Part shown: one piece after another, positions 1 to 62,482 of the stretch
Layout of the letters: each line of letters begins with the position of its first letter
Numbering within the stretch: the stretch's first letter is position 1
Assembly: GCA_028692715.1 (NCBI GenBank)
Contig: JAQUWU010000030.1
Coordinates: 1-62,482 of the forward strand
DNA: 62,482 nt
Direction: 5' to 3'
Source: Paludibacter sp.
GTDB taxonomy: Bacteria > Bacteroidota > Bacteroidia > Bacteroidales > Paludibacteraceae
Translations under genes and position numbers: made by a program
Notes under the pieces: model-generated
What the model saw: only the letters and a program-made list of their open reading frames with translations
Told to the model about the DNA's origin: nothing
Databases searched by the model: none

Positions 1-730
1 TGGCATTCGTCCAAATTGTATTTTCACTGCTTAATTTCCACCCCCTCTTTTTATCCGTACCTTTTTCTTTATGGTACATATAAGGAGAAGGCACACCTTC
101 GGTATTAAAAATCACAGCAATTTGCGTCGGGGTTTCACCCTCACAAGCGAGCTCGAATATTCGTTTTACAACAGGTGCTGTCTCTGGATTTTGTATCAGC
201 TTATTTTTTACATTTGGAGACCGCATATAACCATACAATGGCAAAGTGCAAAGATATTCACCTTTTTGAAACTTAGATTTCTGCACTGCTCGTATTTTCT
301 GGGAAATATCTCGGCTATACATTTCATAAATCAGAGCCTTTAAACCAACGTCAATGCTTGCGGTACTACCTTTATAGTTATTGCTGTCATAATCTTCGTT
401 GACTGCAATAAACCTCACACCTAAAAAGGGAAATACTTGGTCAATGTAGTTTCCCACTTCGATAAGGTTTCTGCCAAATCTGGAAAAGTCTTTGACGATT
501 ACAACATCAATGGTTTTACCAGTCAGCTTAAGTAGTTTATTCAGTGCCGGACGCTCAAAAGTTGCTCCGCTGTATCCATCATCAATAAATTCCAAAACCT
601 CAAGTCCTTGTAGGTCTTTTTTTGTGGAGATGTAATTTCTAAGTAAATCTCTTTGATTGGAAATGCTGTTGCTTTCTCCCTCATTTGTATCCTCGTTGGA
701 TAATCTGAGGTATAACGCAATGGTTTTCAT
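1..730 (-). CDS. Large serine recombinase, third of three (3' end outside window)
   Basis: The reading frame starts with ATG at 730 and runs off the left edge, so about 243 residues are visible. It begins MKTIALYLRLSNED, with the serine-recombinase nucleophile motif YxRxS, followed by the DGYSG motif and VKDFSRFGRN, which together mark the resolvase catalytic domain. The start of the recombinase DNA-binding domain (GYMRSPN, then a VPSP motif) follows. The zinc ribbon and coiled coil should lie outside the window. Its start codon shares one base with the stop of the preceding recombinase (TAATG), so the two are translationally coupled. It should act with its two neighbours in excision and integration of the element by Ser-DNA covalent strand exchange. 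Family identity is certain from motifs; the division of labour among the three is unknown. Confidence 0.93.
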   Translation of the reverse strand, partial: MKTIALYLRLSNEDTNEGESNSISNQRDLLRNYISTKKDLQGLEVLEFIDDGYSGATFERPALNKLLKLTGKTIDVVIVKDFSRFGRNLIEVGNYIDQVFPFLGVRFIAVNEDYDSNNYKGSTASIDVGLKALIYEMYSRDISQKIRAVQKSKFQKGEYLCTLPLYGYMRSPNVKNKLIQNPETAPVVKRIFELACEGETPTQIAVIFNTEGVPSPYMYHKEKGTDKKRGWKLSSENTIWTNA

Positions 731-2409
731 TATGCAGCACCTCCCACAAACTCGGTGAGAAAAGCCAATTCATCAGAAAATTTCCATATGATTTCTACAT
801 CGTTATAGCCACTAACAATAATTTTGTCAATCATCAGTTTAATAAACTCACGACTTAATACTGTAGTATCTTTTTCTCTTCGAAAAGCCTTGATCCATTC
901 ATTTTGTGGGGATAATATTTTTTCATCTAAAGCTTGTGCTTTTCGCAAGTTGTTTTTGGCTTCTTCCAGTTCCTCAGCCTGTTTTAAATAATCGGACTTC
1001 AAGCGATTGTACTCTACCAGGTCTATAGTCCCGTCGGTGTAATTTTCAAAAAGAGCAGAGCATAACAGCAAGTTCTTAGAAATCAGCTTTTCGGTATTTA
1101 CTAAATCAATTTTTATTTTTTTCTGTTTTCTTATGTACTTTTTTGTACTTTTCAGCTTTTTCAATTTATCTTCCAATGAAAAAGTTAATTCTACTTGTAC
1201 TTTTAAACTTGAAAGAATGGCATTGATAAGCTCCGGCTCGCCCAAGCACTTTTTACTGCATTTTGAAAGCTGCAAATTGTGTGCATATTGATTACAAAGA
1301 AAGACGTAGCGTGTCTTAGAAGATTTTTTTGCATTTTTATAACGTATCATTTTTTGCCCACAATCAGCACAGAAAACTTTTCCTTTAAAGATATTCTCCT
1401 TAAATGGGTATTTTCCTCTGCTTTCATTATTTTGCTTCGCTATGCTTTCAGACATCTTTTCTAAGTTGCGAAATGTTTCTTCGTCAATAATAGGCTCATG
1501 TGTACCATAAACCACCACATACTGTTTCTTATCTTTCTTAGTAAGGGGTAACCCGTTGCAAAGGGATTCCACGGTTTTCCCCTGTGTCACATTTCCTGTA
1601 TAAGTAAAGTTATTTAAAATGCGCTTTACCATTTGTCCCTGCCACATTGTGGCTCTACCTGTTGGCACTGTTTTTTGCTTATATCGTCCACTTTGGAAGT
1701 TATACACCGATGGCGATGGAATGCTTTTTTCATTCAATTTTCTTGCAATCATAATATAACCCATGCCCTCAAGTTTCCACTTAAAAATTTCTTTTACAAT
1801 AGGTGCTGTTACAGGGTCGATTATCAAATGGTTTTTCTGATTCAGATTTTTCATATAACCATAGGGAGCAAAGGCACCGATATATTCCCCATTTTGCTGT
1901 TTCTGATGAAGAACAGTAGCCGACTTATGGGATATATCCTTTGCCACTAAGCTATTGACGATATTTTTAAGGGAACCCACCATATCATCACTACTACTAT
2001 TTTTCAGAGTATCGTAATGATCAGTGATGGCAACAAATCTTACATTCAAAAATGGAAATATCTTTTCTAGATAATAGCCTGTTTCAATGTAGTTTCTGCC
2101 AAAACGAGATAAATCCTTCACTACGATACAATCTATCTTTCGATCTCTCACATCGTCCATCATCTGCTCAAAGGCTGGTCTTTGAAAGTTTGTACCTGTG
2201 AAACCATTATCTTTGTAAATGGAGTACAGTTTCATATCCTTTTGAGCATTGACAAACTGCTCCACCATATATTGTTGTGTTTCAATAGTTTCACTGCTGT
2301 TTGTACCACTATCCTCTATAGAAAGACGGATATAAATTGCTGTATTATAAATGTGTTCTATTGGTTCCAAAATCTCCTGAGCCTTGTTTTTTCTACTTAC
2401 TCGTGCCAT
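730..2409 (-). CDS. Large serine recombinase, second of three
   Basis: A 559-residue protein of normal length for the large serine recombinase family. The N-terminal catalytic domain has AIYIRLSIEDS (Ser nucleophile at about residue 30) and VVKDLSRFGRN. A recombinase domain with IPSPSVY follows. A zinc ribbon starts at FCADCGQKM (about residue 345) with further cysteines near FLCN and CSKKC, and then comes a Lys/Glu-rich coiled coil that in this family controls directionality. The start follows the stop of the upstream recombinase by one base, with AAGGAGG overlapping the end of that gene. Expected role is site-specific integration or excision of the conjugative element. Product family is sure; its specific att site cannot be read from this window. 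Confidence 0.95.
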   Translation of the reverse strand: MARVSRKNKAQEILEPIEHIYNTAIYIRLSIEDSGTNSSETIETQQYMVEQFVNAQKDMKLYSIYKDNGFTGTNFQRPAFEQMMDDVRDRKIDCIVVKDLSRFGRNYIETGYYLEKIFPFLNVRFVAITDHYDTLKNSSSDDMVGSLKNIVNSLVAKDISHKSATVLHQKQQNGEYIGAFAPYGYMKNLNQKNHLIIDPVTAPIVKEIFKWKLEGMGYIMIARKLNEKSIPSPSVYNFQSGRYKQKTVPTGRATMWQGQMVKRILNNFTYTGNVTQGKTVESLCNGLPLTKKDKKQYVVVYGTHEPIIDEETFRNLEKMSESIAKQNNESRGKYPFKENIFKGKVFCADCGQKMIRYKNAKKSSKTRYVFLCNQYAHNLQLSKCSKKCLGEPELINAILSSLKVQVELTFSLEDKLKKLKSTKKYIRKQKKIKIDLVNTEKLISKNLLLCSALFENYTDGTIDLVEYNRLKSDYLKQAEELEEAKNNLRKAQALDEKILSPQNEWIKAFRREKDTTVLSREFIKLMIDKIIVSGYNDVEIIWKFSDELAFLTEFVGGAA

Positions 2410-2410
2410 A

Positions 2411-4072
2411 CTATACCGCCTCCTTCACTTTATTTCGAGGCGATAGTTCTTTTTCCATACTTTGAATGAAAGAAAGAGCAAGGTCAAAGTTATACTGATA
2501 TTTAAAGCTAATCTCAAGCCTTTTATCGTCATACACCGTTATTTTATCAATGAGGTTGACGGCTATTTTTCGGTCAATAGCGTCGATATTTTGGTAGAGC
2601 TTAAATTTCTCTATCCATAAAGTTTCCTGAGTACGATTTAGCACCAGTTTATCAATTTCTTCCTTTAAATTTGCAATTGCAACCTCTGCAGATTGTTGCT
2701 TTTCATCATAAACCGATTTCAAACGAAGATACTCGTTTTTATCCAGGATACCATCAGAAAGATTTTCAAATAGAGCTGTTTTTAAATGCTCATATCGTGT
2801 TACCTCATCTTCCTTGCTGATAATTTGAACATTCAATTTCTTTACATTAATGCTTTTGTAAGGCAGAGTATCAATATATTTTAATATTCTTTCCATCTCT
2901 ACAATGTTTGCAATGTGTTGTCTTAACGCAACCAAAACTCCATCGGTAATGGCTGTATCACTGATACGATGGCTTGTACATTTCTTGGTAGTCCTATTTT
3001 TGCCACACATATAGTAAAAATAGGTTTTTCCATTCTTGCACACACTGCTGCGAATAAGCTGATTGCCACAATCAGCACAGTAGAGAAGTCCCGAAAAGGT
3101 ATACACCTCGGTTTTGTTTGGAGCAACCCTTGTATCACTATTTAAGAGTTCATTAACTACGACAAATTCCTCGTTTGTGATAATAGGTTCATGATTATTT
3201 TCAATCCTTATCCATTCATCACTTGGCTTTGTTACCGTCTTTTTCACCTTATGATTGGGGGTGGTGCGTTTGCCCTGCACCAGTGTGCCTACATAAAATT
3301 CATTTTTCAGTATGCGCCCAATAGCCACAGCCGACCATTTTGCTTTTGCATTGGTTTGAAAACTTGTTTGATATTCCATACCACAGAATTTTTTATATTC
3401 CATAGGGGACAGAACATCCAGTTCATTCAGCTTGTCGGCTATCCTCTGCTGACTTTGTCCCTCCACTTTCCATTTGAAAATATCACGGACAATATCAGCG
3501 GCATAATCATCTATCACAAGTTTATGTCTATCTTCGGGGTGCTTAAAATATCCATAAACAGCAAAAGAGCCAATGAAATCGCCCTTTTTGCGTTTGATTT
3601 CCAACTGGCTCCGAACCTTTATCGAAATATCACGCAAATAAGCATCGTTTATCAAACTGAGAAAAGGCAGTAAAATATTATCACTTTGACTTCGACCATT
3701 GATACTATCAAAGTTTTCATTGATAGATATCACTCTAACACCCAAAGCAGGAAACACTTGATCTATGTATTTTCCCACTTCCACAAAGTTACGACCAAAG
3801 CGTGATAAATCCTTTACCACAATGCAGTTGATAACACCATTCTCAGCATCTTCAATCATTTTCTTTACAGCAGGTCTATCAAAGTTGACACCACTGTAAC
3901 CGTCATCAATACGTTCTGAAACAACCTGGATGTCCAGCTTGTCCTTCAGATAATGATAAATCAAATCTCTTTGATTGCCGATACTGTCGCTTTCTGTTTT
4001 ATCCCCATCTTCTTTCGAAAGGCGGAGATAGATACTTGCACGATATTTTGTATCTCTATTTAATTTTTCCAT
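2411..4072 (-). CDS. Large serine recombinase, first of three
   Basis: A 553-residue large serine recombinase, promoter-proximal in the three-gene recombinase operon. SIYLRLSKEDGD holds the catalytic Ser; DDGYSGVNFDRP and VVKDLSRFGRNFVEVG complete the resolvase core. A recombinase domain, a zinc ribbon (LLYCADCGNQLIRS, then YYMCGKN and KKC) and a C-terminal coiled coil follow. Start ATG has GGAGG seven bases upstream. Two adjacent perfect hairpins lie 37-75 bases upstream in its presumed leader. It is diverged from the second and third copies rather than a recent duplicate, so this is an old three-recombinase set, as known in some clostridial ICEs. Confidence 0.95.
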   Translation of the reverse strand: MEKLNRDTKYRASIYLRLSKEDGDKTESDSIGNQRDLIYHYLKDKLDIQVVSERIDDGYSGVNFDRPAVKKMIEDAENGVINCIVVKDLSRFGRNFVEVGKYIDQVFPALGVRVISINENFDSINGRSQSDNILLPFLSLINDAYLRDISIKVRSQLEIKRKKGDFIGSFAVYGYFKHPEDRHKLVIDDYAADIVRDIFKWKVEGQSQQRIADKLNELDVLSPMEYKKFCGMEYQTSFQTNAKAKWSAVAIGRILKNEFYVGTLVQGKRTTPNHKVKKTVTKPSDEWIRIENNHEPIITNEEFVVVNELLNSDTRVAPNKTEVYTFSGLLYCADCGNQLIRSSVCKNGKTYFYYMCGKNRTTKKCTSHRISDTAITDGVLVALRQHIANIVEMERILKYIDTLPYKSINVKKLNVQIISKEDEVTRYEHLKTALFENLSDGILDKNEYLRLKSVYDEKQQSAEVAIANLKEEIDKLVLNRTQETLWIEKFKLYQNIDAIDRKIAVNLIDKITVYDDKRLEISFKYQYNFDLALSFIQSMEKELSPRNKVKEAV

Positions 4073-4108
4073 TTTGAAACCTCCATTATGTACCCGGAAA
4101 AGTCAGGA

Positions 4109-4146
4109 CGATTGCATGGCAATCGGCATTTTCCAAAGGGAAAATG
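4109..4146. promoter_or_regulatory. Twin hairpins upstream of recombinase operon
   Basis: Two perfect inverted repeats stand side by side: CGATTGC-ATG-GCAATCG at 4109-4125 and CATTTTCC-AAAG-GGAAAATG at 4127-4146. They lie in the presumed leader of the minus-strand recombinase operon. Neither is followed by a clear T-run on the minus strand, so an attenuator, operator or RNA control element is more likely than a simple terminator. Confidence 0.5.
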
Positions 4147-4267
4147 TACTGAGTAAATGTAATTCCCCAAAAACATTCACAATGGATTTTCAAAGGTTTG
4201 CTTATTTGCTTTTAAAAATATCACTTTAAAGCGATAAAGTCAACATGATTCCATTGCATTTTAAAAA

Positions 4268-4519
4268 TTACATCGTCGCAAGATAATGCTCCAATCTATC
4301 CTCTAAAGTTGTCGATGTGTTTTCGGCAAAGGATACCTTTACTACCAAATCACCGCATTTGTAGCAATACGGGTTACCAATTTGCTCAATAAAGCTACGT
4401 AGTCGTTCCTCTTTCGAAAGTGCTGTATCTACAACAACATCGTTAATATCTTTGAGTGTAGAACGGTCAACGGTTCTCACGTCTACTTGTTTCATTGCTT
4501 CAAAATCAATGCCATTCAT
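4268..4519 (-). CDS. Small conserved ICE protein, DUF6870-like
   Basis: An 83-residue acidic protein starting MNGIDFEAMKQVDVRTVDR. I chose the ATG at 4519 over an upstream one because GGAGG sits eight bases before it. It contains NPYCYKCGDLVVKVSF, with a CxxC that could bind a metal, and a C-terminal LEDRLEHYLATM helix. The layout (VDVRTVDR, then ALSKEERLRSFI, then NPYCYKCG) matches, from memory, the DUF6870 family found in mobile elements of Firmicutes. Function is unknown. It sits between the sigma-like regulator and the recombinases, so it may belong to the excision or regulation module. Confidence 0.75.
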   Translation of the reverse strand: MNGIDFEAMKQVDVRTVDRSTLKDINDVVVDTALSKEERLRSFIEQIGNPYCYKCGDLVVKVSFAENTSTTLEDRLEHYLATM

Positions 4520-5213
4520 ATTTATAACCTCCAAATCTTTTTCGTTTCTTAATCAAATACAACACTATGCCCCACAAGAAATCATTCACTTGTGGGGGCA
4601 AGTCTTGCATCTCACCATATACAAAAGGCAGAATATTTGTGTTTATTCAAAAATAACATTAACTGCCTTTTGTAGTACTTTTTTATATTAAGCTGTATCG
4701 TATTATCGGATAATGGGTATCTGAAAGAAATCAGACCACGGAAGATGGCTTTTGCAAAGCAAAAGTACTGAAGGATTATCCTACTGCTCGCCCCCGATAC
4801 GGGAGTATAGAAGTTAGCTTACAGGTTTATTCACCAAAAATGATAATGTAAGCTGCATTATTCCGCCGATAGGTGTTATGACAGGTGACTAAGCTGTCCA
4901 CCATATTCGCAGAATATCCCTTTTACCGTTGGACACGGATTGATGTTTTACTTTACTTGTGGTCTTGGCATATTACACAGAACCACTGTTTTTAGAAGTC
5001 CATAGACTTATCGCTCATACCCTTTGATGTTATCTTGTTTACAAGACGAAAAACCTTGCAGGGGGTCTTGACGGTCTTACTTCAGTGCTCACACAAGTAA
5101 AGCAAAAACTTCTATACCGATATTCAATTTTCAAGCTGCAACGAGAGAATGAACCTATGTAAATATATCCCTCTACTATATAGGACAGAAGTAGAGCCAT
5201 TTTGAAGTATGTT
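4520..5213. other. Gene-free interval with structured DNA
   Basis: About 690 bases without a convincing gene on either strand. It holds a hairpin with nine-base arms at 4570-4597 (CCCCACAAG / CTTGTGGGG) and an eleven-base inverted repeat ACAAAAGGCAG (4621-4631) / CTGCCTTTTGT (4663-4673). The rest has small stems such as CTTTTGC-AAA-GCAAAAG near 4749. It separates the sigma-like gene from the DUF6870-like gene and probably carries the promoter of the recombinase side and possibly a non-coding RNA. Nothing more specific is visible. Confidence 0.4.
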
Positions 5214-5624
5214 TTATAAAGAATTTTTTAAATCATCCAATTTTTTGATTACAGTATCAACTGAAAATTTCACTGCTCTTTCTGAGCAATGTTCTTTTGC
5301 TGCAATCTCTGTAAAGGTATAACCTAAAATACGATTGAGATAAAATCTTCTTTGCTGAACAGGGGTGCAGCTTTTAATCACATCAACAGCGGATTTTAAT
5401 TCTTGCCTTTGCATAGCTCGTTCTTCCAAAGATACTGTGCGAAGACTATGTAAATATCCAGCAATATCACTTTCCACATCTTCATCAGATGCGTGTCTTT
5501 CTTTCTCTTTACGTAAACGCTCAATCTCTTTTTGTTCTTCTTCAAAAAGTTCAAATATTTCAACAGAAACCTTAACCCTTATTTCTCTTCCCTGCGATTT
5601 TGTTATCGTTACATAAAATGACAT
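5214..5624 (-). CDS. Sigma-70 region 4-like transcription regulator
   Basis: A 136-residue protein, if started at the ATG at 5624, which has GGAGG eight bases upstream. The longer frame back to 5687 lacks a site. The C-terminal half has VIKSCTPVQQRRFYLNRIL followed by GYTFTEIAAKEHCSERAVKF, a helix-turn-helix of the sigma-70 region 4 kind, and ends with a helix KKLDDLKNSL. The N-terminal half is charged (EEEQKEIERLRKEKERH). Such short sigma-like proteins are common regulators in Tn916- and Tn1549-type conjugative elements, where they control the recombination or transfer genes. Which promoter it acts on is not visible. Confidence 0.82.
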   Translation of the reverse strand: MSFYVTITKSQGREIRVKVSVEIFELFEEEQKEIERLRKEKERHASDEDVESDIAGYLHSLRTVSLEERAMQRQELKSAVDVIKSCTPVQQRRFYLNRILGYTFTEIAAKEHCSERAVKFSVDTVIKKLDDLKNSL

Positions 5625-5720
5625 AGCATTTTCCTCCATTTTTTGAATTTTTTTAGAGACAAATTCAAAAAGGGAGGAGAACGACAATGAGGTACTATTC
5701 TTTTAAAGCTGAAAACAGAA

Positions 5721-5761
5721 AACAGTGCTATACCTTTAAGATAAAAAGGTATAACACTGTT
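5721..5761. promoter_or_regulatory. Long imperfect hairpin
   Basis: Sixteen-base arms at 5721-5736 and 5746-5761, with one G-U type mismatch and a nine-base loop. It lies just upstream of the sigma-like gene on the minus strand. It has no clear T-run on the minus strand, and on the plus strand it is followed only by a short T-rich stretch, so it may be a leader hairpin or a bidirectional terminator. Confidence 0.4.
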
Positions 5762-5910
5762 TGGTTTAGAATTTTCTGTTTTATTAATAACATTAATTGA
5801 TAAAATGTAGATGTATGGCACAATAACACCTCTTGGGAGGAGCTATTCTTGCCCTTGGCGGTCATCCTAAGATGGCTGTCATAATTCCTCAGTTACAACC
5901 TATATGGCAT

Positions 5911-5954
5911 AAAAAAAAGCAGTGTCGGGAGCTTATTTCAAGCACCAGCACTGC
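5911..5954 (-). terminator. Rho-independent terminator
   Basis: On the minus strand a GC-rich imperfect stem (GCAGTGCTGGTGCTT / AAGCTCCCGACACTGC, internal mismatches) is followed directly by eight T residues. The only gene remnant it could serve is the truncated frame ending at 6098, about 145 bases upstream, so it is probably the leftover terminator of that lost gene and marks the cargo edge. Confidence 0.7.
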
Positions 5955-6097
5955 CTTCTCATTTTTATAATTTGCCTTATTTCAAAATCTTTTACACCAA
6001 TACAATCCCTAACTCAAGCATTGGACACGGGGTTAGCTGTCTCATAGGAATAAAGATAGCATTCAATAGCCTGAAAGCTTACCAGTTAATATATCAC

Positions 6098-6220
6098 TTA
6101 ATAGCCATGATCGAAATGCTTCCATTGTCCACCGTGATCTCTTACTAATATCCATTTCCAATTTGAGTAAGTGCTATTGGGATTCAATGAGCCATCGCCT
6201 CCAGAAAAATCAACATCAAA
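6098..6220 (-). pseudogene. C-terminal remnant of an unidentified protein
   Basis: A 40-codon minus-strand tail starting FDVDFSGGDG, then SNWKWILVRDHGGQWKHFDH and ending GY before TAA at 6098-6100. It has no start codon. The composition (aromatic, glycine-rich, WKWILVRDH...QWKHFDHGY) looks like the conserved end of a secreted or membrane-associated protein of clostridia, but I cannot name the family. It is broken at 6220, two bases from the next fragment on the opposite strand. Confidence 0.6.
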
Positions 6221-6222
6221 CG

Positions 6223-6468
6223 ATGGAAGCAAAAGTAAATGATAAAGTCATGATGTTAGATGTACCTGCAACAATTATTGATGGAAGAACTGTTGTACCT
6301 GTAAGATTTGTAGCTGAAGCTACAGGTGCAGATGTAGAATGGGATGGTTCAACTCGCACTTTAGTTATTGATACGAAAATAGAAAATATTAATACTTTTA
6401 GTGGTAATGTGGAAAATGTAGAGATAAAATCAGTCGGTTCAAATATCTTTTCCCAGGGAGTGCAATAA
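6223..6468 (+). pseudogene. Copper amine oxidase N-terminal-like domain remnant
   Basis: The plus-strand frame reads MEAKVNDKVMMLDVPATI, then DGRTVVPVRFVAEATGADVE, the signature of the copper amine oxidase N-terminal-like (stalk) domain seen in many secreted clostridial proteins. The stretch after it (about 30 residues) ends with a normal stop and a hairpin. No signal peptide or enzymatic domain is present, and the homology starts exactly at the breakpoint, so this is the 3' end of a larger gene. It is the only well-supported plus-strand coding remnant in the left half of the window. Confidence 0.75.
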
Positions 6469-6503
6469 AACTTTCAAACTTGTTGTAGTTTGAAAGCTTT
6501 ATT
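6464..6503 (+). terminator. Terminator after the copper amine oxidase-like remnant
   Basis: A 17-base near-perfect inverted repeat (AATAAAACTTTCAAACT, loop TGTTGT, AGTTTGAAAGCTTTATT) overlaps the stop codon. It is A/T-rich on both sides and could work in both directions. Confidence 0.55.
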
Positions 6504-6517
6504 GTGAACAATTATTG

Positions 6518-6556
6518 GGTTACGTATCTTTAATTCATCCATAAAGATACGTAACC
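6518..6556. promoter_or_regulatory. Perfect 15-bp inverted repeat
   Basis: GGTTACGTATCTTTA and its exact reverse complement are separated by nine bases. It lies 100 bases downstream of the end of the minus-strand biosynthetic operon. There is no T-run, so it may be an operator, a processing hairpin or the mark of a lost element end. Confidence 0.5.
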
Positions 6557-6656
6557 GATTGATTAATAATGGTACATTTTGCCTTTCAAAATTTTTATTT
6601 CCCTGTACATTTAGATGTTCAAGTCTCTAACTTGATTCGTTATAAATCTGACAATA

Positions 6657-7496
6657 TCATAGTTCTTTTAGCAAAAGTTCTTTCAATTGACTATAAACGT
6701 TTTCCAGTTTTCCTGATACGCTAATAATCATTGAAGCACCGTCAATAAAATTAACCATTTTTGTATTATACTGCTCAATAATTTTCTTGCCTACAAATTT
6801 TTCTACTTGTATTTGCTCCACTTGTGTAAAAAAATCATCGCTCAAATATTTAGTAATATGTCCCAAATTTCCGTTTAAATACTGACTATTATCAATTAGT
6901 TGACAAGTATCGACTTTACTTTGCAAATCAACATCTATTAAGAAGTAACTATTCTTATTCTGTACACCTCCTAAATTTTCAACATACGAGTTAGCACAAT
7001 TACTCAAATTTTGTTGATTGTTATTCCTGCTACTTTTTACAGACAGGACTGTATTACCAGTTACAAATTGTTCCGATACAATGACATGATCATCACCTAC
7101 GACCGAAATCTTTTCTTGCCAGCTACTCAACAGGTTTGCTAAAGTGGATTTTCCCGATCCCGAATTACCTAATATATATATATGTTTCGTATCAGTTGTA
7201 ATCATAGCTGCATGCAATGGTAAAGAATTGCACATTACACAATAAGCATCACTAACAATCCTAAGTATATAACTCATCTGAAAAGTAGAATACATACTAT
7301 TAATAATCACAATCTTTTTCTCCCAATCAATAAAAGATTGCCTCTGTTCAATTCTAAGATCAAGGAAATGTTCAGGACTATTTTCGATAATTTGATAACT
7401 TAACTTGGTCTTTAAATATTCAGATTGGATTAGCTCTTGCTCGAATTTATTTTCTGGAGTTATATATAAAACACTATGATAATAATTAAATTTCAT
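6657..7496 (-). CDS. HPr kinase-like P-loop protein
   Basis: A 279-residue protein. Its centre reads LPLHAAMITTD, then YILGNSGSGKSTLANLL (Walker A at about residues 113-122), then SVVGDDHVIVSE. This is the arrangement of the HprK C-terminal kinase domain (HA..., GxSGxGKS, then DD). The N-terminal 90 residues resemble the accessory domain of the stand-alone HprK-like proteins that accompany peptide and small-molecule biosynthetic genes, not the dimerising domain of true HPr kinase. The usual HPr-binding signature is not obvious, so the substrate is probably not HPr. Its start lies inside the end of the radical-SAM gene (11-base overlap), and it is the last gene of the operon. Likely an ATP-dependent kinase or phosphorylase for a product of the pathway. 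Confidence 0.72.
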   Translation of the reverse strand: MKFNYYHSVLYITPENKFEQELIQSEYLKTKLSYQIIENSPEHFLDLRIEQRQSFIDWEKKIVIINSMYSTFQMSYILRIVSDAYCVMCNSLPLHAAMITTDTKHIYILGNSGSGKSTLANLLSSWQEKISVVGDDHVIVSEQFVTGNTVLSVKSSRNNNQQNLSNCANSYVENLGGVQNKNSYFLIDVDLQSKVDTCQLIDNSQYLNGNLGHITKYLSDDFFTQVEQIQVEKFVGKKIIEQYNTKMVNFIDGASMIISVSGKLENVYSQLKELLLKEL

Positions 7497-8862
7497 TCAT
7501 TAATGCTCCAGTCCGTTCATTAATCTTACTGATAATAAATTGGTTTCCTAATGAAAATGCCGTTTTCATATCAGATTTTACATTTCCACAAGAATAACCA
7601 CTTTCTCTAAAGCAAGGATAATACTTACCATCAGGTCCAATTGTACGGTCCTTAATATTCAAGCACTTTTCACATCCGATACTGCAGGTTAGTCTAAACA
7701 CTTCAATAAATAAATGTTGATTATTAAATACAAATAAATATCTCACTTTGTTCTCGTTCTCAAATTGGAATCTTATCTCCCCCAATTTTAAAGCTACTTC
7801 ACTCAATATTTTTTTTATACTCTCGTAATCTAACACATACGGTAACAATGTGCTATTATGTTCATCAGTAAGCAATTCCAAAAATGTGATTTTTTTAACT
7901 CCTTTATTTATACATGTAATGAGACTATTCTTAAAGTCATCTACTTTATCATTGACTTCTTTTAATACTACATAATTTAATCTGAAATCGATTTCTGCAT
8001 TAACTAGGGATTCTATCCCACTCATTACTTTAGGATACTGATTAGAAGTCTTTGTTATGAAATCAAACTTATCTTCGTATAAACTATGAACAGATAAATT
8101 TATATATATATTTCCTTTATATAGCTGAATTATTTCTATAAATTTATTGTTAATCAAAGCTCCATTCGTAATAATTTTTATACTCGGTGTATAATTCATC
8201 TGATTACAAGTCTCAATAATTTTTGTTAAGCCATCAAAGTTAATTAATGGCTCACCACCAGATAAAGAAATCGTATGGCATCCATTTGATTGACCTTGTG
8301 TTAATAACATTTTTATTTGTTCTTGATCGAGTGATAATGACTCATTTATTTCCATGCCCTCTCCATGACAAAATAGACATTTGAAATTACACTTGTTTGT
8401 GAGTAATAATCTTATTTCATTGCCTTGAGTGACATAATAATCTAAGTGAATTTTAATTCCATCACTGTAGTTTCCTTCTGATAACCTTGCAATTTTAAAA
8501 CCATTTTTTATAGATAGTCTTATCATTTCTGGTCTATGATTATATGTTGCTAAAGTAATTTTAGAAAATCGTTCTACTTTCGCTCTATTTATCATAAATT
8601 CAATAAAAAAACTCCAATTTCCACCATTTCTAAATTCTTCAACAACACCACCTAACCATAAGTAATAACTTAATTCACTTACTTGTTTTTCTACAATACA
8701 ATATCCAACAAGAACTTCGTCATAAATAAGAAAATTTTCCATATTTTTAGTTTTTACTTTTCTGTTATATGATTCATATGGAAATTCTTCTTTAAAAATA
8801 CATTTGTGTATTTTGGCAAGTAGCTCTATATCACAAGTTTCACATATTTTCTTCATATCCAT
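7486..8862 (-). CDS. GNAT acetyltransferase-radical SAM fusion protein
   Basis: A 458-residue two-domain protein. Residues 1 to about 145 look like a GNAT acyltransferase (VGYCIVEKQ strand, GGVVEEFRNGGNWSFFIEF near the acetyl-CoA loop, then ATYNHRPEMIRLSIKNGF). Residues from about 150 form a radical SAM domain with LTNKCNFKCLFCHGEG (CxxxCxxC iron-sulfur motif) and SLSGGEPLIN (the GGE motif that holds SAM). The C-terminus has a cysteine cluster CSIGCEKCLN followed by YYPCFRESGYSCGNV, typical of an auxiliary SPASM-like or twitch cluster. It would carry out SAM-dependent radical chemistry, with the GNAT part perhaps loading or acylating the substrate. Its start overlaps the upstream aminotransferase by 23 bases. 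The GNAT assignment is weaker than the radical SAM one. Confidence 0.82.
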   Translation of the reverse strand: MDMKKICETCDIELLAKIHKCIFKEEFPYESYNRKVKTKNMENFLIYDEVLVGYCIVEKQVSELSYYLWLGGVVEEFRNGGNWSFFIEFMINRAKVERFSKITLATYNHRPEMIRLSIKNGFKIARLSEGNYSDGIKIHLDYYVTQGNEIRLLLTNKCNFKCLFCHGEGMEINESLSLDQEQIKMLLTQGQSNGCHTISLSGGEPLINFDGLTKIIETCNQMNYTPSIKIITNGALINNKFIEIIQLYKGNIYINLSVHSLYEDKFDFITKTSNQYPKVMSGIESLVNAEIDFRLNYVVLKEVNDKVDDFKNSLITCINKGVKKITFLELLTDEHNSTLLPYVLDYESIKKILSEVALKLGEIRFQFENENKVRYLFVFNNQHLFIEVFRLTCSIGCEKCLNIKDRTIGPDGKYYPCFRESGYSCGNVKSDMKTAFSLGNQFIISKINERTGALMNEI

Positions 8863-10045
8863 ACTCCCTCATATAATCTTTTATGGCCGAAATATAAGAA
8901 TCAATAATTTCATATTCATGGAAAGTGAAGGTAGGAAAAGTAATGATTTGTTCATGGTATCGATGTGCACACGGACATGGATACTCACTTTCATTCTTTT
9001 CAAAATTATATAGAATGTATTGATTATTTTTGAATATTTGGTAATCACCCAAAACACCTGTTTTTGGTAAACTAACGTCGTAGCTCTTGGAATTCATCCA
9101 TTCAACAAAATGTTTTTTATTAATTTTCAACTTCTCAAAATCAGCTCTTGGCTTGAAACCATACCAAGCACCCATTGAAGTCACATAAGTCCTCTTAGTC
9201 ATTGATTTAAAAAATGTTTCTTCTTCTAATCTTCTCTCAAAGTATTCTAAGGTAACCTTACGACTATTAATCCAATTAAAACAATATCTCTCAAGTTGAT
9301 GGAGTACCATAACTGCTGCCAATGGATGAATTCTTAATTTTAATCCATAACCAGTTCTCTCAAGAGGCTTAAATTCTGGAGTTTTGACGCTATTTGATGG
9401 TCTTTTCAAGTTATGACCTAAAAGTACTGCTCGTTCAAAAATTTCTTGACTGTCAGTTAATAAAATTCCCCCTTCACCACCACTAAGAAGCTTGTTTCCC
9501 TGTAGACTCCAACAAGCCACATCTCCAAATGTTCCCACAAATTTCCCATTATACTCTGCAAAATGCGCATGTGAACAATCTTCCACATATTTCAAATCAT
9601 ACTTCTTACAAATTTCTAGAACTCCTTCTTTATCACACGGATGTCCCCACTGATCATTTGTTAAAATCACCCTAGTTTTCGAAGTAATTAGTTCTTCAAT
9701 TTTAAGTACATCAATATTTCCAGTATCTTCTTCAACATCACAAAATACAATCTTAACTCCAAAGTGAAGAAGCGGGGTTGCTGTTGCATGATAACTATAA
9801 GATGTACAAATCACCTCATCTCCCGGCACTAAATTGATCCCGAAAAATGCTGAATAAAGTGCCATTGTTCCTGATGAAACGAGTAATCCATATTTTCTGC
9901 CATGTAGTTTTGAAAATAAGGTTTCTAACTCTTTATAAACACCGCTATCGTCCGCTATAGATAATGGATTCCCTTCATTAATATATTTTTTTACAACATC
10001 CCCCATTTCATCTATATGAGGTGGCCATATAAATTTTTCATTCAT
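8840..10045 (-). CDS. DegT/DnrJ/EryC1-family PLP aminotransferase
   Basis: A 401-residue fold-type I aminotransferase. LVSSGTMALYSAFFGI, GDEVICTSYSYHATATPLL, VEDCSHAHFAEYNGKFVGT and WSLQGNKLLSGGEGG follow the family order, and the Lys in QGNK is the expected PLP-binding residue. Family members transfer an amino group to keto sugars, inosose or aminodehydroshikimate. The overall pattern (HAH after the DC, GKxxSGGEGG, then LGHNLKRPS) recalls the cyclitol and 3-amino-5-hydroxybenzoate synthase branch, but this is only a resemblance. The ATG at 10045 was preferred because AGGAG is ten bases upstream; another ATG overlaps the preceding stop. The substrate should be the ketone made by the neighbouring dehydrogenases. 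Confidence 0.88.
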   Translation of the reverse strand: MNEKFIWPPHIDEMGDVVKKYINEGNPLSIADDSGVYKELETLFSKLHGRKYGLLVSSGTMALYSAFFGINLVPGDEVICTSYSYHATATPLLHFGVKIVFCDVEEDTGNIDVLKIEELITSKTRVILTNDQWGHPCDKEGVLEICKKYDLKYVEDCSHAHFAEYNGKFVGTFGDVACWSLQGNKLLSGGEGGILLTDSQEIFERAVLLGHNLKRPSNSVKTPEFKPLERTGYGLKLRIHPLAAVMVLHQLERYCFNWINSRKVTLEYFERRLEEETFFKSMTKRTYVTSMGAWYGFKPRADFEKLKINKKHFVEWMNSKSYDVSLPKTGVLGDYQIFKNNQYILYNFEKNESEYPCPCAHRYHEQIITFPTFTFHEYEIIDSYISAIKDYMREYGYEENM

Positions 10046-10050
10046 AGTAT

Positions 10051-10977
10051 TCATTCTCCTTTAATCAGATTATCTGAGAGTCTCACCAGCATGATCTTAG
10101 CATCCCAAAATCTCATGTTTAGTATTCTACTTGATTGTGTAGTATCAAGTGAAACATCTTTGGGTCTAATGAGATCATTAGACACACCCGCAATAACATA
10201 CCGATCATCTAAATCAAATCGTTTTGCTATCATTTTTCCAAACTCATAGCGGCTAACTTTTTCGCTTCCACAGCAGTGAATTATACCTGTAATGTTTTCT
10301 TCTAATATTATTTTTAATTGGCAAAAAAGCAATTCTATAGATGTGGGTGTAATAAACTCATCTTCAGGTAATATAATTGGTTCCTTATTCGTCAGTTTGT
10401 GTAATACATGTTGAACTATAAATCCTTGAACTACTAAAGTAGAATGATTTTTAATATTATCAAAATAAGTTAATTGATGAGTAGGTATTTCACCAAAGAC
10501 CATTGCCGTTCTACAAATCGCTACGTTTATATCTTTTTTTAATATATTTTCTGCTAAAACTTTTAACTCACCATATTGATTAATAGCTTTTGTATTACTC
10601 TCTTCTAAATAATTACCATGCTTCCCATCAAAAACTTGATCGCTAGATATAAATATAAATTTTGCATTTTTTCTTTTAGCCAAATTATATATTTCAATTG
10701 TTGCAGTAAAATTAGTATGGTACGCTGCTTCAAAATTATTTTCACACTTACTTAAAGATTTTTCAGCTGCAGCGTGAATAACATAATCAATACTATGTAA
10801 ATCGAATACTTTTTCAATCTCTTTATAATTCTTTATGTCTATTTTATAAAAGAAGCCATTGAATTTTCTTTCGATACTTTCTTTGTCAATTCCAATAATT
10901 ATATAGTCTTCTCTAAATTTTTCGGCCAGATAGTTTCCAATAAATCCTGAAGATCCAGTAATTAAAATAGTTTTCAT
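10051..10977 (-). CDS. NAD(P)-dependent epimerase/reductase, RmlD-like
   Basis: A 308-residue extended short-chain dehydrogenase. MKTILITGSSGFIGNYLAEKF gives the GxxGxxG cofactor motif at residues 7-13; HAAAEKS, ISSDQVFDG and a Tyr-Gly-x-x-Lys motif (NQYGELKVLAEN) give the catalytic core. SSDQVFDGKHG and QYGELKxxAE are the RmlD/dTDP-4-dehydrorhamnose reductase style. Near the end are CCGSEKVSRYEFGKMIAK and DVSLDTTQS, also RmlD-like. It likely reduces or epimerises a nucleotide-activated sugar or a related ketone. It overlaps its two neighbours by four bases (ATGA) at each end, so it is made as part of one operon. Confidence 0.87.
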   Translation of the reverse strand: MKTILITGSSGFIGNYLAEKFREDYIIIGIDKESIERKFNGFFYKIDIKNYKEIEKVFDLHSIDYVIHAAAEKSLSKCENNFEAAYHTNFTATIEIYNLAKRKNAKFIFISSDQVFDGKHGNYLEESNTKAINQYGELKVLAENILKKDINVAICRTAMVFGEIPTHQLTYFDNIKNHSTLVVQGFIVQHVLHKLTNKEPIILPEDEFITPTSIELLFCQLKIILEENITGIIHCCGSEKVSRYEFGKMIAKRFDLDDRYVIAGVSNDLIRPKDVSLDTTQSSRILNMRFWDAKIMLVRLSDNLIKGE

Positions 10978-12746
10978 CTTTCACCAAGTGCAGCCTTAGC
11001 TGCCTCCTTCATAACTTGCTTTTCTTTATAAGTCAATTCAACTCCAAATCCTTTGTGAAAACTAAGTGCAGCTTGCTCTACTAGCATATTAATCCCTCTA
11101 CAGATTTGATTCTTATTGCTTACTAATTGTAATAATTGTGTCTCATACGGATTATAGACCATCTCTGCTACGCAAGCACTTTTGGCGAGCTCTCTTATTA
11201 ACTTTTTTGAAAAAACTAATTCATTTTCATGCCCTACCATTCCGCATGGAGTTGCATTTACCAACAAATCAATATTCTTAAGTATTTTTTCCAGTTGATT
11301 GTAAGTCACTTTTGATATTAAATGATTCCCTATTAATTGATCATACTTATCCAATAGATTATCTAAATTATCTTCATTAATATCATAAATGAAAATTTTT
11401 TTAACTCCACTTTTAAGTAAATAGAATGGAAGAGTCATACTCCCACCACCGGCTCCTAATATCAAGACAGAAGCATCCTCTAACTTTATCTTTTTAGTAA
11501 CTGCTTTTACCAGCCCTTCCCCATCTGTATTGTAGCCTTTTAGTATTCCATTATCTAAAATGATAGTATTTATTACGCCAAAATCACTTATTTTTATCTC
11601 CACAGAATTACATCGATCAAAAATTAAATGTTTCCAGGGCATTGCAATATTTGCCCCTACTAATTTATTATCTAGTATCATTTTATTTAGTTTATCCATT
11701 ACAGGCTGTGGTTCATCTTCACTGATAATGAAGTAATTTATAGGAAATTTCAAATAATCAAACAACGCATTCCACATAAATGGAGCTACACTGTACTCTT
11801 TAATTCTTGCCCCCCCTATAAGGCCCCAGTTGAATATTCCCAATCGTTTAATTATATTTCTGACTGTATCAACACCTTGTTTCACGTTTTGTTGTACAAT
11901 TATACTGCAATGTAAACTTTTAATCATATCACTTGCATATGGTGTAGCATCGCAATAAATCAAATAATTATAGATTGCGCCAATACAGTGAATAGAAATA
12001 TTAGATTGATTTTCACAAGTCCATTTTATTAATGCTTCTTCATTATTTTCAATAAAAAGCAAACGACTAAATTGAAAATTGCTTTCAAATTTTTCTTCAA
12101 CTTCTTTAGATGTAAGTTCTAACAAAATCAAAAAAGTGTTATTATAAACTTTATTGTTTAATTGATTATCAGAGTGAGAAATATTAGGTGAATATGTCTG
12201 TCCTGTTCTATAAATAGCTTTTACATCCTCTATTCCTACAGACAACTCTTCAAGTATAGAATGAGATAAATACTTGTATAAAGCAACTTGTCTTTCTTCT
12301 ACAAATTGTTTGTCAAGATATCCAGAAAACCCAGAAACATTTCCATTCATATTCTCTTTGACTCCAAAAACTAACTTATTGTCAGTTGTGAGAACTAAGC
12401 ATAATGAAGATAATGCTGTGATATGATTAGCCGATACATAACAAGCATACTTCTCGAATTCCTTAGTTCTCCCAAATGCCTGTACATACCTAAATTTACT
12501 CATAAATACATAGTCAGTTTTCCGAATTTCGTCATACCCTGCAAAAAAATAGGTTCCTTTATCTTTTGCTACATCAGGGTTTTTTAATGAAAAATTTTCC
12601 CAATTCTCATTAACTTCCTTTTCAATTTCTTCGGGTAATACTATTTCCTCATCGAGAACTTCTATTTTATAAGAACTACTTTTTTTATTAATCCTCTGTT
12701 TCAAACCACACTCTAAAATATATATGCATCTTTTATCTTTTTGCAT
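10974..12746 (-). CDS. Nudix-like domain fused to shikimate dehydrogenase
   Basis: A 590-residue protein, about twice the length of a usual AroE. Residues from about 315 form a shikimate/quinate dehydrogenase: WGLIGGARIKEYSVAPFMWN (substrate site, S.SP-like), GANIAMPWKH (where AroE usually has GxNVTxPxK), GYNTDGEGLVKAV and a cofactor loop VLILGAGGGS, then NATPCGMVG. The catalytic Lys of the MPWKH motif is present. Residues 1 to about 290 are not AroE; a stretch GFSGYLDKQF...SILEELSVGIEDV recalls a degenerate Nudix box, so this may be a sensing or nucleotide-binding domain. The combination with a DegT aminotransferase suggests handling of a shikimate-like or aminoshikimate-like compound. The SDH call is firm; the N-terminal call is tentative. 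Confidence 0.82.
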   Translation of the reverse strand: MQKDKRCIYILECGLKQRINKKSSSYKIEVLDEEIVLPEEIEKEVNENWENFSLKNPDVAKDKGTYFFAGYDEIRKTDYVFMSKFRYVQAFGRTKEFEKYACYVSANHITALSSLCLVLTTDNKLVFGVKENMNGNVSGFSGYLDKQFVEERQVALYKYLSHSILEELSVGIEDVKAIYRTGQTYSPNISHSDNQLNNKVYNNTFLILLELTSKEVEEKFESNFQFSRLLFIENNEEALIKWTCENQSNISIHCIGAIYNYLIYCDATPYASDMIKSLHCSIIVQQNVKQGVDTVRNIIKRLGIFNWGLIGGARIKEYSVAPFMWNALFDYLKFPINYFIISEDEPQPVMDKLNKMILDNKLVGANIAMPWKHLIFDRCNSVEIKISDFGVINTIILDNGILKGYNTDGEGLVKAVTKKIKLEDASVLILGAGGGSMTLPFYLLKSGVKKIFIYDINEDNLDNLLDKYDQLIGNHLISKVTYNQLEKILKNIDLLVNATPCGMVGHENELVFSKKLIRELAKSACVAEMVYNPYETQLLQLVSNKNQICRGINMLVEQAALSFHKGFGVELTYKEKQVMKEAAKAALGER

Positions 12747-12781
12747 TTCTCACCCCAGCCATTCGTATTTCTAAAATACTC

Positions 12782-13513
12782 TTACTCTATTATTCTAAAA
12801 TACTCCTTAATAATTTGTTTGCTTTCCTCTGAAAATTCATCCCATTTTCTTATTGATTTAAAAACATCCATACGCGGGTTATCTTTCTTAATATCTATAA
12901 AACAGTTCGAATAATTTTTTATTAATTGGTTGTGTAATTGACTGATTTCTTGATTCACTATGATTTCAAACTTAGGCGCATGTAAAAACTTATTATATAA
13001 TACACCAGGATATAGGAAACTGCCATAGTACAAAAATTTAGGTAATTTATAAACATTTAATTCTTGTATACAAAATTTGGGTTTGTTATAAATATGCTTT
13101 TCTCCATAAAAATTGTAATAATCATTAGTTGGCTTTTCTTCAGCATCAGTCATTTTATTCAGGAGCTCTGACATACCATTAGGTATGCTATTAGAAAGTT
13201 TTTCAAAATATTCTATACTAATAAAGTCCATAGAGATCGCAATGCCATTAAGTTTAAATTTAGTTGCAAACAAATCTATTTTTTGATCATTTAATGCTTT
13301 AAGAGCTTCGATATAGAGATTATATTTTACGAAATTAAGACTCTCTATTTTTTCAATATCATCATAGATGATAACACAATCTAAATCATCACAATCTTCA
13401 TAAGAAAAATTATCTTTATATGCCACTGAACCTACTATCACTAAGTTCAATTTTTTTTCACAACAAATCTTTCTTAAACTATCTAATACAAAATTCAATG
13501 CAATTATATCCAT
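12782..13513 (-). CDS. Pol beta-type nucleotidyltransferase
   Basis: A 243-residue protein started at ATG 13513 (GAGGGA upstream; the longer frame begins with TTG). NLVIVGSVAYKDNFSYED followed by DDLDCVII fits the nucleotidyltransferase GS...DxD catalytic motif, and ISMDFIS can supply the third acidic residue. Such proteins move a nucleoside monophosphate onto sugars, aminoglycosides, proteins or RNA. The C-terminal half (KFCIQELNVYKLPKFLYY) is not recognised. It lies between the sugar dehydrogenase and the Nudix-SDH gene (35-base gap), which points to nucleotide activation of a small molecule. A role as a toxin cannot be excluded, but no HEPN antitoxin partner sits beside it. Confidence 0.72.
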   Translation of the reverse strand: MDIIALNFVLDSLRKICCEKKLNLVIVGSVAYKDNFSYEDCDDLDCVIIYDDIEKIESLNFVKYNLYIEALKALNDQKIDLFATKFKLNGIAISMDFISIEYFEKLSNSIPNGMSELLNKMTDAEEKPTNDYYNFYGEKHIYNKPKFCIQELNVYKLPKFLYYGSFLYPGVLYNKFLHAPKFEIIVNQEISQLHNQLIKNYSNCFIDIKKDNPRMDVFKSIRKWDEFSEESKQIIKEYFRIIE

Positions 13514-13614
13514 ATCATCCCTCAAATTATGCTCATTGTATTATTTTAGAAAATTATATTCACTACTATCTCAATTTAATAAAACTTTGTATCCGTATCA
13601 TACTGGCTCAATTA

Positions 13615-14907
13615 TTATCGCCCAATTGAATAATACTGAACATTGAATTGATCTGCACTTTCTTTGTTATAGCAATTACGACCGTCAAAAATGATTGGAG
13701 TTTTCATTAATTTTTTGTATTGTTCAAAACTTAACTTGGTTATTTCTTCCCATTCCGTAAAAATGAATACCAATTCAGCATCTTTAATAGCATGCTCCAT
13801 TATGTTAGTACACTTTATTTTATCACCAAACAACTTTATGATATTTTCTAAACCAACCGGATCATAGATGTGTAAGTTTGCACCATTTTCTAGCAAATAA
13901 GTTATATTAGGTATAGATGGAGCCTCTCTTATATCATCAGTACCCGGTTTATAAGTCACTCCTAAAATTGCTATTTTTTTATTTCTAAAACAACCAATAA
14001 CCTCTGTTGCTTTCATTACTAACTTCATTTTTTGTTTTTCATTCACTTCAATTGCAGCCTTAACTGTTTTTAACTCATAATTATGATCGCAAGCTAACCA
14101 ACGAAGTGCTTTTGTGTCTTTTGGAAAACACGAGCCACCGTAACCAACACCAGCTTTTAAAAATTTGCTACCAATACGTTCATCGTAACTCATGCCGACT
14201 GCAACGTCCTCAATATTTGCACCAACAATTTCACACAAATTTGCAATATCATTCATAAAAGAAATTTTTAATGCTAAGAAATCATTAGATGCATATTTTA
14301 TCATTTCTGCACTTTTTCTATCTGTAACAACAATTGGTCTGTTAAATGGTTCATACATTTTTCTTAATATTTTTTCTGACCCAACACTATTAACGCCTAT
14401 AACAATCCTCGCAGCATTAAAAGTGTCACTTACTGCTGTTCCCTGCGCTAAAAACTCAGGGTTAGAAGCTACCTCGATTTTTACATTATATTTCAAATTT
14501 TTATTAATCAATTTTTCAACATTATCACTTGTTCCAACTGGAACTGTTGACTTTAAAACAACCAAAACGTCTTTTTTAACATTTTCTGCGATTTGAACAA
14601 CTACTGAATTTAGAAACTCTAAGTTTGCAGATCCATCACAGTTTTCTGGTGTGCCAATTGCTATTACAATAACCTCAGCTAATTCAAAACAATTTTTATG
14701 ATTAGTGCTGAACTCAATCATTTTTCGTTTAATGTTTTTTTTCAATAGTAAACCCAGATCTTTTTCATATATAGGACACTCACTAGTGTTTAACAACTTT
14801 ATCTTATTTTCATCTGTATCTACACAGTAAACTTTATGACCAACTTCAGACAAACTTACTCCTGTTACAAGCCCTACATATCCTACTCCAACTATACAAA
14901 TATTCAT
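13615..14907 (-). CDS. ugd: UDP-glucose/nucleotide-sugar 6-dehydrogenase
   Basis: A 430-residue dehydrogenase started at the ATG at 14907, with GGTAGGA before it. MNICIVGVGYVGLVTGVSLS is the NAD-binding GxGYVG signature. NPEFLAQGTAV has the conserved Glu, GVGYGGSCFPKDTKAL carries the catalytic Cys, and LGVTYKPGTDDIREAPS marks the C-terminal UDP-binding domain. It performs two-step NAD-dependent oxidation of UDP-glucose (or a similar sugar nucleotide) to the uronic acid. It is the first gene of the biosynthetic operon as read on the minus strand. Length and motifs are normal. The exact sugar is not determined; UDP-glucose is the commonest substrate of this branch. Confidence 0.92.
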   Translation of the reverse strand: MNICIVGVGYVGLVTGVSLSEVGHKVYCVDTDENKIKLLNTSECPIYEKDLGLLLKKNIKRKMIEFSTNHKNCFELAEVIVIAIGTPENCDGSANLEFLNSVVVQIAENVKKDVLVVLKSTVPVGTSDNVEKLINKNLKYNVKIEVASNPEFLAQGTAVSDTFNAARIVIGVNSVGSEKILRKMYEPFNRPIVVTDRKSAEMIKYASNDFLALKISFMNDIANLCEIVGANIEDVAVGMSYDERIGSKFLKAGVGYGGSCFPKDTKALRWLACDHNYELKTVKAAIEVNEKQKMKLVMKATEVIGCFRNKKIAILGVTYKPGTDDIREAPSIPNITYLLENGANLHIYDPVGLENIIKLFGDKIKCTNIMEHAIKDAELVFIFTEWEEITKLSFEQYKKLMKTPIIFDGRNCYNKESADQFNVQYYSIGR

Positions 14908-15105
14908 ATTTTTTCCTACCATATCACATTTAAGACAAACTGAATTATTTATGTTATCAGTAAGTCAGTGCTCATTTTAAAATTATTATGTTCCTCAGTA
15001 AAACTCAGAACTCCTTAATAATTGCTATGTGGTTTTTAAAGTAATATTGGCTATTTCGACAGATAAAGTTAATCAAAAGAGAAGAGATACACCAACGCTT
15101 GACTA

Positions 15106-15696
15106 TCACATTATATCTCCTGATATAAACAACTCAGTACTTTGAGATATATTGATCTCAACTCTTTTTTCTCTGACTTTATGAAACCAATCCTCGTATT
15201 TGTTGTATCTATCTGTTATCAAATGGATTCTCTGATTTTTCGAGCCAATAAGATTCCTAGTATTGTCTATTTGCTGTTCATCAAATTTTCCATCAACAAT
15301 TAAGTCAACACTTTCAACCATTTCCTTATCCAAATATTCTACAGTTCTTCCTGTAAATAGAATTGTCCCAAACCCGTTATTTGCCATTATTTTAGCTAAC
15401 ACACATAGTCCTTCCTGCAAAGTGGGTTCTCCACCAAGGAAAGTAACCCCTTCAATTCCGTATAATTTTTGCGACTCTAATGCAATATCAACAATTTCTT
15501 GAACAGTCATAATATGCGCAATAACAATCGGTTGTAACTCGGGATTACAACAACCTTCACATAATATATTACAGCCCTGGAACCATATAGCCATACGCTT
15601 AAATGGTCCCTCTGCCTCGGTACACATATTAATGTGTGCAACATTCAACTTCTTACTCAAATCTAAAGGCAAGCCCTTCTTGTTTAGTTCCGACAC
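15106..15696 (-). CDS. NrdG-like radical SAM activating enzyme
   Basis: A 196-residue protein of the small radical SAM activase type. AIWFQGCNILCEGCCNPEL holds CxxxCxxC followed by the N/P seen in anaerobic ribonucleotide reductase activase NrdG, and VTFLGGEPTLQEG has the SAM-binding GGEP motif. FTGRTVEYL and VDLIVDGKFDEQQ follow the NrdG/PflA fold. The GTG start at 15696 lies within the end of the ClpB-like gene (44-base overlap). It is the last gene of the five-gene operon. Classical partners would be glycyl radical enzymes, but no glycyl radical protein with an RVxGY-type C-terminus is encoded in the window. It therefore probably modifies or activates a partner in its own operon. Family is certain; substrate is unknown. 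Confidence 0.85.
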   Translation of the reverse strand: MSELNKKGLPLDLSKKLNVAHINMCTEAEGPFKRMAIWFQGCNILCEGCCNPELQPIVIAHIMTVQEIVDIALESQKLYGIEGVTFLGGEPTLQEGLCVLAKIMANNGFGTILFTGRTVEYLDKEMVESVDLIVDGKFDEQQIDNTRNLIGSKNQRIHLITDRYNKYEDWFHKVREKRVEINISQSTELFISGDIM

Positions 15697-17494
15697 AAAT
15701 TTTACTTCCTCTCAAAGATACCAAATCTTCTTTATTCTTGAATAAAAACATTGCTAAATCATCAAGCAAACGGTCATTCAAAGCATTTAGTATATCTCGT
15801 CCACCTTTACTCTTGTCTGCATCACCGATTACATAATTGATAAATGCAAGTTCATCATCAAATTTAAGTTCCATGTGATACTTTTCTTCTATTCCCTTTT
15901 TGATAGGCTTGAGCTTTGACTGAGCGATCTTTAATCTAAAATCATCATCTTGGATAAAATTGAAAGGTACAATATTGCTATAACCAATTCTACCAAGTAA
16001 CTCAGGTCTTTTAATTTCTTTATTAAAATACTCCTTTACGATCTTAATAAATTCACTTGCCACATTATCAAAATCAGGTTTAACTTCACTCGCTCCCAAA
16101 TTAGAAGTAAAAATTATTACACTTTCACTGAAATAAACAGTTTCTCCCTTACTATCTGTAAGACGACCATCTTCAAGAATTTGAAGGAAAATATCAAGAA
16201 TTCTCGGATTATGTTTAGCAGCTTTTTCAATTTCATCAAAGAGAATAACACTGAATGGTTTCTCTTTAATAGCATTTGTAAGTTGTCCGCCTTCTTCATA
16301 CCCTACATATCCCGGAGGCGCTCCTATAAGCTTCTGATCCGAATTTTCTTGTGCATATTCACTCATGTCAAAACGTATACAAGCATCATCATCTCCAAAT
16401 AAAAACTTAGCCAATGCCTTGGAAAGTTCTGTTTTACCAACACCCGTTGGTCCAACGAAGAATAAAACACCTTTCGGCATAGAGCGGCTTGAAGTTTTAT
16501 GTATGCCTGTCATCCCCATATATGCCTTTACAACAACTTTTTCAATTTTTTCAATCGCTTCTTCTTGTCCAATTACTCTCTCGCCCAGTTTACTCTTTAT
16601 GTTTTTAACTTCAGAATATGCGAGTTTTTCCCAAGGATTGTCCTTTTCACCGTATTTGAATAGGAGAAACAACTTATCAAAAGTCATTTTATCTTCTTTT
16701 CTTGAAAGTCTTGCCAACTGTATCAATTCTCTATTGGTAAAATCATTCAGCATATCTATATACTCATTGATTTTTTCACATCCCATTAAATCTTTTCCCT
16801 TTTCTGTTATTACATTAAAGGAATAAGATATTTTTCTCATCATAGCTTCACGTTCTTCACGATCAGGTTTAGGTAATGTCATTGTACTTACTTCAGGATT
16901 TCCTTGATAAAACGCAACCGGAAACATTGCCAATTTATTTGTGATTAAGATAATTGTACTTTCGTTCACATCTGTCGAATTATAATCTGGCATTTTTTCC
17001 CGAATCGCTTTACCTAAAATAGTAAGTTGCTCTCTTTCATCTGGTGGCAACTGAGAACCGGAAAACATAAAATCTGCCCAATTCAAAATAAATGCAACCT
17101 TTTTATTTTTATTCAGCAAATTCTTCATTACAATACTAAGCATTTCCTTCATATCAGTTGTATCAATCGAAGTAGATTTGTTCCCATTTGTATTTGCAGA
17201 CGAAGATCCTAATATATCAGCTAATTCCTCATCCTGTAAATAGGCGTCCCCTTCTACATTAACATCTTCAACAAGTTCCAAACTTCCAATATCATCCTTT
17301 GTACCGTCTACCTTATCCCAACAAATTACATTATCATAATTCATGTTTGTTAACACTTGTTTGATATAGGTTTTCAAATCTATGACTTGACCTTTTTCAT
17401 TAAGATACACATCACCAACATTACCATCAATAATGATACATCGTTTAATACCTATTTCTCTTTTTAAACGATTAAATGCATTATCAATTGCCAT
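15653..17494 (-). CDS. ClpB/ClpA-like AAA+ unfoldase, one active and one degenerate ATPase domain
   Basis: A 613-residue protein (ATG at 17494, GGGGTG upstream). Residues from about 315 match the second AAA+ domain of ClpB: VIGQEEAIEKI, FFVGPTGVGKTELSKAL (Walker A, about 346), the pore loop GYVGYEEGG, VILFDEIEKAAKH (Walker B, about 416), a sensor-1 Asn in IIFTSNLG, RPELLGRI (arginine finger) and GGRDI (sensor 2). The first 290 residues look like a decayed AAA+ domain: IIIDGNVGDVY instead of a P-loop, FILNWADF instead of DE, then IILITNKL. The Clp N-domain and the ClpB middle domain are absent. It should form an ATP-driven ring that remodels proteins, probably its operon partners. Confidence 0.87.
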   Translation of the reverse strand: MAIDNAFNRLKREIGIKRCIIIDGNVGDVYLNEKGQVIDLKTYIKQVLTNMNYDNVICWDKVDGTKDDIGSLELVEDVNVEGDAYLQDEELADILGSSSANTNGNKSTSIDTTDMKEMLSIVMKNLLNKNKKVAFILNWADFMFSGSQLPPDEREQLTILGKAIREKMPDYNSTDVNESTIILITNKLAMFPVAFYQGNPEVSTMTLPKPDREEREAMMRKISYSFNVITEKGKDLMGCEKINEYIDMLNDFTNRELIQLARLSRKEDKMTFDKLFLLFKYGEKDNPWEKLAYSEVKNIKSKLGERVIGQEEAIEKIEKVVVKAYMGMTGIHKTSSRSMPKGVLFFVGPTGVGKTELSKALAKFLFGDDDACIRFDMSEYAQENSDQKLIGAPPGYVGYEEGGQLTNAIKEKPFSVILFDEIEKAAKHNPRILDIFLQILEDGRLTDSKGETVYFSESVIIFTSNLGASEVKPDFDNVASEFIKIVKEYFNKEIKRPELLGRIGYSNIVPFNFIQDDDFRLKIAQSKLKPIKKGIEEKYHMELKFDDELAFINYVIGDADKSKGGRDILNALNDRLLDDLAMFLFKNKEDLVSLRGSKICVGTKQEGLAFRFE

Positions 17495-17499
17495 CCTTA

Positions 17500-18615
17500 T
17501 CACCCCTTATTCTTGTTATAATCAATTGTTTGATATTTCATTGTTGAATTTTTATCCGGGTTGCTCCAAATTTCAGTCTGTTTTAGGACCTTTATTCCGT
17601 ACACTTCTTCTAACTCATCCATAAATGGTTTAATGTCCTTTTGACACGCCTGACCTTCATATCCGTCAAATCGATACTCAAATTTTCCGTCTAAAAATAC
17701 TTTGAACTCTGCTTTTGCTCCGCTTGGTTTTTGCGCTACAATATTGACCTGATTGTTCTCTCGATCGATTTTTATTGATTTCCCATCAACAAGAAATCCT
17801 CTTTTTTTAATGGCTTGAACAATAATCTTCACACTTTCGCATCTAACCTTCTCATTGACAATTTCTTCATTAGCCAGTTCTCGCGCCTTTTGAACTCTTT
17901 CCTTAGCTGTTCCATAATCATGACTTACGATCTTTTCTATTATCTTTTCGTCAATCTTTTCATTCCTGAGTTCAATTTTGATTTCTTCTATTTTCTTTTC
18001 TTCAACCGCTACATATTGTTGATTATCAGCTGAAACTTTCATCTTCATCCCAATAGAACACAATGAATCATAAGATGCATTTGGATTATCCACCCATGCC
18101 AAATAAACGTACTGTCTTGTAACTTCGTCTACAATTGTATTGATTTTCTCTTGTACATCATAATTTATTCTAATTTTCCCACTTGCTAAATCCTTAAGTT
18201 TATCTTGGTAAGCAGCTAGTTTACTATTCATTAATTGATTCAGCAGAGCTTCCATCTCGACCAATTTGGTGTCGGTTAATCTCGCAACCATCATTTCCAG
18301 TTCTTCTGCCTCTTTAATAACTTCATATGCATTCGCATGAGTACCCATATGATCCGAATCAACAACTACGCTCCCCAGGCTTGCCTTATTCCTCGCTTTG
18401 CTTAAGACAGAATCGATTTTATTTTGAAGCTCTTTCTTTGTCTTAGTAATTTCTTTCCTCAAAGCATCAGTTTGTGAATTAAGAAGTCTTGTTGATCCAC
18501 TCTCTATTTCATCAAGCATTTGATCCAGCTTGCAAAGTTGGCTGTTGGCCATTTCGCAGACACTCTGACATTGAATTGAAATTCCCTGATAGTCAATTCT
18601 CACTGCATGACTCAT
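17500..18615 (-). CDS. Coiled-coil protein of the helicase-HEPN-AAA operon
   Basis: A 371-residue protein that I do not recognise. GGAGG eight bases before ATG 18615 supports the start, which lies inside the end of the HEPN-like gene. Residues about 20-170 form long helices (DQMLDEIESGSTRLLNSQ, ITKTKKELQNKIDSVL, AEELEMMVARLTDTKLVEME), likely coiled coil. A second helical block is near 210-270. The last 100 residues seem globular (SIKIDRENNQVNIVAQK, then FKVFLDGKFEYRFDGYEGQ). There is no transmembrane segment and no known catalytic motif. It could be an adaptor or substrate for the ClpB-like ring encoded next (four-base overlap). Confidence 0.7.
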   Translation of the reverse strand: MSHAVRIDYQGISIQCQSVCEMANSQLCKLDQMLDEIESGSTRLLNSQTDALRKEITKTKKELQNKIDSVLSKARNKASLGSVVVDSDHMGTHANAYEVIKEAEELEMMVARLTDTKLVEMEALLNQLMNSKLAAYQDKLKDLASGKIRINYDVQEKINTIVDEVTRQYVYLAWVDNPNASYDSLCSIGMKMKVSADNQQYVAVEEKKIEEIKIELRNEKIDEKIIEKIVSHDYGTAKERVQKARELANEEIVNEKVRCESVKIIVQAIKKRGFLVDGKSIKIDRENNQVNIVAQKPSGAKAEFKVFLDGKFEYRFDGYEGQACQKDIKPFMDELEEVYGIKVLKQTEIWSNPDKNSTMKYQTIDYNKNKG

Positions 18616-20809
18616 GATCCATTCCTCCTAATTTTTCTACTATTTCGCACCATCCTTTTATAATCCGCTCAGAATACTTGTTACTTCTCTTTACTGTTGG
18701 ATGTTGAAACTCATTTCTACATTTTCTCAAATCATGCATCTCACGTAATTCAACTTCACTCAAGTATCGAGTTATGCCATCATCAGATAGCAAATCATAC
18801 GTTTGCGCATTATGTGTTCCAAATAGGCGATTAAGCTCATATTGGAGTCTTATGTGCAAATCACAAATCGCATCTTTATAGCGTGATTTTTTTAACATTT
18901 GATTAATATAGTTTTTGTCAATATGGCTTGGATTCTTTAAAGCTTCCATTTCAATACCAACGATCTCTCTAATATCTGCATATCTTTCATGAAAAGCCAA
19001 CAACGCATTAAATTGTTCTACTGCATACAGTTTATACTTTTCTAATTTTTTAAGAGTATCATCATATGTAGCCAGAACCTGAATAAACCTACCTGCATCA
19101 ATATCTAACTCAGCCGCGTCCTCAGTAACCTCTGAAATACCAGTTAGTTCCTTCAACTCAGATAGAGCTTGTCCAAGCAAAGCACACTGCCTTCCCAACT
19201 TGCTTTGACTCGATATTGTCTCACCATTCAGCACACTTACACAATAAGTATTGAATATATTGATAACTCCTAACACACTTTCAGTATTATCATTCAAGCT
19301 TTCCATAGCTTCATATGCGATTTCATCACCCTCTGTCAGAATAAGATTTCGCGCGATTAAGCTTAAATACTCCAAATCATTCTTTTTCAAGATCTTATTT
19401 AGGCTCTCGCCTAATGAATTTTTCTCGCCAAAATTGTCAATCGTAACCTGAGCACAAAGATCATTAAGTAAATCTTGTGCCTGGCTTATTGCAATCTCAC
19501 TCCACCATTTTTCTTTAGCAAACTGATTATTCAACTTAAGGAAAATATCAATCTGATCCTCGGTATTTTTCTGCTTTTTTACCAACGAGAATGTGAATTG
19601 TTCTGCGTAATCCTTACAACAGGATATTTCCGTGAGTTTTTTAATTACATTGCATCTCTTTATTGGTTCTTCGGTTTCAATACATTTAAGAAACACTCCT
19701 CTCAATACTTGAGTTGCATGTTCATCCGACATATATTGCGTGATTATTAAATTAATCTGACACTTACTTTGAAATCCTTCTAACTCCACTCCAAAATTGC
19801 CTGGAATAATTTTATAAAGCTTACCATTTTCAAAATAGCATGCATATCCTTCAATTCCACCTTGTTCAAATATCTCTAAAACTTCATTTTTATCTATCAC
19901 GCACTCACTATTTTTCATTACAATGCCAGTGCTCAATGACAGCTGATTTTTAACAGCCAACATATTGAGCAATTGTGAAGGCATTGTGATTTGTTCAACA
20001 TTACACACCTCTGAATAATCATATCTTGGAATCTTCGACAAAACTCCATCAGGAAAATGATACTTTTTCTTTGCCCCAATGATGTTCGATATTACATCAA
20101 CTGCGTAATTTTCTTTTATATAAGAATTTCTTGCCTTATCATGCGCTGATAAATACATTTTCTCATTATCAATTTGAACTACAACAGCATCCTCAAGCTT
20201 ATATGCTAAAGCTTCTGGGGTTTCATGTTCATACCCTGCGATTGCTTCACCTTTTCTAAAACCATATCTATTCATGTTTTCAGAAATAAATAATTCCACA
20301 TCGTCATTGTTTAGTTGTGCTTTGCCAATACAGCTTTCGTCAATTGATGAGTTGTCATACCGAAACAACCTATAATTAGGCTTCACCAAGATATCCTTAG
20401 TAGCTAAATCATAGTATACATTTAGTTTCTTAATGCTATTGTTTCCTGTTGGAATGGTTCCTTCAGCAAATAATCTTTTACCTAGCTCCGTAACCTCAAA
20501 ATCGGAAATGTAGTACATATCCAATAAACTGAGGCTAAATTCGCGGTTCGCTTTCATCGTAACGATTCTTAGGTCAATCATGTTGGCAAGCTCCCCACCA
20601 AAAATATAATGAATGTCGTACGGAACACCAAGATTCTTAAGCGTTACAACTAATTTTTCTTCAATATATTCAGATTCTCTAATTAGTTCTATTAATATAT
20701 ATACAATTCCAGATGCTTTTCTTACCTCCACATACGATGTGTTTGCAACATATTGAATTATTGGAAAAGACCATGCTGTTTCAAAGTTTATGAAATACTT
20801 ATTTTCCAT
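18593..20809 (-). CDS. Large protein with C-terminal HEPN-like RNase motif
   Basis: A 738-residue protein of unknown overall family, overlapping the helicase gene by 11 bases and the coiled-coil gene by 23. The final 130 residues are helical and contain LREMHDLRKCRNEFQHP; R698-N-E-F-Q-H703 fits the RxxxxH motif of HEPN ribonucleases, with a preceding acidic helix. This is the arrangement found in abortive-infection and toxin HEPN proteins. The rest (residues 1 to about 560) has no motif I know; it begins MENKYFINFETAWSFPIIQY and holds mixed alpha/beta segments such as VELFISENMNRYGFRKG. It is a good candidate for the effector of the operon, kept inactive until signalled. HEPN activity is an inference from a short motif; a non-catalytic HEPN fold is possible. 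Confidence 0.65.
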   Translation of the reverse strand: MENKYFINFETAWSFPIIQYVANTSYVEVRKASGIVYILIELIRESEYIEEKLVVTLKNLGVPYDIHYIFGGELANMIDLRIVTMKANREFSLSLLDMYYISDFEVTELGKRLFAEGTIPTGNNSIKKLNVYYDLATKDILVKPNYRLFRYDNSSIDESCIGKAQLNNDDVELFISENMNRYGFRKGEAIAGYEHETPEALAYKLEDAVVVQIDNEKMYLSAHDKARNSYIKENYAVDVISNIIGAKKKYHFPDGVLSKIPRYDYSEVCNVEQITMPSQLLNMLAVKNQLSLSTGIVMKNSECVIDKNEVLEIFEQGGIEGYACYFENGKLYKIIPGNFGVELEGFQSKCQINLIITQYMSDEHATQVLRGVFLKCIETEEPIKRCNVIKKLTEISCCKDYAEQFTFSLVKKQKNTEDQIDIFLKLNNQFAKEKWWSEIAISQAQDLLNDLCAQVTIDNFGEKNSLGESLNKILKKNDLEYLSLIARNLILTEGDEIAYEAMESLNDNTESVLGVINIFNTYCVSVLNGETISSQSKLGRQCALLGQALSELKELTGISEVTEDAAELDIDAGRFIQVLATYDDTLKKLEKYKLYAVEQFNALLAFHERYADIREIVGIEMEALKNPSHIDKNYINQMLKKSRYKDAICDLHIRLQYELNRLFGTHNAQTYDLLSDDGITRYLSEVELREMHDLRKCRNEFQHPTVKRSNKYSERIIKGWCEIVEKLGGMDHESCSEN

Positions 20810-23800
20810 TCTTTTTCACCTCTCCAATAAAATCAGAAGCTTGCAATATCTTACCCTTTGCCTGAATAGTACGAATGATCTCCTTATATACAGGGAAAGA
20901 ATTTCTATCAAGTTCCTTCCTGCCGTTTATGTCAGGCAAATCAATGCTGCTTCTACTTAAAAACTCCTGTGAGCCCACAATCACCAGCATGCATCTTGCT
21001 CTAGAAAGCGCAACATTAATTCTCTCAAATTGGTCTATAAACTCGGTGCTATATCTGTCTCCTCTCGGATTTCTGACCATTGATACAAGAATGATATCTC
21101 TTTCATCCCCTTGAAAATCATCAACGGTATTAATTATGAGTCTTTCCTCCCTTCTGGAAGACACATTTGGATACTTCATTCCTTTTATATTGTTCTTTAT
21201 ATGACGAGCCTGATCACGATAGGTGCAAATAACACCTATGCTCTTTCTTTCATCCTTCTTAGCATCTTTTCTGATTTCGCCGGACTCTATCATGTTTCCA
21301 TACTGATCATTGATCAGCTTGAGCAATTTGCTTATAACATCTGCTTCCTGTTTATTTATTTTTGAAGAAGATTCACTATCTAAAGACGACTCATACTCTG
21401 TACAGTTTACAAAGTATATATGATTGTGCGGCTCAATCAGAGTGATTCCATTGGATTTAATCAATAAATTATGCTGTTTAAGATCATTTTGGTTACTCAG
21501 CCCTACAGTCAATCCTTTTCCATTAGCACTATAGAAATGATTAAAGACATCCATAATATTACTATGACAACGATACTGCTTATCAAGCATGATTCGATAA
21601 GAATCAGGAACTTTTTCAAAAAGTTCTTTGAAGAAACAAGTTTCATACAACTTCTGATAGTGTTGATTCAAATCATAGTCAATTATTTCTGGATTAAGTC
21701 CCTCGAAATCGCCCTTTCTCATATGTTTCAAATCATATAAAGGTGGCAACTGCCGATGATCTCCAACTAAAATAACTGTCTTACCGTATAGCACCGGAAT
21801 TAACAAGTCAAGGAACGACGATTTACTAACTTCATCAATAATCACAACATCTATCCCAACATTTCTTACATTAATATTTCCAAGTTTATACTCTCTTAAA
21901 GACTGCATTGAAGACTCGCTATAATATTCTCTACTTGTACAAGTCATTCCAAAAACATTAGCTTTGTCGAATAATTTCTTTGTATAGCTAACTCTATCCT
22001 CTTCGAGTATTTCTTTATCATCAAGATAGTTTCGGATGACTTTATACATCGGAATTTTTGATTTGTTTTCCTTTTCTAAAGCATCTTGATTCTTTTCGAT
22101 GTCACGCCAACGCCTATTGATGATTTCTATTGCGGTCGCTAAATCATCTGCTGGATACTCATCATAAATATCAAAGTCCACAAAAAACTCAACGATCGCT
22201 GTTCTAAGTTCCAGTTGTTTCTTTCTATAATCCAAATATGAATCATTTTCATTTAGCTGTTCAATCCTCAATACTTTATTATTCTTATTAATCTTTATTC
22301 CCGAAATTTCATCATCAACAACAGCTTTTCTCTTGGTAAGTTTGTCTACCAAGTCATTAATTTCCATTTTCTTTTCAAAAATATGCTTATCCATTTTTGA
22401 TTTTATTTCAACTAGCTCCTGCAGAACATTGTCTCTTTGTACACTACCAGAAAGCTTATCTGCTGAAATAAGCGTGGCAATCGTAAGAGTTGAATAGTCT
22501 ATGTCGCTTTCTGCATCCTTTGCATTTTTCAATGATATAAGTTGTTTTCTTAATCGTTCATACTCCTCTTCCTTGCCTTCAAATATCTCGTCAGTATCAG
22601 GGTCTCTCAACGCGTTAATTTTTGAGCGTATACTTGATTTTTCTTGTTCAACACTCATTGAAGCACTATTGTCTTCAATTGTCTTAAACTCATTCCTCAC
22701 TTGATCCAAATCAAGACGATAGATTCGACTAACCTTTTCTGCGTCAACATCAATGATAATATTATATTGTGAAATAAGCTCATAAAAATACTTACCTACT
22801 TCAAACAACACATCTCCCTTATCGATTTCTTCTTCAAATTTACCTTGATCCAAGTATGAAATCAGAATCTCATACTGCTCCTTCTCATCTTCCAATGGTC
22901 TTTTTGAATTCCGTTTAATCTCTACCTCATGATCAAGAACAGTAACTTCTCTCTGAAGATTTTCTTTCTCTATTTGTACAGCACGGCAACTCTTTTCCAA
23001 TTCTAACAACTGATTATGTCTGAATCTCAATTCACTCATATTCTCACTGAAATTGTTCTTCATCTCTGTGAAATTCTCATATTGCTGAATTCGTTTATCC
23101 AATCGACTGGAAATGCTTAGATAAAGATTATCTACCAATTTCTCAGGGCTGTACTCAGTTTCCTTATTTGACATTGACGGGACGAGTCTTAAAGGACGAA
23201 TCTCAGGTATTTTGGGCAATCTCTCAAATACATTGTCTATTGCTTTATGCGTCTCACTTGATACAAGAACCTTTTTCCCCTGTTTTACAAACTGTGCAGT
23301 TATTTCGGCTATCACCTCAGTCTTTCCTGTTCCAGGAGGTCCCTGTAATAAAAATATACTGTTGCTTGCAAGTGCTCTTCTAACAGCTTCCTTTTGACTA
23401 TCGTTTAGCCTGTTTCCAAACCATTCAATCTCGGTAGAATTAGTCTCAGACCTTCCAAGTGTTTCAGGCACAAAAAAGTATGAAGCAAGAAATGGATTCT
23501 TTACATATCCATGATAGAAAGCGTAGATTGCCTTCTCCTGTCTCTCAATCTTTTTCTTTTCAGCTCTATTGTCATAGATTAAAAACTTGTACTTCATGCT
23601 CGAATCTTTACTATCAACATCTTCAGCCTTAAAATAAATATAGAAATGTCTTTGAGTCAATTTTTGATTCTTTTTATCAATTTCTTTTGCTTTATCCTTA
23701 TCTATTTGTTCCTTACATGCTTTCTTTTCCTCTTCAATTACAGATGCCAGCTGAGCCTTGAGGAGTCTCTCTTTTTCATGGCATAATGCCTCAAGATCTT

Positions 23801-25676
23801 TGGATTTTTGCAATCTTTGGCTCTTCTCAAAATCCATCTTAAGTTTTTCATTTCTATCGAAGTACCATTGTGAAAGAGGGATATTAGCAATCTCATCCTC
23901 TTCTGACAAAATCAGTTTATCCATTTCATGAAGAAATTGCTGTTTAACCTCTTCTATGTCATTATTCTTCTTTTTGTTATTTTTTTTCAGTTGCAACTTT
24001 TGTTTGTCGTACTTCGCTTTAATTTCTTTTACTCTTGCAGAATACCTTTTTGCAATATTCTTATCTGTATTATTCTCAACATCCGCTGCATAATTGTGAT
24101 CCAATGACGCAAAATACTCATCAATTATTTTCTGCATTTGATCTTCAAGACGCTTATCTTCATTTTTTCTGTATTCAGATATTACTTCCTTAATGATGCC
24201 TCTGTACTTCTCTTCTACAAAAGAATTATTTCTGCTTAGCTTCTCCTCAAAAAAACTAATAATATCATCACAATTTGGCGCTATGTCAATTGCTTCAAAA
24301 GCAACTCGATCACCTAAATACAAAAAAAATTCATTATTTCCGACGGACACATTATTACACGGATTGTTTTGTGATAGCGCGACTTGTGTTCTACTAAATC
24401 TCCTTAACTCTCTTTCATAATTGCTTATCTTCTTATCTCTTGCCAAGGATTTATTTATCTCAGCAAGATTTTTGCTTATTTCAACCTTAATCAATGGAAA
24501 TACTGCGGAGCCTTCTGTATCTTCGTCTAAAAGGACATAATCCTTCTGAATAAAATTCTTGTTCCCATCAAGCAAATGATTAACGTAAGTTTCTTCATTC
24601 TTTCTATATTCAGTTCTGCTAATAGAATAGGCATTTATGTAACAAACATTATTAATGTGTTCATTTCGCTGCGATTGAACATCTAAAAAATACTTTCTAA
24701 AATCGACATACTTTTTCCATTCTTCAAAAACAGCTATAGCTTTCTCTGGATTATCAATTGGATATACATTTTTGCACAATAATAAAACCGTATCTCTTGT
24801 AAGAAATGGCTTATACAAATCTCTACTATCCAGACCATAGTCAGGAAGATTTCTGTCATTTTTCGTAATAGCGCACGCTGCTGCACTCTCTATTCTTAAT
24901 TCTCCAAACTTTTCAACATTCTCATCTATAAGATCTAAACCCTTAACAACAAAAGAAATGATGTTGTTTTTAAAAACAAGATCACCTACAAGTACAACAT
25001 CTAGCTCCTTTGGTAAAACCGATGATACAATTCCACTCTTCTCGGGTCGAATTACCATGTTGTATATACATTCAAAAGTTTGGCCATATTGTGAGAATGT
25101 TTCTATAGCCCTCTCAAAACTGGGCAAAGACACGTAATATGCACTTTTTATTAACGGAAAACACAGACTAACAAACTTACTTAAATCAGTAATGTCATTT
25201 TTTCCGTGAAGTACCAATTTACGTCGTACTTTTTCAAATTGGTCCTCAAGAGGTTCAAGGTAGACATCATTTCTATTTCTACTTCCCGACTTTAAATACT
25301 GTGTAAAATCTATGTACAAATATTCAACACCACTTTTTTGGCTTTGGCGGTCAAATTCTCTTTGAGAATATTCAATATCATTTCGAATTTCTCGTTTTTC
25401 AAAATTGGCGTTCTCATAATCATCCCATAAAGAATCCGCATCCTGCTGAACTCCTTCTGATTCAAATATTTCATCTGCCGATGAGACATTATCATTATGA
25501 TAATCCTCATCATCGTCATCATCAACTGAATTATCATAGTTTGGTGTATATGATGATGTATCATCATTAATACTATTTATTAAAGCTGCAATACCTGCGC
25601 CTACTATTCCAACACCTACTACTCCAACACCTACTACTCCTGCAATAATTTTTGCTATATTTTTCTCATCTGCCAT
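20799..25676 (-). CDS. Giant membrane-anchored SF1 (UPF1/DNA2-like) helicase
   Basis: A 1625-residue protein; AAGGAG eight bases before ATG 25676 decides the start. Residues about 8-32 are a Gly/Val-rich hydrophobic stretch (IIAGVVGVGVVGVG...), probably one membrane segment, followed by an acidic run (DDDDDEDY). Residues about 450-720 are unrecognised and partly coiled coil. The helicase core has LLQGPPGTGKTEVIAE (Walker A, about 777), a long helical insertion, DVVIIDEVSKS (about 1275), VGDHRQLPP, LDKQYRCHSNI, NTVDDFQGDERDI and RINVALSRARC (about 1549), which are all SF1 motifs in UPF1/DNA2 style. This group usually moves 5' to 3' on RNA or DNA. It leads the five-gene operon and is a plausible nucleic-acid sensor. 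Confidence 0.88.
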   Translation of the reverse strand: MADEKNIAKIIAGVVGVGVVGVGIVGAGIAALINSINDDTSSYTPNYDNSVDDDDDEDYHNDNVSSADEIFESEGVQQDADSLWDDYENANFEKREIRNDIEYSQREFDRQSQKSGVEYLYIDFTQYLKSGSRNRNDVYLEPLEDQFEKVRRKLVLHGKNDITDLSKFVSLCFPLIKSAYYVSLPSFERAIETFSQYGQTFECIYNMVIRPEKSGIVSSVLPKELDVVLVGDLVFKNNIISFVVKGLDLIDENVEKFGELRIESAAACAITKNDRNLPDYGLDSRDLYKPFLTRDTVLLLCKNVYPIDNPEKAIAVFEEWKKYVDFRKYFLDVQSQRNEHINNVCYINAYSISRTEYRKNEETYVNHLLDGNKNFIQKDYVLLDEDTEGSAVFPLIKVEISKNLAEINKSLARDKKISNYERELRRFSRTQVALSQNNPCNNVSVGNNEFFLYLGDRVAFEAIDIAPNCDDIISFFEEKLSRNNSFVEEKYRGIIKEVISEYRKNEDKRLEDQMQKIIDEYFASLDHNYAADVENNTDKNIAKRYSARVKEIKAKYDKQKLQLKKNNKKKNNDIEEVKQQFLHEMDKLILSEEDEIANIPLSQWYFDRNEKLKMDFEKSQRLQKSKDLEALCHEKERLLKAQLASVIEEEKKACKEQIDKDKAKEIDKKNQKLTQRHFYIYFKAEDVDSKDSSMKYKFLIYDNRAEKKKIERQEKAIYAFYHGYVKNPFLASYFFVPETLGRSETNSTEIEWFGNRLNDSQKEAVRRALASNSIFLLQGPPGTGKTEVIAEITAQFVKQGKKVLVSSETHKAIDNVFERLPKIPEIRPLRLVPSMSNKETEYSPEKLVDNLYLSISSRLDKRIQQYENFTEMKNNFSENMSELRFRHNQLLELEKSCRAVQIEKENLQREVTVLDHEVEIKRNSKRPLEDEKEQYEILISYLDQGKFEEEIDKGDVLFEVGKYFYELISQYNIIIDVDAEKVSRIYRLDLDQVRNEFKTIEDNSASMSVEQEKSSIRSKINALRDPDTDEIFEGKEEEYERLRKQLISLKNAKDAESDIDYSTLTIATLISADKLSGSVQRDNVLQELVEIKSKMDKHIFEKKMEINDLVDKLTKRKAVVDDEISGIKINKNNKVLRIEQLNENDSYLDYRKKQLELRTAIVEFFVDFDIYDEYPADDLATAIEIINRRWRDIEKNQDALEKENKSKIPMYKVIRNYLDDKEILEEDRVSYTKKLFDKANVFGMTCTSREYYSESSMQSLREYKLGNINVRNVGIDVVIIDEVSKSSFLDLLIPVLYGKTVILVGDHRQLPPLYDLKHMRKGDFEGLNPEIIDYDLNQHYQKLYETCFFKELFEKVPDSYRIMLDKQYRCHSNIMDVFNHFYSANGKGLTVGLSNQNDLKQHNLLIKSNGITLIEPHNHIYFVNCTEYESSLDSESSSKINKQEADVISKLLKLINDQYGNMIESGEIRKDAKKDERKSIGVICTYRDQARHIKNNIKGMKYPNVSSRREERLIINTVDDFQGDERDIILVSMVRNPRGDRYSTEFIDQFERINVALSRARCMLVIVGSQEFLSRSSIDLPDINGRKELDRNSFPVYKEIIRTIQAKGKILQASDFIGEVKKNGK

Positions 25677-25819
25677 ATCTTTTTCTCCTTGATAATAAAT
25701 TATAACGTTCACGCTTACAGCTTCATTAAATCAAGTATATCAAACCGTATGTACTATATAACGGACACTGAACAACCATCTCCCAAATCTCATTTGGTAA
25801 TGCGACCAATAGTAATTCT

Positions 25820-26068
25820 CTAACTTGTCCTATTTATATCAATCCAATAACGTTGCTGCCCCGACGAAGTCTTTTCTATCGGAACAACCCCTATGTCATG
25901 AGTCTTTATATAATTGAGAAACAAGGTACCAAGGAGCAATCTATCACTGCGTGAAATCCTGTTCCATTCATATCCCTTAAACAAATCACGCACCAGGAAT
26001 ATTTCACCATAATTCACATTGGGTACTTCAGATTTCGCTTCTTCTAACAATTCATTCACAGTTGGCAT
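25820..26068 (-). CDS. DUF1413-type small protein
   Basis: An 82-residue protein; GGGAGG seven bases before ATG 26068 gives the start. It reads MPTVNELLEEAKSEVPNV, then GEIFLVRDLFKGYEWNRISR and SDRLLLGTLFLNYIKTH, ending near QQRYWIDI. From memory this is the layout of DUF1413, a family of small single-domain proteins in Firmicutes and on their mobile elements. The function is unknown. It lies 143 bases upstream of the giant helicase gene in the same direction and could be the first gene of the same transcript. A perfect inverted repeat lies 20 bases upstream of its start. Confidence 0.75.
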   Translation of the reverse strand: MPTVNELLEEAKSEVPNVNYGEIFLVRDLFKGYEWNRISRSDRLLLGTLFLNYIKTHDIGVVPIEKTSSGQQRYWIDINRTS

Positions 26069-26087
26069 GTTCTTACCTCCCACATGG

Positions 26088-26112
26088 ATAACAATATCAA
26101 CAACATTGTTAT
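26088..26112. promoter_or_regulatory. Palindromic operator-like site upstream of DUF1413
   Basis: ATAACAAT and ATTGTTAT form a perfect inverted repeat with a nine-base spacer. It sits 20-44 bases before the DUF1413 start, where a promoter or operator is expected. The spacing of half-sites (one helical turn plus) fits a dimeric repressor. No regulator gene for it was identified nearby. Confidence 0.45.
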
Positions 26113-26699
26113 GTCAATTGTACCCCTATGAGAAGATTTTAACAAGATGATTCAACCAAATATTTGGAAATTATCCCATTTACAGCATCCTAAATTCTAT
26201 AATGCTCCCATGTAGTGAGACACAGAATCGGAAAATCTAAGTTATACTGGAAGCATGAAAACACGAAACTGATATTGTCAATATCATTCCATTTTCCATC
26301 TGACTATTGAAAATATAACAAGCTCATTAGTTCTAAATCTCAAGTCAAGTGATCTGATTTCAATCAGCCAGTTACAAAAGAAACCTGCTACTACAGGTGA
26401 GAGTAGCCATCAGCTATAATTTTCTTGAAAATTCTATAGTTACTGCCACGTTTTCACGATGATTGAGTAGGCAGCACGCACGTACGTCTTTTGCGTCTAG
26501 TTGTTCAAGAGAACTGATCAACGGCATTTTTACAATCTTGCCCCGTCTGAAAAAACATCTCCAATGAGAAACCGCAACAAATAAGACTTTTGCGACTCTG
26601 CCTGCGAGGGTTTTATATAATGAAAATTAATAGCAAAACCCCTGTATATGATTTATTTGTACAAGGGGAAAATTACACTAAATAATCAATCCAATCAGT
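26113..26699. other. Gene-free interval between two cargo operons
   Basis: Almost 590 bases with no convincing gene. On the minus strand there is one short frame of 37 codons (26414-26527, beginning MPLISSLEQL) without a ribosome site, which may be chance or a remnant. An inverted repeat GGGTTTT (26608-26614) / AAAACCC (26635-26641) lies 60 bases past the end of the coiled-coil gene at 26700 and may help end that operon's transcript. The GC-richer patch around 26450-26600 differs from its surroundings and suggests a leftover of another element. Confidence 0.35.
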
Positions 26700-27332
26700 T
26701 TATTTAACAAAATTAATGATGATATCAATTAAAACAAGTACTAATATACCTCCAGAAAACATAAATAGCCTGCTCAACTTCTTCTCTGTCTGTTCGAATT
26801 TTTTCGAAATCAATTCATTAAATTGAATAAATTTCATGTCAAACTGAGTTCCTATCACTCTTTCAATATTTACATTACCGTCTCTAATGCTGACTTCGAT
26901 ATCTGATTTTATTCTTTCTAGCTTTGATGAAAGCAATTTCTCCAGTTCTTGATATGACTCTCTATTTTCTTTTCTTACATCAAAAAATTTTTTATTATAT
27001 GAAGCATCTAGCTTTTCTATATTTTCTATAATATTTTTGTTAAGCTGAGCATTCTCTGCTCTAAGTGCTTCTATTTCTTTTTCTAAGTTCTCTTTTAGAG
27101 TGTTGTTAAAATCCATAAGCTTCCCTTGAAAGTCTCTATAATTTAATAAAGTGCTTTCTAACTGCTTTTTAATACTAAATATTTCTTCATTGTTCTTTTT
27201 GTATAAGTCTGCATTATAAATGATCTGCTTATTTGTATTTTCTATTTTAGCGTACATATCATTTACTGACTTTAACTTTCCCACTTCCGATTCAAATTCT
27301 TTTATAGTTTCATCTAATTCATATGCATCCAT
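26700..27332 (-). CDS. Coiled-coil protein with C-terminal membrane anchor
   Basis: A 210-residue protein. Residues 1 to about 180 are heptad-rich helices (YELDETIKEFESEVGKL, IFSIKKQLESTLLN, LEKEIEALRAENAQLN). The last 25 residues (LFMFSGGILVLVLIDIIINF then VK) form a single hydrophobic helix, so it is probably tail-anchored with the coiled coil in the cytoplasm. GGGAGG lies eight bases before the start, and the ATG shares one base with the preceding stop (TAATG). It is the last gene of the RecQ operon. The function is unknown; a membrane-bound partner of the helicase or a membrane-acting effector are both possible. Confidence 0.72.
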   Translation of the reverse strand: MDAYELDETIKEFESEVGKLKSVNDMYAKIENTNKQIIYNADLYKKNNEEIFSIKKQLESTLLNYRDFQGKLMDFNNTLKENLEKEIEALRAENAQLNKNIIENIEKLDASYNKKFFDVRKENRESYQELEKLLSSKLERIKSDIEVSIRDGNVNIERVIGTQFDMKFIQFNELISKKFEQTEKKLSRLFMFSGGILVLVLIDIIINFVK

Positions 27333-27727
27333 TAAAATAGCCTCCCTGATACCTTCTTTATTTTGTTAATAGATTGTTTTAATACTTGGATCAAGCTATA
27401 ATTATCTTTTACATTCTCATAAATATCTACTGTTTTATTAGGGAATTCATTTATTAATGCTTCACTTAAAAACTCTTTATTACTATCTTTCATATATCCG
27501 CTCAGTTTAAATATTTGTGTTAAGATTTCCTGCCTTTCAGAGGATTCATATTCCTTTAATGACTTAATCGCCATCTCAAATCTTATTCTACCATCATCTT
27601 TTTCATAATCATCAGTTAGAAGATGTAATATACCACTTATGAAATTTAATCCAGTATTATATCTAAAGCTTTCAAGGAATCTACGCAACGCTGCTTTATT
27701 TTCACTTAACTTTTCGGCACTAACCAT
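27332..27727 (-). CDS. Downstream part of the RecQ-like reading frame, after an in-frame UAG
   Basis: A 131-codon frame starting at ATG 27727 and ending in TAATG with the next gene. It is not an independent-looking gene: the same frame is open for 35 more codons upstream, as far as the UAG that ends the RecQ-like gene (27833-27835), and those codons read like protein (SYFRFSDESFIFDYLVEN, then YKYWFTAFFDENGK). No ATG, GTG or TTG and no good ribosome site precede 27727. The sequence is helical and mildly acidic (RRFLESFRYNTGLNFI, SSERQEILTQIFKLSGYM) with no known motif. Likely it is the C-terminal domain of the helicase, separated by a nonsense codon or reached by readthrough. An internal start at 27727 is the alternative. 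Confidence 0.6.
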   Translation of the reverse strand: MVSAEKLSENKAALRRFLESFRYNTGLNFISGILHLLTDDYEKDDGRIRFEMAIKSLKEYESSERQEILTQIFKLSGYMKDSNKEFLSEALINEFPNKTVDIYENVKDNYSLIQVLKQSINKIKKVSGRLF

Positions 27728-27832
27728 CTTACCGTTCTCATCGAAAAATGCAGTGAACCAATACTTATATTCCCGAGGATTTTCAACGAGATAATCAAAA
27801 ATAAATGACTCGTCGCTGAACCTGAAATACGA

Positions 27833-30800
27833 CTACATGAACTTTTTAAGGGCTTCTGGGCTATTATAATTCACCTTGCATTGATTATATACTGTACTTA
27901 TAGACTGCCTCCTATGGTATGCAATATTTTCATACTGCCATATTAACAATATCTTTATTGCCTTTTCTATTATGGATAAGCTATTGTCAGTATAAATTTT
28001 ATAATACTCTAGTTCAATTCCCTTATCATCCTTCTTCTTATTTAAATCAAATTCTTTATGGTATTTTCTAATATAGCTTATAAGTTCTTCCACGATTGAC
28101 TTATCATTATAATCCTTAAAAAAAACTTTTATCTTAGCGTTTCTTTCGCTCCAATCCTGTATTACCCAATCATCAGTAATCCCAATTAAACTTAGCTTGT
28201 ATATAGCTGTTTCTAAATCTTGTTTGCTAAGGCCAACTCGATTACCCAATGCCAGCTGACTAGCCTTTGGTTTTGCGTATGTTTTATAGAATGATAAAAT
28301 CCCTTTAAATTCTTCCTCGGTATCTTTTACGCTGGCTAACCAAAGGAACATATTATCCATAGCGTCTCTTCCTTCAAATTTAATCTCTTTCTGAGCTTCT
28401 TTGATATCTAAGACACTACTCTTTACACCAAATAATTTATCAAAATACTTTTCAGCTATATATTCTTCAGAAAAAAGGATATAGCATTTTGCAGGTTTTT
28501 TATCACGACCTGCTCTTCCTCCTTCTTGATACAGTGACTCTACTGATCCAGGGATTCCATGATGAATGGTATATCTCACATTGCTTTTATCTATCCCCAT
28601 GCCAAATGCTTTAGTTGCAACTAATAAAGGAAATTTATTGTCCTGAAAGTCACCTTGAACCTTATCTTTGTAATTATTAAAGTCAGCTTCTTTCATTATA
28701 GGCATATTTTTATTATGTGGACATGAACCGGAGTACCATTTGGCATCAACTTTAAATTCATTAGTCAAATGGTTTGCTAACATGTAACAGCCGGAGGTAC
28801 CTTTATTAACAAACCTTGTAAATATCAAACCAGACTTTGTATCCTCTCCATTTAACTCAAAAATCTTTTCCTGCTCATTCAAAGTCCTTAAGAGCTTCAC
28901 AAGTTCTTCATCTTTCTGCTTCGAATTAGAACCATTGTCTTTTATCACCTTAAAAGTTAGTTCAGGCCTTGTAAATGAAGGCAAAGTCTTTACATTTTCT
29001 TTGTTTATTTCAAATTCTATTAATATGTCTTTTAAAACATTTATTGATGCTGTTGCCGTCAAAGCCAGTATCTGTGCTTTTTTACAGTACTTCCTTATAG
29101 TCTTTGCAAGATTTAGATAAGACGTTCTGAAATCATGTCCCCACTCACTTAGGCAATGAACTTCATCGATAACAGCCATTCCGATTACATGTTTATCGTT
29201 TACATTTTGAAGTTGCTGTCTAAAAGCTTCTGTTTGAAACCTCTCAGGAGAAATCCATACAAACTGATATTTACCGCTTGCAAATTCGATTTGAATCTTT
29301 TCTTTTTCCCCAGCTTCTTGATTACTGTTTATATAATTTGAATTGGTTATATACCTCTTGTCTAAATTATCTCTTTGATCTTTCATCAATGACTTAATAG
29401 GAGTAACAATAAAGTTAATACAAGGTTGCAATAAGGCTACATACTGATAAATTAATGATTTGCCCCCTCCGGTTGGTAACAATCCAACAGTGTCTTCCCC
29501 CTTGAGGGCATTTGTTATAACTGAAAGTTGCCCTGGATTAAAAGTATCAAATCCAAAAATATTCTTTAAGACAAACTCTAATGCTGAAGTATCTGAATTT
29601 TCACCATCACTAATGATGTTATATTTTATAGGTTTATAGGTGCTCACTGTGAAATAATTATATCTGTCAAAATAATCTGTTCGCACATAAATTCTATTTT
29701 CCTCGCCATCAACCTCATTTTCATCTGTCCATCTTTTTAATAAACTAAAATCTATATTAATGAAGTCTTTATGAAACTTTGATTTATTTGCATCATAAAT
29801 TTTTAATGCTACCTTAGGCTGTTTAAAATTCAATTTGTGCAACTTTGATAAATGCTTTATCCACAAAAACAAATCTTCTAAAGCTAATTTTTCAAATTCC
29901 TTTATATCTCTTTCTACAACACTTATCTTCCATTCTTTATCATCAAGGCTCAATTTACCTTTTTCCAATAGAGCTAAAATAAGTATTTGAAACCTAATAA
30001 TCGCGGTGGACTTTAAGATTATGTCATATTTTTGTAAATCTATTTTTTGATTAACAAATGCTTTTTTATAATCATATAAAACGCCGCTAAACTTTCTTAA
30101 ATGTTCCTCAATCTCTTTCATTTTTCCTTTTAATATATTTGTTTCTTTTCTAATATCTTGAGTATCTATTCTTATAGTTTTTATTCCATACTTCTGAAGA
30201 TACTCAACTCTCTCATTATCATTTAGCCTATTCAAATCATTAAGCTTATGCGGCTGCCCATCAACTTCAATTACGAGTTTGGCTTGAGGTAGGTAGAAAT
30301 CAACTTGTTGTTTTGCAAAGTCCTGATTAGGCTCTAAAGTAATTTCATCAAATGTTACCTCAGGTAAAATAAGCTGCTGAATAAATTGATATTCGGAAAG
30401 ATACTTAGGAATAATATCTTCAAAGAAAGTAATAGCGGGATAGTCGTTATTTAAATCATCACCCTTTATGGTATTAAGCCATATAGGAGTATCTCTTGAT
30501 ATTAAAGTATACGCCTCTTCAAACTCAGGAGTTTTATGTATAGCTCCTAGTTTTTCTTGAAGATAGGCTGATAGTAATGTTGGACATCCACGCATTAAAA
30601 TATTTTTCATTATACATATTATCGGAAAGTACGGATTACTTATATTTTTATCACCCTTATTATTTTGAATAACAAAGTTATGATTTGTATACGCATAATT
30701 CGCACTATACTTTTCAACATTTTTCGATGCATACAAATACATATCTTTAGACCTATTACTTAATTTTATCATTGAAGTTGATTTATATTTTTCAACTTCC

Positions 30801-31234
30801 TCTAACTTTGGAGTATTTGATTCTTTTGGCATTTTTTCTTTTGGCACAGTTACTGACCTTTGAATTTGAATATTTACACTATGTTTTTTTATAATACTCT
30901 CAGCTGCTAATCTGTTATATTCCTTGTCATCATTTTGGAAAACAAACTCTATCTTTTTTAATGCTATAGCATTTAAATCAAACGTACCTAGAGCTTTCAA
31001 GGAATATTGACGTACTTGTGGGGCGCAGTTATTTAAATTATCTAATAATGAAGGAACTAGCTTTATTGCTTCTGCCTTATATTTTTTACATATTTTTTGT
31101 GTAGCCGATGCAGCAAGTCTTCTTTCATTAACAGTGCCACTATCAAGAAATCTTTTTATATAATCAATAGCTTCCTTGTCTCCAGTCTCTCCTAATTCAT
31201 AAGGTGTTAATTTTTCATAGTTCTTTTGTGTCAT
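27833..31234 (-). CDS. HEAT-repeat/DUF559 nuclease/RecQ-like helicase fusion
   Basis: A 1133-residue protein (ATG 31234 preceded by GTGGGGG). Residues about 5-110 are HEAT-like helical repeats (GDKEAIDYIKRFLDSGTVNE, VRQYSLKALGTFDLNAI). Around residues 290-390 a DUF559/Vsr-type PD-(D/E)xK fold is seen: QVDFYLPQAKLVIEVDGQPH, with Asp and Glu-x-Asp in place. From about 570 it is a RecQ-family SF2 helicase: GLLPTGGGKSLIYQ (about 583), VIDEVHCLSEWGHDFR, LALTATAS, LLVATKAFGMGIDKSNVR and YQEGGRAGRDKKPA. It would unwind and possibly cut DNA, fitting a defence role. It leads a small operon and ends at UAG 27833-27835, after which the frame stays open for another 166 codons. Confidence 0.88.
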   Translation of the reverse strand: MTQKNYEKLTPYELGETGDKEAIDYIKRFLDSGTVNERRLAASATQKICKKYKAEAIKLVPSLLDNLNNCAPQVRQYSLKALGTFDLNAIALKKIEFVFQNDDKEYNRLAAESIIKKHSVNIQIQRSVTVPKEKMPKESNTPKLEEVEKYKSTSMIKLSNRSKDMYLYASKNVEKYSANYAYTNHNFVIQNNKGDKNISNPYFPIICIMKNILMRGCPTLLSAYLQEKLGAIHKTPEFEEAYTLISRDTPIWLNTIKGDDLNNDYPAITFFEDIIPKYLSEYQFIQQLILPEVTFDEITLEPNQDFAKQQVDFYLPQAKLVIEVDGQPHKLNDLNRLNDNERVEYLQKYGIKTIRIDTQDIRKETNILKGKMKEIEEHLRKFSGVLYDYKKAFVNQKIDLQKYDIILKSTAIIRFQILILALLEKGKLSLDDKEWKISVVERDIKEFEKLALEDLFLWIKHLSKLHKLNFKQPKVALKIYDANKSKFHKDFINIDFSLLKRWTDENEVDGEENRIYVRTDYFDRYNYFTVSTYKPIKYNIISDGENSDTSALEFVLKNIFGFDTFNPGQLSVITNALKGEDTVGLLPTGGGKSLIYQYVALLQPCINFIVTPIKSLMKDQRDNLDKRYITNSNYINSNQEAGEKEKIQIEFASGKYQFVWISPERFQTEAFRQQLQNVNDKHVIGMAVIDEVHCLSEWGHDFRTSYLNLAKTIRKYCKKAQILALTATASINVLKDILIEFEINKENVKTLPSFTRPELTFKVIKDNGSNSKQKDEELVKLLRTLNEQEKIFELNGEDTKSGLIFTRFVNKGTSGCYMLANHLTNEFKVDAKWYSGSCPHNKNMPIMKEADFNNYKDKVQGDFQDNKFPLLVATKAFGMGIDKSNVRYTIHHGIPGSVESLYQEGGRAGRDKKPAKCYILFSEEYIAEKYFDKLFGVKSSVLDIKEAQKEIKFEGRDAMDNMFLWLASVKDTEEEFKGILSFYKTYAKPKASQLALGNRVGLSKQDLETAIYKLSLIGITDDWVIQDWSERNAKIKVFFKDYNDKSIVEELISYIRKYHKEFDLNKKKDDKGIELEYYKIYTDNSLSIIEKAIKILLIWQYENIAYHRRQSISTVYNQCKVNYNSPEALKKFM

Positions 31235-31612
31235 GTTCAACCCCCACAAAAATTCATTATTTCTTCCCCTGTAACAATGCATTTAATGTACACGCTTATC
31301 AAGCTCACAGTTCAGAAATTTTAGTTATGAGCTCCTTTCTTGAATTAGGCTGCATCTGATGCTTTGTAAAGCACGACCCACAGGGCAACCTAGTTTAAGC
31401 AGTTCAGTCCGCTTCTGCGTACACCAAAGACACTTGCAGTTATGCAACAACAGTAATATCACACAACAAAAAAACACAAACTCTGTTCTTTGATTTATAA
31501 ATATAAAAAGATGTTCTGGCTAGTAAACTAACATTAGCTCTCACTATTTTTTAATAAAATTTTAACATATTTTGTAACTAATTTCCACACTATTCGTCAC
31601 ATTGTTAATTTT
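31235..31612. other. Gene-free promoter region of the RecQ-like operon
   Basis: About 380 bases, very A/T-rich towards 31500-31610. I see no gene or clear repeat. It should hold the promoter of the RecQ-like operon, because the next complete minus-strand gene upstream is more than 2 kb away across remnants and terminators. Confidence 0.4.
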
Positions 31613-31732
31613 TCATCGTTCTACATTGACTATCGCTCCCGACTTAAATTGCAATCTAAACCTCCCCTCATACACCATAAAATTCTCAATCATCCGTCTA
31701 ACTAGCTGCTTATGGTATTCTTCAACTACTCT
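31613..31732 (-). pseudogene. C-terminal tail of a serine recombinase
   Basis: A 39-codon tail without a start: RVVEEYHKQLVRRMIENF, then VYEGRFRLQFKSGAIVNVER and a TGA stop at 31613-31615. The pattern (QLVRRxIExxxVYEGRF...FKSGxxVxVE) is that of the last 40 residues of large serine recombinases. It lies 84 bases downstream of a second recombinase fragment in the same direction, and so looks like the remains of the tandem recombinases of an older integrated element. Confidence 0.75.
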
Positions 31733-31816
31733 AATCTAGTATCAATACTGTATACAAAAATAAAGCTGAAGCTAGAATTTCTTCCAGCCCCAGGCTCTGC
31801 CTTTAGTAATCAGTCC

Positions 31817-32368
31817 TTATTCCTTCCCCTTCCCCTTCCCCTTCACCAACTCCGCCTCAAATTCCAATCCATCCTCAAACACAACCACCACATGCTTGGC
31901 ATCCTTGACCAGCACCCTTTCCACCAATGCCTTGAACAACTCATCATCAAACTCCTGCAAAGGCTCATTATTCCCACCGATGGTATTTTTGATATAATTC
32001 AATTTTTCCTGCATCCTATTCTGATTTAAATTCGCATCCCTTAAAGCTTCCTTTTTCTCAGCCAAAACATCCAGCTCCCCCGTAATCCTTAGATACTCCT
32101 TATTATAAAAAACATCATCAATCTGATGTCTTATTTTCAACTGTACCAATTCGCTCAAGTCACTTTCAAACGTGGCAATCTCAGTTGTCAACTTGTCCAT
32201 ATCACCAGTAACCGAGGCCTTCCCTATAACCTTCTCCACGTTATTATAAAAACTTCGAAAAAAAGAGCCCTTATCCTTGACCATATCATTGTATAGTCGG
32301 ATAAAGGCTTCCTTTAAATCCACATCTTTAATTGCTTTACTTGGACATTTTATCACCGTTATTGACAA
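31817..32368 (-). pseudogene. C-terminal half of a large serine recombinase
   Basis: A 183-codon frame that starts within the recombinase: KCPSKAIKDVDLKEAFIRLY is the segment after the zinc ribbon, followed by a long coiled coil (ATFESDLSELVQLKIRHQID, YLRITGELDVLAEKKEALRD) and the usual end (LFKALVERVLVKDAKHVVVV). The catalytic domain, recombinase domain and zinc ribbon are missing. The break point at about 32350-32370 coincides with the beginning of the plus-strand IS21-type fragment, so the insertion or a deletion next to it removed the 5' part. The protein cannot recombine DNA. Confidence 0.88.
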
Positions 32369-32374
32369 GGTGGC

Positions 32375-33058
32375 ATGGCCAAGGAATGGCGTTCTGTCCA
32401 GTTTGAGAACCCGGAGCAGTATATGACTGACCTCCTGAAACTTGAACTGAAAGAGCGTGAAGCGAACCGTATTAATCGCATGGTGAAGACCGCTGGATTC
32501 CGTGTTTTAAAAACATTGGATGAATTCATATGGAATCCTGCTATCGAGCTACCGGGTGGCTTGACTCGAGAATATATAGAGGAACTCCAGTTCATTACTC
32601 CCAAAGAAAATCTCATCTTCATGGGCACTGTTGGTACTGGAAAAACACATCTTGCAACGGCGATTGCCCTGAAAGCCTGCCAAGAAGGACGAAAAGTCCG
32701 CTTCTACACGGCGGCATCCCTTGCCAATATCCTCTTGGCGAAGAATAACAAAGGTACGCTAAACAACTACCTTAGCACTCTGAAAAAGGTAGAACTCATT
32801 GTGATTGACGAGGTTGGCTTTGTGCCGCTACACAAAGACGCTGCGGAATTGCTTTTCCAGGTAATCTCCGACTGCTATGAGCGCAAGAGCCTCATTATTA
32901 CTTCCAATCTGGAGTTCTCCCAGTGGAACACAGTCTTTGGGGACAACCGCCTGACCGCTGCTTTAGTTGACAGGCTTATCCACCATTCCCACATTGTTAT
33001 CTTTTCCGGCTAAAGCTACCGACTCGCACAGTCCATGCGGCGACAACGCTCACGTTGA
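32375..33058 (+). pseudogene. istB: IS21-family helper ATPase istB, truncated and with a nonsense codon
   Basis: The plus-strand frame reads MAKEWRSVQFENPEQYMTDL..., LIFMGTVGTGKTHLATAIAL (Walker A), RFYTAASLANILL, VELIVIDEVGFVPL (Walker B) and NLEFSQWNTVFGDN, which is IstB of IS21-type elements. The first 20-30 residues of the family are missing at the junction with the recombinase fragment. A TAA at 33011-33013 stands where the family has Glu in SGESYRL, and the same frame then continues SYRLAQSMRRQRSR to TGA at 33058. No istA transposase is present. Its GC content is visibly higher than the surroundings, marking foreign origin. It is a dead IS remnant. Confidence 0.9.
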
Positions 33059-33145
33059 AAAAGGGCTTGCAAAAGGGCTCCACTTGTTAGCGCACCTAAG
33101 GGTGAGCGTTGGGGCTCCTATGCAGATACTATACAACTAAATTAG

Positions 33146-33469
33146 GTGCTGAGGGGTGCTCACCTTTTTGACGCCCTTTTGCTCACATTTCTACTTGACG
33201 AACACAGTATGGGTTTATTCACATTTATCGCTTTCAAAGTTCTCAAAGTATCTTTTCCTCTTGCATTTGCAAATTCTTTGACTGCATTGTACGGATTCCC
33301 ATGTGATGCTATTATTACGGAATCAACTTCTAAATCACTAGGAGAAACAGATGAAGAAGTGGACTACTTAATGAGCAAAATGTTCCCATCTATGATCGTC
33401 GGTGGATTTACTTCCGTTACAATTACATCTGTATTTGTGGCAGGTGCTTTTGCATTGATGATCCCGTAG
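33146..33469 (+). pseudogene. C-terminal remnant of a membrane protein
   Basis: A 107-codon plus-strand frame. The first 20 codons belong to the end of the IS remnant; from MGLFTFIAFKVLKVSFPLAF onward it reads as a hydrophobic transporter-like tail (SLTALYGFPCDAIITES, SKMFPSMIVGGFTSVTITSV, FVAGAFALMIP). I do not know the family with certainty. It looks like the last two or three membrane segments of a larger protein cut by the insertion. An 11-codon frame with a GAGGAAGGA site follows at about 33511 and may be the start of the next gene of the lost operon. Confidence 0.5.
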
Positions 33470-33757
33470 TTTTTGTAATTTTATTTTATGAGGAAGGAAG
33501 AACTGAAAAAATGCAAGAATTTTACTGGTACAAGGTTTTAGCTTAAAGGAAACCGCTCTTAAACTAAAACGGTCACCATCCATGCTGAGCAGTAAATTTA
33601 AGCAAAATACATATAAAAATGGTGATTAATCTGCTCATCACACTTTATATATAAAAACGTCAATAGCTCAAAAAATTAAATTTAACAACCTCCAGTACGC
33701 CTACTATCAGGAGGGCTACGACCAGCAGTTAACCTACTGAAGCAAAATCCATAAAAT
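33470..33757. other. Decayed interval between remnants and terminators
   Basis: No gene found. A short open plus-strand stretch at about 33640-33740 ends QYAYYQEGYDQQLTY before TGA and may be another gene tail, but it has no start and I cannot identify it. Confidence 0.3.
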
Positions 33758-33795
33758 AAAAAAACGCACCGAACCGTAATGGTCCGATGCGTTTT
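33758..33795 (-). terminator. Second terminator behind the BREX operon
   Basis: On the minus strand a stem CGCATCGGACC / GGTTCGGTGCG (one mismatch, six-base loop ATTACG) is followed by seven T residues. It lies some 30 bases beyond the first terminator, so the two work in series behind brxL. Confidence 0.8.
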
Positions 33796-33825
33796 GCACA
33801 ATATTCCTAATTTTAAAATTGAGCC

Positions 33826-33864
33826 AAAAAAACACCATAACTCTCCTATGAGTTACGGTGTTTT
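33826..33864 (-). terminator. First terminator behind the BREX operon
   Basis: On the minus strand AACACCGTAACTC and GAGTTATGGTGTT form a 13-base stem (one G-T pair) with a six-base loop, followed by a run of seven T. It is about 150 bases downstream of the brxL stop and should end the long BREX transcript. Confidence 0.85.
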
Positions 33865-34015
33865 CTTCAATGAACATATTTATTTTTACACGCCAATGCG
33901 TAACAATACTAAATGGTACTTTTGAGTAACCCCCATTTAGTATGAATGTTGAAATTATGGTTTAAGTGCAATTTATTTATCATAGGCACTCCTATCATTC
34001 TCTATAAACTTAGCT

Positions 34016-36079
34016 TTAATCTACACCTAAAGCTTTAAATACTACCTCTTGAGGCGTGCTATAAAAAATAATATTAAACGATCCCATCAATTCAGCAGGA
34101 ACTGTTCCCATATCAACAGCCGAAGTTATTGGCAACAAGATTTTCTTAACTCCAGTATCAAGGCAAACTTGAAGTACATTTGCTAATTCTTCCACTTTTA
34201 ATATTGTTCCACTAATACTAATATCACCCAAAATAGCAAGGCTTGATAGTGTTGGTTTGTTTAACGCAGCAGAACAAATAGCAATTACTGTTGGAAGTGT
34301 TAGGTATTTGGTCATTCCAATACCTTGCATATCTCCATAGTTTATTATGTAATCTTTGGTTGTTGTACTGATAGAATTGCTAATAGCTCCTGCATTTGCT
34401 TTCAAATAATTAAGTGCAGTATTGGTAGCTTCTTTCGCCTCTCTATCAGTTCCAAGTCCTGTGCGTTCAAACTTACCATTTCCGGGTAGCACTTGTGTTT
34501 CAAGACGATATACACCTACCATGCCATTTTTACCTCTTGACACAGTGTACACATTACCAGGATTACACATACCCTCTGGTATTAGTTTACAGCCACCTTG
34601 CTCTGGTACTGATACATATCGTTCTTCAAAACTATCTAGGTCAATGTAAGAGAAATTGGTGTCATAAAACTCCATTCCACCTATTTTCTTTAATTGCTCT
34701 TTTACTCTCCTACGCATTTCTAATGCTATAATCAAAATCTCTTCCAAATCTTCTTTTGCGAACTCACCATTTGGATAAATGAGCTTCAAGAGTCCACCTA
34801 CCATTTTTCTAACAGCAATGGTATCTCTTTGATTTAAGTTTTTACCCAGTCTAAAATATTTATCTATGGCATCTCCATATTGCTCTTTGCGAAGCTCACG
34901 TACAAATTCTGCTAAATAATCGGTGATAAAGCCATAATCATTTGTGAAGTGTTCTGGTCGAAATTTAGGAACTTCCCAACCGGGGATATAGCAGTGCATA
35001 CGATCCAAGAAAGCAGTATCAGTCCCCATTTCTGGAGGGAAAGGTTCAAACAAACTTGATGTTTTTAATAATACATCTACACTTTTATTGATGTTACCTA
35101 CAAATACCATAGAAGCACTTGCAGCCTTTTCTTCTTTTCCTCGTGCAAATGATCCAGAAGCCATGTAATCTTTCATGATTTGTATGCCATCTTTGTCTTT
35201 AAAACTAATACCAGCCACTTCATCGAAAGCAACACAATCCCATAAGCCTACTAGACCGATTGTTTTTCTACCCATGTTATAAAACAAGTTAGCAACTGTT
35301 GTTTGTCCACCAGATACCAAAATACTATTGGGTGAAATTTCTTTATAAAGATGTGATTTACCTGTGCTTCTTGGACCTAACTCACAAATGTTAAAATTAT
35401 TTTCAACAAGAGGTATCATTCGAAGTAATAACAACCATTTTTCTCGATAAGTTAGTTCATCAGCCTCCATACCTATCGAGCGAAGCAATACATCAATCCA
35501 TTCATCTTTTGTAAATGCTTTTCTGCCTTGCTTCAGTTCGTCTATATCAACATAAGGCATTTGAATTGGTGTAATTTTACGAACTTGTATTGGTGTTCCG
35601 TTTTTCTTTTCTTCCTCAATAAACTCATAATCTAACTGTACAATGCACCAAATACCACCACAAAGAAGTCGGTCGTATTTGCTAGGATATTCTTCTCCGA
35701 TAGGGATACCTTTTAAGCCTAGATTAGAAAACTCAGCCTCATAACTATCTTTTCTTATATTCAAATTGACTGTAAGTTTATCAATTACAGTATAACTTCC
35801 TTTTTGCCTTAACATTGATATGATTTTTTGCGCTTCATCCGGACGAACAAAGTTATCAGCCAAAATCTTTTTTACATTTACAACACCTGCTTCGATAACT
35901 GTTTCATCATCAGAGCTACAATACTGTCCAAGCAAAAATTCAAGTACATAAACTGGTACATTTGCCCCTTCTTTAATTTTCTTTGTAAGATCTTTGCGAA
36001 CGATTCTTCCATCAAAATTTTCTCGAAGTTTCACACGCAAATCTTCACGAGTAGTTGACTGTTCTTGTTCTAAACTCAC
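34016..36079 (-). CDS. brxL: BREX Lon-like ATPase/protease-like protein BrxL
   Basis: A 687-residue protein, usual BrxL length. CELGPRSTGKSHLYKEIS is the Walker A (about 231) and LWDCVAFDEVAGISFKD the Walker B of the AAA+ part. The C-terminal 130 residues follow the Lon-like domain (YLTLPTVIAICSAALNKPTL, LAILGDISISGTILKVEEL, VKKILLPITSAVDMGTV). In type 1 BREX this protein forms rings on DNA and is needed for phage restriction but not for methylation. It is the last gene of the operon, 11 bases after pglZ, and is followed by two terminators. The canonical Lon Ser-Lys dyad is not obvious, as in other BrxL proteins. Confidence 0.93.
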   Translation of the reverse strand: MSLEQEQSTTREDLRVKLRENFDGRIVRKDLTKKIKEGANVPVYVLEFLLGQYCSSDDETVIEAGVVNVKKILADNFVRPDEAQKIISMLRQKGSYTVIDKLTVNLNIRKDSYEAEFSNLGLKGIPIGEEYPSKYDRLLCGGIWCIVQLDYEFIEEEKKNGTPIQVRKITPIQMPYVDIDELKQGRKAFTKDEWIDVLLRSIGMEADELTYREKWLLLLRMIPLVENNFNICELGPRSTGKSHLYKEISPNSILVSGGQTTVANLFYNMGRKTIGLVGLWDCVAFDEVAGISFKDKDGIQIMKDYMASGSFARGKEEKAASASMVFVGNINKSVDVLLKTSSLFEPFPPEMGTDTAFLDRMHCYIPGWEVPKFRPEHFTNDYGFITDYLAEFVRELRKEQYGDAIDKYFRLGKNLNQRDTIAVRKMVGGLLKLIYPNGEFAKEDLEEILIIALEMRRRVKEQLKKIGGMEFYDTNFSYIDLDSFEERYVSVPEQGGCKLIPEGMCNPGNVYTVSRGKNGMVGVYRLETQVLPGNGKFERTGLGTDREAKEATNTALNYLKANAGAISNSISTTTKDYIINYGDMQGIGMTKYLTLPTVIAICSAALNKPTLSSLAILGDISISGTILKVEELANVLQVCLDTGVKKILLPITSAVDMGTVPAELMGSFNIIFYSTPQEVVFKALGVD

Positions 36080-36090
36080 TTTGTTCCCTC

Positions 36091-38685
36091 CTAATCGAAG
36101 AAGTTAAATTCTTCTACTGCAAAAGCAATATCTATATTAAATTCTTCACGCTGTGGCAAATGTAGACCACTTTCTTCTGCAATCGTCAAATAATATGTTT
36201 CCGTTTTACTGTATTTCAACGATTTCAGACTAAAGCTACAACGGAAAGTTCTATCCTGTCCATTTTCGCTTGTTTTATCAGCAATAATCTTTTGTGTATC
36301 GCTTATTTGAGTTCCATTAGAATCTACAAAGTACAGCAAATAGGTTGCAGGTTCACGATTATCACTCACAGCTTCTTTTTGATAAAAGCTAAGTGAGAAA
36401 ATCATATTGCTAATCTTCTTGCTAGAAGAAAGAAGATTTAATGTTACTGGCTGTGTATCATATTTTTGCTTGTTGCGTAAATACTCTTTTGCGTTATTTC
36501 TAAGTGGACGATATTCTATAACAGGAATCACCATTTCTTGTAAACTTGTTCCACCATGTACAAAGTTAAGTCCACCACCATTCATTTTAATACGAATACT
36601 CTCTCTAGGTGTATACCCCTCAAATTCTTCATTCATAAATTTAACAGGCATCAGATAATCTGGTGTTGCTCCTTTGTCAAGTATTGCAAATCTTCTTCCA
36701 TATTCAATATCTTTATTCTTAAAGCTAGACTTATCTACCTTATCATTTTCTTGTAAAGGACTATAAGTATATAAGAACCCATGATCTGCTGTAATCATAA
36801 TTTTAGTTCCACTAAAGTCATTTACAATAACACGAATTAAGTTCTTGATTTCGCTAATCGCTTCTTCACAAGCAGGGAATACTGCTGTATCAGAAGTATG
36901 GCTTGCCTCATCAATCGTATCGTGGTAAATGTATACTACTTCCTTACCTTTGACAATTTCATTACGTTCTGCACGTTTCAATGCAATAATATCATTGTAC
37001 TTCACTGCAACACTTTCAGCATTGTAGGATTTCAGTATCTTATCTCTATAATTGCTTTCGGTTAAACCACCATCAATTAGGACAGCAAGTTTGTCATTAC
37101 GCACCTGTGCGGTAAGCTCTTTATGTGGTAATAGGGCAGCCATACCAAACTTTGTTATAGTTGGAAATATACCCTGTCTATTTTGAAGTTCCACCTTAGC
37201 TTGTGTTTCTCTTTTTAGTTGTTCGCTTAGGGTAGCAGCTACTTCATAACGAAGTGCGTCCGAAACAATCACAAACACACGAGTGTCAGAACGCCTAACC
37301 TTATCATCATAAAAATCTTGTTGTTTTGCAATTTCATATACAAACCCTTTAGACTGGAGTTCTTCCTCAGAAACACTAGACCAGTTTTCACCTAATTTCC
37401 CTAAGAACCAATTTGTATATAGACCCTCTACCACCTCGGTAACGTGTTTTAATAAATCATCAAGCTCTGGAGTAGATTCTTTTAAGCTTTTTGTAAAAGC
37501 AAGATGATATAAGCGGTAGTAGGTATCCATTTTATAATATTTTTCAGTGTATAGCTTCCAAACTTCTTTTGCTTCTACCTCATGGAAACTTGCAGAATAT
37601 TCTTTATAAAAGCTCTGCATATTTGCAACCTGTAAAATGGCATCAAAATAGAAGCTAACTGTATCGCTCCAAACCATCGCTCTACGTTTTTCTACCATAG
37701 CCTCAATAGTAGATGTTGCAATAAGATGGTTATTAATATCAGTCATTAGCTTAATTAAAATACTTTCATTTATACAAGGGAAGCACTCTGTATCAGCAAG
37801 TTCTGTTATAGAGTGCTTTTCAAAACGCTTTGCAAGTCGTGTTTCATCTTCAACAGTTCTGGCAATCTCATATAAAATATGTTTTTCATCATTATGTAAC
37901 CAATCAGAGATAAAGTCATAACAATAAGATTGATGTGGTATGGAAATAAAGGCATCTAAACCTACTAAAAACTCGGAACGCAAAGTTCTGGTGGTCGCTG
38001 TAAGTAGAATATGTGTAGCAAGTCTGCCTATGTCCAATTCTTCTTCATGATAGCCTGTTGCTTGTCCTATCATAGCACCAAAGGCTTTATCTGCACCATA
38101 GTTTATAAAATCAGCATAGATAGTATTTTCATCTGTGTTCAAACCATTAGAAAGCACTGAACGCAGGATTCCATTTGGGTGTGTATCAGTTAAATTACAA
38201 ATAGCAGCCATAATACCTAAATGAAGTCCAGTTGGTGTTGTTATCGCCTTTTTATCTATGATAGCCGCAAGTTTTTTTCTACGATCCTTAGCATTAAAGA
38301 ATTTTCTATATTCTTTTACGCATTTACGCATTGCAGGTACCCCCGGAAGTTTCATTTCATCTATGTAACTCGAAATCAAATCAGCTCTAAATTCTTCACT
38401 ATGTAGTTCAACATTTAAAAGCCAGTTATCATCATCTGCTACTGAAAAGGGACGATACACAAGGAAATTACTCGCTGTATCATCAACTGTAATCAGCTTT
38501 TTGACTGCAAAAGTATCACTTCCTGTTAGGCATACTACTTTTGCATTTGCAAGTTCCATACCCTCTATTTTATCTTCAAACTCGCCATCATCGTCAAACC
38601 AAAAGATAATACGACGATTATAAAAATCTTTTACAGGTTCAGCGAAGCGTCTGCTTAAATCTTCTATTATTTTATCTAATTCCAT
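36091..38685 (-). CDS. pglZ: BREX alkaline phosphatase-superfamily protein PglZ
   Basis: An 864-residue protein. AGGAG precedes ATG 38685. It starts MELDKIIEDLSRRF and FWFDDDGEFED, the known PglZ beginning. The central PglZ domain has VFVIVSDALRYEVAATLSEQ (metal site, about 471) and IMITADHGFLYTY (about 628), the alkaline-phosphatase-like metal-binding motifs, and later VHGGTSLQEMVIPVIEY. PglZ is the hallmark gene shared by all BREX types and is needed for both methylation and defence. It lies between the inserted ATPase/ExK pair and brxL, with 11 bases to brxL. Length agrees with type 1 BREX. Confidence 0.95.
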   Translation of the reverse strand: MELDKIIEDLSRRFAEPVKDFYNRRIIFWFDDDGEFEDKIEGMELANAKVVCLTGSDTFAVKKLITVDDTASNFLVYRPFSVADDDNWLLNVELHSEEFRADLISSYIDEMKLPGVPAMRKCVKEYRKFFNAKDRRKKLAAIIDKKAITTPTGLHLGIMAAICNLTDTHPNGILRSVLSNGLNTDENTIYADFINYGADKAFGAMIGQATGYHEEELDIGRLATHILLTATTRTLRSEFLVGLDAFISIPHQSYCYDFISDWLHNDEKHILYEIARTVEDETRLAKRFEKHSITELADTECFPCINESILIKLMTDINNHLIATSTIEAMVEKRRAMVWSDTVSFYFDAILQVANMQSFYKEYSASFHEVEAKEVWKLYTEKYYKMDTYYRLYHLAFTKSLKESTPELDDLLKHVTEVVEGLYTNWFLGKLGENWSSVSEEELQSKGFVYEIAKQQDFYDDKVRRSDTRVFVIVSDALRYEVAATLSEQLKRETQAKVELQNRQGIFPTITKFGMAALLPHKELTAQVRNDKLAVLIDGGLTESNYRDKILKSYNAESVAVKYNDIIALKRAERNEIVKGKEVVYIYHDTIDEASHTSDTAVFPACEEAISEIKNLIRVIVNDFSGTKIMITADHGFLYTYSPLQENDKVDKSSFKNKDIEYGRRFAILDKGATPDYLMPVKFMNEEFEGYTPRESIRIKMNGGGLNFVHGGTSLQEMVIPVIEYRPLRNNAKEYLRNKQKYDTQPVTLNLLSSSKKISNMIFSLSFYQKEAVSDNREPATYLLYFVDSNGTQISDTQKIIADKTSENGQDRTFRCSFSLKSLKYSKTETYYLTIAEESGLHLPQREEFNIDIAFAVEEFNFFD

Positions 38686-38695
38686 AGGCACTCCT

Positions 38696-39229
38696 TTAGC
38701 TGATTAATTTATATTGCTTTGCTATTTCGTCATTTATTACTTTTACATCAATGTTCCATATCTTCATTTGAGGGAGTAGCTGTTTTTGAAGTGCATCTTG
38801 AACGTCTGACAGCCACTCTTTTTTATGTCCATTTATAACAAGATAGAATTTTATTTTATAACTATTAAAGTCTATTAAATCTACAAAATCTAAAATCTCC
38901 TTATTTTCATCTATGGTGCATTTTAAATTAGCACTAAGAAGCAAATTAAGTGCGTTGTTTAGTTTGTTATAAATTTCTACTATATATGGACTAGGATATT
39001 CTACGGTTTCTATCTTATTTGCTTTGTTTATCTCCACAGGTATTTGTAATTGCCTTGGTGAGCTTGATTTTGCTTCTATGAAGATTAGTTTTTTATTCTG
39101 CTTCAAGATAAATTCAGCCATTTGGACATTATCTTTTATATCTCCATATAACATTGACTTTTCAATCTGGCAAACATCATTTTCATCAAAGGGGCCGAAG
39201 TTCATACCTGATTCTGGTATTGTTATCAT
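38696..39229 (-). CDS. Small protein with ExK nuclease-like motif, partner of the ATPase
   Basis: A 177-residue protein. It begins MITIPESGMNFGPFDENDVC and then has VQMAEFILKQNKKLIFIEAK followed by SSSPRQ. The Glu in AEF, the hydrophobic strand and IEAKSS give a possible PD-(D/E)xK core (ExK). The C-terminal half holds FYLVINGHKKEWLSDVQDA. I do not recognise the family. Its ATG overlaps the stop of the ATPase gene by four bases (ATGA), so the two are co-translated and probably form an ATPase/nuclease pair like other defence duos. It is located inside the BREX operon, ten bases before pglZ. The nuclease call is an inference from the motif. Confidence 0.6.
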   Translation of the reverse strand: MITIPESGMNFGPFDENDVCQIEKSMLYGDIKDNVQMAEFILKQNKKLIFIEAKSSSPRQLQIPVEINKANKIETVEYPSPYIVEIYNKLNNALNLLLSANLKCTIDENKEILDFVDLIDFNSYKIKFYLVINGHKKEWLSDVQDALQKQLLPQMKIWNIDVKVINDEIAKQYKLIS

Positions 39230-40245
39230 TCTTCAAACTCCTTTTTCATCTCTACATTGTATAGATTAATGTTATCCTCTCTCAAAGCATTGTTGGATAA
39301 AAGTGTAAATTTAGTTTCTGTTTCACACTTCACACCATCATCAGTTTTATAAAGTGAATGATAACGCACATTATCACTATCTTCTGATAAAACTTCGATA
39401 TATTTTGCAAAGCTATAGTTGTGAGTTGCCAAGAAGATTTGCACACCATTTCTTGATAATTCAAGCAGTATTCCTGTAACATCTTTGTATAACGATGGAT
39501 TGATATTGGATTCTGGTTCGTCCCAGAAAAGCACAGAACCTTTTGTGATACTCTCGCTCATAATTAATTGCCATAAAATAGCAATCTTTTTAATGCCTTC
39601 GGCTTCAACTGAAAACTCAATTTTTTTACCATTTGTTTTTTCTATAAAGAAAGTATCATTTTCTACAACAACTTTACCATCAATTAGTTTTTCAAGTTTT
39701 GGCAAAATAGATTTGCCTATTTCTGGGATTTTCTTTAGGTTTGGCAATAGGGATTTACTTATAATATCATAATATGTTTTATCAAAAGGCATATCAAATT
39801 TATCATATAATGATAAAAATCCTTTAGAATGAGTTAAAATATCTTTTGCCGGAATAAATACCAAACTTTCAATAGCTTTAGGCTTTTGGGGTACGTTTAG
39901 TTTTGTTAATTCTTCATTACCGTAACTAACTCCTTTTTTTAATTTTATATCCAGATCAGAGAAATAATTATTTATTCCATTTTCATATCTCTTGTCTGTA
40001 TCATAAAATCCATATTCTAATTTATATTTTTCTGATACATTTCTTCTTAATCTTTTATCATCATCGACCCCAAAATATGCTTGTGGAGAAAACCATCTCC
40101 CATTAAAATTAGCATATAGCATTTTCATCAAATGTGTCTTACCCGTTCCATTTTCACCGATAATCACATTAATTCCACTTGCAAAATCTATATCAATGCT
40201 TTCAAAAACTGTGAAGTTTTTTATTTTGACATTTTTAATACTCAT
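39226..40245 (-). CDS. ABC/SMC-type AAA ATPase inserted in BREX operon
   Basis: A 339-residue ATPase. It starts MSIKNVKIKNFTVFESIDID, then INVIIGENGTGKTHLMKMLY (Walker A at about 29-36). Near the end are GSVLFWDEPESNINPSLY (Walker B with the following Glu) and VQIFLATHNYSFAKYIEVLS (H-loop), which is the AAA_21/OLD-like ABC ATPase pattern. It carries no Toprim domain, so the effector should be the small ExK protein encoded directly after it. AAGGAG precedes the start. It lies 11 bases after pglX. In known systems (Septu- or AbiL-like pairs) such ATPases sense phage and license a nuclease; this pair is not identified. Confidence 0.82.
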   Translation of the reverse strand: MSIKNVKIKNFTVFESIDIDFASGINVIIGENGTGKTHLMKMLYANFNGRWFSPQAYFGVDDDKRLRRNVSEKYKLEYGFYDTDKRYENGINNYFSDLDIKLKKGVSYGNEELTKLNVPQKPKAIESLVFIPAKDILTHSKGFLSLYDKFDMPFDKTYYDIISKSLLPNLKKIPEIGKSILPKLEKLIDGKVVVENDTFFIEKTNGKKIEFSVEAEGIKKIAILWQLIMSESITKGSVLFWDEPESNINPSLYKDVTGILLELSRNGVQIFLATHNYSFAKYIEVLSEDSDNVRYHSLYKTDDGVKCETETKFTLLSNNALREDNINLYNVEMKKEFEE

Positions 40246-40256
40246 AAATTCGCTCC

Positions 40257-43200
40257 TTACTTAATTTTAGTTAGAACATCGCCAAATATAGCATGATTAT
40301 TTTTGACACCATCATCAAGATCTATTCTAATCATTTGGTCTGCTAGGTGGTGTATTTTTTCTTCAAAGATTCTGATTTCTGTTTCTTGATCTTTCAGTGC
40401 TGTAAGCTGTTTATTTAACTTTACTCTTTCGCTTGTGCTTGCGTCTGCAATTCTGCGTTCTAGGTCGGCGATAGCTGTTCTATATCTGCCTTGTTGCTCA
40501 TGAACATAGTCAGTACGCACACGAGCCATTGTGTCCTGCTCATATCTGTGCATATAGATAAGTGCTTTAAATCCATTCTTTTTGCCACTGTCTATCTGCC
40601 AATAAATTGGTCGTTTTTGATATATCTTGCAATGGTCAGCATAGAAACTATTCAAGAAATAAGCTCTAATCACATCACGAGAAGTTCCTTTACCACCCAA
40701 AGCACTTGCAATAAAGTCTAGGTTTTGTTCCAAAGTATCAACACCATATACCACTTTTACAAACTCTATAAATCTGCCTACAATGTCATCTTCAAAGTAT
40801 TCATCATCACAGATAGGGATAACATTGTCCTTATCTGGAATAAAACTTGTGTATTTAAAGCTGTCAAATTCTCCACCAGCAAAAGCAAGACCATCTACAT
40901 CAAGTGAATATCTACCAAACATACAACCTACTGCATAGCTGATAAAGGATTTTATATCGGTGTGTCGATCAGCAATCCATAACTTAATGTCCTTATCTTC
41001 TACTTCTGGAGTAAGTTCATCTTGCAAACCATAAATGTCGATAAAGATTCTGTTTAGTTCTTTTTCGTTTGCTTTTAGTTGTTCGAATCTGTTTGAACAT
41101 TCATTTTTCCAATTTTCAAAATGCCATGCAATATCACCAAACTTCTCAATATGAGAAACAGCAAATTGTGAATTGACTTGCTCTAATTTCGCAACACTGG
41201 AAGGTACGATAGGGTGTCGGATAAAATCCCACGAAGTTTCAAAGCTATCCCAGTCTATTTTTGAGTGTGCTATACTTTCTTTTGATAGTGGGATAATTTC
41301 CCCTATATGTGTATTCAATTCGCTACAAAGAGGGATTCTTTTTAAATCTCCAACCTGTGTCGTTGTTGTTGGATTTAGTGCTTCAATATACAATGGTGTT
41401 ACTTTGGAATTCATAACTGAAATCATTTTATACAAATTATCAACTTCATCAGAAAAACCACAAGAGCCTTTAACATCGAACATGAATCCACCTGCACAAT
41501 ATCTACCCGCGAATGTTGTTCCAGAAATATCAGACCATGTGATACAAGGTTTTAAATATAAATGAGTCATGGTCGTTTTGGCTCGATTAAATGAAGTTGA
41601 CTTACTCCAATTTACAACATATTCATTATTACCATACCATTTTCGTTGCTCTCCACCTTTATTATAAGGAATCCATTTAGTAATCATTAAATCAACTTCA
41701 GAAATATCCTTATTGTTGAATGCAATAGACGTATGATAAAGCTCATACCATTTTCTAAGATACTCTTCGTTATTCCCTGTAGTCATTCCAGAAACGACTT
41801 CTCCTAAAGAACCTATATTTTCTGAGTTAGTAAACCAGTATGCGGCTGCTTCACTAACCCAATAAGCAATTGGATTTCCGGGAATATTTACAAAGTTTTG
41901 TTCTGTTGACTGATAAAGGTTTCCCTCTGCTAAAAATGCTTTTTCTTTACTGTCTTGGCTGTTAAAATCTACAAGTCTTTTATAAGTTCCTTTATAGCCT
42001 TTAGTATCGCTTTTTTTCATAACCCAAGAAGTAGTTTGAACAACTTCACCACCGATTTCTTCAAAAGCTCTTGCACCCAAATGAGCCATGTTGATTATAT
42101 CTGTGTGTAATAGTTTTGCCCTTAGTTTTTCATAGCTAGACAAGAACATCCATGAGTGCATTGTTACCATTGCAACATAAGCATCTTTATTTGATAGCTG
42201 TAAACATCTTTCAATGAACACAGCAAATAAATCAGACTTGCTATCTGGATATTTTTTCTTTACAAATCCGCCTAATGTAGCATTTAGATCTCCACTACCT
42301 TTATAGGGAGGATTTGTTACAACTACATCATACTTCTGATTTAACAATCTTCTAAAGTTCCAAGTATTTAGTTTTATATCATAATCAAGGTCAAATAGAG
42401 TTAATACCTCTGGAAGTTTTGGTTGTTCTTCCAGTTCATTTACTTCTACTAGAGAGCCATATTCTTCGCCCTCGGCGTAACCTATTGGACAATATACTTG
42501 TGGCTCTATTTTTCTTGTTAAAAATCTTCTATCGTAGCTTCTCGCTTTCATCATAAGAGCGAAATATGATAATTGATATGCTCTTTCATCTAAATCAAGT
42601 CCATACAAATTGTTTTTTAAAATACTTGCCACTGCATCTCTACTTGAATAACCTTGACTTTCATAAATTTGCACTAAAATATCAAACGCATATACTAAAA
42701 TATGCCCACTACCCATACAAGGGTCTATTATTTTAATTTCTTCTAGGTTAATCGGTTTTTTTCTGATTTCATCAAGTTTTGATTGAACTTCTTCTGTCTG
42801 CTGTGCTTCATCAAGATAGTATTTCCAATTCGATTTCAATTCTTCATTAGGATTTCTTTCAATCCAAAGTCTACCTAAAGAATTTTCAACCATGTATCGA
42901 ACTATCCAGTCTGGTGTAAAAAGCTGTGTTGCAGCAGGGATTTGCTCTTTACTAATTTTGGCTTTCTGCTTATCTACAATAGATTTAGGCTCGGTATTAT
43001 AAAACTGATATAACCAACCTAAAATCTGTACTGCATCTTTAAAATCTTCTTCTGGAATAATCGCTATCATCTGCTCTATGGCAGAACCCTCACGCAAGAT
43101 ATTATCCGGGAACAAAAGCTCGGTATAATCATCTATTTTAGGGAACATCTTAGGCAACACACTATGTAGGGCATTACATTGTGTAATGATTAAGTATTTA

Positions 43201-43628
43201 TATAGTTCATCTGTTTTGTTTTGCTCTTTAAGGTCTAGCACTTTTTCAAGGTTTAGTCCCTCTAGCTCCATGTGAATAGCTTCATCAAGAATTTGAGGTT
43301 TAAAATTGTTTTCATCATCAGTAAAAACACGCACCTTGCTTGGCAGATACCCATTCACTTCCATAAAACGAAGTGCGATAAAGCGATTAAACCACGTGTA
43401 GGCAGCTTCTTCCATTGCGTGTGCAAAACCTTTATCTTTTACTATGTTAATCAGTGCTGTACGCTGCTTCTTTTCTGTGGCTGTTAGAACTCTGTCACCG
43501 ATTGTTTCAATATTGTCTACAAGCTCGGCATTTGCTCGAATTTCATATTCTTCGGCTTTGGTAGAAACTCTTTTAATAAGTTCTTCTCTCGCCCATATTG
43601 CATATTTTTTAATGGCATTTTTGTCCAT
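40257..43628 (-). CDS. pglX: BREX adenine-specific DNA methyltransferase PglX
   Basis: An 1123-residue protein, normal for type 1 PglX. MDKNAIKKYAIWAREELIKR is the typical beginning. IIDPCMGSGHILVYAFDILV is the SAM-binding motif I (about 300) and YDVVVTNPPYKGSGDLN the catalytic NPPY motif IV (about 437). The C-terminal part, with WSDISGTTFAGRYC and a coiled coil (GRYRTAIADLERRIADAST), contains target recognition. It methylates adenine in a non-palindromic site to mark the host DNA and takes part in phage exclusion. It follows the UvrD-like gene by 13 bases. No phase-variation repeats or breaks are seen, so it should be intact. Confidence 0.95.
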   Translation of the reverse strand: MDKNAIKKYAIWAREELIKRVSTKAEEYEIRANAELVDNIETIGDRVLTATEKKQRTALINIVKDKGFAHAMEEAAYTWFNRFIALRFMEVNGYLPSKVRVFTDDENNFKPQILDEAIHMELEGLNLEKVLDLKEQNKTDELYKYLIITQCNALHSVLPKMFPKIDDYTELLFPDNILREGSAIEQMIAIIPEEDFKDAVQILGWLYQFYNTEPKSIVDKQKAKISKEQIPAATQLFTPDWIVRYMVENSLGRLWIERNPNEELKSNWKYYLDEAQQTEEVQSKLDEIRKKPINLEEIKIIDPCMGSGHILVYAFDILVQIYESQGYSSRDAVASILKNNLYGLDLDERAYQLSYFALMMKARSYDRRFLTRKIEPQVYCPIGYAEGEEYGSLVEVNELEEQPKLPEVLTLFDLDYDIKLNTWNFRRLLNQKYDVVVTNPPYKGSGDLNATLGGFVKKKYPDSKSDLFAVFIERCLQLSNKDAYVAMVTMHSWMFLSSYEKLRAKLLHTDIINMAHLGARAFEEIGGEVVQTTSWVMKKSDTKGYKGTYKRLVDFNSQDSKEKAFLAEGNLYQSTEQNFVNIPGNPIAYWVSEAAAYWFTNSENIGSLGEVVSGMTTGNNEEYLRKWYELYHTSIAFNNKDISEVDLMITKWIPYNKGGEQRKWYGNNEYVVNWSKSTSFNRAKTTMTHLYLKPCITWSDISGTTFAGRYCAGGFMFDVKGSCGFSDEVDNLYKMISVMNSKVTPLYIEALNPTTTTQVGDLKRIPLCSELNTHIGEIIPLSKESIAHSKIDWDSFETSWDFIRHPIVPSSVAKLEQVNSQFAVSHIEKFGDIAWHFENWKNECSNRFEQLKANEKELNRIFIDIYGLQDELTPEVEDKDIKLWIADRHTDIKSFISYAVGCMFGRYSLDVDGLAFAGGEFDSFKYTSFIPDKDNVIPICDDEYFEDDIVGRFIEFVKVVYGVDTLEQNLDFIASALGGKGTSRDVIRAYFLNSFYADHCKIYQKRPIYWQIDSGKKNGFKALIYMHRYEQDTMARVRTDYVHEQQGRYRTAIADLERRIADASTSERVKLNKQLTALKDQETEIRIFEEKIHHLADQMIRIDLDDGVKNNHAIFGDVLTKIK

Positions 43629-43641
43629 GTTTTCCTCCTAA

Positions 43642-44754
43642 TTATGTGGTGTAATAATTGATTCCATCAACTTTTCCGCTGAACTTATCATCTACTACTA
43701 TACCTACACTATGTCTTGCTCTAGTAAGTGCAACATATAGTTTAGCTCGGGTAGGGAAAGCCAAATCAGTTTCATTGTTTTGTATCCAATCTAGCATCTT
43801 TTTAGTCGGATATATAAGCGTTCTATCAAATGTTAGCCCTTTAGAAACCCCAAAGTTCATTGACTGATAATTGTCATTAACTTTGACAGAAATTTTATCA
43901 CGCAATTGCAAAGGTTTATAGACCTCTAAGTAACTGTTAACATCGGTCCTTTTTACAAAAAACACTCCATCATGTTGGGTAGATTCTTTTTCTTCCCATT
44001 CACAGCCATCATACTCTCTAAAAACCTTATTGGCATATATACATATTTCTTTTCTATTTCTATATGTCTTGTTTAGGCTATCTTTGTCAATAACAACTTT
44101 CAACCTCTTACACTCGTTTTTAATGAAATCTTCGATTTTTCCATCTTTATATTTTGTGTATTTTTTATCATAGTGTGTTAAATATGTTACTTGGCGAGGA
44201 TCCCCAACCATTGTAACCTGAATACTTGATTTGAAGAAAAGTTTTATAATCTCTAAATCATATCCTGCCATATCTTGCACTTCATCTATAAAGATATATG
44301 GATAAATTTTGCTTAACCTTGATATTACATACCCCTCTGAAAGTTCGTTTACTTTAAGAACGAATTTAGCTAATTTGTCGGAGTAAATTTGCTTATTTCC
44401 ATTAAAGTAATGTTTTTCTACATCTTCTTCCTTATAATATACCGGGCCATTTCTGCCAATATATTTAAGAGCAGATTGCTTATTTACTAATTGTAATCCT
44501 ACTACATCACCATCATATAGACAGCTTTGATATGGTTTAACCCCATGTTGAATCAAAAAGGAAAACCATGTTTGGATTACAATGTTTGATGGTATTATTC
44601 CGTACTTTTTAATAAATTTTTTTCTTATTTCAGCTTCATTTGCTTCTGTAAATGTTGTAATCAATACCCGTTTATCGGTTATTTTTGCCGTTTCATTCAC
44701 AATGTAAGTTGTTTTACCAGAACCAGCAGCCGCTATTATCAACTTATCACTCAT
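43642..44754 (-). CDS. Compact UvrD/PcrA-like SF1 helicase, Gabija GajB-like
   Basis: A 370-residue SF1A helicase started at ATG 44754, which overlaps the end of the OLD gene by eight bases. LIIAAAGSGKTTYIVNETAK is the Walker A, YIFIDEVQDMAGYDLEII motif II, VTMVGDPRQVTYLTHY motif III, KTYRNRKEICIYANKVF motif IV and KLYVALTRARHSVGIVV motif VI. It is shorter than GajB (about 490) and full UvrD (about 720), with reduced 1B/2B insertions. Pairing with an OLD nuclease immediately upstream is the Gabija arrangement, in which the helicase helps sense or process DNA ends. It sits between brxC and pglX within the BREX transcript. Gabija assignment is by organisation; sequence-level subtype is open. 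Confidence 0.8.
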   Translation of the reverse strand: MSDKLIIAAAGSGKTTYIVNETAKITDKRVLITTFTEANEAEIRKKFIKKYGIIPSNIVIQTWFSFLIQHGVKPYQSCLYDGDVVGLQLVNKQSALKYIGRNGPVYYKEEDVEKHYFNGNKQIYSDKLAKFVLKVNELSEGYVISRLSKIYPYIFIDEVQDMAGYDLEIIKLFFKSSIQVTMVGDPRQVTYLTHYDKKYTKYKDGKIEDFIKNECKRLKVVIDKDSLNKTYRNRKEICIYANKVFREYDGCEWEEKESTQHDGVFFVKRTDVNSYLEVYKPLQLRDKISVKVNDNYQSMNFGVSKGLTFDRTLIYPTKKMLDWIQNNETDLAFPTRAKLYVALTRARHSVGIVVDDKFSGKVDGINYYTT

Positions 44755-46387
44755 CAGCAATTGCCTCCAGTATATAGCTAGGAATTACTATCGCCTTGTC
44801 GGTATCAAATATTTTCAATGCACACTCAGTTTTATTATTTTTCATATATTTGTGCATTTCATCATCACTGTTATATGATGTATCAAATATCTCGTTGAGC
44901 AGTTTCAAATTGTTGCATTTCAAAAGTTTAGGTTCTAACGTATTGTAGTTAAAGTTTTTGTCACCAATTTTAAGTGTTCCAGAATCAACTTCTGTATCAT
45001 AACAGATTTTAATATTAGATTTTTTGTTATCCCCTAAATAACCATCATATTTCTTCTCCAATACCTTAATATCAAAGTCCGTGTCTGTTACCACAGAAAC
45101 ATTGATGTTTAATTTCTCAGCAATTTCTAAAAACCTTAAAAAGGAAGTTCCAACTGAAATAACGTCTACTCCATCGTGAATAGGGAGCTTTCCATCATGT
45201 GCCATCATATATGCCTTTTGCACTACTAGCTCGTCAGAATCACCCTCTACTAATATTGATTTTTTGCTTAACACTAAGCGTAAAGTATCGTATCCTGCGA
45301 TTTTTTTAAAAAAACTAGCAGAGGGTAATTCATCAAACTTTATTATTTCATGATTATTTAAAAGCATTAAATGCTCTAAACCTAATTTATTAGCAACAAA
45401 ACTATTATGTGTAGAAATAATAATTTGCTTGTCCTCGTACTTACTTTCAATCGCATTAATCAGTTGACTAAGTTTTGAATATGAAAGATGGCTCTCTGGT
45501 TCTTCTAACAAGATTATTTGAGCACTTTGTGAGCGCTTATGAGTTAGAGCTAATTCAGTTTTAACAATGCATTGTGAGCCTTTACCAATGTACCCAAAAG
45601 GAATATCATTAAGTTGTGTAACCAAACTATTTTCCCAAGCACTTTTTGTTCCTAAATCTACCGATAACGACACCTTACCATCTATAATAGAAGATTCTTT
45701 TTGTATCCTCTCATTTATGGAAACAATAGATTCATCATCTATAAATCGTTCCTTCATGTTTCTGTGCGCCTGTGCAACGGAGGTTATTTCTTCTGGTGTT
45801 AGCAAATCCTTGACAATTCTTGAAATGTAAACATCAGATCCATTTTGAAATTTATGATTAGATGAATCAATCATTGCAGATTTTAAAGGAATACTTCGCA
45901 CCGTTATAACTGTGCGTGCAAAAGTCGTCCAACTGACATCGTAGTATTCTATAGGTAAACTTTGCATAGATTTCTTTTTAATCAAATTATGATATTCATC
46001 ATCAAACTTTGAGTTGTAGCTAATTTCAAATTTCAAACCCTCTATGCCATTTATACCATCTGAATTAGAATTACCCTCAAAAGTAGGGTCGATAGTTCCA
46101 TCAAAGAAAACCTCTATAATAACAGATGGAGGGGAGATAGACTTACCAGAGTTTACAGATTTGATATATTCCGAAACAATTTCATCATTAAATATATATT
46201 GTGTTAGTTCATTTCTAATATTTCTTCCACCATATAGAGATGTCAATGCCATATGTATAGCTTCCAATATTGTAGATTTTCCAGAATCATTATTGCCAAC
46301 TAAAATATTAAGCTTTTTGTTTAACTTAAATTCAAATGTATTTTTAAAGCACTTAAAATTAGTGATTTTAATTTTACTTATAGCCAT
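44747..46387 (-). CDS. OLD-family ATPase-Toprim nuclease, Gabija GajA-like
   Basis: A 546-residue protein close to GajA size. The N-terminal ABC ATPase has KNTFEFKLNKKLNILVGNND followed by SGKSTILEAI (Walker A), IILLEEPESHLSYSKLSQL (Walker B) and IIISTHNSFVANKLGL (H-loop). From about residue 375 it has a Toprim domain: SILVEGDSDELVVQKAYMMA (catalytic Glu) and SVVTDTDFD (DxD). This is the OLD class 2 layout. Such proteins nick or cut DNA when nucleotide levels fall or when certain DNA ends are seen. It is 12 bases behind the DUF2130 gene and overlaps the helicase gene, so the three were probably captured together inside the BREX operon. Confidence 0.86.
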   Translation of the reverse strand: MAISKIKITNFKCFKNTFEFKLNKKLNILVGNNDSGKSTILEAIHMALTSLYGGRNIRNELTQYIFNDEIVSEYIKSVNSGKSISPPSVIIEVFFDGTIDPTFEGNSNSDGINGIEGLKFEISYNSKFDDEYHNLIKKKSMQSLPIEYYDVSWTTFARTVITVRSIPLKSAMIDSSNHKFQNGSDVYISRIVKDLLTPEEITSVAQAHRNMKERFIDDESIVSINERIQKESSIIDGKVSLSVDLGTKSAWENSLVTQLNDIPFGYIGKGSQCIVKTELALTHKRSQSAQIILLEEPESHLSYSKLSQLINAIESKYEDKQIIISTHNSFVANKLGLEHLMLLNNHEIIKFDELPSASFFKKIAGYDTLRLVLSKKSILVEGDSDELVVQKAYMMAHDGKLPIHDGVDVISVGTSFLRFLEIAEKLNINVSVVTDTDFDIKVLEKKYDGYLGDNKKSNIKICYDTEVDSGTLKIGDKNFNYNTLEPKLLKCNNLKLLNEIFDTSYNSDDEMHKYMKNNKTECALKIFDTDKAIVIPSYILEAIADE

Positions 46388-46399
46388 AACTTTTCCTTT

Positions 46400-47974
46400 C
46401 TACTGTGGTGATTTCTCCTCTAATTCAGCAAATTTAGCAATCATCGTTGGATTGCCTTTTGTAAGTTTCTTTATGCTTAAATCTTGTGCTTTATTATTAG
46501 CAGTGTTCAAATGTTTTTCCGATAAAGTTAAATTCTCTCGCATTTTTGTAAGTAATTTAATTGTATCGTCAATGTTCTTAATTGCATCTGAAAAACGCTC
46601 ACTTGCCCACATTACATTTTTACCAAAGCTATCTTTAAACGCTATCATTTGGTTCTCGAAATTGGCAATATCAATGTTTTGATTTTGAATTTCTGCTAAT
46701 TGTTCTTTATACTGTGCAGAGTTTTTGGCTGCATTTCTCAATAATGTTATCATTGGTATAAAGAATTGAGGACGGATAACATACATCTTTGGATACTTAT
46801 GGGAAACATCAACAATACCATTATTATAATAATCATTATCTTTTTCCAACAATGAAACTAATACAGCATATTCGCATTTTTTCTCATTTCTATCCTTGTC
46901 TAATTCTTTAAAGAAATCTTCGTTTTTCTTTTTAGTAGCTGTTTCATCGGCTTCATTTTTCATCTCAAACATGATTGAAATTAGTTCTGTGCCATTATCT
47001 GTAAAATCTTTAAAGATAAAGTCACCTTTACTACCGCTTCTAGAGTCATTATCTTTTTCAAAATACGCAGTAGGAAAGCCTACATGACGAACTTGATTAA
47101 AGGAAAGCTCACAATGCTGTTCTAATGTTTCCCCTATCATTTTAGTAGATTGTTTTGCTTTCAAATCTTTATAGAAATTAATTTGCTCATCTTTTTCTAA
47201 AAGTTTATCTTTGTAGCTATCTTCAAGCACTTTAATTTTCAATTCATGAGCCGAAACAAGATTTTCACTTTGGAATTGTAGCGATGAAATTTCTTTATCT
47301 TTTTCTGATAAAGTAGCCTGTCCCTTTAATTGTTCTGCACTTACTGCTAATTCTTTTTGATACTCAGCTTGATTAAGTTTATTCGTCAACTTATCTATCT
47401 CTTTATTTAATTCGGAGATATTTTTTTCTAAAGTGACTTGTGCATTGGCTCGCTCAATTTCTAGTTCGCTATTTTTTTCTTTTTCAGAAGAAGATAGTAA
47501 TGCCTTTAGTCTTTCAATTTCTTGGTTAGACTCAGACAGACTTTTCTCTAGCTCTATTTTGGCATTTGCTTCTGCCAACTCTAATTCATTCGCCTTTTCT
47601 TTTTGAGATGAAGAAACCAATGCCTTTAATCTTTCGATTTCTTGGTTAGACTCCGACAGGCTTTTCTCTAGCTCTACTTTAGCATTTGCTTCTGCTACTT
47701 CCAATTCACTCGACTTCTCTTTTAGAGTAGCTTCCAATAATGTCTTTAATCTTTGGATTTCTTGGTCGGAATCAGCTTTTGTTTTCTCTAAATTTCGCTG
47801 TGATTTTTCGTTTTCTAACTCGATTTCTTTTTCTTTCGCTTGATTTAAAAGGTCAATCCTTTGATTTAATTCTTTTTGAAACTCTGCATCACGTACTTGT
47901 CCTACAATGGCTATATATCCAGATTCATCTACCGTAAATATTTCATTACAATTTGGGCATTTAATCTCATTCAT
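46400..47974 (-). CDS. DUF2130 coiled-coil protein with PD-(D/E)xK-like domain
   Basis: A 524-residue protein. [20 protein letters not shown] is a small zinc-binding-like start (CPNC). Residues about 40-270 are a long coiled coil containing three 40-residue repeats. From about 290 the DUF2130 domain begins: [40 protein letters not shown] and [14 protein letters not shown]; Asp in GDFIF and Glu-x-Lys in FEMKNE fit a PD-(D/E)xK nuclease core. It resembles RmuC-type proteins. It lies 43 bases after brxC and 12 before the OLD gene. Its role is unknown; as part of the inserted module it may be a DNA-end nuclease or scaffold. Confidence 0.82.
47432..47791 (-). repeat. Three tandem 120-bp coding repeats in DUF2130 gene
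   Basis: Residues 62-181 of the DUF2130 protein are three 40-residue units, the second and third nearly identical (each starts [18 protein letters not shown] and holds AEANAK or RANAQ near the end). At DNA level units two and three differ by few bases over 120. The unit length keeps frame, so gain or loss of units would change only the length of the coiled coil. Confidence 0.85.
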
Positions 47975-48017
47975 CTCATTATCCCCCTATCAAAATTTAA
48001 TCGTCGTTAGGATACTT

Positions 48018-51000
48018 TTAATTCAACTGTATTCCATCACAGTTTTTAAGTAATTCCTTTAATCTATCCCTCATGCTTTCTACATAAGCGTCCACATCTT
48101 GCTCGTTTTCTAATCGTTTAGATGGGAATACTACCTGTCTATTAAATGCCCTAATAACTTGTTTTGGTGCAGATGTGCCTGTTGTGACAGGGGTAGGTAC
48201 TGGTTTAGGTGCAGGAGGTTTTTGTAAAAACTCAATCTTGTTACAAACATCATCTTTATACGTAAGCATCGGAGGTACCAGACCATCTAAAAGTGCAAGA
48301 CTTGTAAGTTCTGCAATTCTTGCTTTCTTTTCTGCGTAGAAGCTATCAGCTTTTGTCATCACAGTTTTTACAGCTTCTATATTCATATTTCCTTGATGAG
48401 TAGCTTCCATGCACTGACGTACAATTTCAAGTAGTTCTTCTCGCTTGACTGAAAGCAATCTTTCATGGCCTTCTCTTACTGTTTGCATGAGTGTATTTAG
48501 CTCTGGTATTTTATTATAGCTAAACTTTGAACTATTTATAACAGTCAGTAAGCGAATTTGATTGAGAGCCTTATTTGCTTCTTCCTCCCTTGATAGGTAA
48601 TCAAGTTCATTTTTAAGGTCATTCTCCATCTTTACTGCCAAATCAAATATTGTGACTTGATTTTTAAAGAAACTCTCCACATTTTGCATATCGTCTTTAT
48701 TATCAAACAAATCATCTTGCTTTTTAAGGATTATATCAATTAGTGAAATATTATCTTTTTGCTGTGTTAATACTTCTTCTGTCAAAGAAACACCGTGTTT
48801 GACAAGAGAATGATCCGGATAGTTTTTACCTACATATCTTTTATTCAGGGTTTCATAGTGTTCTTTTTGTTCTGTGAACTTACGAACTACAAAAGAGATA
48901 AGACTATCTTCATCTTCTGGAATATCCATTACATCAAAATATTCTCTCAAAAATTCTTTAATAGACTTCATTTTAGAAACAGAAATCAACTCACGTTTCG
49001 CAATAGATACTTTTCCAATTTCACTTTTTTTACGAAGCATATCTGGAAGTTTTTTATCATCTGGTTGAATGGTTGTACCTGCATACTTGATTGTAACTTT
49101 TTGCTCGTATACTAATCTAGCAGCCACTACTGCAATATCTATTTCTTTCCAACCATAAGGAATTGCTTGGTATCTACTTTGAATATCAGCCATAGAGGTA
49201 GGTAGCTTACGAATAGCTTGCATTTCTAAGTATTCTTCCATCTTAGCAGCAGCATCTCTATTATCTTCAAATCCTACCATTACACCATTATCAGCACTTC
49301 CATTTAAAGTAGCGATAATATCTGCATCTGTGTCAGCATTTTTTGTTATTAAGGCTAATTCGCTGTAAACATGAGCCACTAGGTATTCCAATCCTTGGTT
49401 AATCTTGGACTTTGCATCGCCACCTTTAATCTCTATCTTTTCTCCATCTGCGTAAAAGACAGCTTCCTCAATAGCCTTTCTTAATTGCTCAGTTGCTTTC
49501 ACTTCATAAATGGTAGCTTCATCTTGTTGGTCTTTGATAATATCTTGAACTGATTTTGCAAGCTGTGCAACATTCTTCTGCTTGATGTATTTACGAATTT
49601 TCATTGCACTTTCAATAGACTCATAGTATTCATTATCAGCAAGTACAACAAATGCACTTCCTTTTGATTCTGCAGATAAACGAAGCTCTGATTTCTCAGT
49701 CGGATCCATTGCAACAGTCATAAAACGAAGTTTCATGCCACCTGTGAATGCACCAACGGTAACGCTATCTACCATGCGATCAAAAGCAAAGTCATATTTT
49801 CCATAACGGAATTTAGGAGTATTATAAATGTCTGCAAATATTGTATTTGCAATTTTTTCAATAATAGTTGATGTATCTACATGAGTATCCTTAATTTCTC
49901 TTTGAATGTCTTGTTCTTCATCTGTAAGGAAATTATAAATATCTCCTGTTCTAGCAATATAGTTTTGGCTAATAAGTCGTGACAGTGAGTTTTTAACAGA
50001 CTCTCGAAGTGTAATTTTATCTACACGTATATCATCAGCCATCAAGATAACAATATTATCAATATTTGATTTAATATCATCAATGTAACGGAGCAAATAA
50101 AGAAGTTTTAAAACATTAATATCTTGTTCTTCTATTCCATATCCATCAGCAGCAGCCTTTTCGCATCGTTCCATTACTCTACGGATAGACCCATCTAAGA
50201 AACTATGTACTGTATCATAGAAACAGAAGAAAGGCACAAGTGCGTATTCATCACGTTCTTGTAATTTTTGGGCAGCTTCTTGGAAACCAGAAAGCATAGA
50301 ACGTTCACCACCAGAAAGGTGTTTGCCTGCATTACCATGTTTACGAATTTCGGCAAATACCTTTTGCATAATGATAAATTGGTATGGTACAAATGGGAAA
50401 TTGACTGCAAACTCACTCGCTCCTGTATATCCTTTGATGTCAAGGATAGAATCTGTAAAGCTAAACAAATTGCGTAGTACAGAATCATTTTGACCATATA
50501 GTGTTTCTAAGTTTTGTTTCGCTTCTAGAGTCTTCGCCAAAATACGTTTTTGAATTACTTCATCTACGGAAGAAGATGATAAAGAAAGTCTTGTTTTAAA
50601 TCTAGCTTGAATACGAGAAAATTCATCAGAACGCACTTTAATGATCTGGTCGATTGCTTCTTGTCCAGTACACATAACCCAAACTTTGCCACCACAATCT
50701 GTACCGATTTTTTCGGTAAGCGATTGTAGGTTTAGTAGCATATCTGTATCCGTTCCAACGTATTGACCAACCTCGTCAATCATAAATAACAGTCTGAAGT
50801 TCTTTGGTTTACTGCTGACATAAGCGTTAATGTCAGTAACAAGCTGTGCAATACTAATATCCACACCACTTTTATCAGCAAACCATGCTTTGGCATCATC
50901 TTCACTCATATCAAGGACTTCCATAAGTGTTGGAATAATAAATTTGCCATTAAAAGCAAATGCACGACGCATTTCTAACCAAGATTTACCTTTCTTTTCT

Positions 51001-51551
51001 TCGAAAATACCTCTAAAATCTTCCGTTTTGCCACTTTGCTCAATGTAATATTCAAGCATAGCTACTTTTAAATTTTCGCCATAAAAACCTAAGTGGTTAT
51101 AGAACATTTTTGCAAATACACGCAAAACAGCAGTTTTATCTTTATTGATAGAACCCTCAATATCAATATTAAACAGAATTGTTTCTGTCTTACCTTTTGT
51201 TGCATTATCAATCATCATAAAGGTAGCAGGATCATCTGAAAATTTTTCTCTAAAATATTCTACTGTCTTTTTCCCACTTATTTCATTGTTAGCAAGAATA
51301 TAGGAAAGCATTTTTAAGAAGTGTGACTTACCACTTCCAAAGAACCCAGAAATCCATACACCAATATCATCTGTTGGTTCTGCAATGGCTTCTTCGTAAT
51401 AATTAAAAAAAGAAATAAAATGTTTTTTTAGTTCCTTCGTAATGACATATTCTTTTACTTCACGTTCTGTACTGTCGTCTATTTGGTCAACCTTGATAAC
51501 ACCGTTAATTTTTCGGTTAATATCATCAGCGAACATTGATTGTATTTTCAT
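48018..51551 (-). CDS. brxC: BREX P-loop ATPase BrxC
   Basis: A 1177-residue protein; GGAGAGG before ATG 51551 supports this start rather than the longer frame. It begins MKIQSMFADDINRKINGVIK, and the Walker A is at WISGFFGSGKSHFLKMLSYI (about 65). RLLFMIDEVGQYVGTDTDML is the Walker B region. A Pro-rich linker (KPPAPKPVPTPVTTG) lies near the C-terminus. Length and beginning match BrxC (DUF499-like/PglY relative) of type 1 BREX, which is needed for methylation and restriction and is thought to load or coordinate the other BREX proteins. It lies 13 bases after brxB. Confidence 0.95.
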   Translation of the reverse strand: MKIQSMFADDINRKINGVIKVDQIDDSTEREVKEYVITKELKKHFISFFNYYEEAIAEPTDDIGVWISGFFGSGKSHFLKMLSYILANNEISGKKTVEYFREKFSDDPATFMMIDNATKGKTETILFNIDIEGSINKDKTAVLRVFAKMFYNHLGFYGENLKVAMLEYYIEQSGKTEDFRGIFEEKKGKSWLEMRRAFAFNGKFIIPTLMEVLDMSEDDAKAWFADKSGVDISIAQLVTDINAYVSSKPKNFRLLFMIDEVGQYVGTDTDMLLNLQSLTEKIGTDCGGKVWVMCTGQEAIDQIIKVRSDEFSRIQARFKTRLSLSSSSVDEVIQKRILAKTLEAKQNLETLYGQNDSVLRNLFSFTDSILDIKGYTGASEFAVNFPFVPYQFIIMQKVFAEIRKHGNAGKHLSGGERSMLSGFQEAAQKLQERDEYALVPFFCFYDTVHSFLDGSIRRVMERCEKAAADGYGIEEQDINVLKLLYLLRYIDDIKSNIDNIVILMADDIRVDKITLRESVKNSLSRLISQNYIARTGDIYNFLTDEEQDIQREIKDTHVDTSTIIEKIANTIFADIYNTPKFRYGKYDFAFDRMVDSVTVGAFTGGMKLRFMTVAMDPTEKSELRLSAESKGSAFVVLADNEYYESIESAMKIRKYIKQKNVAQLAKSVQDIIKDQQDEATIYEVKATEQLRKAIEEAVFYADGEKIEIKGGDAKSKINQGLEYLVAHVYSELALITKNADTDADIIATLNGSADNGVMVGFEDNRDAAAKMEEYLEMQAIRKLPTSMADIQSRYQAIPYGWKEIDIAVVAARLVYEQKVTIKYAGTTIQPDDKKLPDMLRKKSEIGKVSIAKRELISVSKMKSIKEFLREYFDVMDIPEDEDSLISFVVRKFTEQKEHYETLNKRYVGKNYPDHSLVKHGVSLTEEVLTQQKDNISLIDIILKKQDDLFDNKDDMQNVESFFKNQVTIFDLAVKMENDLKNELDYLSREEEANKALNQIRLLTVINSSKFSYNKIPELNTLMQTVREGHERLLSVKREELLEIVRQCMEATHQGNMNIEAVKTVMTKADSFYAEKKARIAELTSLALLDGLVPPMLTYKDDVCNKIEFLQKPPAPKPVPTPVTTGTSAPKQVIRAFNRQVVFPSKRLENEQDVDAYVESMRDRLKELLKNCDGIQLN

Positions 51552-51564
51552 AGCTTCCTCTCCT

Positions 51565-52122
51565 TCAAATGATGTTAAAAGCTCTATAATAATCATTGGG
51601 CTTTAATCTATTAAATAATTTTAGTGTGTATCCTGTAAATTCACCAGGATACATTACCAGTATTGGAATATCCGAAAAATGAGGTTGTAGTGCCTCTAAA
51701 AGAGAATGAACCCTCATAAATGGAAAGACTTCACCTACACCTGTAATAAACAACACATCACCTTTTTGATGTGGCTGATATTGCATTTTTGAAATAAATT
51801 CTTCTTCTCCAATAGTAGAGTGTAGTTGTTCTAATAGATATTCTTTTCCATCAGCTTCTTCCATATCTGGAATGGCCTCTAAAATATCAATTTCCTCACA
51901 AGCATTTAGGAATATTTTATATAAATCACACTCAATCACTCTGCAATTTAATGATGGATCAGTGGTGATTTGAGAATTAAAACGCTTAACAATCATTTCA
52001 TCTTCTGGAGCATAACAAAATATTCTAATATTCACTTCATTGCTAAGACCTTTACCTTCAAGAAATTCTTCCTGTTTAATAAGCTCTCTAACTTTATCTA
52101 ATCGCTCTTTAATGTCACTCAT
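51565..52122 (-). CDS. brxB: BREX protein BrxB (DUF1788)
   Basis: A 185-residue protein (ATG 52122; AGGAG eight bases upstream). NIRIFCYAPEDEMIVKRFNS, FLNACEEIDILEAIPDMEEA and VLFITGVGEVFPFMRVHSLL, then PILVMYPGEFTGYTLKLFNR are the conserved stretches of DUF1788, with the end DYYRAFNII as in other BrxB. It has no known catalytic motif and is essential for BREX. It lies between brxA (11-base spacing) and brxC. Confidence 0.94.
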   Translation of the reverse strand: MSDIKERLDKVRELIKQEEFLEGKGLSNEVNIRIFCYAPEDEMIVKRFNSQITTDPSLNCRVIECDLYKIFLNACEEIDILEAIPDMEEADGKEYLLEQLHSTIGEEEFISKMQYQPHQKGDVLFITGVGEVFPFMRVHSLLEALQPHFSDIPILVMYPGEFTGYTLKLFNRLKPNDYYRAFNII

Positions 52123-52133
52123 CACATCTTCTC

Positions 52134-52751
52134 CTAACCGAAACAGTTAAATGCTGGTAAAACTATTTCATCATTGTTACTTCTAATTGCATTTTCTAAT
52201 GCCCTACATATCAAAACAGGGTTTAATGTTTCCGATTTAGCATTATCCAAATACTCATTTTCAATAAGCACTTTCCTTAATACCGATTTTATTTTCTCGA
52301 TAGTGCTACTCGACCAACTTGCCACTGCATCATCTTGCTCCTGTAATCTCATAAAAAATACATTTAAATCTTTTTTGCTAAAACTAAAATCTTGTACTCG
52401 GTATTTTTCTGCAATCACTGTTAACATGAAATCCCACACTAATCTACTTTGTTTCATCATTGCATAAAGGCAAATCTGTTTAGAAACATCTACTGGTTGA
52501 TTTGCAATAGCACTTACCAAATCGGCGTCATTCATGCTATTCAGTCTTTTTACACACCCAACAGCAATCGTTTTTAATGACTTTTCAGTTGGATATTGAA
52601 ATAGGTTTTCTTCAATAATTTGATTTATTGCTTCTTCATCACTCAAACCATCATTAAGTAATTTTGCAGTAATCCTCATTTCATAAAAAAGAAACTGCTC
52701 TCTTGTTAAACTACCACTTCCGTTGTAAGGAGATGATATATTGTTTCTCAT
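52134..52751 (-). CDS. brxA: BREX protein BrxA (DUF1819)
   Basis: A 205-residue protein, usual BrxA length, started at ATG 52751, which has AAGGAGG five bases upstream; the frame extends further but without a site. YNGSGSLTREQFLFYEMRIT, NLFQYPTEKSLKTIAVGCVK and SRLVWDFMLTVIAEKYR are DUF1819 features. BrxA is a small DNA-binding-fold protein of type 1 BREX, first in the core operon. It follows the small HTH gene by 52 bases. Confidence 0.94.
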   Translation of the reverse strand: MRNNISSPYNGSGSLTREQFLFYEMRITAKLLNDGLSDEEAINQIIEENLFQYPTEKSLKTIAVGCVKRLNSMNDADLVSAIANQPVDVSKQICLYAMMKQSRLVWDFMLTVIAEKYRVQDFSFSKKDLNVFFMRLQEQDDAVASWSSSTIEKIKSVLRKVLIENEYLDNAKSETLNPVLICRALENAIRSNNDEIVLPAFNCFG

Positions 52752-52803
52752 ATAATCCTCCTTGTAAAATAATATCTGTTTATTATACTCTTTTTCTGTC
52801 CTT

Positions 52804-53013
52804 TTAATTGGACTCATCAATTATCTCCATAATATCATCAAAGCTACAATTAAGAGCATTGCAAATCTTCATTAATGTATCTGTATTTACGTTTTCTCCA
52901 CGTGTAAGTTTTCCTACTGTATAATTACTTATATCAGCAAGTTTCTCTAAGTCTTTTTTCTTCAAATCTTTGTCAATTAACATCTTCCAAAGTTTCTTAT
53001 ATGTTATGGCCAT
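52804..53013 (-). CDS. Small Cro/C1-type HTH regulator upstream of BREX
   Basis: A 69-residue single-domain helix-turn-helix protein: MAITYKKLWKMLIDKDLKKK, DLEKLADISNYTVGKLTRGE and NTDTLMKICNALNCSFDDIM are the XRE-family helices. It lacks any effector domain. It lies just before brxA in the same direction and probably controls the BREX promoter and its own. Other BREX loci carry larger WYL-type BrxR regulators; this is a different and smaller kind. Confidence 0.88.
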   Translation of the reverse strand: MAITYKKLWKMLIDKDLKKKDLEKLADISNYTVGKLTRGENVNTDTLMKICNALNCSFDDIMEIIDESN

Positions 53014-53399
53014 ACCATCTAATCCTTTCTGGTCAGAAAATCCAATATTCTATTATATATTATACACCATTTTTTGTAATTACTCACCATTAAATAAAGA
53101 TATCTCTTTATTTTTATAAAATATATTATATTAACCATTGATATTTTTCTGAAACATTTATGCTACCTTCTAAAAAGAATACGAATCATATATTTTTTTC
53201 ATTTCAACAACCTAAAAATGAATAAGATTTACTTGGTAATCATCACTTACTGATTATCTTGGCAAGCAATGCCTGCCAGTACACACTGGCAGGCGCTTGT
53301 TGGGGAAGTATCCCCAATCCCCACTAAAACACAATCAGTCTCTGTTGTATTTTTAATACTCTCATTTTGAGAGTAGCAGCACCTTGCTTCGCTTGCGGT
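53014..53399. other. BREX promoter region and end of transfer module
   Basis: About 390 bases without a gene. On the minus strand two TATAAT hexamers stand at 53059-53064 and 53052-53057, 40-50 bases before the HTH gene, a plausible -10 for the BREX transcript; the -35 is poor. At 53271-53294 is a perfect ten-base hairpin GCCTGCCAGT-ACAC-ACTGGCAGGC, just behind the relaxase stop, a likely transcript end although the T-run is weak. The step from a GC-richer backbone to a very A/T-rich stretch at about 53220 probably marks the cargo junction. Confidence 0.5.
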
Positions 53400-54437
53400 T
53401 TATAAGGACTGCACAGCTTTTTTCTTTTGCTGTTGTTCCTCTTTTTCATCAAGCTCAAGGAGCTGTTCAACATTGGCTTTCGCATTCAAAATTTCCTGCA
53501 TTTCTTTTTTCAAAGAATTATATTTAGAGTATGCCTTTTTCTTCTCGGTAAAGAGAGTAGCATACTCTCTTTTTAAGTCTGCCATCTTTGGGAGCTTGCT
53601 TAAACCCAGCTCTTTAAAATGATTTTTAGCGGCCTGGTGGAGCAGAATTTCAGTGATATTTTCTTCTTTGAATTTAGAAGAATATCCGGATTTATTATAA
53701 TCCTCATAAACAGCCTTTGTTTTTGCAAAGTCGATAATATTTTTCTGCAAAATAGATATTTCTGCCATCTGTTTTTCAGCAGATTTTAAGCTGTCGGAAA
53801 GGAGGGAAAACTCGTTTATTATGCCTTCGGCTTTTGCCCTTAAATCTTCATAATTAAGCAAGTTGTTTTCGGTTAGATAGTTCATCGTTTTGGCAAGCTG
53901 TTTTAGGTTGAAAGTCTTTGCCCAACGCTCATATCCGGCGCCTTTTTTCTGACTGATTTTAGACTGCAACTCAATGACAAAATTAACTTTTTTATCGTTA
54001 TATTCTCGAACTCTTTTTTGTGGCTTATGCTCCTTTTTACCCTCGATAACTTCACTTAAATTATTCTCTTGATAACTTTTTCCAAGTGACCGTAAACGGA
54101 TAAATTTCCTTTGTCCAGCACCCTTAAAGGCGAGATTTTTTCCTGTCTTAATTTCAAAGCCTTTAGACTTCATTTTGCTAAAAAACTCATCTAAGTTTTC
54201 CGGTTTTTCCACTAAGACTTCATCAATGGCAAGCCGCAATTTATCAGAGAAATTAAGTGGCTTTTCCCCCTCTAGCCAACTGCCATAATCTTTTGATTTC
54301 CCCTTTGGATTTTCTACAATAGACAGACCATTTTGCAAGCAAAGTAAGTCATTTATTTTTTGAATCGCTTTGGTAGAGTTCCAAAAGTTTCTAAACTTTT
54401 TCTTGCAGTTTAGATTAGTAGAGTTCCAAATGATGTG
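53400..54437 (-). CDS. MOBP-type relaxase, 3' exon
   Basis: 345 codons that continue the relaxase of 57288-56944 after removal of the group II intron. The exon begins HIIWNSTNLNCKKKFRNFWN, which completes the HIHNH-I metal-binding motif, and remains open to the TAA at 53400. The remainder is the helical C-terminal part (RLAIDEVLVEKPENLDEFFS, EYNDKKVNFVIELQSKISQK, LKREYATLFTEKKKAYSKY), Lys/Glu-rich as in relaxases of Tn1549-type elements. Together the exons give about 460 residues, or 468 if translation begins at the ATC at 57312. The protein nicks oriT through a Tyr and leads the strand into the recipient. It should be functional only when the intron splices. Confidence 0.9.
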   Translation of the reverse strand, partial: HIIWNSTNLNCKKKFRNFWNSTKAIQKINDLLCLQNGLSIVENPKGKSKDYGSWLEGEKPLNFSDKLRLAIDEVLVEKPENLDEFFSKMKSKGFEIKTGKNLAFKGAGQRKFIRLRSLGKSYQENNLSEVIEGKKEHKPQKRVREYNDKKVNFVIELQSKISQKKGAGYERWAKTFNLKQLAKTMNYLTENNLLNYEDLRAKAEGIINEFSLLSDSLKSAEKQMAEISILQKNIIDFAKTKAVYEDYNKSGYSSKFKEENITEILLHQAAKNHFKELGLSKLPKMADLKREYATLFTEKKKAYSKYNSLKKEMQEILNAKANVEQLLELDEKEEQQQKKKAVQSL

Positions 54438-54498
54438 GTGGAGTAGGGAAGCACCGCCTTGCCGTATTGCTACGGTAGGTTTGTGCCACCCTCTCCGG

Positions 54499-54532
54499 GA
54501 ACCGTACGTACCCCTCTCGGAGTATACGGCTC
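54499..54532 (-). ncRNA. Group II intron domain V
   Basis: On the minus strand the 34-base hairpin runs GAGCCGTATACTCCGAGAGG then GGTACGTACGGTTC: canonical length, with the catalytic AGC triad near the start and a two-base bulge on the 3' side. It is the most conserved part of group II ribozymes and lies 60 bases before the 3' splice site. Confidence 0.92.
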
Positions 54533-54555
54533 TGTTATCGCTAGTTCAGTAAAAC

Positions 54556-56370
54556 TCACTGTTTGTGTATTACTTTACGGTGGCAATCTCTGCATACCAC
54601 CAGTGTTTTTCTGCGTTTAGCAATCATTGCGACTTCCCATGCCTCTTTGCCTTTTAGGTTCTTAACTTTACTGACATGGTGGATTTCGTAATGGTCACTC
54701 TCTGTAGTTCCGCATAATTCACAGCATTTCGCTTTCAACCTGTTTTCAAGAGTGTTGCGAGAATATCCATAGAGGACTGCCGCATTGCTGACAATATCTG
54801 ATAAATTTTTTGTATCTTTGCAGTCTGTATATTTTGCAAAGCAACATCGTTTCTTTCCTTGTTTGGTTTCATACGGTATACCCCATTTGCCCTTATTATC
54901 ATTGGAATTGCATCTAAATTTCTCAACAATTTTGGACATTTGGCATTTATGCTTTGAGGCTAAAGTTTTCAAGCAACTGTACTCCATGAGGTATGCAAAA
55001 TATTGTAACTTGTTAAAATTGCTTGCCATACCATAATAATTACATATTCCTCTAAGCTCCGCATTGTAGGTGGAAATGATTTCTAAGTCTGTCAGGTTGG
55101 TTAAATATTTTCTGTGAACAGGGAACAACGCTCCCCCGTCCTTTTGTATCGCTATCCCTTTTGAGAACAAGAATTTTTGGATTTTATCGTTAAGTGGAAC
55201 AGGCAATTCAACGCTACCATTCATAGTGCGCATTTTCACTTTTCCATTACCACCACGTTTTATTGTGCCACTTCTTCGTATGCGCACATCATATCCTAAA
55301 AATCTTGCATTTTCGCTGCTGTGAGTAATGAGCGTTTTTTCTTCGCTGAGTTCCATTTTCAGCGTGTGACCGATAAACTCGGTAAGTTTGCTCTTAATCA
55401 ACTGGCAGTCCTGGCAGCTTCCTTTTACGGCAATCAAAAAATCATCTGCGTACCGTATATATTTAATTTTTTTATCTGTTTGCGAGGTGCAGGGAATAGA
55501 CATTAATTGTTTGCGTTTTGGTTTGTATTCCTCAAGCAAACGCTCCCGTTCTTTGCCCTCTGACATTTTGATACCGTGTGAAAGTCGCTTAATTTCGTTA
55601 TGCCGTTCTCGATATTCGGGTGTAATCTTTTCTACGTTAGGCGTGTCAAATTCGGATTTTAGCTTCATTACAAACTTGTCCAGTTCATGCAAATAGATGT
55701 TGGCTAACAGCGGAGAGATAATTCCGCCCTGCGGTGTTCCGCTGTATGTTCTATGATATTGCCAATTCTCTATATACCCAGCTTTCAAAAACTTGTAAAT
55801 CAGCTTGATAATTCGAGCATCTTTGACTTTGTTGCTTAGCAAACCCACGAGTATCGAATGGTCTATATTGTCAAAGCAGCCTTTTATGTCGCCCTCAATA
55901 AACCATTTTGTGCCGTTAAACTCATATCTTATTGCCTTTAATGCTGTGTGACAGCTCTTCTTTGGTCTGAATCCATGAGATACGTTCAAAAATATTGGTT
56001 CATACACCGATTCAAGCACCATGCGAAGCACTTCTTGTACAATTTTATCCGTAAATGTCGGTATTCCTAACGGACGATTCTTTTTGCTGTCACTTTTCTT
56101 TGGAATATGGGTTCGCCTTACAGGTGTTGGCTGATATGTTTCATCTGCCAACGATTTAATAATATTGCTGATTTTTGAGTCGCTGAAGCCGTCAGCCGTA
56201 TCATCATTAACGCCTTTTGTCGCCGCACCATCATTTGCATATAGATTTTTGTATGCGACGAAGTAGATGTCGGGTCTTAAAAGATAACGATACAGTTTGG
56301 TGAAAATTTCGTCTTTGTTTGTAAGTGAGTTTTCGCTGATTCTTGCTAAAATTTCCGTTGTTGGTTTCAT
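54556..56370 (-). CDS. ltrA: Group II intron reverse transcriptase/maturase/HNH endonuclease
   Basis: A 604-residue protein, very close in layout to LtrA (599). MKPTTEILARISENSLTNKD is the LtrA beginning; the RT domain has RPLGIPTFTDKIVQEVLRMV, YSGTPQGGIISPLLANIYLH and IRYADDFLIAVKGS (YADD active site). The maturase domain X is around SVELPVPLNDKIQKFLFSKG and IISTYNAELRGICNYYGMAS. The C-terminal HNH endonuclease has CELCGTTESDHYEIHHVSKV and VVCRDCHRKVIHKQ. GGGAGG sits before the start, as in Ll.LtrB. It helps the intron to fold and splice, and it copies it into intronless relaxase genes. No break is seen. Confidence 0.96.
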   Translation of the reverse strand: MKPTTEILARISENSLTNKDEIFTKLYRYLLRPDIYFVAYKNLYANDGAATKGVNDDTADGFSDSKISNIIKSLADETYQPTPVRRTHIPKKSDSKKNRPLGIPTFTDKIVQEVLRMVLESVYEPIFLNVSHGFRPKKSCHTALKAIRYEFNGTKWFIEGDIKGCFDNIDHSILVGLLSNKVKDARIIKLIYKFLKAGYIENWQYHRTYSGTPQGGIISPLLANIYLHELDKFVMKLKSEFDTPNVEKITPEYRERHNEIKRLSHGIKMSEGKERERLLEEYKPKRKQLMSIPCTSQTDKKIKYIRYADDFLIAVKGSCQDCQLIKSKLTEFIGHTLKMELSEEKTLITHSSENARFLGYDVRIRRSGTIKRGGNGKVKMRTMNGSVELPVPLNDKIQKFLFSKGIAIQKDGGALFPVHRKYLTNLTDLEIISTYNAELRGICNYYGMASNFNKLQYFAYLMEYSCLKTLASKHKCQMSKIVEKFRCNSNDNKGKWGIPYETKQGKKRCCFAKYTDCKDTKNLSDIVSNAAVLYGYSRNTLENRLKAKCCELCGTTESDHYEIHHVSKVKNLKGKEAWEVAMIAKRRKTLVVCRDCHRKVIHKQ

Positions 56371-56943
56371 GTGAGGTTTTCCTCCCTAATCAACTTTTAA
56401 TTTTAGTACACAATAACTGCGTCCCTTCGCCATGTAGACGGCGTTACCGTCCTCGGACTACTATGAACGCTCCGTACCCATGCAGGATTTTCAGGCTCTA
56501 CAGCCATAGCCGATTTTCATTCCCTTTTTGATGGCGTCCCTGTTTAGGGTATCCCCAGTTAGCAATAAGTCTTGGTAATTTCGGATTATCGGTGTCGCTT
56601 TCGTTTCGTTACCATAGGTTCTCCTACAGGTTGCACGGAATTATTGATAACAGACAAGCCCACAACCATGACTTGTCTTTTCCGTACCAGAGGTTACAAG
56701 CACTTTCCTCTATCCACACATAACGGAAACTGGAAACTTGCGTTCAGTAAACCCAACTTATACCTTATGTCCGATTAACATTGCGGTTCAGTCGCACCAA
56801 GTTGCCTTTAGGTGACTTACCGCTTTCCTGCCGTGCTTTGTTCCCGTATCAGCTTTCGCCTTTCGGTTAGGCAGGTTGTTTCCCGTGTTATCTTACGGGG
56901 CAGTACCTTATACTGCTTTACTTATTGCCCTATCTGGGCGCAC
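56371..56943 (-). ncRNA. 5' ribozyme domains (I-III) of the group II intron
   Basis: The 573 bases between the 5' splice site and the maturase start contain no gene. On the minus strand they carry the group IIA-like pattern seen in Ll.LtrB: GTGCGCCCAGATAGGG, a stem near AAGCAGTATAAGGTACTGCC, and an AACCGAAAGGCG motif. They form domains I to III and the start of domain IV. Confidence 0.85.
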
Positions 56944-57288
56944 ATTATGAATATGGGACTTATCTATATGGGTAGCCACAATAAATGCGTGGTTACCCTT
57001 TGTTACTTTTTCTGCTAATTGGTAGCCAATTTGATTAGCAAGCTGCGGAGAGATTTCCCCTGGCTTAAAAGACTGCCTAAGCTGATAAGCGATTACATCA
57101 TTCTTTTGTATTCTGCCTGTTTTTTGTAGGTAAATTTGCTTGGATAAGAGAAACTGACTATCCACTAAATCAGCATCACACATAAAGCTACTGACTAATT
57201 CTCCGCTATGAGTTTTGTCGGGGTTTTTAGCATAATCGGTTCTATCTGTAAGGCACTGGGCAAGGGTTTTACCCTTGTTGATGTGCAT
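56944..57288 (-). CDS. MOBP-type relaxase, 5' exon
   Basis: 115 codons from ATG 57288 to the 5' splice site: MHINKGKTLAQCLTDRTDYA, where Tyr is a candidate nicking residue, then NQIGYQLAEKVTKGNHAFIV and ATHIDKSHIHN, which is the first half of the HxDxxHxHNH motif. The same frame is open for eight further codons upstream (IATTRIIP), a segment that relaxases of this family have at their start. In that position the codon is ATC at 57310-57312, with AGGAG eight bases before it, whereas ATG 57288 has no ribosome site. Translation may thus begin at a non-standard ATC. It is 12 bases after mobC. Confidence 0.88.
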
Positions 57289-57323
57289 TGGAATAATTCG
57301 TGTTGTGGCGATAAAATCATCTC

Positions 57324-57665
57324 CTATTTTTCATCAGCAAAAAGATCATTTGTAAAGATGCGAATATCCTCTTTAATTGCCTTTATATCACCGCTCAAGA
57401 CCTCAATATCATCAATAAAAATATTACCTGTTTCGTTGGCTCTTTTGGTAAGCTGATTAAGGTTGTTTCCTATGCGCGAAAGCTCCACAGTGAGCCTGTT
57501 TAATGGCTCCATATCCAGTTCTATCATGTAACCGTAAATAGCCATACGGCGAAGATATGCACCCAAATTATTGGTGCCGATTAACTCCATTTTTGCATCT
57601 ATGATTTTGCGTTCCTGCTCATCAACCATAAAATGCAGCTGCATTTTTCGTGTTCTATTTGCCAT
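57324..57665 (-). CDS. MobC-like relaxosome protein
   Basis: A 113-residue protein (ATG 57665, GGAGG five bases upstream). MANRTRKMQLHFMVDEQERK is a ribbon-helix-helix-like DNA-binding start, GAYLRRMAIYGYMIE the following helices, and LTVELSRIGNNLNQLTKRAN is the MobC signature. It binds oriT and helps the relaxase open the strands. It lies directly before the relaxase and after a hairpin terminator, so its expression may be attenuated. Confidence 0.9.
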   Translation of the reverse strand: MANRTRKMQLHFMVDEQERKIIDAKMELIGTNNLGAYLRRMAIYGYMIELDMEPLNRLTVELSRIGNNLNQLTKRANETGNIFIDDIEVLSGDIKAIKEDIRIFTNDLFADEK

Positions 57666-57677
57666 AAAATCCTCCAT

Positions 57678-57709
57678 AAAAAATAAGGCTACCTCCGAAG
57701 AAGTAGCCT
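57678..57709 (-). terminator. Terminator or attenuator before mobC
   Basis: On the minus strand AGGCTAC and GTAGCCT pair around a ten-base loop and are followed by TATTTTTT. The hairpin is between the small membrane protein gene and mobC, and ends a few bases before the mobC ribosome site, so it may tune how much mobC and relaxase message is made. Confidence 0.75.
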
Positions 57710-57728
57710 ATAATATGATGATTAACTT

Positions 57729-58016
57729 TTAAACTTGTCGTAGCTTTCTTGTAACGCAATCTACACCATTTAGAAGGAGGTTTGCCAAGCCAAACAGTCC
57801 GATTTCACTGAATACAAGGCAGAGAAGCAACAATCCTTTTGCCTGTTCCCACTGGGCAAACCCCATAGCCAAACATACAAGGGTAAATAGAAACAGTAGT
57901 GAAGAAATTGTACCAATAATTGTTCCGCTGACTACGGTTATCAATCGACAACCTAAGCTTAATACGGTTAAAATTGCGATGATGGGAAATAACAATATTT
58001 TAAATAAAGTCGTCAT
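57729..58016 (-). CDS. Small membrane protein of Tn1549-type elements (CD1845-like)
   Basis: A 95-residue hydrophobic protein with three likely membrane helices: TTLFKILLFPIIAILTVLSL, TIIGTISSLLFLFTLVCLAM and GLLLLCLVFSEIGLFGLANL. It ends VDCVTRKLRQV. GGAGG eight bases before the start is clear. A protein of this kind is regularly found between the large helicase and mobC genes of clostridial ICEs and, from memory, is annotated as CD1845 family. Function unknown; a transfer-associated membrane role is likely. Confidence 0.8.
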   Translation of the reverse strand: MTTLFKILLFPIIAILTVLSLGCRLITVVSGTIIGTISSLLFLFTLVCLAMGFAQWEQAKGLLLLCLVFSEIGLFGLANLLLNGVDCVTRKLRQV

Positions 58017-58104
58017 TTTTTCGACCTCCTTGACGTTTGCTTTTCTATTCTTATTCTACCGCTTTAGAGCATTAAAGTCAATATAGAAGCATAAATATTC
58101 AGAT

Positions 58105-58146
58105 AAAAAAATAAAGGAATGGACTGCAAAAAACAAACCATTCCTT
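58105..58146 (-). terminator. Terminator after the methylase/helicase gene
   Basis: On the minus strand AAGGAATGG and CCATTCCTT form a perfect nine-base stem with a 15-base loop, followed by TATTTTTTT. It is 32 bases downstream of the stop of the large protein. Confidence 0.85.
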
Positions 58147-58177
58147 GTTTAATTTTGCAGTCTACATGAAGGGATAG

Positions 58178-61100
58178 TTATCTTACTTCATAAGACTTTT
58201 TTGGGCTTTCGGTTGTGCCGTCATTGGCTCGAATTTCTTCTTTGAAGTCCTTGAGTATCTTTAGAACAGATGGCTTGTTCTCATGTTCGGTGTCGGTATG
58301 ATCTGCTTGATCTGCCTCCTTTTCTGCATTGTCAAGCTCGATATTAAGCTGTGTAAGCCGTGTCTGTTTTTCCTTATATTCCTGCTCTTTGGGAAAAGGG
58401 GTATCCACCTCAGACTGTGCTGCTGCCTGCTCGGCATTTAGGTTTTCTAAACGGTTTTTGAGGTTGTCAATGGTTTTAGGCATATTTTCAAGAGCATTGT
58501 TAATACGCACAATATTACCTGTAATATTGTGCTCCAGTTCTGCTATATGGGTGATATTGTTTTTTATCGCAATCTTAAATGTACCATTGTCAATATACAG
58601 GGTCATCGAAAACCCTCTAAACTCACCAAGGTTCACTCTATCCTCGGGGTTTAGGATAGCCTTACAAGCCTGTAAAACAGCTTCCCCTGCAGCTTTTCTT
58701 TCAGTGTATAGTTTGCCTTTAACAGCCATAGAAAAACTATCTTCAGCTATGGGGTGAGCCTGTACCACCTCGTAATCCTTGGTTAGTCCATCTATGCGTT
58801 CCACAGTCTTTTTAATCTCCTGTGGGTAGTATTTGATGAGCCTATCCTCCATATCGTATTTCTGACTTTGGTGGTTAGAACGCATTAGCTTTAGCTTTGC
58901 AACAGCAATATCGAGATCCATCTTTTCCTTAATTCTTGGGTCACCGGTGGCGAGTGCTTTAACCTCAGCATAAGAAAGCGCCGTAGCATCAATATCATCT
59001 GCACTACGAGCAGGCGATTTACTGGTGAATATCTGACCGATAAACCTTTGCTTATTTTCGATCAGGCTCCAATTGTACGCATCGAAGGTGTTCTCGGTAA
59101 CATACTTGAAGATTTTAACCTCTTTATTCTCGTTACCTTGCCTTATAATTCTTCCCTCACGCTGCTCCAAATCCGCCGGACGCCACGGGCAGTCTGTGTG
59201 ATGGAGTGCCACTAATTTCCGCTGAACATTGGTACCCGCACCCATTTTTTGTGTTGAACCAATCAGCACACGAACATCACCACTTCGCACCTTTGCGAAA
59301 AGCTCAGCCTTTTGTTGCTCGGTGTTGGCATCGTGAATAAACTTAATTTCTTCCGGTGGGACACCTTTTTCCATCAGCTTGTTTTTAATGTCATCATACA
59401 CATTAAAAGTGCCATCATAATGGGGAGTGGAAAGATCGCAAAAGATTAGCTGCGCTCCTCTGGTATCGGTACTTTGCTCCCAAATGTCGAATACATTGTT
59501 TACACAGGTATTGATTTTACTGTTTTCATCTTCGGGAAGCATATCATTTTGTAGCCTTTGGTCAAGTGCCAGCTTTCTACCATCAGAAGTAATCCGCAGC
59601 ATATTATCCACGTTAGGCTCTACCTCTTTTTTACGAACGCTATTTGCTCTATCTGCAAGGTCTTTTACCATTTCCCTTTGAAACTCGGAGGGCTTGGTTA
59701 CAACGGTTGTGTGATGTGCTATGGGGACAGGTAGTTTTAGCATATCGGCAGTTTGAATATCCGCTGCACCTTTCCAAATATTAATCAGCTCAGGAAGATT
59801 GAAAAATTTTGCAAAGCGTGTCTTAGCACGAAAACCCGTGCCCTCCGGAGCAAGTTCAATAGCCGTAACCTTTTCACCAAAATTAGCTGCCCAGCTATCA
59901 AAATGGGTTAAATCAAGCCTTTGAAGGGTTCCATATTGTAAATATCTCATCATTGTGTAGAGTTCCGTCATTGAGTTGCTCACAGGGGTTCCAGTGGCAA
60001 AAACAACACCTTTACCGCCTGTCAACTCGTCCATATAACGGCACTTGGTAAACATATCTGTAGATTTTTGTGCTTCACTTTGTCCGATACCGGCAACATT
60101 ACGCATTTTTGTTTGAAGGAACAAATTTTTAAAAAGGTGTCCCTCATCTACATAGAGCTTATCTACCCCCAATTCTTCAAAGGTTACTACGCTGTCCTTG
60201 CGTTCTTGCGAGGACAATTTTTCTAGCCTTGTTTCAAGACTTTTCTTCGTTTTCTCAAGCTGTTTTACGGTATAGCGTTCACCATTTTGACTTTTTGCAT
60301 CCTTTATTGCAAAGAGGATTTCATCAATTTGTGTCTTTAGGATTTCCTCCTGCCTTGCTACCGATAGAGGAATTTTCTCAAATTGAGAATGCCCGATAAC
60401 CACAATATCAAAATCGCCTGTGGCAATACGAGAGCAGAATTTCTTGCGGTTCGCAGGCTCAAAGTCCTTCTTTGTGGCAACAAGGACATTTGCACCAGGA
60501 TATAAGGTAAGAATATCTCCACCCATCTGTTCGGTTAGATGATTGGGCACAACAAATAGAGACTTCTGTTGCAAACCAAGTCTTTTACCCTCCATGGCAC
60601 TTGCCACCATGGTAAAACTTTTTCCAGCGCCAACCACATGAGCAAGGAGGGTGTTACCTCCGTAAAGGGTACGAGCTACGGCGTTACTTTGGTGTGCATT
60701 TAGCTTGATGATTGGGCTCATACCATCAAATTTAATATGCTGACCATCAAACTCACGAGGACGGATAGAGTTGTAAATTTCATTGTATTGCTTTGCTAAA
60801 ACCTCTCGACGCTGTGGGTCTTTCCATATCCATTCCTTAAAGGCTTCACCGATGGCTTCCTGCTTTTGCTGTGCTAGGGTGGTTTCTTTACCATTTAGCA
60901 CTCGTTTTTCCTTGCCGTCATCATCAATGACGGTATCAAACACACGGACATCACGAAGATTTAAGCTATCCTCTATAATCTGATAGGCATTTTTGCGTTT
61001 TGTGCCATAGGTGGCAATGGCACGAGGGTTTGCCCTATCCTCCATTTTCCCCTTAACACTCCACTCACTTGTATGCTTTGAATACATAACATCAATTCTG

Positions 61101-62482
61101 CTACTGTGCATATAGCGTGGAGTGCCTAAAATTCCAAACATAAACTGCTTATAGTATTCGGGGTCTACCCAAGTCGCACCAATACGAACATCAATCTCAG
61201 CTGCGGATAAATCTTTTGGCTGTATTTTTGTAAGCATATCTAAGTTGACTTGATACTGCGGATTATCTGAAACAGATAGCCTTGCAATGGCAAGCTTTTC
61301 ACGCACATTGCCAGATAAGTATTCATCAGCTGTTTGCCAGCCAATAAGGTTATTGTCTGCATCACTTAAAGGGTCTTTGAAGATAATCCCTTTTAAGTCC
61401 TCCATGATAACAGGTATGTTATCCTCTCCGCCTAAAAGCTGTGCCATAAAACCAATATCCACACGGGCTTTTTCAGAAATACATACTGCCAGCGCTTCCG
61501 TAGGAGTATCAACAGAGGTAACCTTAACCGATTGTTTTATGGTGCGTTTGGTGAACATATCAGCTTTGGCTTTTAGATTGCCATTCTCGTCTAATTGCTC
61601 CAAAGAGCAAAGGAGAGGATAAGAAACATCATCTGCAAAGGCTTGCTTATTAGCTTTGCTGTTAATTAGTCCAAATTTCTTATTAAAATCGTCATAAAGT
61701 ATGTTTAATGTTAGCTGTGCCTTTTGCAAATCATCATCAGAACACTCATTCAACTGCATTTCAATGATTTCTCTGGTTTTATCACGAATGCCAAGTAAGG
61801 CATTTACTCGCTTTTCTGCTGTATCAGATAGAGAAACAGGCCTCATTCTGCTGTTTTCTCTAAAATATAGCTTTTCATCAATAAGAACATAGCTGAAATT
61901 TCGCACATCGGGAGTAGCTTCAATAGTGGCAACTTCTTTTTCTCCATCTATGGCGATAACAGGGTCTTTTAGCAGTGCTTTATCGGGCGGTAGAATGTGG
62001 AGTATTGCTTGTTCAAGCTGTTGTGCAAGGGGGATTTCATGGTTTGGAACACAGGTGGCTTCCATTCCAAAAGGACCCGATACCATTTTCATACTGCCCA
62101 TAATCATTTGAGGGTTTTCCTCAAAGTATTTATTGACTGCAATACCGTCTTCAGTTTCGCCAAGCTCTACCCAAGAAGGTAAACGCTCCGGTGCATGGTC
62201 ACGCTTTTGGAGGAAAATAATATCACTGGTGACTTCCGTTCCTGCGTTGGCTTTAAAGGCTGTATTGGGCAGTCTGATAGCACCCAGTAGGTCTGCTCTC
62301 CCAGCAAGGTGTTTTCTCACTTCACTGCTTGCTTTATCAAGCGTGCCTTTAGAAGTAATAAAGGCTACCACACCACCACTTCTAACCCTATCAAGGGATT
62401 TTCCAAAAAAGTAATCATGTATCAGGAAACCCAGCTTATCATATTTTTTGTCATTGAGCTTGTAGTTACCAAAAGGCACATT
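58178..62482 (-). CDS. Giant N6-methylase/SNF2 helicase protein of the ICE (5' part outside window)
   Basis: At least 1434 residues, running off the right edge. The visible frame opens with NVPFGNYKL, which is motif IV (NPPF-like) of an N6-adenine methylase, followed by VRSGGVVAFITSKGTLDKAS; the SAM-binding part lies outside. From about residue 600 it is a SNF2-type SF2 helicase: LLAHVVGAGKSFTMVASAME (Walker A), LYVDEGHLFKNLFLQ (DEAH-like DEGH), VFATGTPVSNSMTELYTM and PWRPADLEQREGRIIRQGNE (motif VI). A C-terminal coiled coil follows. Such proteins of 2000-3000 residues are standard in Tn1549-like ICEs and probably protect or process DNA during transfer. Confidence 0.92.
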   Translation of the reverse strand, partial: NVPFGNYKLNDKKYDKLGFLIHDYFFGKSLDRVRSGGVVAFITSKGTLDKASSEVRKHLAGRADLLGAIRLPNTAFKANAGTEVTSDIIFLQKRDHAPERLPSWVELGETEDGIAVNKYFEENPQMIMGSMKMVSGPFGMEATCVPNHEIPLAQQLEQAILHILPPDKALLKDPVIAIDGEKEVATIEATPDVRNFSYVLIDEKLYFRENSRMRPVSLSDTAEKRVNALLGIRDKTREIIEMQLNECSDDDLQKAQLTLNILYDDFNKKFGLINSKANKQAFADDVSYPLLCSLEQLDENGNLKAKADMFTKRTIKQSVKVTSVDTPTEALAVCISEKARVDIGFMAQLLGGEDNIPVIMEDLKGIIFKDPLSDADNNLIGWQTADEYLSGNVREKLAIARLSVSDNPQYQVNLDMLTKIQPKDLSAAEIDVRIGATWVDPEYYKQFMFGILGTPRYMHSSRIDVMYSKHTSEWSVKGKMEDRANPRAIATYGTKRKNAYQIIEDSLNLRDVRVFDTVIDDDGKEKRVLNGKETTLAQQKQEAIGEAFKEWIWKDPQRREVLAKQYNEIYNSIRPREFDGQHIKFDGMSPIIKLNAHQSNAVARTLYGGNTLLAHVVGAGKSFTMVASAMEGKRLGLQQKSLFVVPNHLTEQMGGDILTLYPGANVLVATKKDFEPANRKKFCSRIATGDFDIVVIGHSQFEKIPLSVARQEEILKTQIDEILFAIKDAKSQNGERYTVKQLEKTKKSLETRLEKLSSQERKDSVVTFEELGVDKLYVDEGHLFKNLFLQTKMRNVAGIGQSEAQKSTDMFTKCRYMDELTGGKGVVFATGTPVSNSMTELYTMMRYLQYGTLQRLDLTHFDSWAANFGEKVTAIELAPEGTGFRAKTRFAKFFNLPELINIWKGAADIQTADMLKLPVPIAHHTTVVTKPSEFQREMVKDLADRANSVRKKEVEPNVDNMLRITSDGRKLALDQRLQNDMLPEDENSKINTCVNNVFDIWEQSTDTRGAQLIFCDLSTPHYDGTFNVYDDIKNKLMEKGVPPEEIKFIHDANTEQQKAELFAKVRSGDVRVLIGSTQKMGAGTNVQRKLVALHHTDCPWRPADLEQREGRIIRQGNENKEVKIFKYVTENTFDAYNWSLIENKQRFIGQIFTSKSPARSADDIDATALSYAEVKALATGDPRIKEKMDLDIAVAKLKLMRSNHQSQKYDMEDRLIKYYPQEIKKTVERIDGLTKDYEVVQAHPIAEDSFSMAVKGKLYTERKAAGEAVLQACKAILNPEDRVNLGEFRGFSMTLYIDNGTFKIAIKNNITHIAELEHNITGNIVRINNALENMPKTIDNLKNRLENLNAEQAAAQSEVDTPFPKEQEYKEKQTRLTQLNIELDNAEKEADQADHTDTEHENKPSVLKILKDFKEEIRANDGTTESPKKSYEVR

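Follow-up and report, generated by a model that had tools for sequence, protein, structure and literature searches.

What do a large helicase, a putative ribonuclease, a coiled-coil protein, an Hsp100-type ATPase, and a small radical SAM enzyme do together in one run of overlapping genes? The question is raised by a 62,482-nucleotide contig from Paludibacter sp. (this whole stretch is referred to here as the window), in which an earlier note had proposed a five-gene operon as a candidate defence system.

The Operon and Its Relatives

The genes are as follows:

20799..25676, minus strand: gene 1, large SF1 (Upf1/Dna2-like) helicase (AAA_11, AAA_12)
18593..20809, minus strand: gene 2, effector-slot protein with a HEPN-like C-terminus (support from relatives)
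17500..18615, minus strand: gene 3, helical/coiled-coil adaptor with a conserved C-terminal domain
15653..17503, minus strand: gene 4, Hsp100-type AAA+ ATPase (AAA_2, 2.1e-49)
15106..15696, minus strand: gene 5, small radical SAM enzyme of the NrdG/PFL-activase type

All five ORFs are intact and densely packed, and their overlaps of 11, 23, 4, and 44 nt confirm the arrangement of overlapping minus-strand genes originally described. That they form a single unit is also borne out: the gene order is identical in 10/10 distinct opened loci carrying the gene-3 protein, and in the nine relatives inspected neighbouring genes are separated by -23 to +61 nt. The ten loci comprise the window itself, four contigs of Bacteroidota genomes or of a metagenome, and five plasmids whose hosts are alpha-, beta-, and gammaproteobacteria; this count leaves out five further Moellerella plasmid records that match gene 3, as well as the weak matches G076 and G507. 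The five genes are one conserved, portable unit shared by distantly related bacteria and carried by plasmids.

Occurrences are few and mostly in mobile settings. Within the window's family the unit is present in 3/358 genomes, one of them the window's own, and plasmid matches number 10 in 72,556. Gene 2 had no match among plasmids and phages, gene 3 had none among phages, and E. coli genomes gave none by megablast, which detects close DNA only. Within the window, BREX lies near the operon and serine recombinases are present; with the plasmids among the relatives, this agrees with the mobile, defence-type setting suggested earlier. BREX itself was correctly named as a neighbour, whereas the gene taken for part of a RecQ-nuclease operon is better described thus:

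27833-31282: DEAD/Helicase_C protein with DUF559; best PADLOC match DpdF

A PADLOC scan of seven neighbour genes of the related loci L008, L009, and L015 left six without a match. By reading, recombinase-like ORFs adjoin L009.

An Exchanged Effector

The C-terminus of gene 2 is HEPN-like in the first five loci and a PIN ribonuclease domain on the five plasmids, and this swap is accompanied by an unchanged helicase, Hsp100-type AAA+ ATPase, adaptor, and radical SAM enzyme. Judged from sequence, the apparent RNA-cutting part looks to have been swapped within a machine that otherwise stayed constant, and the replacement of HEPN-like by PIN at one gene position supports the RNase effector logic of the original proposal. 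Two features of the window protein are relevant:

20132..20809, minus strand: gene 2 N-terminal domain (residues 1-226), common to the HEPN-type and PIN-type proteins
18701..18718, minus strand: R-N-x3-H motif (R698-H703), candidate HEPN active site

An hhalign comparison of the two types reports a single alignment, limited to the N-termini (~220 residues; probability 94.7, E 5.9e-8). PIN_4 is above cut-off in 5/5 plasmid gene-2 proteins, across which the four PIN acidic residues (D, E, D, D) are invariant. In each of three trees the PIN-type members cluster together with support (AAA+ 99/99, radical SAM 96/96, helicase 100/100), values that should be read alongside the long branch of L052, uneven letter composition, and the long branches that meet in the helicase tree.

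The description of gene 2 as HEPN-like draws its support from relatives. DUF4145, a HEPN family, is above cut-off in gene 2 of L008 only, and R-N-x3-H is kept in 3/5 HEPN-type members with [RK]x6H in the remaining two (against the HEPN superfamily's Rx4-6H: Rx4H in the window, L008, and L009; Rx6H in L015; K replacing R in L029), but the window protein has neither a significant family match nor a HEPN profile match. DUF4145 gives no match in the L009 record or in gene 2 of G748, where the match falls on the adjoining gene; HEPN_Apea reaches 0.0042 in one of four gene-2 members. A fold search (model mean pLDDT 62) gave no match at E <= 0.001, and the HEPN protein 2hsb, at rank 41 with the highest probability (0.51) among the best 50 listed, was reached with a low-confidence model and is not relied on. 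Gene 2 of L029 bears a Ppx/GppA domain. Overall, the likeness to HEPN (DUF4145, ApeA-type) and PIN_4 RNases lies in the C-terminal domain, one per type, whereas gene 2 adds an N-terminal domain without a Pfam match and has four partner genes.

The Helicase

Gene 1 is, as had been claimed, an SF1 helicase, of the Upf1/Dna2 type by AAA_11 and AAA_12, with DNA2, SMUBP2, SEN1, and UPF1 as its best PDB relatives and with the Walker A, DEVS, QLPP, and NVAxSR motifs in 10/10 homologues. It could start at GTG 25712 or ATG 25676; the latter, with a Shine-Dalgarno sequence, is the better choice and is also where the earlier note placed the end of the operon.

23319..23342, minus strand: helicase Walker A GPPGTGKT (residues 791-798, GTG numbering)
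25578..25634, minus strand: Gly/Val-rich hydrophobic stretch in the helicase N-terminal region, window-specific (19-mer hydropathy 2.39)

The picture of a membrane-anchored sensor does not survive comparison. The other nine helicases have a hydropathy of <=1.18 in their first 150 residues, so the anchor belongs to the window's helicase alone (1/10), and we reject membrane anchoring as a feature of the system.

In PADLOC, the window, L029, and L015 helicases have the helicase half of MkoA as their nearest match (4.7e-85, 1.2e-92, and 5.8e-93, respectively), a likeness to Mokosh that covers this half only and 3/10 helicases. The Mokosh criterion is a Ser/Thr kinase domain or PLD domain alongside the helicase, whereas the five-gene unit is without a kinase domain or kinase gene, and Pfam finds no kinase or PLD in window genes 1-5. 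Mokosh is not known to have an Hsp100, adaptor, or radical SAM gene. PLD and NERD are described in an excerpt of PMC10952713. In L029, a weak likeness to PLD is seen in a separate upstream gene.

The Hsp100 Ring, the Adaptor, and the Radical SAM Enzyme

Four further features can be located in genes 3 to 5:

16430..16453, minus strand: gene 4 Walker A GPTGVGKT (residues 351-358), in 10/10 five-gene loci
16619..17503, minus strand: gene 4 N-domain (residues 1-295), without Walker A
17635..17661, minus strand: gene 3 Y319-x-G321-x-x-C324-x-x-D327, candidate radical SAM target, invariant in 10/10
15550..15573, minus strand: gene 5 CxxxCxxC cluster-binding motif (C42, C46, C49), in 12/12 compared radical SAM proteins

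"ClpB-like" is right for gene 4 as far as its D2-type AAA_2 domain goes (PDB relatives, ClpC/ClpB D2), but the protein has a single canonical ATPase domain; GxxxxGK[ST] is absent from the first 290 residues in 13/13 homologues. It does not have the two Walker A ATPase domains of ClpB, and it scores 246 of the 1232.1 bits of the equivalog cut-off. A [LIV]G[FL] docking loop marks ClpP-partner unfoldases; after residue 400 this is absent in 8/10 five-gene loci, with LGL in L008 and VGF in L054. A glycyl-type site, GRIGY, was considered in the AAA+ protein and rejected, since the Leisingera and kinase-type members read NRIG or NRFG and the aligned ClpC reads NRI.

Gene 3 of the window has no significant family match. 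It is helical/coiled-coil, as reported, yet conservation centres on a C-terminal domain that carries the Y-x-G-x-x-C-x-x-D element: among 10 sequences, 1/250 N-terminal residues is invariant versus 17/121 C-terminal ones. This element and the radical SAM motifs are both invariant across the ten loci, and the adaptor is most plausibly the modified member, with the element as the best candidate for the radical SAM target. In G000 the most DUF2997-like place is the stretch around Y-x-G-x-x-C, which is the sole such place in the IMG/VR record and on the Acinetobacter plasmid, although gene 3 is never above that family's cut-off and gene 3 of G059, G748, and the four other plasmids has no DUF2997 match. 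The best hit in a fold search with the AF2 model (mean pLDDT 66) was human spermine synthase (E 0.059, probability 1.00, TM 0.17-0.18), which, given a low-confidence model, is not relied on.

For gene 5, the NrdG-like assignment is upheld at the level of an NrdG/PFL-activase-like protein. It matches Fer4_12 (1.4e-24) and Radical_SAM (1.8e-9), and its NrdG score (2.1e-21, 76.4 of 126.1 bits) is below the equivalog cut-off; a four-sequence profile matches PFL-AE at 5.3e-10, and a profile match to a phage NrdG reaches 98.4%. The resemblance to NrdG and pyruvate formate-lyase activase is that of a small radical SAM protein with CxxxCxxC, but the five-gene unit has neither NrdD nor a glycyl radical enzyme. 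The phage NrdG at L014, which by reading stands beside other phage ORFs, was set aside as outside the system.

What Does the System Do?

A portable unit that is real in distant bacteria, and whose apparent RNase part is exchanged while the rest is constant, is probably an undescribed defence system; its defence role is what we infer from these two properties. Specifically, we lean, with somewhat better than even confidence, toward a five-gene conflict system that spreads horizontally, acts on RNA, and is most likely directed against phages or plasmids. In such a system, the helicase would detect or expose foreign RNA or DNA, and the gene-2 N-terminal domain would dock the RNase onto the common machine. 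The Hsp100 ring, via the adaptor, would hold and then release or remodel the RNase. We hypothesize that the radical SAM enzyme modifies the adaptor, maturing it at or beside C324/G321, and that the unmodified complex would not be armed.

Could the unit instead serve stress response or RNA repair and quality control, with defence not its primary role and its helicase, RNase, and Hsp100 ring handling damaged host RNA-protein complexes? An Upf1-like helicase, an RNase, and a disaggregase-type ATPase would suit such work, as would the Ppx/GppA domain of L029 and the existence of kinase-FHA-PP2C cousin operons. We nonetheless consider it unlikely, if worth keeping in mind, because the patchy presence, mobile settings, and RNase swap fit a conflict system better. 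Mobility might also suggest a maintenance or addiction module, gene 2 being a toxin restrained by the AAA+/adaptor complex. Five of the ten loci are on plasmids, and the PIN domain is a common toxin domain; HEPN domains are too, according to an excerpt of PMC3710099. Ten kb and five genes are large for addiction, however, and the intact helicase would go unexplained, which makes this reading improbable.

Two other readings turn on gene 5. If it made a small antiviral molecule in the manner of viperin, the other genes would be a separate effector arm. Weak pVip profile matches (2e-6) point that way, but the NCBIfam viperin score is 18.4 bits against a cut-off of 180, NrdG/PFL-AE is a far better fit, and gene 5 adjoins the AAA+ gene in 12/12 compared loci having it (two kinase-type operons included), although AAA+ relatives without gene 5 exist; we think it very unlikely. 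Hardly any credence goes to a glycyl-radical system, in which gene 5 would put a stable glycyl radical on gene 3 as a small radical enzyme or switch. Gene 5 is indeed closest to NrdG and PFL-AE, and window gene 3 reads RFDGYEG, whose RFDGY resembles RxxGY, the glycyl radical enzyme site motif. G318 fitted three sequences, failed on the fourth, and then failed on ten; position 318 reads G, G, G, E, E, Q, N, H, N, and R (Gly in 3/10 homologues), and being unconserved it was rejected as the glycyl site. In addition, some plasmid hosts are aerobes (Acinetobacter, Polaromonas, and Leisingera), in which a glycyl radical would be short-lived.

To return to the conflict system, the statement that the gene set has no recognised match is supported within the scans made. 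No system matched it in PADLOC protein-model scans, and searches of the PMC full-text literature (a coverage that excludes preprints as a class and most subscription papers), aimed at these genes or at a tie between defence and radical SAM, NrdG, or glycyl-radical proteins, gave no system with this set. The nearest conceptual parallel is in the FtsH ternary vWA-MoxR systems, AAA+ conflict systems in which, in the excerpted text of PMC7159879, a radical SAM protein is proposed to modify a peptide effector; these are FtsH/vWA based and, in that excerpt, lack the helicase-RNase-Hsp100 set.

If this is a defence system, its RNA-targeting helicase-RNase pair would always be accompanied by the Hsp100 ring and the radical SAM enzyme. 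With HEPN-like and PIN domains naturally exchanged behind one N-terminal domain, weapon and launcher can be told apart and arming can be tested directly. The system also offers a lead on what DUF2997-like domains may do, and on the possible role of activase-type radical SAM proteins that have no glycyl radical partner.

The AAA+/Radical SAM Pair Elsewhere

The pair is also found in two kinase-FHA-PP2C operons, and for this reason may be a reusable module. A broader version is tentative, and we would sooner bet against it: a radical-SAM-matured Hsp100-adaptor core would be a reusable arming device, with a stable radical-based modification at the adaptor Y-x-G-x-x-C-x-x-D, the AAA+/radical SAM pair being plugged either into HEPN/PIN RNases and an MkoA-like helicase or into kinase-FHA-PP2C signalling. 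If true, there would be a defence class dependent on post-translational radical modification. The kinase of the L030 cousin operon has MkoA as its best PADLOC match (2e-20), with PD-T4-6 equally good (4.4e-20). The coiled-coil/unknown protein next to the kinase-type AAA+ was tried as a gene-3 homologue and found no support (hhalign 0.7%, 1.5%, and 0.3%).

For ten distant AAA+ matches in the phylum, six neighbourhoods were opened, and in these neither the helicase nor gene 3 nor the radical SAM enzyme had a clear counterpart; the Geminocystis plasmid locus L056 has, by annotation, an AAA+ relative without the other genes. In those neighbourhoods, a 335-aa ORF at L044 weakly matches the helicase (2.5e-4) and gene-3 (0.0097) profiles and reads as a membrane-fusion-type coiled-coil protein, and a response-regulator-like ORF at L046 has a weak radical SAM profile match (0.0086).

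Operon architecture and distribution

The five genes lie on the minus strand (15106..25676) and encode, in order, an SF1 helicase, an effector-slot protein (gene 2), a putative adaptor (gene 3), an Hsp100-type AAA+ protein, and a radical SAM enzyme. All five reading frames were found at the positions reported in the earlier note, with no internal stops, and they overlap by 11, 23, 4, and 44 nt, where the note had 11, 23, about 4, and about 40. For the helicase we prefer the start at 25676, an ATG with a Shine-Dalgarno sequence, to the GTG upstream at 25712. Genes 1, 4, and 5 of the window are recognized by Pfam, NCBIfam, and PADLOC; genes 2 and 3 have no significant match in any of these.

A gene 2 search of 149 related genomes returned the window's own genome, G059, and a weak partial match in G076, and a gene 3 search of 395 genomes of the class returned the own genome and one weak match. 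Within the family, alignment searches placed gene 3 in 3 of 358 genomes (own, G059, and G748). The radical SAM alignment recovered the own genome only among 296 genomes of the phylum (E ≤ 1e-25), and a search of 393 genomes of the order with the AAA+ N-domain yielded four (own, G106, G1118, and G116). Scanning of assembled-genome contigs gave a single locus, L008, identical in sequence to the G059 contig (labeled Prevotellaceae); viral contig scans gave one operon-bearing contig plus one phage NrdG. Gene 3 occurs in 10 of 72,556 plasmid records (six from Moellerella and one each from Acinetobacter, Leisingera, Photobacterium, and Polaromonas), five of which were examined for gene content. Among 50,697 phage records, neither gene 2 nor gene 3 was matched.

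The order helicase, gene 2, gene 3, AAA+, radical SAM holds in all ten distinct gene-3 loci examined, namely the window, four relatives (L008, L009, L015, and L029), and five plasmid loci (L050–L054), with intergenic spacing of −44 to +61 nt. Each of the ten has four helicase motifs, the AAA+ Walker A and B, and the radical SAM CxxxCxxC and GGEP.

Two versions of gene 2

Judged by its sequence, gene 2 is a protein in which one predicted RNase-type domain is exchanged for another behind a retained N-terminal domain. We base this on an alignment confined to the N-terminus, on HEPN-like versus PIN_4 C-termini, and on the grouping of the PIN-type loci in trees. Comparison of the HEPN-type and PIN-type profiles (probability 94.7, E 5.9e-8) reported a sole alignment, of window residues 2–226 with the PIN-type N-terminus.

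In the window and its four relatives the C-terminus is helical and HEPN-like. Gene 2 of L008 matches DUF4145 (25.9 bits, cut-off 23.1), the sole such match in that genome, and HEPN_Apea matches one of four members at 0.0042; by contrast, a Pfam search with the C-terminal fragment of the window protein came back empty up to E 10. Neither the window's genome nor the L009 record contained a DUF4145 match, and the only match in G748 fell on a neighboring gene. PMC3710099 describes DUF4145 as a HEPN family that mostly retains Rx4-6H. In gene 2 the window, L008, and L009 share the motif RN-x3-H; L015 and L029 have [RK]x6H, the first residue being K in L029. In an AF2 model of the window protein (mean pLDDT 62), residues 632–728 are mostly helical and R698 is close to the end of helix 685–701.

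On the plasmids, the C-terminus is PIN_4 (above cut-off in 5/5), with D654, E683, D733, and D754 invariant. These loci form a single group in the AAA+ (99/99), radical SAM (96/96), and helicase (100/100) trees, all to be read with a long L052 branch and uneven residue composition in mind, with the added caution, for the helicase tree, that long branches meet there. That tree also unites the HEPN-type loci, which are unresolved in the AAA+ and radical SAM trees.

Gene 2 of L029 (8114–11407) has an additional Ppx/GppA phosphatase domain fused to its C-terminus.

The radical SAM enzyme and its candidate target

The radical SAM enzyme is closest to the glycyl-radical activases: it matches NrdG at 2.1e-21 (under the NrdG cut-off), PFL-AE in the PDB at 5.3e-10, and a phage NrdG at 98.4%. 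The sequence RFDGY in window gene 3 resembles a glycyl-radical site. We rejected this reading because that Gly is found in only 3 of 10 homologs, and a lasting glycyl radical is disfavored because some plasmid hosts are aerobes. The most economical remaining idea is a stable modification at or beside invariant G321/C324 of gene 3, as conservation and operon linkage would suggest. Across ten gene 3 sequences, a single residue is invariant in the first 250 and 17 are invariant in the last 121, including Y319, G321, C324, D327, and W350-x-N-P-D354. The AF2 model (mean pLDDT 66) consists of long helices and a C-terminal unit of four strands and a helix.

Weak profile matches suggest that this C-terminal stretch is related to DUF2997, which a Pfam search reported in one of four gene 3 members (E 0.18). 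Across the window's entire genome, the top DUF2997-like site is the stretch around Y-x-G-x-x-C (E 0.246); the IMG/VR record (5e-4) and the Acinetobacter plasmid (6.8e-4) have that stretch as their sole DUF2997-like site. All three matches are below cut-off. Gene 3 was unmatched in G059 (one match, on a different contig), G748, and four other plasmids. In Synechocystis, according to PMC4284462, a DUF2997 gene adjoins ycf35 (DUF1257) and a ferredoxin gene, a loose parallel to the operon's iron-sulfur enzyme.

The AAA+ protein and its partner

The second half of the AAA+ protein is a ClpB/ClpC D2 domain, and a Walker A sought in the first 290 residues was absent in 13/13 homologs. Remodeling is weakly favored over proteolysis, since the ClpP-docking pattern is missing past residue 400 in eight of ten proteins. 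Two operons of a different type place a comparable AAA+ gene directly next to a radical SAM gene:

Kinase-type operons with an AAA+/radical SAM pair
L030, 5782–13377: kinase, coiled-coil protein, AAA+, radical SAM, FHA, PP2C
Aristaeella lactis plasmid (L055), 4585–11613: kinase, FHA, radical SAM, AAA+, PP2C

A DUF4011 protein adjoins the plasmid operon; a further locus, L031, has just AAA+ and FHA. The L030 kinase has its best PADLOC match in the kinase part of the Mokosh protein MkoA (2e-20), equaled by PD-T4-6 kinases (4.4e-20); for the operon helicases scanned, the nearest match is to MkoA's helicase part. Among more remote AAA+ relatives in other parts of the phylum, no clear partners of this kind were seen (6 of 10 examined). 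The AAA+/radical SAM pair may be a reusable module.

Comparison gave no support to the coiled-coil/unknown protein of the kinase-type operons as a gene 3 relative. ATPase and radical SAM pairs also lie directly downstream of the Acinetobacter plasmid operon (L051 14214–15718, a second pair there) and at window 6657–8862, and two radical SAM genes lie upstream of the L053 operon.

A possible division of labor

Gene content and order, intact motifs, the effector swap, and the conserved adaptor element are direct observations, from which we infer the following course. The helicase would recognize foreign nucleic acid, more likely RNA since both gene 2 outputs are RNase-type, and gene 2 would dock via its N-terminal domain. 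The radical SAM enzyme would mature the adaptor, which would then link the RNase to the Hsp100 ring; ATP-powered remodeling would free or activate the RNase, and phage growth would be halted through RNA decay or dormancy. We lean, with modest confidence, toward the five-gene unit being a conflict system with this division of labor among helicase, RNase, adaptor, Hsp100 ring, and radical SAM enzyme. That the radical-modification core is a general arming device is a distinctly more tentative proposal.

In a scan of the window's five proteins with PADLOC 2.0.0 protein models, the helicase matched MkoA, the AAA+ domain PDC-M37B and DolB, and the radical SAM enzyme, weakly, pVip. The PMC full-text literature searched, as far as its text was available, yielded no published system with this gene set, and a description beyond it is possible. 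The separate parts are of known kinds. We found no system in those sources to which the combination, or the AAA+/radical SAM pair shared with the kinase-type operons, is assigned.

Genomic setting

On one side of the window operon are a pair of large serine recombinases (730–4072) and a sugar/small-molecule gene cluster; on the other, a DpdF-like helicase gene is followed by a BREX island that also carries Gabija-like and HEC-02 genes.

Features near the operons
Window 6657–14922: sugar/small-molecule cluster (AAA ATPase, second radical SAM, DegT aminotransferase, RmlD-like, shikimate dehydrogenase-like)
Window 32375–33013 and 54556–56370: IstB-like IS21 gene and group II intron maturase, both within the island
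Window 38696–40245: HEC-02A/B pair, between PglX and PglZ
Window 43642–46387: GajB-like and GajA-like genes, inside the BREX operon, flanked by PglX and a DUF2130 gene
L015 17133–18868: DUF2971 gene (PADLOC PDC-S31) and DUF4145 gene, upstream of the operon

By reading, the sugar cluster also holds UDP-sugar dehydrogenase-like gene(s), and recombinase-like ORFs lie upstream in L009. Of seven neighbor genes of L008, L009, and L015, the L015 DUF2971 gene was the sole PADLOC match. A Shine-Dalgarno 5-mer is found ahead of 11 of 29 long window ORFs versus 0 of 11 in one 20-kb stretch of a single other contig of the same genome; given this difference, the window contig may have been binned wrongly or may be a large island of foreign DNA.

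In L014 (325–8275), a phage NrdG gene sits amid several ORFs that read as homing-endonuclease-like.
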